19,142 nucleotides of DNA from Actinomycetota bacterium (GTDB taxonomy: Bacteria > Actinomycetota > Actinomycetes > Nanopelagicales > Nanopelagicaceae). The translations under genes were made by a program, and so were the position numbers. The notes beneath the pieces are model-generated. The model did not search any database and was not told where the DNA came from. It saw only the letters and a list, made by a program, of their open reading frames with translations. The stretch is taken from assembly GCA_009699645.1 (NCBI GenBank), contig WLNU01000011.1, forward strand, positions 1 through 19,142, given 5' to 3'. Below are positions 1-19,142 of this stretch, piece by piece. Within the stretch, counting starts at the first letter, position 1; every line of letters begins with the position of its first letter.

Positions 1-7
1 AATAAGG

Positions 8-13
8 TATTCT
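8..13 (+). promoter_or_regulatory. Possible -10 element for the tRNA-Gln gene
   Basis: TATTCT lies 15 nt before the first base of tRNA-Gln, a suitable distance for a -10 hexamer with a short 5' leader. The matching -35 would fall outside the window, so the call rests on one hexamer and its position. Confidence 0.35.
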
Positions 14-28
14 TACCGCTTGAAGTAT

Positions 29-100
29 TGGGGTATGGGGTAATTGGCAGCCCTGCTGATTCTGGTTCAGTAAGTCTAGGTTCGAGTCCTGGTACCCCAG
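29..100 (+). tRNA. tRNA-Gln, anticodon CTG
   Basis: A full cloverleaf can be folded. The acceptor stem TGGGGTA (29-35) pairs with TACCCCA (93-99), with discriminator G at 100. The anticodon stem GCTGA/TCAGT encloses the loop TTCTGGT, placing CTG at 62-64, and the T-loop is TTCGAGT. The acceptor start TGGGGTA is typical of bacterial tRNA-Gln. No CCA is encoded (CGC follows), so the end must be added by nucleotidyltransferase. It lies 69 nt before tRNA-Glu, and the two may share a transcript. Confidence 0.95.
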
Positions 101-169
101 CGCAGTACAGCTCTACAACGCTCTACAATTAAATATGTTTTGTCCTAGTTAAAAAAGATTTACAGGCAC

Positions 170-242
170 GGCCCCGTCGTCTAGCGGCCTAGGACTCTGG
201 CTTCTCAAGTCAGCTACGAGGGTTCGAATCCCTTCGGGGCTA
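170..242 (+). tRNA. tRNA-Glu, anticodon CTC
   Basis: The cloverleaf has acceptor stem GGCCCCG (170-176) pairing with CGGGGCT (235-241), including one G-T pair, and discriminator A at 242. The anticodon stem CTGGC/GTCAG encloses the loop TTCTCAA, placing CTC at 204-206, and the T-loop is TTCGAAT. The D-arm GTCTAGCGGCCTAGGAC is typical of actinobacterial tRNA-Glu. CCA is not encoded. Only 3 nt separate its 3' end from the ATG of the downstream transporter gene, an unusually tight junction. Confidence 0.95.
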
Positions 243-245
243 CGT

Positions 246-881
246 ATGGTTTCAATGATGAAAGTTCTTCCGGCATTCATTGCAACTGCCTTTTTATTGG
301 CCCTAGTGCCAGGACAGACCGTTGCAATGATTCTTCGCCAAGCAATTGTTGGTGGCACCAAAACTGCCTACACAACGGTTATTGGTACCAGCACCGCACT
401 CGTTTTCTGGGGTGGGGCATCGGCTATTGGCTTATCTCAAATCTTTGCTAGATCTCATACGGCTTATACGGTGTTGAAATTTACTGGAGTAGCCTTTCTG
501 ACTTTTTTAGCTCTTCAAACACTATGGTCCCTGCGAAAAGAGTTCGGCAAGTTTGATTATGAGGGAGGCACAACATATGGATTTGTACCAGCTTTTCGCT
601 TAGGATTAATTACAAATTTAACAAATGTAAAAGCGGCAGTATTTGCAGTTGCCTTTATCCCTGCATTTGTCCCATCAGATTTCAACTTAGGATGGGGAAT
701 CTTCCTTTTATCTATCGTTCAAGCCATCACATCGGCTTCGTGGTACTCCCTTTTAATTAGCATGATTGGAAGAGCTACAACCACTTTGGCCAAACCTCAG
801 GTGCGCCGTGCATTAACCGCCTTTTCAGCTGTTGGAATTCTCTTTTTAGCTGCAACGCTCTTACTTACTTCGCCACGCTAA
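246..881 (+). CDS. LysE/RhtB-family amino acid exporter
   Basis: Predicted inner-membrane efflux protein of 211 residues, the usual length for the LysE/RhtB family, which exports amino acids and related metabolites by proton exchange. About six hydrophobic segments can be seen, roughly at residues 7-29, 41-63, 71-92, 115-137, 148-170 and 186-208. The family hallmark near the N-terminus is present: VPGQTVAM followed by a glycine-rich turn. The substrate cannot be read from sequence. The start is uncertain. ATG 246 is 3 nt after tRNA-Glu, and ATG 255 or 258 in the same frame would also give a complete first helix; none has a Shine-Dalgarno site. Transcription probably comes from the tRNA promoter, with the mRNA 5' end made by tRNA 3' processing. 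Confidence 0.85.
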   Translation: MVSMMKVLPAFIATAFLLALVPGQTVAMILRQAIVGGTKTAYTTVIGTSTALVFWGGASAIGLSQIFARSHTAYTVLKFTGVAFLTFLALQTLWSLRKEFGKFDYEGGTTYGFVPAFRLGLITNLTNVKAAVFAVAFIPAFVPSDFNLGWGIFLLSIVQAITSASWYSLLISMIGRATTTLAKPQVRRALTAFSAVGILFLAATLLLTSPR

Positions 882-933
882 ATCTTTAACTTGCAAGCTC
901 CATAGGCCACTTCTCGCTACTCTGTACTAATGG

Positions 934-963
934 TTGTCATCAAAAGTATGGCGACACTGTATT
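934..963 (+). promoter_or_regulatory. Predicted promoter for the BenE-type permease gene
   Basis: TTGTCA (934-939) and TGTATT (958-963) are separated by 18 nt. The implied transcription start, about 970, is only some 7 nt before ATG 977. There is no Shine-Dalgarno sequence in between, so the mRNA would be nearly leaderless. Hexamer matches are moderate and no start-site data are available. Confidence 0.45.
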
Positions 964-976
964 TAGGCGGTTCTTC

Positions 977-2212
977 ATGGTAGCTACAATCGAAGAGGGA
1001 ACATACAATTTAGCCTGGCATAAGGCGATATTTCACAATATAAAAGGAATCCCTCAAGCTTTTACATGGAGCGCACTTTTTTCTGGAATGTTAATCGTCT
1101 TTATTTCAACAACTGGTCCAATCGCAATTTTATTTCAAGCCGCCAATGCCGGTCAATTAAGTGATCAATACACGGCTTCTTGGCTCTTCGCAGTCTTTAT
1201 TGGCTCAGGTGTTTTTGGGTTATTGCTCTCACTGCGCTATCGAATGCCGATTATTGGATCATGGGCATCTACAGTCACTGCTCTTTTAGTAACGGGACTC
1301 GTTGACCATCCTCTGCCAGAGGTTGTAGCTGCATATTTTCTAGCCTCCATAATTTTATTGTTCATCGGAATGACAGGTATTTTCTCCCGAATAATGTCGA
1401 TAATTCCACATGCTGTGATCATGGCGATGTTGGCTGGCGTGCTCTTCAGTTTTGGACTTCGTATATTTACTTCATCCAAGGCAGAGCCACTTATTGGTTT
1501 TGGGATGATTCTTATCTACTTTTTAGGACGGAGATTAAAATGGCGCGCTCCGGTATTTGGCTCCCTTTTCGTCGGCGTTATAGTTGCAATACTGCAATCT
1601 AAATTGAAGGTGCCACGTTTTGAATTTCAATTAGTCGAGCCTGTGTGGATAAATCCAGTTTTTTCTCCAGATCTAATCTTTACTTTGGTAATTCCAATTG
1701 TCTTGATGGTTATGACGACTCAAAATGCAACTGGAATTTCACTGATTCAATCTGCAGGCTACAAAGTTCCAATTAACAACATCGTCACTTTAGGGGGCTT
1801 TTTATCTATTCTGGGGGCTGGCTTTGGTGGTGCTGGTGTCAATGTTTCAGCCATGACCGCAATCATCGCACTAGGTCCAGAGGCCGACCCTAATCCTCAA
1901 ACCCGATATTTTGCGGGAATTAGTACTGCGCTCACCTATATCTTTGCCGGACTCTTTGCCGGAATATTTTTATCTTTATACGCTTCATTTCCACCGGCAC
2001 TGACAACTGTCTTAGCCGGCTTGGCATTGTTACCCGTCATTAGTGCATCGATAGCTGAGGCTGTTTTGGAACCAGAATATAGGGATGCAGCAATTGTTAC
2101 CTTCTTGATTTCAGTGTCAGGGATTTCAGGATGGGGAGTAGGTGCTCCATTTTGGGGATTACTTGGAGGTTTCTTAGTTCATCATTTCATTAGTTTTAAA
2201 AAGAGAGCGTAG
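977..2212 (+). CDS. BenE-family (benzoate/H+ symporter-like) permease
   Basis: Polytopic membrane protein of 411 residues with about 12 hydrophobic segments and the layout of BenE/YdcO transporters, which belong to the wider NCS2/SLC26-like fold. Motifs recalled from E. coli YdcO are conserved: YRMPIIGSWAS then ALLVTGL, IPHAVIMAMLAGVLFSFG, and TTQNATGISLIQSAGY, the substrate-site region in this fold. Characterised members carry benzoate with protons, but most are untested. No aromatic-degradation gene lies nearby, and the neighbours are sugar-acid enzymes, so the cargo could be another carboxylate. It converges on the dehydratase gene, leaving only 4 nt between the two stop codons. ATG 977 is the first start in frame and lacks a Shine-Dalgarno site. 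Confidence 0.8.
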   Translation: MVATIEEGTYNLAWHKAIFHNIKGIPQAFTWSALFSGMLIVFISTTGPIAILFQAANAGQLSDQYTASWLFAVFIGSGVFGLLLSLRYRMPIIGSWASTVTALLVTGLVDHPLPEVVAAYFLASIILLFIGMTGIFSRIMSIIPHAVIMAMLAGVLFSFGLRIFTSSKAEPLIGFGMILIYFLGRRLKWRAPVFGSLFVGVIVAILQSKLKVPRFEFQLVEPVWINPVFSPDLIFTLVIPIVLMVMTTQNATGISLIQSAGYKVPINNIVTLGGFLSILGAGFGGAGVNVSAMTAIIALGPEADPNPQTRYFAGISTALTYIFAGLFAGIFLSLYASFPPALTTVLAGLALLPVISASIAEAVLEPEYRDAAIVTFLISVSGISGWGVGAPFWGLLGGFLVHHFISFKKRA

Positions 2213-2216
2213 AGTT

Positions 2217-3923
2217 TTAGTGTGATTCGCGGGTAACTTCTGGTCCACTAGAGCCACGCAGAAAATCTAAATCTGCACCTTTATCTGACTGCATAACGTG
2301 ATCTATATACATGCGCTGCCAACCACGAACGGGATTGGCATAGGCTTCCTGAGACTTAAGCGATGGTGTTCTTTGACTAATCTCTTCATCGGTTAATTTC
2401 ACATTAATAGTTCGCGCTAAAACATCTAGCTCGATGATGTCGCCATTTTGAATAATTCCTAGTGGACCTCCGGCGGCCGACTCAGGGGCCACATGCAAAA
2501 TAACAGTTCCATATGCCGTACCGCTCATGCGACCATCACAGATACGGACCATATCTGTAATGCCTTTGGCAAGTATTTTGCGTGGAAGCTGCATGTTTGC
2601 AACTTCAGGCATCCCTGGATATCCCTTTGGACCACATCCACGTAGTACGAGAACGCTATTTTCCGTTACTTCAAGCTCATCACTATCGATACGTGCATGA
2701 AAATCTTCGATACTCTCAAAGACAACTGCAGGACCTGTATGTTTTAAAAGGTGTGGGCTTGCAGCCGATGGCTTAATTACTGCGCCAAGTGGGGCTAAAT
2801 TTCCACGAAGTACTGCAATCCCAGCGGTCTCTTGCAGCGGATTCTCACGGGTGCGTATTACATCAGAATCATAGATTGTGCCTTCACCCAAAGTTTTAAT
2901 AAGTGCTTCACCAGTGACAGTAATTGCCTTTGGATTAAGCAAAGCTTCTAACTGGCGAAATACAGCGTGTAATCCGCCGGAACGGTAAAAATCCTCCATT
3001 AAATACTTTCCAGATGGCTGCAGATTCACAAGCAAGGGAATTTTCGAGCCAATGGCATCAAAGTCATCAAGGGTTAGATCTACACCTAAGCGTCCAGCAA
3101 TTGCTAAGAGGTGAACTACGGCATTAGTCGAGCCACCAATTGCAGCTAAAGCAAGAATTGCATTTTCAAATGAGGCCTTTGTCATAATCTGACTTGGCTT
3201 TAAATCTTTCTTAACCATCTCGACAATATGTCGACCAGAGTTATGTGATGCTTGAAGCAGACGTGAATCAGCTGCAGGAGTGCCTGCAACTTCTGGAAGA
3301 GTCATTCCGAGTGCTTCGGCCATAATTCCCATCGTTGATGCCGTTCCCATAGTGTTGCAATGTCCACGACTTCGAATCATTGAAGACTCTGATTTTAAAA
3401 ACTTCGCATTACTGAGAAGGCCTGCACGCACCTCTTCGCTCAAGCGCCACACATCAGTTCCACAGCCAAGGGGGTTGCCTTGGAAAGTTCCCGTTAACAT
3501 CGGGCCACCTGGAATAACTAGCGATGGAAGATCAACTGAGGCCGCTCCCATAAGAAGGGCTGGAATTGTTTTATCGCAGCCACCGAGCAGAATTGCACCA
3601 TCAATAGGATTAGCCCGCATCAACTCTTCGGTAGCCATTGCAACCATATTCCGCCAGAGCATCGCAGTTGGTCGCACTTGAGTTTCACCGAGTGAGAGCA
3701 TTGGTAGATTCAGCGGTACGCCGCCGGCCTCCCACACACCGTTTTTTACACTCTGTGCAATCTCATCTAAGTGTGAGTTACAAGGGGCGAGATCTGATGC
3801 GGTATTGATGATGGCGATTTGAGGTCTGCCATCGAAGGCAGAGTCTGGGTTGCCTCTTCGCATCCAAGCCCGGTGTATGTAGGCATCACGAGAATCTCCG
3901 GCATACCAGTGCGCACTTCGCAA
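2217..3923 (-). CDS. IlvD/Edd-family sugar-acid dehydratase (L-arabinonate/D-xylonate dehydratase-like)
   Basis: Fe-S dehydratase of 568 residues that removes water from an aldonic acid to give a 2-keto-3-deoxy acid. It resembles the Rhizobium L-arabinonate dehydratase throughout, including the early stretch around SRDAYIHRAW and the C-terminal GADLDFLRG. The three [2Fe-2S] ligand cysteines are present at C48 (APCNSH), C116 (GGCDKT) and C189 (GHCNTMG), with the 68- and 73-residue spacing I recall for that subfamily. It is therefore more likely a pentonate/sugar-acid dehydratase than the IlvD of branched-chain amino acid synthesis. The start is TTG at 3921-3923, chosen because AAGGGAG (3931-3937, minus strand) sits 7 nt upstream. 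The gene is divergent from the dehydrogenase/lactonase operon at 4005, supporting a shared pathway. The exact substrate is unknown. Confidence 0.85.
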   Translation of the reverse strand: MRSAHWYAGDSRDAYIHRAWMRRGNPDSAFDGRPQIAIINTASDLAPCNSHLDEIAQSVKNGVWEAGGVPLNLPMLSLGETQVRPTAMLWRNMVAMATEELMRANPIDGAILLGGCDKTIPALLMGAASVDLPSLVIPGGPMLTGTFQGNPLGCGTDVWRLSEEVRAGLLSNAKFLKSESSMIRSRGHCNTMGTASTMGIMAEALGMTLPEVAGTPAADSRLLQASHNSGRHIVEMVKKDLKPSQIMTKASFENAILALAAIGGSTNAVVHLLAIAGRLGVDLTLDDFDAIGSKIPLLVNLQPSGKYLMEDFYRSGGLHAVFRQLEALLNPKAITVTGEALIKTLGEGTIYDSDVIRTRENPLQETAGIAVLRGNLAPLGAVIKPSAASPHLLKHTGPAVVFESIEDFHARIDSDELEVTENSVLVLRGCGPKGYPGMPEVANMQLPRKILAKGITDMVRICDGRMSGTAYGTVILHVAPESAAGGPLGIIQNGDIIELDVLARTINVKLTDEEISQRTPSLKSQEAYANPVRGWQRMYIDHVMQSDKGADLDFLRGSSGPEVTRESH

Positions 3924-3930
3924 GTATCTG

Positions 3931-3937
3931 CTCCCTT
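3931..3937 (-). promoter_or_regulatory. Shine-Dalgarno site that fixes the TTG start of the dehydratase
   Basis: AAGGGAG on the minus strand lies 7 nt before TTG 3923. It is the only strong ribosome binding site near the N-terminus and supports the non-ATG start. Confidence 0.7.
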
Positions 3938-3946
3938 AAAATCGAA

Positions 3947-3975
3947 ATGAAAGTGGCGCGAGCATAGCCTTTCAA
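3947..3975 (-). promoter_or_regulatory. Predicted promoter for the dehydratase gene
   Basis: On the minus strand, TTGAAA (3975-3970) is followed after 17 nt by TTTCAT (3952-3947), which matches four of six positions of a -10 consensus. The implied start is near 3940, leaving a short leader that contains the Shine-Dalgarno site. GCCACTT immediately upstream of and overlapping the -10 is also found at the promoters at 7307 and 12791. Confidence 0.45.
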
Positions 3976-3987
3976 CGAATACTTCGT
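3975..3987. promoter_or_regulatory. Perfect 5-3-5 palindrome in the divergent promoter region (candidate operator)
   Basis: ACGAA TAC TTCGT is a perfect inverted repeat. It abuts the predicted -35 of the minus-strand dehydratase promoter and ends 1 nt before the predicted -10 (TAGCAT, 3989-3994) of the plus-strand operon. A protein bound here could control both directions. The binding factor is unknown, and a 13-bp palindrome can occur by chance. Confidence 0.4.
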
Positions 3988-3988
3988 C

Positions 3989-3994
3989 TAGCAT
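3989..3994 (+). promoter_or_regulatory. Possible -10 element for the dehydrogenase/lactonase operon
   Basis: TAGCAT lies 10 nt before ATG 4005, so transcription would begin within a few bases of the start codon. No clear -35 and no Shine-Dalgarno are visible, consistent with a leaderless mRNA. Confidence 0.35.
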
Positions 3995-4004
3995 AAGCGC
4001 TCTT

Positions 4005-5024
4005 ATGAAAGCTTTTGTTGTACATTCACCTGGTCAAGCCAGCATTGAAGAGGTTGACCCACCTACTCCTCAAGGAAATCAGGTGGTAGTTGAGATTGCT
4101 CGTGCTGGAGTATGTGGCACAGATGTAGAGTTTTTTAATGGCGATATGGCCTACTTTGAAACTGGTGAAGCACACTATCCAATGCGCCTTGGTCATGAGT
4201 GGTGTGGAACTGTAGTTTCACTTGGAGAAGGCGCAGATAGAAAATGGCTCGGCAAACGTGTTACTGGCGACACAATGCTAGGTTGTCAAAAGTGCAAACG
4301 TTGCTTAACGGGTAGACAACATGTATGTGCCAATCGTTATGAAATTGGAATTAGAAATGGCTGGCCGGGGGCGCTAGCAGAGCAACTGCTTGTTCCTGCA
4401 CATGCATTATTTTCACTTCCAGATTCAATTGATGACACGATTGGCGCACTTATTGAGCCGGGTGGAAATGCACTTCGAGCTGCGCAAGCCGCACACGCAG
4501 GTCCTGGAAAGAAGGTTTTAATTTGGGGAAGTGGAACGATCGGATTATTAACTGCGCAGTTTGCAATTGTGATGGGTGCAGAAGTACATATGATTGGCAG
4601 AAATGTATCGACACTTTCCCTGGCTCGAACGTTAGGTGTTTATAGCGCTATGCAGGAGCTTGAAGAGGTTGAAGGTGGCTTTGATGCGATTATCGATGCG
4701 ACCAACAGCAAAGATGTTCCAGCGATGGCTTTGAGCGCAGTTGAGCCAGGTGGTCGGCTTGTCTATATCGGAGTCTCTGGAGAGCCGAGCATGATCGATA
4801 GCCGTGCCCTTGTTCTCAATGACGTAAGCGCAGTTGGAATTCTTTCAGCCTCACCGGGACTAGAAGGTGCTATCTCCTTCTATTCAAATGGCACAGTCGA
4901 TCCGCGGCCAATAGTTGCTGCAACGGTTGGATTAGCAGATACAGCCGATGTCTTAGCTGGCAAGCGGCCGATTGGTGCTGGAATTGGTCCTAAAGTTCAC
5001 ATCGACCCAAGGGCATCTCAATGA
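4005..5024 (+). CDS. Zn-dependent medium-chain alcohol/sugar dehydrogenase
   Basis: NAD(P)-dependent dehydrogenase of 339 residues. Visible features in order are catalytic-zinc residues C37 (GVCGTD) and H64-E65 (GHEW), structural-zinc cysteines C94, C97, C100 and C108, E151 in LIEPGGN, and the Rossmann loop GSGTIG at 175-180. It resembles the threonine/polyol dehydrogenase branch that includes sugar and inosose dehydrogenases. Its 4-nt overlap (ATGA) with the SMP-30 lactonase gene suggests that it oxidises an aldose to a lactone. A role like Thermotoga IolM, a Zn-dependent inosose dehydrogenase, is an alternative. The ATG at 4005 has no Shine-Dalgarno and may be leaderless. Confidence 0.85.
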   Translation: MKAFVVHSPGQASIEEVDPPTPQGNQVVVEIARAGVCGTDVEFFNGDMAYFETGEAHYPMRLGHEWCGTVVSLGEGADRKWLGKRVTGDTMLGCQKCKRCLTGRQHVCANRYEIGIRNGWPGALAEQLLVPAHALFSLPDSIDDTIGALIEPGGNALRAAQAAHAGPGKKVLIWGSGTIGLLTAQFAIVMGAEVHMIGRNVSTLSLARTLGVYSAMQELEEVEGGFDAIIDATNSKDVPAMALSAVEPGGRLVYIGVSGEPSMIDSRALVLNDVSAVGILSASPGLEGAISFYSNGTVDPRPIVAATVGLADTADVLAGKRPIGAGIGPKVHIDPRASQ

Positions 5025-5902
5025 TTAATATTCGAGAGCTTTCAAGCCAGGTTTCAGATTTAGGGGAAGGTCCAATCTGGATTGATGATAGAAATGAAGT
5101 GATGTGGGTTGATATACCTGGAAAAAAACTGCACTGTTCGGATTTTGATTCGGGCCTGACAAACACATGGAGTTTTCCAACTTCAATCTGCGCATTTGCA
5201 GAAAATATTAATGGTGGATATATCGCAGCGACCTTAGTCGGATTTGGAGAAATAGACGCACAGGGGGAGCTACACCCGATGCACACTTTTCTAGATATAA
5301 ACATGAGATTTAATGATGGAAAAGCCGATGCTGCTGGTCGTTTTTGGGCTGGAACTACTGCCTTAGATTTTGCTCCCAATCGTGGAAGCCTCTACGTGGT
5401 TGAAGTCGATGGAACGTATCGGAAAGTTTTGGAGAATATAACGCTCTCTAACGGTATGGGTTGGTCTCCATGCAATCAATATTTTTACTACATCGATAGC
5501 ATCCCAGGGGTTATGAAGCGCTTCGATTTCGATCTAATAAAGGGAACTATTGAAAATTCGATTGATTTCATTGTTTTTGACGCAACTAAGGGAATACCAG
5601 ATGGAATGACGGTTACCAATGACGGACTACTCGTTGTTGCATTGTGGGATGGCTCTCGACTGGAAGTATTCTCAGCAGAGGGTAAGAAGATTGATGAGAT
5701 TCTTCTTCCAGTACAACGCCCAACCTCATGCACTTTTGGAGGTGCCGATGGCGCCACCCTCTTGGTTACATCATCGGGGCAAGATCTGGATCGAGCTGCC
5801 CAGCCATTGAATGGGAAATCTCTCGCAGTTGATGGCACTGGATTAAGTGGAGCTACAAGCCGCGCATATGGCAGTGTCGACTTCTCGATTGTGGCACAGT
5901 AG
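5021..5902 (+). CDS. SMP-30/gluconolactonase/LRE-family sugar lactonase
   Basis: Six-bladed beta-propeller lactonase of 293 residues that hydrolyses aldonolactones to aldonic acids using a divalent metal. The expected metal-site residues are present: E16 (GEGP), N98 (RFNDGK), N144 (LSNGMGWS) and D194 (GIPDGM). The C-terminal SRAYG is also typical. There is no signal peptide, so it is cytoplasmic. Its ATG overlaps the dehydrogenase stop codon (ATGA), so the two are translationally coupled. Together they convert an aldose to the aldonate that the divergent dehydratase could take. Confidence 0.9.
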   Translation: MINIRELSSQVSDLGEGPIWIDDRNEVMWVDIPGKKLHCSDFDSGLTNTWSFPTSICAFAENINGGYIAATLVGFGEIDAQGELHPMHTFLDINMRFNDGKADAAGRFWAGTTALDFAPNRGSLYVVEVDGTYRKVLENITLSNGMGWSPCNQYFYYIDSIPGVMKRFDFDLIKGTIENSIDFIVFDATKGIPDGMTVTNDGLLVVALWDGSRLEVFSAEGKKIDEILLPVQRPTSCTFGGADGATLLVTSSGQDLDRAAQPLNGKSLAVDGTGLSGATSRAYGSVDFSIVAQ

Positions 5903-5908
5903 ATTTCG

Positions 5909-7297
5909 ATGGTGCGGACACGGGTCGAACTAAGTGCTTCACATATTGCCGCAATTGGTCAGATGGTTGATGGGCGTATCTCAACCAACCAATCGGTTTT
6001 AGAGCTGCATGGGCGAGATGAGTCGGCATTTCCACCAATTAATCCCGATGCCGTTGTCCACGTCCTCTCAACACAAGAGGTTTCAGATGTTCTCAAATAC
6101 TGCAATGCCAACGATATTCCAGTGGTGGCCTTTGGAGCTGGAACCTCACTAGAGGGCCATGTCCTACCGCTTTATGGCGGAATATCATTGGATTTAAGTG
6201 GCATGGACAAAATTCTTGAAGTAAGACCAGATGATTTAACAGTTCGTGTTCAAGCTGGTGTCAAGAGAATGGCTTTGAATAAAAAGATTTCATCCGATGG
6301 AATCTTTTTCTCAGTCGATCCTGGCGCCGATGCAACTATTGGTGGAATGGCCGCAACTGGTGCTGCTGGAACTACAACAGTGCGATATGGATCTATGCGA
6401 GAGAATGTTTTAAAGCTTACAGCCGTCTTAGCTGATGGAACGATTATTGAAACTGGGCGTGAGACCAGAAAGCAATCTGCCGGCTATGACTTAACTCGTT
6501 TAATCGTTGGTTCAGAAGGAACGTTGGCAGTTATTACTGAGATATCTTTGAGGGTATTCGGAATTCCAGAGCGGATGGCTGCAGCGGTCTCTAGATTTCC
6601 TACATTAGCTGCTGGCGTAGAAGCCGCAATTGCAATCGTTAGATCTGGAGTAGCAATCGCACGATGTGAATTTTTAGATGCTCGATGTATCAAAAATGTA
6701 AATCTTTATGATGGTCTAGCTCTAGAAGAGGCTCCCACATTACTTTTTGAGTTTCATGGAACCCCTCGTGGTGTCGAAGAAGATGCAACTGTTGTTCAAG
6801 AAATTGCGGCGGAGTTTGGTGGTACAAACTTTGAGTGGACATCTGAAGAGGGTGCACGTCGAAAACTATGGCAGGCTCGACACAATGCATATTGGGCGGG
6901 ATTGGCGGCATATCCAGGCAAGCGAGCAATTAGCACTGATGCAGCTGTACCACTATCCAAACTCGCAGAGGCCGTGGAGATCACTGAAAAAATTCTCGCC
7001 CAATCTCCATTCCCCTTCTCATTCCTCGGCCACGTTGCCGATGGAAATTTTCATGCATTCATCATCACCGATCCAGAAAAGCCAGAAGAGTTGAGTGCTG
7101 TGCGGCTTTTAACCCATGAAATGACTTCGGCAATAATCACATTAGGTGGAACCTGCACTGGCGAACATGGAATTGGAGCGGGAAAGATCGAGTCCCTTGA
7201 AGAGGAGACTGGCATCGCTGCAGTTAACTCCATGAAGGCGATCAAAGCCGCTCTCGATCCCCGAGGAATTCTGAACCCAGGCAAGATTTTCACCTAA
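5909..7297 (+). CDS. FAD-binding 2-hydroxyacid oxidase/dehydrogenase (D-lactate dehydrogenase/GlcD-like)
   Basis: Flavoprotein of 462 residues in the FAD_binding_4 plus FAD-oxidase C-terminal family, which includes cytochrome-linked D-lactate dehydrogenase and glycolate oxidase subunit GlcD. The FAD-binding segments are GAGTSLEGH (76-84), the GAAGTTTVRYGSMRENVL region (151-168) and GSEGTLAVIT (201-210). The C-terminal domain has GHVADGNFH (374-382) and GEHGIGAGK (418-426), expected metal and active-site regions in the D-lactate group. The start is 6 nt after the lactonase stop, has no Shine-Dalgarno and is probably coupled to upstream translation. In a non-phosphorylative sugar route it could oxidise glycolate, D-lactate or a sugar acid. 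Confidence 0.85.
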   Translation: MVRTRVELSASHIAAIGQMVDGRISTNQSVLELHGRDESAFPPINPDAVVHVLSTQEVSDVLKYCNANDIPVVAFGAGTSLEGHVLPLYGGISLDLSGMDKILEVRPDDLTVRVQAGVKRMALNKKISSDGIFFSVDPGADATIGGMAATGAAGTTTVRYGSMRENVLKLTAVLADGTIIETGRETRKQSAGYDLTRLIVGSEGTLAVITEISLRVFGIPERMAAAVSRFPTLAAGVEAAIAIVRSGVAIARCEFLDARCIKNVNLYDGLALEEAPTLLFEFHGTPRGVEEDATVVQEIAAEFGGTNFEWTSEEGARRKLWQARHNAYWAGLAAYPGKRAISTDAAVPLSKLAEAVEITEKILAQSPFPFSFLGHVADGNFHAFIITDPEKPEELSAVRLLTHEMTSAIITLGGTCTGEHGIGAGKIESLEEETGIAAVNSMKAIKAALDPRGILNPGKIFT

Positions 7298-7306
7298 AGC
7301 CTGCCC

Positions 7307-7335
7307 TTGACGGCGGCACCCAGGCCACTTAATAT
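7307..7335 (+). promoter_or_regulatory. Predicted promoter of the oxidase/epimerase/UPF0261/creatininase operon
   Basis: TTGACG (7307-7312), 17-nt spacer and TAATAT (7330-7335). This is the best sigma-70-like promoter in the window with the one at 12791. The octamer GCCACTTA (7324-7331) joins spacer and -10 and is identical at 12809-12816. The start would be near 7342, inside the palindrome at 7337-7344. Confidence 0.6.
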
Positions 7336-7336
7336 C

Positions 7337-7344
7337 TGTATACA
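7337..7344. promoter_or_regulatory. Palindrome TGTATACA, candidate GntR operator
   Basis: Perfect 8-bp palindrome placed 1 nt after the -10 and covering the predicted transcription start. GTATAC-type sites are common among FadR/FCD-type GntR regulators, and such a regulator is the last gene of this operon. Repression by overlap with the start site is an inference. Confidence 0.45.
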
Positions 7345-7388
7345 AGGTCGAATACGCAAACGAACATTGGATGTAGTGGGAGGGCTCA

Positions 7389-8870
7389 ATGGTGGCGGGT
7401 TTAGGACAGCCAGAGATTCGAGATCTCTATCTTATTAAGCAAATTCAGCGTGAGATTGCCGTCGTTGTAGGAGCCGAGCACGTGAGTACCGATCCCGCAA
7501 TTTTGCATGAGCAATCATCGGATTGGTCTTGGATTTCACAACATTTAAATCTTAATAAGCTGCCAGTTCCAACTGCCGATATCTATGCAAGCCCAGGAAC
7601 GGCAGATGAGGTCGCAGAAGTTTTACGTATTGCCTGCGAATATAAAATTCCAGTAGTACCTCGTGGAGGCGGCTCTGGCACGCAAGGTGGAACTTTTGCA
7701 ATCTACGGTGGAATTGCAATGGATCTTCGGCGCTTAAATAAGATCATAGATATAGATGAAGTAAGTATGGTTGTAACGGCTGAGGCCGGAATAGTAGGAC
7801 CAGAGCTTGAAAAGGTTCTAAATGCTAAGGGTTTAACAATGCCGCACTACCCAGGCTCATTTCACTTTGGTGCAACTCTTGGCGGATATTTAGCAGCACG
7901 TGGCTCCGGTGTAATTTCAACTAAGTATGGAAAAGCCGAAGATTTAGTTTTACAACTAGAGGCTGCGATGCCTCCAGGTAAATTAATTGAGACGATGAAA
8001 GTTCCAAGTCACGCATCTGGTCCTGGAATCATCCAAGCAATAGTGGGATCAGAGGGAACGCTCGGGATTATTACTAAAGCAACGATGCGTATCGAACGCC
8101 TTCCTGAATCACAGGTTTTTCTCTCCTATGGATTCAAAGATATAAGTACAGGAATAGAAGCAGCCCGCCTTATTATGATTAATCGTTGGCGCCCAGCCGT
8201 TATTCGACTCTACGATGAAGCCGATAGTGCCAAACTCTCCTCATGGCTAAATTTAGGTGTTGAAGGTGTATTGATTGTCATCATGTGTGATGGAACAAAA
8301 GAGTTAACTGCCCTAGAGTCGAATGAGATTGCCAAGTTGTGTGAATCAGTCGGCGGAAAATCATATGGACCAGAAGTTGGACAGATGTGGTGGGATGGAA
8401 AATATGAGCCTTTTAAGCATGGAAACATCCCCGCACCTCCTCAGATATTTGGAACAACTGACACATGTGCCCGCTTTGAGGATTTAGAGAGGATTTATTG
8501 GGCTAAAAAAGAGGCGATTGAAGTTGGATTTGCCGAATATGGCGCTCGATATACCGCTCACTTTTCACATTGGTTTCCTTGGGGCGGCATGATTTATGAC
8601 CGCTTCTATATTGATAATGGACCTAAAGACTCTGATGAAGCGATAGCACTTCATGATCGAGTGTGGGATGCAGCGATAAAAGCTAGTCTCGATAATGGTG
8701 GCTCTCTGAATGAACACCATGGTGTCGGGTTAAAGCTAGGACGGTTCATGCGCATGGCGCATGGAGCCGCATTTGATTTACTCCTCGGAGTAAAAAACGC
8801 TTGGGATCCGGATGGAATCCTAAATCCAGGGAAACTTGGATTTGGTCCTCCGAAGAACAGGCAACATTAA
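7389..8870 (+). CDS. FAD-binding oxidase of the alkyl-DHAP synthase-like group
   Basis: Flavoprotein of 493 residues with an FAD_binding_4 N-terminal half: PRGGGSGTQGG (91-101), a GSFHFGATLGGYLAARGSG segment (156-174) and GSEGTLGIIT (220-229). Its C-terminal half has HFSHWFPWG (390-398) and NEHHGVG (440-446). These resemble the histidine motifs of alkyldihydroxyacetonephosphate synthases and differ from the D-lactate-dehydrogenase-like paralogue at 5909. The family oxidises or rearranges hydroxy substrates on FAD. An ether-lipid role is unlikely here because the gene heads an operon with a sugar epimerase and hydrolase, so oxidation of a sugar or polyol hydroxyl is a better guess. ATG 7389 has GGGAGG 5 nt upstream. 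Confidence 0.75.
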   Translation: MVAGLGQPEIRDLYLIKQIQREIAVVVGAEHVSTDPAILHEQSSDWSWISQHLNLNKLPVPTADIYASPGTADEVAEVLRIACEYKIPVVPRGGGSGTQGGTFAIYGGIAMDLRRLNKIIDIDEVSMVVTAEAGIVGPELEKVLNAKGLTMPHYPGSFHFGATLGGYLAARGSGVISTKYGKAEDLVLQLEAAMPPGKLIETMKVPSHASGPGIIQAIVGSEGTLGIITKATMRIERLPESQVFLSYGFKDISTGIEAARLIMINRWRPAVIRLYDEADSAKLSSWLNLGVEGVLIVIMCDGTKELTALESNEIAKLCESVGGKSYGPEVGQMWWDGKYEPFKHGNIPAPPQIFGTTDTCARFEDLERIYWAKKEAIEVGFAEYGARYTAHFSHWFPWGGMIYDRFYIDNGPKDSDEAIALHDRVWDAAIKASLDNGGSLNEHHGVGLKLGRFMRMAHGAAFDLLLGVKNAWDPDGILNPGKLGFGPPKNRQH

Positions 8871-8902
8871 TCACCCAACTGATTCTTTTTGAAGGGAGAG
8901 TC

Positions 8903-9802
8903 ATGCACTTATCAATGCACAACTGGATGCGCGCAGAGCCTATTAAGGTGACCGTTGCGCGTTTAGCAAAGTACGGATATAAAAGTATCGAAATTAGTGG
9001 TGAGCCTGAGCAGTTCGGTCTTAATGGAAGTAAGGACACCAAGAAACTCCTTGATGACTACGGCCTAAAGTGCTGGGGTTCGGTAACTCTTATGCTGGGT
9101 GAGCGCAATCTTGTTGCACTTGATCCAGCTAAGCGTGCAATGTCGGTCAAGTATGTTAAAGACTGCATCACAATGGTTAAAGAGCTTGATGGTTATGAGA
9201 TGACTATCGTTCCTGCAACAGTTGGAAAAGTTGTAGCCGATGCGACTCCTGATGAAGAGTGGAAATGGGCAGTCGAGAGCATGAAAGAGATTTACGAATA
9301 TTCAGAGAAGTCGGGCGTTCGTCTTGCTATCGAACCTTTGAACCGTTTCGAAACCTACTTCATTACTCGTGCCGAGCAGGCGATGGCGCTAGCTGAAGCT
9401 ACTGGGCCAAACTGCGGAGTCTGCCTTGATGCATTTCATATCAATATTGAAGAGGCCGATATCTATGAGGCTATTCGAAGCACAAAGGGTCGCCTAACCG
9501 ACTTCCACGTGGCTGAAAATAACCGTATGCCAGCTGGTCATGGCGACTATGACTGGAAGAAAGTCATCGAAACATTGAAGAGCATCGGATACGACGGTGC
9601 ATTGACCGCTGAATTCGTCGCATCGATCGACCGCACACCAGTCAATCACTACAAGAACGCTCTAGAGACTGATTTCTCTAAGGTAGATATCAGCCCAGAG
9701 CAACTCAAGTTCATCATCGACCACGGTTCTAACATTCTTACCGAAGAGTTTTACGACTGGTTAGTTGAAGAGAACGCTAAGACACTTCTTCACCTGATTT
9801 AG
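8903..9802 (+). CDS. Xylose-isomerase-like TIM-barrel epimerase (D-tagatose 3-epimerase/5-keto-L-gluconate epimerase-like)
   Basis: Metal-dependent sugar isomerase/epimerase of 299 residues (AP_endonuc_2 fold). The metal-site residues of the tagatose/psicose 3-epimerase group can be assigned: E144 (IEPLNRFE), D176 and H179 (LDAFHINIEE), H202 (FHVAENNR), R208 and E237 (TAEF). Thermotoga IolO, an epimerase of the inositol route, belongs to the same broad fold family. The frame is open further upstream, but ATG 8903 is chosen because GAAGGGAGA sits just before it and the barrel's first strand begins there. It is 32 nt downstream of the oxidase gene and in the same operon. The substrate is probably a keto sugar or keto acid made by that oxidase (inference). 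Confidence 0.8.
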   Translation: MHLSMHNWMRAEPIKVTVARLAKYGYKSIEISGEPEQFGLNGSKDTKKLLDDYGLKCWGSVTLMLGERNLVALDPAKRAMSVKYVKDCITMVKELDGYEMTIVPATVGKVVADATPDEEWKWAVESMKEIYEYSEKSGVRLAIEPLNRFETYFITRAEQAMALAEATGPNCGVCLDAFHINIEEADIYEAIRSTKGRLTDFHVAENNRMPAGHGDYDWKKVIETLKSIGYDGALTAEFVASIDRTPVNHYKNALETDFSKVDISPEQLKFIIDHGSNILTEEFYDWLVEENAKTLLHLI

Positions 9803-9828
9803 TAGTAGAGGGCGAATCGGAAGTAAAA

Positions 9829-11064
9829 GTGAGCAAATCTGTTCTCATTATTGCAACCTTGGATACTAAAGGTCCTGAGGCCGCTTACATCCGCGACGGC
9901 TTAAACCGTCTTGGAATTAAGACGACCGTTATTGATACTGGAATTTTGGGTGAACCACTCGACATTACTCCAGATATCTCTCACGAGGAGTTAGCCAAAT
10001 TTGGCGGAATAACTCTTCATGAGTTACAAAACTCTGGGACCAGGGGCAGGGCTGTAGAGCAGATGCGAAGATTTGTTATTGATAAAGTGCAAGATCTATA
10101 TTCAAAGGGTGAAGTCCTCGGTGCCATCGGAATCGGTGGCGCTGAGGGCTCCGTGATGTCTGCTGGGGCGTTAATGACTTTACCTATTGGAGTTCCAAAA
10201 TTAGTTTTATCGCCAATTGCATCTGGGAGACATGAGTTTGGCCCTCTAGTTGGCACGAGTGACATGCTAGTCATGCACACCGTAATCGACATTCTTGGCT
10301 TAAATAATATTTCCAAGACTGTCTTTGATAATGCTGTCGCAGCAATGGCAGGACTTATTCAGTATGGGCATCCACTCGCAAAACCACCAGAAAACAGTAA
10401 ATATGTCGCAGTAACGATGTTAGGCAATACGACCACTGCAGTGATGGCGCTTCAAAATGAGTTAGCCAAGTATGGATATGAAGTAATTACATTTCACGCA
10501 AATGGTGTTGGTGGATCGGCAATGGAAGAGCTCGCAGAGGCGGGACAATTTGTCGGAGTTATTGATTTCACACCATCTGAGGTAGTTGGAGCCATAGTTG
10601 GTGGGATCCATAACGCTGGCCCCGAACGTATGAAGCGAGTTGGCGCACTTGGAATTCCTCAGATTGTAGTGACAGCCTGTGTAGATTTCTCGGTTCACCA
10701 TACAACATCAATTCCACCTGAGTTTTCCAAGCGCCCTATTTATGATCACAACCCTGAGTTTGCTTTGGTAAGAGTTAGCAAGGCAGAGATTATTGAGATA
10801 GCTAAGTACTTAGCAGAGTGCGCAAATTTAGCTACAGGAGCGATCGAAATAGCAATTCCAACTCAGGGTTTTTCAATTCCTAACATCCCAGGTGGCGTCT
10901 TTTGGGATCGCGAAGCTGATGCAGCTTTTGAGGAAGCTCTCATTAATAATACAAAATCTAGTGTGCGGATCGAAAAATTCGCGATGCATGCAAATGCACC
11001 AGAGTTTGGCATAGCAGTTGCACAGCGTTTTCTCTCACTCATCAACGTCAATTCCACGAAATAG
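9829..11064 (+). CDS. UPF0261 / Tm-1-like ATP-binding domain protein
   Basis: Protein of 411 residues of the UPF0261 family, related to the N-terminal part of plant Tm-1. It opens with the typical strand and loop IIATLDTKGPEA. Conserved blocks are GIGGAEGS (101-108, probable nucleotide or phosphate loop), SGRHEFGPLVGTSDML (132-147) followed by MHTVIDILGLN, and a second alpha/beta domain from about residue 191. No enzymatic reaction is established for bacterial members as far as I know. Members recur in sugar-acid and amide catabolic clusters, suggesting a metabolic enzyme. The start is GTG at 9829 with GGAAG upstream. It lies 26 nt after the epimerase and 14 nt before the creatininase homologue. 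Confidence 0.85.
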   Translation: MSKSVLIIATLDTKGPEAAYIRDGLNRLGIKTTVIDTGILGEPLDITPDISHEELAKFGGITLHELQNSGTRGRAVEQMRRFVIDKVQDLYSKGEVLGAIGIGGAEGSVMSAGALMTLPIGVPKLVLSPIASGRHEFGPLVGTSDMLVMHTVIDILGLNNISKTVFDNAVAAMAGLIQYGHPLAKPPENSKYVAVTMLGNTTTAVMALQNELAKYGYEVITFHANGVGGSAMEELAEAGQFVGVIDFTPSEVVGAIVGGIHNAGPERMKRVGALGIPQIVVTACVDFSVHHTTSIPPEFSKRPIYDHNPEFALVRVSKAEIIEIAKYLAECANLATGAIEIAIPTQGFSIPNIPGGVFWDREADAAFEEALINNTKSSVRIEKFAMHANAPEFGIAVAQRFLSLINVNSTK

Positions 11065-11078
11065 CAAAAGGAGCAATC

Positions 11079-11996
11079 ATGAACTACGCGACACCTCAGA
11101 GAAAAGTTCCACACATTACAACTGGAGACGGGGATTTCCGCAATAAATTTAGGTCGTGGAACATTGCAGACCTAACATTTGTAGATATAAATGAATATTT
11201 GAAGGAAAAGGATGTAATTATCGTACCGATGGCAAGCACTGAACAACATGGTCCTCACTTGCCGCTGTATACCGACACAATCACTGCCATTGAAGTCTCA
11301 TCACGAGTTTCAGAGCAAATCGGAATTTTGCACACTCCACCGATTTGGACTGGCTACTCACCACAGCATATGTATGGACCTGGCCAAGGGCGTGGAACGA
11401 TTACTGTTCGAGCCGAAACTCTGAACGCCTTGATGTATGACATTGCACGTAGCTTGATTCACCACGGCTTTAACCGCATCATCTTTGTGAACGGACACGG
11501 CTCTAACGTTAAAGTTGTAGATCCAGTTCTACGCAAACTGCGCTATGAGACAAATGCGATGATTGGTTTTGTTAAGCCATATATGGAGCGTTATACCGGT
11601 ATTCTCGCCGGTCTTATGGAGAATCCTCCTGAGGAGACACCGGGATGGCACTCCAGTGAGTTGGAAACTTCGCAGGACATGGCTTGGAATGAAGACTTGG
11701 TCCGTATGGAGCGTGCAGTAGATACCCGTGCTCATACTCCAGCATTTCTACCTAAATCATTTAGTAAAAATGATGGAATGCCAGATGTCGAATTTGAAGG
11801 TTATCAATACTTCCAATTCCCAATGGATCACCATGAGTTTGTTGACAACGGCATAATTGGAAATCCAATGCGAGCAACAAAGGCTAAGGGCGAAGAGGCC
11901 TTCCATCGTTTTAGCACGCATGTTTCAAAGGGAATATTAGAGCTCATGAAGATGCCAGTAACAGTGATAAACCGAGAGTTCATAAATCGGGTCTGA
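11079..11996 (+). CDS. Creatininase-superfamily metal-dependent hydrolase
   Basis: Protein of 305 residues with the creatininase fold. Candidate metal ligands are E55 and H57 in STEQHGPHLP, D66 in LYTD, H140 in VNGHGSN, and E195 in HSSELETS, which parallels HAGEWETS of creatininase. The family includes creatininase, mycofactocin peptidase MftE, the riboflavin-pathway hydrolase ArfB, and IolN, the ring-opening hydrolase of Thermotoga inositol breakdown. Creatinine use is unlikely, since no creatinase or sarcosine genes are nearby. With a sugar oxidase and epimerase in the same operon, hydrolysis of a cyclic ketone, lactone or amide intermediate is more plausible. ATG 11079 has AAAAGGAG upstream. 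About 30 N-terminal residues precede the conserved core. Confidence 0.8.
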   Translation: MNYATPQRKVPHITTGDGDFRNKFRSWNIADLTFVDINEYLKEKDVIIVPMASTEQHGPHLPLYTDTITAIEVSSRVSEQIGILHTPPIWTGYSPQHMYGPGQGRGTITVRAETLNALMYDIARSLIHHGFNRIIFVNGHGSNVKVVDPVLRKLRYETNAMIGFVKPYMERYTGILAGLMENPPEETPGWHSSELETSQDMAWNEDLVRMERAVDTRAHTPAFLPKSFSKNDGMPDVEFEGYQYFQFPMDHHEFVDNGIIGNPMRATKAKGEEAFHRFSTHVSKGILELMKMPVTVINREFINRV

Positions 11997-12043
11997 GTTT
12001 ACGTGCCTGTAATATCAATTGGAATGATAAGAAAGGAATGGTA

Positions 12044-12766
12044 GTGATAAAAGGAAAGAACGATGAATTCTTGATAAATAAGAGTTCAGAATCTTTAGGT
12101 GATGATGCCTATGAGTGGCTAGTTGCTGCCATTACCTCCTTTCGAATTCCAACTAATAGCTCTATCTCAGAGAATAAATTAGCTTCAGAGCTGGGTGTTA
12201 GTCGAACTCCTGTGAGAGAGGCACTTAAGCGCTTAGAGAGTGAGGGCTTAGTCAAACGTGGTGATGCCGGTCGTTTTACCGTAGCGATGTTAACTGGCAA
12301 AGATGTTGATGAGGCGATTGATTTCTTACTTCTCTGCGATGTTTATTTATTTCAGAAAGCGGCAGAAAATCTCTCAGATTCAGATGGCAAGCTTTTGAGC
12401 TCATCAGTAAAAAATATGGCCTCATCGGCAAAACAGGGAGATCGTGATGGCTGGATAGCAGCCGATCTAGTCTTCCATGAGACGATTATGCGATCGGCAA
12501 ACAATGCATTGGTAGCCGATTCGGCTCGTAATACGCGACGAAGAATTCAACGTTTTTGGGCGCGTTCTTTATCTGGTGCAAAGGATTTAGCTACCTGTTC
12601 TGATGAACATACCGTGATTGCGCGTGCAATTTTAGATAAAAACATGGAGGCTATAGAACTTGCTGTTATAGGTCATCTCTCACATCTGAGATTGAACATG
12701 CAGGAGATAGTGGATTCTATGGCACCATTTCTAGGTATTGCAGTCAAGAGTGAGCGGGGGCGATAA
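12044..12766 (+). CDS. GntR-family transcriptional regulator, FadR/FCD subfamily
   Basis: DNA-binding regulator of 240 residues. The winged helix-turn-helix spans about residues 25-82 and contains ISENKLASELGVSRTPVREA and the wing KRGDAGRFTV. The C-terminal all-helical FCD domain has candidate metal/effector ligands D141, H145, H189 and H211. FCD members usually sense carboxylic acids such as sugar acids or lactate. GTG 12044 is preferred over ATG 12038, because AAAGGA (12032-12037) lies 6 nt before the GTG but directly touches the ATG. It sits last in the 7389 operon and just before the 12905 unit. Both promoters carry GTATA/TATAC palindromes, making it the obvious candidate regulator. It would be autoregulated if so. 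Confidence 0.88.
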   Translation: MIKGKNDEFLINKSSESLGDDAYEWLVAAITSFRIPTNSSISENKLASELGVSRTPVREALKRLESEGLVKRGDAGRFTVAMLTGKDVDEAIDFLLLCDVYLFQKAAENLSDSDGKLLSSSVKNMASSAKQGDRDGWIAADLVFHETIMRSANNALVADSARNTRRRIQRFWARSLSGAKDLATCSDEHTVIARAILDKNMEAIELAVIGHLSHLRLNMQEIVDSMAPFLGIAVKSERGR

Positions 12767-12790
12767 CAATGAGATCGATGGCAAGGGGGA

Positions 12791-12820
12791 TTGACTGAGC
12801 GCCGTGTTGCCACTTATATA
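12791..12820 (+). promoter_or_regulatory. Predicted promoter of the Gfo/Idh-TIM barrel operon
   Basis: TTGACT (12791-12796), 18-nt spacer and TATATA (12815-12820). The octamer GCCACTTA (12809-12816) spans the spacer/-10 junction exactly as at 7324-7331. The start would be near 12827, giving a leader of about 78 nt that is AT-rich and ends in GAGGGAG before ATG 12905. I see no convincing riboswitch or hairpin in that leader. Confidence 0.6.
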
Positions 12821-12828
12821 CAGGTATA
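12817..12828. promoter_or_regulatory. Palindrome TATAC-AG-GTATA, candidate GntR operator
   Basis: Perfect 5-2-5 inverted repeat overlapping the -10 and the predicted transcription start. The half-site GTATA is shared with TGTATACA at 7337-7344. It begins 51 nt after the GntR gene ends. Binding is inferred, not shown. Confidence 0.5.
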
Positions 12829-12904
12829 GAGCTGCATTTAAATATAGTAATTTTTTAAAAGTAGAGAGCTTCGACTGAGTTAAAACAGAAAAGAGGGAGA
12901 GCAG

Positions 12905-14071
12905 ATGGCCAAGGTGCTAAAAGTTGCAATGATTGGTTATGGGTTTATGGGCAAAGTGCACTCCAATGCATGGCGCTCAGTAAATCATTTCTTTCCAGAG
13001 GCTCCACAAGTTGAGATGACGGTAATTTGTGGACGAAGCGCTCAGGCATTAGAGGCAGCGCGAGTTCAATTTGGCTGGAAAGAGGCAGAGACTGACTGGA
13101 AAGCAATCATCTCTCGAAGCGACATTGATATCGTCGATATTTGCACCGCAGGAGACATGCATGAAGAGATTGCAATTGCCGCCCTTCGTGCCGGTAAACA
13201 TGTTATATGTGAAAAACCTTTAGCTAATAATGGCGTGCAAGCAGCGGCTATGGCCGCGGCTGCAAGTGAGGCCGCTAAAAAAGGTGTTAAATCAATGGTG
13301 GCCTTTAACTATCGCCGGGTTCCTGCTCTTGCTCTTGCAAAGAGTTTGATAGATAGTGGAAAGCTCGGTCGCATATTTCATATTCGTGCTAACTACCTTC
13401 AAGATTGGATTATCGATCCAGAGTTTCCTCTAGTGTGGCGCTTGGAAAAAAAGACCGCTGGTTCTGGAGCGTTAGGAGATATCGCCGCACATATTGTCGA
13501 TGCAGCGTTTTTCTTAACTGGGTCAAAGATTACGAAAGTTAGTGGGCAATTAAAAACTTTCATCGAGAAGCGCCCACTTCCAGGTGCGTATACAGGTTTA
13601 ACCGCTGCAGGAACTTCAGCTCGTGGAAAAGTCACAGTAGATGACACGGCGGTTTTTACAGCTCAGTTAGATAACGGCGCGATTGGAGTCTTTGAAGCCA
13701 CTCGCTTTGCAGCTGGTCGCAAAAATGCCATGTCAATCGAGATTAATGGCTCTAAGGGCTCACTCTTCTTCAACTTTGAAGATATGAATGAACTCCTATT
13801 TCATGACCATACCGAAGAGTCAAAGGATGCTGGTTTTAAGAAGATTCTTGCAACCGATGGAAATCATCCATATATGGCGGCGTGGTGGCCACCAGGTCAC
13901 ATTATTGGATATGAACACACCTTCACCCACGAGATGAAGGATTTTATAGTTGCAATTCAAGAGAATTTCGCTCCATCTCCTTCATTTGCTGATGGACTCT
14001 ATGTTCAGCAGGTTTTAGATGCAGTCGAAGTAAGCGCAAACAGTAACTCTCAACTAACCGAAGTGAAATAG
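12905..14071 (+). CDS. Gfo/Idh/MocA-family sugar dehydrogenase (levoglucosan dehydrogenase-like)
   Basis: NAD(P)-dependent dehydrogenase of 388 residues. The N-terminal Rossmann domain has GYGFMG (11-16). The catalytic lysine motif EKPLA is at 103-107, with K104. The C-terminal domain has YLQDW (164-168) and GSGALGDIAAHIVDA (186-200), including D192 and H196. The VAFNYRR...YLQDW...GSGALGDI series resembles the levoglucosan dehydrogenase of Arthrobacter relatives, which oxidises the C3 hydroxyl. Inositol dehydrogenases are another close group. It is followed after 12 nt by a TIM-barrel gene, a pairing seen in 3-keto-sugar degradation. ATG 12905 has GAGGGAG upstream. Confidence 0.85.
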   Translation: MAKVLKVAMIGYGFMGKVHSNAWRSVNHFFPEAPQVEMTVICGRSAQALEAARVQFGWKEAETDWKAIISRSDIDIVDICTAGDMHEEIAIAALRAGKHVICEKPLANNGVQAAAMAAAASEAAKKGVKSMVAFNYRRVPALALAKSLIDSGKLGRIFHIRANYLQDWIIDPEFPLVWRLEKKTAGSGALGDIAAHIVDAAFFLTGSKITKVSGQLKTFIEKRPLPGAYTGLTAAGTSARGKVTVDDTAVFTAQLDNGAIGVFEATRFAAGRKNAMSIEINGSKGSLFFNFEDMNELLFHDHTEESKDAGFKKILATDGNHPYMAAWWPPGHIIGYEHTFTHEMKDFIVAIQENFAPSPSFADGLYVQQVLDAVEVSANSNSQLTEVK

Positions 14072-14083
14072 AAGGAGAAAGAA

Positions 14084-15091
14084 ATGACACGTCCAGTTAC
14101 ATTATTTACCGGTCAATGGGCAGATCTTCCATTTGAAGAAATGTGTCGATTGGCTTCTTCATGGGGATATGATGGTTTGGAAATAGCTTGTTGGGGTGAT
14201 CACTTTGAAGTAGATCGTGCCCTCAATGAACCTGGCTATATTGAAGGTCGTCACGCGATACTCAAGAAACATAATTTGAAAGTCTTCGCTATTTCTAATC
14301 ACTTAGTGGGTCAAGCAGTTTGCGATCATCCAATCGATGAGCGCCATAAGGGAATTTTGCCATCACGACTATGGGGCGATGGCGATCCAGAAGGTGTTCG
14401 CACACGTTGTGCTAAAGAGATGATGGATACAGCTCGAGCTGCACGCAAACTTGGCGTAGACGTTGTCATTGGCTTTACCGGATCATCGATTTGGCACACT
14501 CTTGCCATGTTCCCACCAGTTCCACCATCGATGATTGATGCTGGATACAAAGACTTTGCAGATCGCTGGAATCCAATTCTTGATGTATTTGATGAAGTTG
14601 GAGTTAAGTTCGCCCATGAAGTTCATCCATCTGAGATTGCCTACGATTATTGGACAACTGTTCGAACATTAGAGGCAATCAATCACCGTCCTGCATTTGG
14701 CTTAAATTTTGATCCAAGCCACTTCGTTTGGCAGGATTTAGATCCAGTTGGATTCCTCTCTGATTTTAGAGATCGTATTTATCATGTCGATTGCAAAGAG
14801 TCGAAGAAGCAATTAAATGGTCGTAATGGTCGTTTAGGTTCACATCTACCGTGGGGAGATCAACGCCGTGGTTGGGACTTTGTTTCAGTCGGTCATGGTG
14901 ATGTTCCATGGGAGGCGTGTTTTAGAATGTTAAATGCGATTGGTTATGCAGGTCCTATCTCAGTTGAGTGGGAGGATGCTGGAATGGATCGCCTTCTTGG
15001 TGGGCCAGAATCCTTAGCCTTTATTCGCAAGATGGTTGCAATCGAACCTCCAAGCGCATCATTTGATGCCGCCTTTAGTTCAAAGGATTAA
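14084..15091 (+). CDS. Xylose-isomerase-like TIM-barrel protein (sugar phosphate isomerase/epimerase family)
   Basis: Protein of 335 residues with the AP_endonuc_2/xylose isomerase-like fold. Candidate metal and active-site residues are E179 and H181 (HEVHPSE), D210 and H213 (LNFDPSHF), H234 and K238 (YHVDCKES) and E295 (VEWED). It belongs to a different branch from the barrel at 8903, and the N-terminal [13 protein letters not shown] is typical of actinobacterial members sitting next to Gfo/Idh dehydrogenases. Members of this broader group act on 3-keto sugars, by isomerisation or by beta-elimination of a glycosidic bond. ATG 14084 has AGAAGGAGAAAG upstream, giving good spacing. It ends 10 nt from the convergent kinase gene. 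The reaction and substrate are not determined. Confidence 0.8.
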
Positions 15092-15101
15092 TCACTTAGA
15101 A

Positions 15102-15998
15102 TTAGCGTGTATGGCCGGTGCTCCAGCGCAGTAGTGGTGGGGCATCGGCCAACATATTTTCAGCAATACATTGTGCGCCATCTAAGTTATCTCCACGGGC
15201 ACTGACAAAGGAAGCATTCGGAAGCTCTGCAACAATAAATCCTTGGATTGCTTGCACGTAACTACTATTTCCTGTTGGTCCACCTTGAATTGCAATCTCT
15301 GGAGCATCATCTCGCAAACCACCAGCACCTAACCAAGTGGCAATAACAGTTTTGGCTAAAAGAGAGGCACCTTCAGCGCGAATCGCAATTGCAGTGGGAC
15401 TTCCCGCATCGGCTGCATCTAAGAGTGTTTGTGCCGATCTAATTGCAAGTGAGGCAGCATCTGAAGCATCTCTAATTACGAGATTGTCGTAATTAGTAAG
15501 TTGGGTCTTAAAGAACTCAAGGAGTCTCGGTTCATCACATCGACCCTGCCTAGCGGCAAGTGCCTTAGTGATTCCTAACTTACCAAGCCAAAATCCACCT
15601 CCCTCATCACCGAAGGTGCTTCCTAGGCCATCACGATGAGCAAATTTTCCATCGCGACCACCAACAGATACAACGCCTCCACCGATTGAAAGCACAACGC
15701 CGTTAGCCCCATGCAGCGCACCAATAAATCCAGCGAAACCATCATCGATAACTGCGACTTTATCTGCGCCAAAAAACTCATTGCAGAGTGCAAGAAATGG
15801 GGCGGGATCGCTCACGGTTCCAAAAAAACCCGAACAGGAGAGAGACACGACCTCGGCCGATAACTTTTCAGTAGATTCAAATACTGCTTGTAATGCCGCA
15901 AGTGGAAGCTCTCCAGCTAACTTGCCCCTTGTGCTATTTATCAAGATTGCACCCATACGAATGCGTGTGCCAGATTGCCCTAAATCTATCGCGAGCAT
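15102..15998 (-). CDS. BadF/BadG/BcrA/BcrD-type ATPase, N-acetylglucosamine kinase-like sugar kinase
   Basis: ASKHA-fold kinase of 298 residues. The phosphate-1 loop is DLGQSGTR (5-12). A phosphate-2 type region reads VIDDGFAGFIGALHG followed by the glycine-rich SIGGGVVSVGG, and GDEGGGFWLG is typical of GlcNAc/glucosamine kinase-like members. It probably phosphorylates an amino sugar or other hexose. ATG 15998 is chosen because the protein then begins MLAIDLGQSG as is usual. TTG 16007 in the same frame is possible but would overlap the upstream trhO gene. The start is 1 nt after the trhO stop (TAAAATG), indicating coupling. It is the last gene of a minus-strand operon otherwise made of tRNA and methionine genes, and it converges on the sugar cluster. 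Confidence 0.78.
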   Translation of the reverse strand: MLAIDLGQSGTRIRMGAILINSTRGKLAGELPLAALQAVFESTEKLSAEVVSLSCSGFFGTVSDPAPFLALCNEFFGADKVAVIDDGFAGFIGALHGANGVVLSIGGGVVSVGGRDGKFAHRDGLGSTFGDEGGGFWLGKLGITKALAARQGRCDEPRLLEFFKTQLTNYDNLVIRDASDAASLAIRSAQTLLDAADAGSPTAIAIRAEGASLLAKTVIATWLGAGGLRDDAPEIAIQGGPTGNSSYVQAIQGFIVAELPNASFVSARGDNLDGAQCIAENMLADAPPLLRWSTGHTR

Positions 15999-15999
15999 T

Positions 16000-16908
16000 T
16001 TAACCAACTAGGTCGCGATTGCGTTTGATCTCGCGATCATGTTTGCAAGGACGCTGCGTATGAGAGTCATAACAAGGGCCGCAGAGCAAGACTAATTGAT
16101 GGCACTCTGCTTTTTGGCAGTTTCTAAACTCTTTAGTTGGAGCGTTGCAATGGGCGCACTCACCAATTAACTTCGTGTGATCACTAAAATCAATGGTTAG
16201 TCGATCATCGAATGTGTAGAGAGAGCCCTCCCAAAGGCCGTCATCACCAAAAGCATTGCCGTAGCGAACGATGCCACCTTTGACTTGGTAAACCTCTTTA
16301 AATCCACGGTTCTTCATAACTACACTCAAGATCTCACATCGAATTCCGCCCGTGCAGTAAGTAACGATGGGCTTATCTTTCATGTGATCGTATTTGCCAC
16401 TTTCAATCTCTTTAACGAAGTTATGAGATGTGGTGACATCAGGTACTACGGCATTTTTAAACTTGCCAATTTTAGCTTCAAAGGCGTTACGGCCATCAAA
16501 AAAGATGACGTCATCACCACGCTCTTCTACCAACTTATTAACCTCTTCTGGGCGCAGATGAACGCCACCACCGATGACACCATTTTCATCGACTTGAATC
16601 TCACCGGGATTTCCAAAGGCAACTAGCTCATCTTTCACTTTAATCTTTAACTTGGGAAAGTCATTGCCAGTGCCTTCAGACCATTTGAAATCAATCTTCT
16701 TAAAGCCTGGATATTCTCGGGTATTTTTGATGTATTTCTTAACATCATCCATAGCGCCACCGAGTGTGCCATTAATCCCGTGGGGGGAGATAAGAATGCG
16801 ACCCTTTATGTTAAGAGATTCGCAGAGAGTCTTCTGCCATAACTTAACTGCCTGCGTATCTGAAATAGGTACAAAGGCATAATAAAGAATGATCTTATTA
16901 AAGTTCAT
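16000..16908 (-). CDS. trhO: tRNA uridine(34) hydroxylase TrhO (rhodanese-like, UPF0176)
   Basis: Protein of 302 residues with the full TrhO layout: an N-terminal UPF0176 domain with the SPHGINGTLGG block (41-51), a rhodanese domain whose active loop is CTGGIRCE with C185 and C191, and a cysteine-rich C-terminal extension containing CAHC and CGPC that probably binds zinc. TrhO makes 5-hydroxyuridine at the wobble position of certain tRNAs, an oxygen-dependent step. ATG 16908 follows a strong AAGGAGG. The start lies 9 nt after the homocysteine methyltransferase stop. I am confident of the family; the biochemical role is transferred from E. coli and Bacillus homologues. Confidence 0.9.
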   Translation of the reverse strand: MNFNKIILYYAFVPISDTQAVKLWQKTLCESLNIKGRILISPHGINGTLGGAMDDVKKYIKNTREYPGFKKIDFKWSEGTGNDFPKLKIKVKDELVAFGNPGEIQVDENGVIGGGVHLRPEEVNKLVEERGDDVIFFDGRNAFEAKIGKFKNAVVPDVTTSHNFVKEIESGKYDHMKDKPIVTYCTGGIRCEILSVVMKNRGFKEVYQVKGGIVRYGNAFGDDGLWEGSLYTFDDRLTIDFSDHTKLIGECAHCNAPTKEFRNCQKAECHQLVLLCGPCYDSHTQRPCKHDREIKRNRDLVG

Positions 16909-16917
16909 TGTGCCTCC

Positions 16918-17796
16918 TTACTTTAAAGCTGCGGCAATCTCTGCAGTATGGGCTGGAGAGGATCCACAACACGAGCCAACGATATTGACGCCGAGCTCCT
17001 TCATCTTCCCCGCCCACTTGGCCATCTCTTGGGGTGTGCCATCATAAATAAACTCATCACCTTGAAGCTTTGGCAGACCTGCATTTGATTGAGTAATAAT
17101 AAATACGCCATCTGGGCGAGCGTTCACCATCTCTTGGGCGATAACCTGCATCTCATCAGTGCCGCGTCCACAGTTAGCACCGATGATACGAACACCGAGT
17201 GCAGCTATATGCGTAACGGCCATTCCTGGCTTAACACCCATCATCGTGCGCAGATTGGTATCAAAACTCATAGTCGCAATGATTGGCATGCCCGGGGCAA
17301 CTTCTTGTGCCGCCTTTACCGCCGCTTCGACCTCACCTAAATCAGACATTGTTTCAATAAGAATCGCATCAACGCCACCGGCAACTAAACCGCGGATCTG
17401 TTCGGCAAATAGTGCCTGACCACTCTCAAGAGTCATAGTGCCCATCGGCTCCATTAAATCTCCAGATGGTCCGATATCTCCCATGACGAAACAGCCAGGG
17501 TGTCGGTCAGCTACCTTGCGCGCGATTTCGGCGCCAGCTTTATTGAGTTCGAAGAGACGATCTTCAAGTCCATGCATGGCAAGGCGGCCATGAGTGCCAC
17601 CAAAAGTATTTGTTGTAATAAAGCGCGCGCCAGCGGCTGCATATGCCTCAAGAACTGCCTCAATCTCTTCGGGCTTTTCAACATTCCAAAGTTCAGGAGC
17701 ACCGCCATCGGTTAATCCACGATCTTGCAACATTGTTCCCATTGCACCATCGGATGTCAGTGTTGCCTTTTCAAGAGCCTCATAGATTGCAGACAT
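16918..17796 (-). CDS. Homocysteine S-methyltransferase (stand-alone MetH N-domain / betaine-homocysteine methyltransferase-like)
   Basis: TIM-barrel methyltransferase of 292 residues. Zinc ligands are C209 (GANCGRG) and C276-C277 (GSCCGSS). The N-terminal DGAMGTMLQ and TNTFGGTHGRLA blocks are hallmarks of the family. It makes methionine from homocysteine using a methyl donor such as betaine or a methylated corrinoid/folate carrier. Only the homocysteine-binding domain is present; the folate and B12 domains of MetH are absent, so it resembles bacterial Bmt-type enzymes. The ATG overlaps the upstream stop by one base (TAATG), with GGGAG 7 nt before it. That upstream gene is a Virulence_fact protein, a pairing also known from alphaproteobacteria. 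Confidence 0.85.
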   Translation of the reverse strand: MSAIYEALEKATLTSDGAMGTMLQDRGLTDGGAPELWNVEKPEEIEAVLEAYAAAGARFITTNTFGGTHGRLAMHGLEDRLFELNKAGAEIARKVADRHPGCFVMGDIGPSGDLMEPMGTMTLESGQALFAEQIRGLVAGGVDAILIETMSDLGEVEAAVKAAQEVAPGMPIIATMSFDTNLRTMMGVKPGMAVTHIAALGVRIIGANCGRGTDEMQVIAQEMVNARPDGVFIITQSNAGLPKLQGDEFIYDGTPQEMAKWAGKMKELGVNIVGSCCGSSPAHTAEIAAALK

Positions 17797-18092
17797 TATT
17801 TTTCTCCCATAGTTTGAAGTAGTGCCTCTAGTTTTTCAACACTGAGTTCATTTTCTAATTCGGCAGCGATACGTGCTGCAAGAAGATCGGGTGTATCGGT
17901 TGCTTCAACCCAAGGATCACGATTCCAACCAGCGGTGTAAGCATCTGCATCGATAGCACCAAGGCGCATAGCTGCCTCATCGATTGCCTCTTGGAAGCGG
18001 GAGGCAAGCATTACCTTTATTGTTGTTTCACCTTCACGCGCAATGACCATTGAAGGTATTTCACGCCAGCGCATGATTTGATATTGGCTCAT
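17796..18092 (-). CDS. Virulence_fact-domain (PF13769-type) small protein linked to methionine synthesis
   Basis: Small protein of 98 residues when started at ATG 18092 (MSQYQIMRWREIPS). An upstream in-frame ATG at 18119 is less likely, because a -10-like TAGAAT (18105-18100, minus strand) lies between the two. The block RWREIPSMVIAREG, the run RFQEAIDEAAMR and the motif DADAYTAGW match the small Virulence_fact family that I recall from alphaproteobacteria next to betaine-homocysteine methyltransferase genes. There is no signal peptide or membrane segment. The C-terminal third is charged and helical. It is translationally coupled to the methyltransferase (TAATG), suggesting an accessory role in that reaction. 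The biochemical function is unknown, and the family name is historical. Confidence 0.75.
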   Translation of the reverse strand: MSQYQIMRWREIPSMVIAREGETTIKVMLASRFQEAIDEAAMRLGAIDADAYTAGWNRDPWVEATDTPDLLAARIAAELENELSVEKLEALLQTMGEK

Positions 18093-18099
18093 AAAGCTA

Positions 18100-18105
18100 A
18101 TTCTA
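18100..18105 (-). promoter_or_regulatory. Possible -10 element for the methionine/trhO operon
   Basis: TAGAAT on the minus strand ends 7 nt before ATG 18092 with no Shine-Dalgarno between, which fits a leaderless transcript. No clear -35 is seen at the expected distance. Confidence 0.4.
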
Positions 18106-18154
18106 TAGGGCCAAATCATGGCTCTTCACTCTCAAAAGTTGTAGCCTTGGGTAC

Positions 18155-18613
18155 ATGATTAATCTGCACTCTATTGATATGTGGCAACAATTCTCGGTGA
18201 TTATCGACGCAGTTATCGCTGCGATCCTTGGCTCACTTATTGGTTGGGAGCGTGATCGGGCGGGTAAGTCTGCAGGACCTCGCACCATGGCCTTGGTTGG
18301 ATCGGCCTCGGCGGCGATAGTGGCAATAGGAGCGGTAGTTGGAGCAAACTCCAATTTTGGAGATCCCACTCGAGCCTTGCACGCCATCATGACCGGTATT
18401 GGCTTTCTCGGAGCGGGATTAATCTTTACCGACAAGCAGGCATCTGGAATTCAAGGCGTAACAACAGCGGCCACTGTATTTTCGGCAGCTGCAGTAGGCG
18501 TTGCAGTCGGTTTAGGTTTTCAGATTGCTGGAGCTGGTTTAACGATAGTTATTTTAATTATTTTGCGCTCAACACATGTTATTGAAAGAACAAAGAGTCG
18601 GCACGACTCTTAG
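18155..18613 (+). CDS. MgtC/SapB-family membrane protein
   Basis: Inner-membrane protein of 152 residues (144 if started at ATG 18179). It has the family signature LGSLIGWERDRAGKSAGPRT followed by hydrophobic helices, and GIGFLGAGLIF then GVTTAATVFSAAAVG near residues 85-115. Members are linked to magnesium limitation and acid or intracellular stress, and the short SapB form seen here lacks the C-terminal cytosolic domain of MgtC. TAGCCT (18142-18147) ends 7 nt before ATG 18155, so that start may be leaderless; no Shine-Dalgarno is visible for either start. It is divergent from the Virulence_fact gene and its stop overlaps the convergent metallophosphoesterase stop by 4 nt. Confidence 0.85.
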   Translation: MINLHSIDMWQQFSVIIDAVIAAILGSLIGWERDRAGKSAGPRTMALVGSASAAIVAIGAVVGANSNFGDPTRALHAIMTGIGFLGAGLIFTDKQASGIQGVTTAATVFSAAAVGVAVGLGFQIAGAGLTIVILIILRSTHVIERTKSRHDS

Positions 18614-19142
18614 CGTTTATTAATCTTTAAGATTACATTTCGATCGCTTGCTCGCCCGCACCACCAGTTGACATCATGGTTTGCACCAAGTTCGGCTCGT
18701 TTCTGCCAGATATTTGCACTCAAAACTCTCGAAAGCGCAGCGATCTCTAACGGGCTCTTTGCATCACCGTATCCACTGCCGCCTGCATGATCAACAATGC
18801 TAAGCCCAAAGTAGATATCTCCAGTAGCATCTCTCACTATTTCGATTGTGCGCGACTGCTGTGGCCAATCGGCATGTGATGCAGTTTCAATCTGCCAGAA
18901 ACCACGCACCTCCTCTTCGGCTCCAACCCACTTAATGTGGTGGCGATGTTCGTGACCTGCAAACCATGCGATGAGATTTGGATATTTCAGGAGCATCTTT
19001 TGTATCTCTTCAACACAGACGCGTCGCCCAGTGGGTGCATAACCATTAAACATTTTGCTTAATGGGTGGTGAGAGGCAAGGACCACAGGTCGATCGGCAT
19101 TGGCAACTTCGCGCTCTAGCCACTCGAACTGTTCGACATCGA
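18610..19142 (-). CDS. Metallophosphoesterase, C-terminal part (TIGR03767-like), cut by the window edge
   Basis: The reading frame stays open to base 19142, so the true start lies outside the window. The GTG at 19086 is internal, since conserved sequence continues upstream of it (QFEWLEREV before ADRPVVLASHHPL). Metal-site motifs of calcineurin-like phosphoesterases are visible: SHHP and, further on, AGHEHRHH. The following FWQIETASHADWPQQSR and the late IVDHAGG resemble the actinobacterial TIGR03767 metallophosphoesterase family. The catalytic N-terminal motifs are not in the window. The substrate is unknown. The stop TAA (18612-18610) overlaps the MgtC stop on the other strand. Confidence 0.8.
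   Translation of the reverse strand, partial: DVEQFEWLEREVANADRPVVLASHHPLSKMFNGYAPTGRRVCVEEIQKMLLKYPNLIAWFAGHEHRHHIKWVGAEEEVRGFWQIETASHADWPQQSRTIEIVRDATGDIYFGLSIVDHAGGSGYGDAKSPLEIAALSRVLSANIWQKRAELGANHDVNWWCGRASDRNVILKINKR

Follow-up and report, generated by a model that had tools for sequence, protein, structure and literature searches.

The window, as we call the whole stretch of 19,142 nucleotides that was analysed, contains an undescribed gene set that is common to freshwater bacteria and to a distant phylum and whose products may serve to open an oxidised sugar, to rearrange it and to phosphorylate it. Four genes of the forward strand stand at its centre. These are FAD2 (7389..8870), a VAO-type FAD dehydrogenase/oxidase resembling AGPS and D-lactate dehydrogenase; TIM1 (8903..9802), a TIM barrel of 299 aa similar to tagatose/psicose-3-epimerases and IolO; UPF0261 (9829..11064, GTG start), a putative ATP-dependent small-molecule kinase homologous to Saro_1862 (PDB 9MPY); and CREAT (11079..11996), a metallohydrolase of the creatininase family belonging to a separate subfamily. 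A GntR/FCD regulator follows on the same strand (12038..12766). These five same-strand genes had been proposed from the sequence and are confirmed by the ORFs and by Pfam, with all domains above cut-off (FAD_binding_4 and FAD-oxidase_C, AP_endonuc_2, UPF0261 N and C, Creatininase, GntR and FCD). The intergenic gaps are of 32, 26, 14 and 41 nt; the first three agree with the original prediction, and the 47 nt given there for the last gap needs a GTG start at 12044. The ORF of TIM1 was listed from a TTG at 8801, and the ATG of its conserved part is at 8903. The limits 7389..12766 proposed for the module were too narrow: GFO (12905..14071, forward strand), a Gfo/Idh dehydrogenase related to levoglucosan dehydrogenase, and TIM2 (14084..15091, forward strand), a TIM barrel related to the 2-hydroxy-3-keto-glucal hydratase 8RO4, are part of the cluster in most loci. 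The assignments were made with Pfam and orthologues (FAD2), Pfam, NCBIfam and alignment (TIM1), the same three and a tree (CREAT), Pfam and NCBIfam (GntR), both databases and co-location (GFO), and homology and co-location (TIM2). None of the seven module proteins passes an NCBIfam equivalog model; UPF0261 alone passes any NCBIfam model, namely NF002674 at subfamily level, named "hypothetical protein".

The set FAD2-TIM1-UPF0261-CREAT is complete in 16 of the 20 CREAT loci examined, window not counted (Thermus plasmids were taken once, and contig G013:C157, with a further CREAT, was left out). The complete loci comprise 8 acI-type loci, one from another actinobacterium (G257) and 7 from Chloroflexota. 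Three incomplete loci (L025, L035 and L036) run into a contig end, and the fourth (L021, Thermus) is a variant. Because the same order of the four genes is found again in acI-type genomes, G257 and Chloroflexota, the module is considered as non-random. The neighbourhood search suggested for UPF0261, a creatininase-family protein and an epimerase barrel thus revealed their co-occurrence across two phyla. The claim of a single pathway is supported: co-location is conserved across phyla, co-occurrence is not rare and CREAT does not fall in a characterised subfamily. The module genes very probably serve one pathway. It would be very surprising if they were instead general sugar-scavenging genes co-travelling by horizontal transfer, a reading that accommodates the patchy distribution (3/394 genomes of the class and 8/201 of the order, centre genomes counted) and the variation of the adjacent non-phosphorylative sugar cassette, but that conflicts with an identical four-gene order in three lineages, a shared operator and the grouping of the CREAT-paired UPF0261 sequences. 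A family search around G257 gave one positive among 22, G257 itself, and a near-identity search of plasmids gave no match.

CREAT matches the Pfam family PF02633 with 201.6 bits (gathering score 31.3) and is therefore a member of the creatininase superfamily. The residues E55, H57, D66, H140 and E196 are identical in the 17 aligned rows, including IolN and annotated creatininases. Pfam and this metal-ligand set support the predicted creatininase-fold hydrolase, and CREAT is likely a metal-dependent enzyme of this type. Its assignment as creatininase (TIGR04448; 125.1 bits, cut-off 235), as MftE (TIGR03964; 94.2 bits, cut-off 172) or as the 3-dehydro-scyllo-inosose hydrolase IolN (NF041098; 105.5 bits, cut-off 245) was rejected, and the CREAT of G002, G005, G459 and G556 are likewise below the IolN cut-off. 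In the tree, the 20 rows of the CREAT subfamily and the 6 of IolN each form a clade supported at 100/100, so that the likeness to IolN drawn earlier is not upheld by phylogenetic placement, and CREAT defines a separate subfamily within the creatininase family. Proteins of Microbacterium and Cryobacterium have 78-80% identity to CREAT. The Glu of the creatininase motif NGHYEN/NGHFEN corresponds to Ser142 in the window. The residues K166 and R171 are confined to the six CREAT-subfamily rows among the 17 aligned and could point to a phosphorylated or carboxylated substrate, so the order of the CREAT and kinase steps is not fixed. The predicted structure of CREAT (mean pLDDT 38) was not used as evidence.

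The inositol route IolM-IolN-IolO of Thermotoga combines a dehydrogenase, a creatininase-family hydrolase and an epimerase of the DTE fold in one cluster, as the window does; the window differs by its missed cut-offs, by the separate clade of CREAT and by the added kinase-like UPF0261 and FAD dehydrogenase. A cyclitol route of this kind, where a dehydrogenase would produce a 1,3-diketo-cyclitol, CREAT would split a ring C-C bond of it in the manner of IolN, TIM1 would act as IolO, and UPF0261 and an aldolase would replace the Uxa steps, draws on the metal residues common to IolN and CREAT and on several partial resemblances. The Thermus CREAT is adjoined by a Zn dehydrogenase (IolM 225 bits, cut-off 450; best match L-threonine 3-dehydrogenase, 245) and by a TIM barrel whose only NCBIfam match is IolO (27 bits, cut-off 300). 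One TIM1 of Chloroflexota has IolO as top score (151 bits, below cut-off), and the only NCBIfam match of TIM2 is IolE (38.9 bits, below cut-off). Such a route is nonetheless unlikely, since no Iol score attains its cut-off, the CREAT and IolN clades are distinct, the IolN rows of the 17-row alignment display Q/H at Ser142, H/Q at R152 and A/G/Q at R155, and GFO and TIM2 are closer to pyranoside enzymes. From the "sugar or cyclitol route" proposed at first, the sugar-type setting is retained and the cyclitol is not specifically indicated, since what GFO and TIM2 suggest is 3-keto chemistry on a pyranoside.

UPF0261, labelled as uncharacterised in Pfam, has both the N and C domains of its family and is homologous over nearly its full length to 9MPY, described as "Saro_1862 ... 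with bound acetovanillone" (profile match E 1.8e-83, identity ~30%). PMC13101465 describes MarK of Novosphingobium aromaticivorans as "a single-component kinase". We infer that Saro_1862 and MarK are one protein. Window UPF0261 shares with it two domains and the stretches DTK, GG..GS, H..G.GG and HNP; no Hpe/Acv-type partner gene was found among the window proteins, where UPF0261 is accompanied by a ketose epimerase and a protein of the creatininase family. By this homology UPF0261 is probably an ATP-dependent kinase, and the family, for which no firm reaction had been retained, now has ATP-dependent phosphorylation as candidate. The 2025 kinase of N. aromaticivorans would be the one reaction attachable to UPF0261. 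As MarK acts on phenolic ketones, the substrate of UPF0261 may be other than a sugar. If the route were one for aromatic glycosides or aryl ketones, an aryl ketone would be released from its sugar by GFO and TIM2, UPF0261 would phosphorylate it as MarK does and CREAT would cleave the side chain; besides the acetovanillone-binding homologue, the BenE-family and HAAT transporters near the acI-type copies are compatible with it. This route appears improbable, given the ketose-epimerase type active site of TIM1, the limited identity to 9MPY and the result of the Pfam scan of 19 window proteins, which detected no carboxylase, phosphatase, CoA ligase or ring-cleavage family. According to PMC13101465, kinase and carboxylase are clustered in only 52 of 836 cases.

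The UPF0261 tree splits by partner, CREAT or PF09370 (labels were given from ORFs within 700 bases), and the 18 CREAT-paired rows form one group. Two loci labelled as "neither" (L055 and L084) have PF09370 according to tblastn. The UPF0261-PF09370 pair (Tm-1-like and "PEP hydrolase-like") thus shares its family with the window but belongs to another clade, the partner here being CREAT, and five Chloroflexota clusters (L008-L010, L024 and L034) contain both pairs. UPF0261 genes were found in 29 of 388 sampled genomes of the class and in 54 of 301 Chloroflexota genomes. Partners were counted for 30 of 33 matches in the class and for the best 30 of 63 in Chloroflexota, which leaves out the CREAT-paired UPF0261 of G005, G556 and G257 (seen in L008, L024 and L023). 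Literature searches for a Tm-1-like ATP-binding protein, with creatininase or alone, found nothing. The module places a separate UPF0261 clade beside a dedicated hydrolase and a dedicated epimerase in a context of sugar catabolism, which makes the wider role of the family testable with few purified proteins.

All seven tagatose-3-epimerase positions (equivalents of E152, E158, D185, H188, H211, R217 and E246), which we take to form the active site of D-tagatose 3-epimerase, are kept in TIM1 of the window and in 17/17 orthologues. TIM1 does not reach the curated cut-off of 300 bits for D-psicose 3-epimerase (NF051856, 128.6 bits) or IolO (NF041099, 127.1 bits). The IolO/DTE-like barrel that had been predicted is supported by the conserved DTE site, and there is good reason to consider TIM1 as an epimerase. 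FAD2 has orthologues in Chloroflexota, where an Fe-S partner accompanies it, as well as in G257 and acI-type genomes.

GFO scores 380.9 bits with the levoglucosan dehydrogenase model (NF052479; curated cut-off 650) and TIM2 scores 139 bits with 8RO4; this relatedness points to pyranoside 3-keto chemistry. The levoglucosan pathway is composed of the four enzymes LgdA-LgdB1-LgdB2-LgdC (PMC7676230). It shares with the window a Gfo/Idh C3-dehydrogenase and an eliminase and hydratase of "sugar isomerase" type, but has no counterpart of FAD2, UPF0261 and CREAT. GFO and TIM2 are co-located with the module in acI-type genomes and Chloroflexota, and both occur in 11 of the 13 loci with informative flanks, the window being one of these loci. 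They are absent from G257 (29 kb covered) and from Thermus, and L035 has GFO only. TIM2 relatives were detected on 23 plasmid records, none of them among the six plasmid records with this CREAT. From these gaps and this plasmid split, GFO and TIM2 may serve a separate reaction.

We tentatively consider the module as a GntR-controlled catabolic set for a glycoside or an oxidised sugar, which would provide some freshwater actinobacteria with an accessory carbon route. GFO would oxidise a pyranoside at C3, TIM2 would carry out the matching elimination or hydration, and FAD2 would oxidise the freed keto-sugar. At its metal centre, CREAT would open the oxidised ring, either a lactone or a 1,3-dicarbonyl, by addition of water, a step of the IolN kind. 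TIM1 would epimerise the resulting ketose or keto-acid beside the carbonyl, and UPF0261 would use ATP to phosphorylate this product, which would then enter central metabolism; the gene that comes next in Thermus encodes a class II aldolase. The whole scheme in this order is still more tentative, substrate and order being inferred. A more specific version, in which C3 oxidation would lead from hexosides to pentulose phosphate with no early phosphorylation, is improbable: GFO and TIM2 would yield a 3-keto-hexose, and oxidation of its C1 by FAD2 would give a 3-keto-lactone that corresponds, among pyranoses, to the 1,3-diketone of IolN; CREAT would open this lactone to a beta-keto acid, loss of CO2 would give a pentulose, TIM1 would interconvert ketoses of the ribulose and xylulose types at C3 and UPF0261 would be a pentulose kinase. 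Directly behind the module in L034 (G874) are genes of xylose isomerase and xylulokinase.

The evidence on uptake is mixed, since the type of transporter differs between lineages: acI-type genomes and G257 have HAAT transporters, two Chloroflexota clusters a sugar ABC importer and Thermus a tripartite carboxylate transporter. The sugar-type (SBP_bac_1) importers were identified by Pfam in L024 and in L068, upstream of L008 and with a MalK-type ATPase. The HAAT transporters and the gene order CREAT-UPF0261-class II aldolase-TctA of the Thermus plasmid would suit a sugar-acid route of the otn/threonate kind, as would the full-length similarity of FAD2 to D-lactate dehydrogenase. In this route FAD2 or the Zn dehydrogenase would oxidise a 2-hydroxy acid, CREAT would open its lactone form, TIM1 would move or invert the centre by the carbonyl, UPF0261 would replace the DUF1537 kinase, and an enzyme of class II aldolase type would cleave or decarboxylate the product. 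We regard it as unlikely. The two Chloroflexota clusters have a sugar ABC importer, no class II aldolase was found among the 19 proteins of the window with Pfam, and FAD2 lacks the HVADGNFH stretch, present in FAD1 and presumably with a metal role there, and is AGPS-like at this place. The Thermus class II aldolase itself has its best matches with "aldolase" (115 bits) and ribulose-5-phosphate 4-epimerase (112), and scores 109 as 3-oxo-tetronate 4-phosphate decarboxylase (cut-off 250).

Concerning the regulation of the glycoside or oxidised-sugar module, GntR may control both operons through a palindrome of the type TTGTATACAA. Reading of the sequence gives a sigma-70-like promoter TTGACG-17-TAATAT for the FAD2 operon (7307..7335, forward strand), and a similar layout stands 5' of FAD2 in acI-type relatives. 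A putative operator TCTGTATACAAG, with 2 mismatches to CTTGTATACAAG, is located 5' of FAD2 (7335..7346, forward strand) and a putative second one, CTTATATACAGG, also with 2 mismatches, upstream of GFO (12813..12824, forward strand). These 2 sites of the window, for 0.69 expected, are not significant by themselves (30 of 200 shuffles reach 2). The palindrome is present 5' of FAD2 with 0-1 mismatch in 9/9 acI-type relatives with FAD2 upstream sequence, and the acI-type sources (n=11, 151,735 bases) contain 12 sites at 0-1 mismatch for 0.5 expected. It was not found 5' of GFO in L001 and L005, nor 5' of the HAAT operon in L006 and L007; L002, L026 and L036 have it 5' of the HAAT operon with 1 mismatch.

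A genomic island, suggested by the tRNA-Gln and tRNA-Glu of the window's left edge, is not supported: of seven relatives scanned, only one has a tRNA (L001, tRNA-Met). The IlvD-ZnDH-SMP30-FAD1 cassette was rejected as a core part: it is absent beside L008-L010, L024, L034 and G257, the last of which displays only weak FAD1 matches (29-32%). The upstream sequences of L003 and L005 are too short for a verdict. Of the cassette, L006 keeps only remnants (short IlvD and SDR) and L001 has a diverged copy (30-56%), while the copies of L002 and L007 are accompanied by FAH and SDR genes that are L-rhamnose type-like below cut-off.

The open reading frames confirm the five genes of the original prediction (FAD oxidase, epimerase, UPF0261 protein, creatininase homologue and GntR regulator) and their order, and the domain names then given correspond to the Pfam assignments of the five proteins. 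The intergenic gaps were re-measured at 32, 26, 14 and 41 nt: the first three are as stated earlier and the fourth replaces a value of 47 nt. The five-gene extent was too small, as the Gfo/Idh dehydrogenase GFO (12905-14071) and the second TIM barrel TIM2 (14084-15091) also belong to the cluster.

The full set of FAD oxidase (FAD2), epimerase-like barrel (TIM1), UPF0261 and creatininase-family protein (CREAT) was found in 16 of the 20 examined loci carrying the CREAT subfamily, the window not being counted. Eight are of the acI type (L001-L007 and L026), one comes from another actinobacterium (L023, genome G257) and seven from Chloroflexota (L008-L012, L024 and L034). Contig ends interrupt the module in three of the four incomplete loci (L025, L035 and L036); the CREAT of L025 is directly adjoined by a UPF0261-PF09370 pair. 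Thermus, which enters the count once, is represented by the plasmid locus L021 (another copy, L020, and four further records are outside the count). This is a variant in which a TIM barrel, a CBS protein, a Zn dehydrogenase and GntR precede CREAT, UPF0261, a class II aldolase and a tripartite transporter. In L013, FAD2-TIM1-UPF0261 is followed by the contig end and the CREAT of the same genome lies on contig G013:C157, outside the loci examined. Among the 13 loci found, UPF0261 is 75-89% identical to that of the window in eight actinobacterial loci and 55-57% in five from Chloroflexi. The genomes of L001, L003, L006, L007, L013, L026 and L036 belong to the same order as that of L002, and L005 was counted as acI-type from identity alone. 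These relatives suggest that the window derives from a freshwater acI actinobacterium.

The distribution of the module is patchy. With centre genomes included, the genome counts are 3 of 394 for the class, 8 of 201 for the acI order, 3 of 301 for Chloroflexota and, at E 1e-60, 3 of 80 for a single Chloroflexota order. Among 72,556 plasmids, six Thermus records alone reach E 1e-40.

Among 30 UPF0261 loci examined from the actinobacterial class, PF09370 is the neighbour in 19, CREAT in two and neither in nine; among the best 30 of 63 matches in Chloroflexota, PF09370 is present in 28 and neither in two. A tree was obtained by a quick method from 89 rows, after removal of duplicates and short sequences from 106 hits. 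The CREAT-paired proteins form a single group of 18 rows (SH-aLRT 99), in which one gene appears twice, as L008 and as L136, and 69 PF09370-paired or unpaired rows lie across a branch with a support of 96. The proteins of Thermus (L021) and Ruegeria (L031) are placed apart on long branches, and the CREAT label therefore needs two changes on the tree. A second UPF0261, with PF09370, is present in the Chloroflexota clusters L008-L010, L024 and L034. Each of these (noted for L008 at 1-3278) holds two UPF0261 units, one with PF09370 and the other with TIM1 and CREAT; in L008-L010 the PF09370 unit also includes a cupin and a TIM barrel resembling an epimerase. On the Thermomicrobium plasmid L027 (4131-18161), UPF0261 and PF09370 are accompanied by genes for a HAAT transporter and for PEP-binding/PEP-utilising enzymes, a set reminiscent of a two-component acetovanillone kinase. 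In Thermus thermophilus pAA1-1b (L020:10865-12211), the CREAT-adjacent UPF0261 is truncated beside a transposase gene; that of T. brockianus (L021) is full length.

GFO and TIM2 are both clustered with the core in 11 of the 13 loci, window counted, whose flanks suffice for a verdict. Neither was found within about 29 kb in G257 nor within 17 kb in Thermus; in L035, where the upstream side is cut off, GFO was seen and TIM2 was not. A HAAT (branched-chain-type) transporter lies 3' of GntR in five acI-type copies (L002, L006, L007, L026 and L036) and is divergent from FAD2 in G257. Pfam identifies a sugar ABC importer in L008 (upstream stretch L068) and L024, and L010 and L035 appear to have a similar one, judged only from the sequence; Thermus has its tripartite transporter. 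Near the module in the window, the only transporters are of the BenE family and the LysE type. The BenE-family gene (977-2212) is above the NCBIfam cut-off, and relatives of 60-65% identity are close to the module in L001, L002, L006 and L007.

A putative operator, the palindrome CTTGTATACAAG, was found with 0-1 mismatch 5' of FAD2 in all nine acI-type relatives with upstream sequence, directly downstream of a sigma-70-like -10 box. Three more sites precede the HAAT operon (L002, L026 and L036); none was found ahead of this operon in L006 and L007, nor ahead of GFO in L001 and L005. Altogether, 151,735 bases contain 12 sites with at most one mismatch, where 0.5 would be expected; because the loci are related, these represent conservation and not twelve independent events. 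Sites with exactly two mismatches number eight against 4.8 expected. Two weaker sites lie in the window (7335 and 12813) and are by themselves not above chance (2 against 0.69). In two Chloroflexota stretches (L068 and L072), the importer operon includes a GntR gene that is preceded by CCTGTATACAGG.

The IolMNO and otn pathways serve as analogies for the module, which on this basis and by homology would perform oxidation, hydrolysis, epimerisation and phosphorylation. GFO and TIM2 have their precedent in the levoglucosan pathway, in which two dehydrogenases and two "sugar isomerase" proteins carry out C3 oxidation, beta-elimination, hydration and reduction (PMC7676230). In one open-licence collection, none of the five papers containing UPF0261 has a title that matches the module, no paper paired "Tm-1-like ATP-binding" with creatininase, and no title among 20 of the 31 matches to a further query was fitting. 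Within the open-licence literature searched, the module thus appears undescribed so far.

Other genes were noted around the module. Next to it in the window, IlvD, a Zn dehydrogenase, an SMP30 lactonase and the GlcD-like FAD1 (2217-7297) constitute a non-phosphorylative sugar cassette; FAH and SDR genes follow SMP30 in L002 and L007 and are absent there from the window. Short IlvD and SDR remnants immediately 5' of FAD2 in L006 (7073-7360) suggest that this locus has lost the cassette. The left window edge carries tRNA-Gln and tRNA-Glu (29-243); among seven relatives scanned, L001 alone has a tRNA (tRNA-Met). Finally, xylulokinase and xylose isomerase, both above NCBIfam cut-offs, lie directly behind the module in genome G874 (L034:4369-8163).
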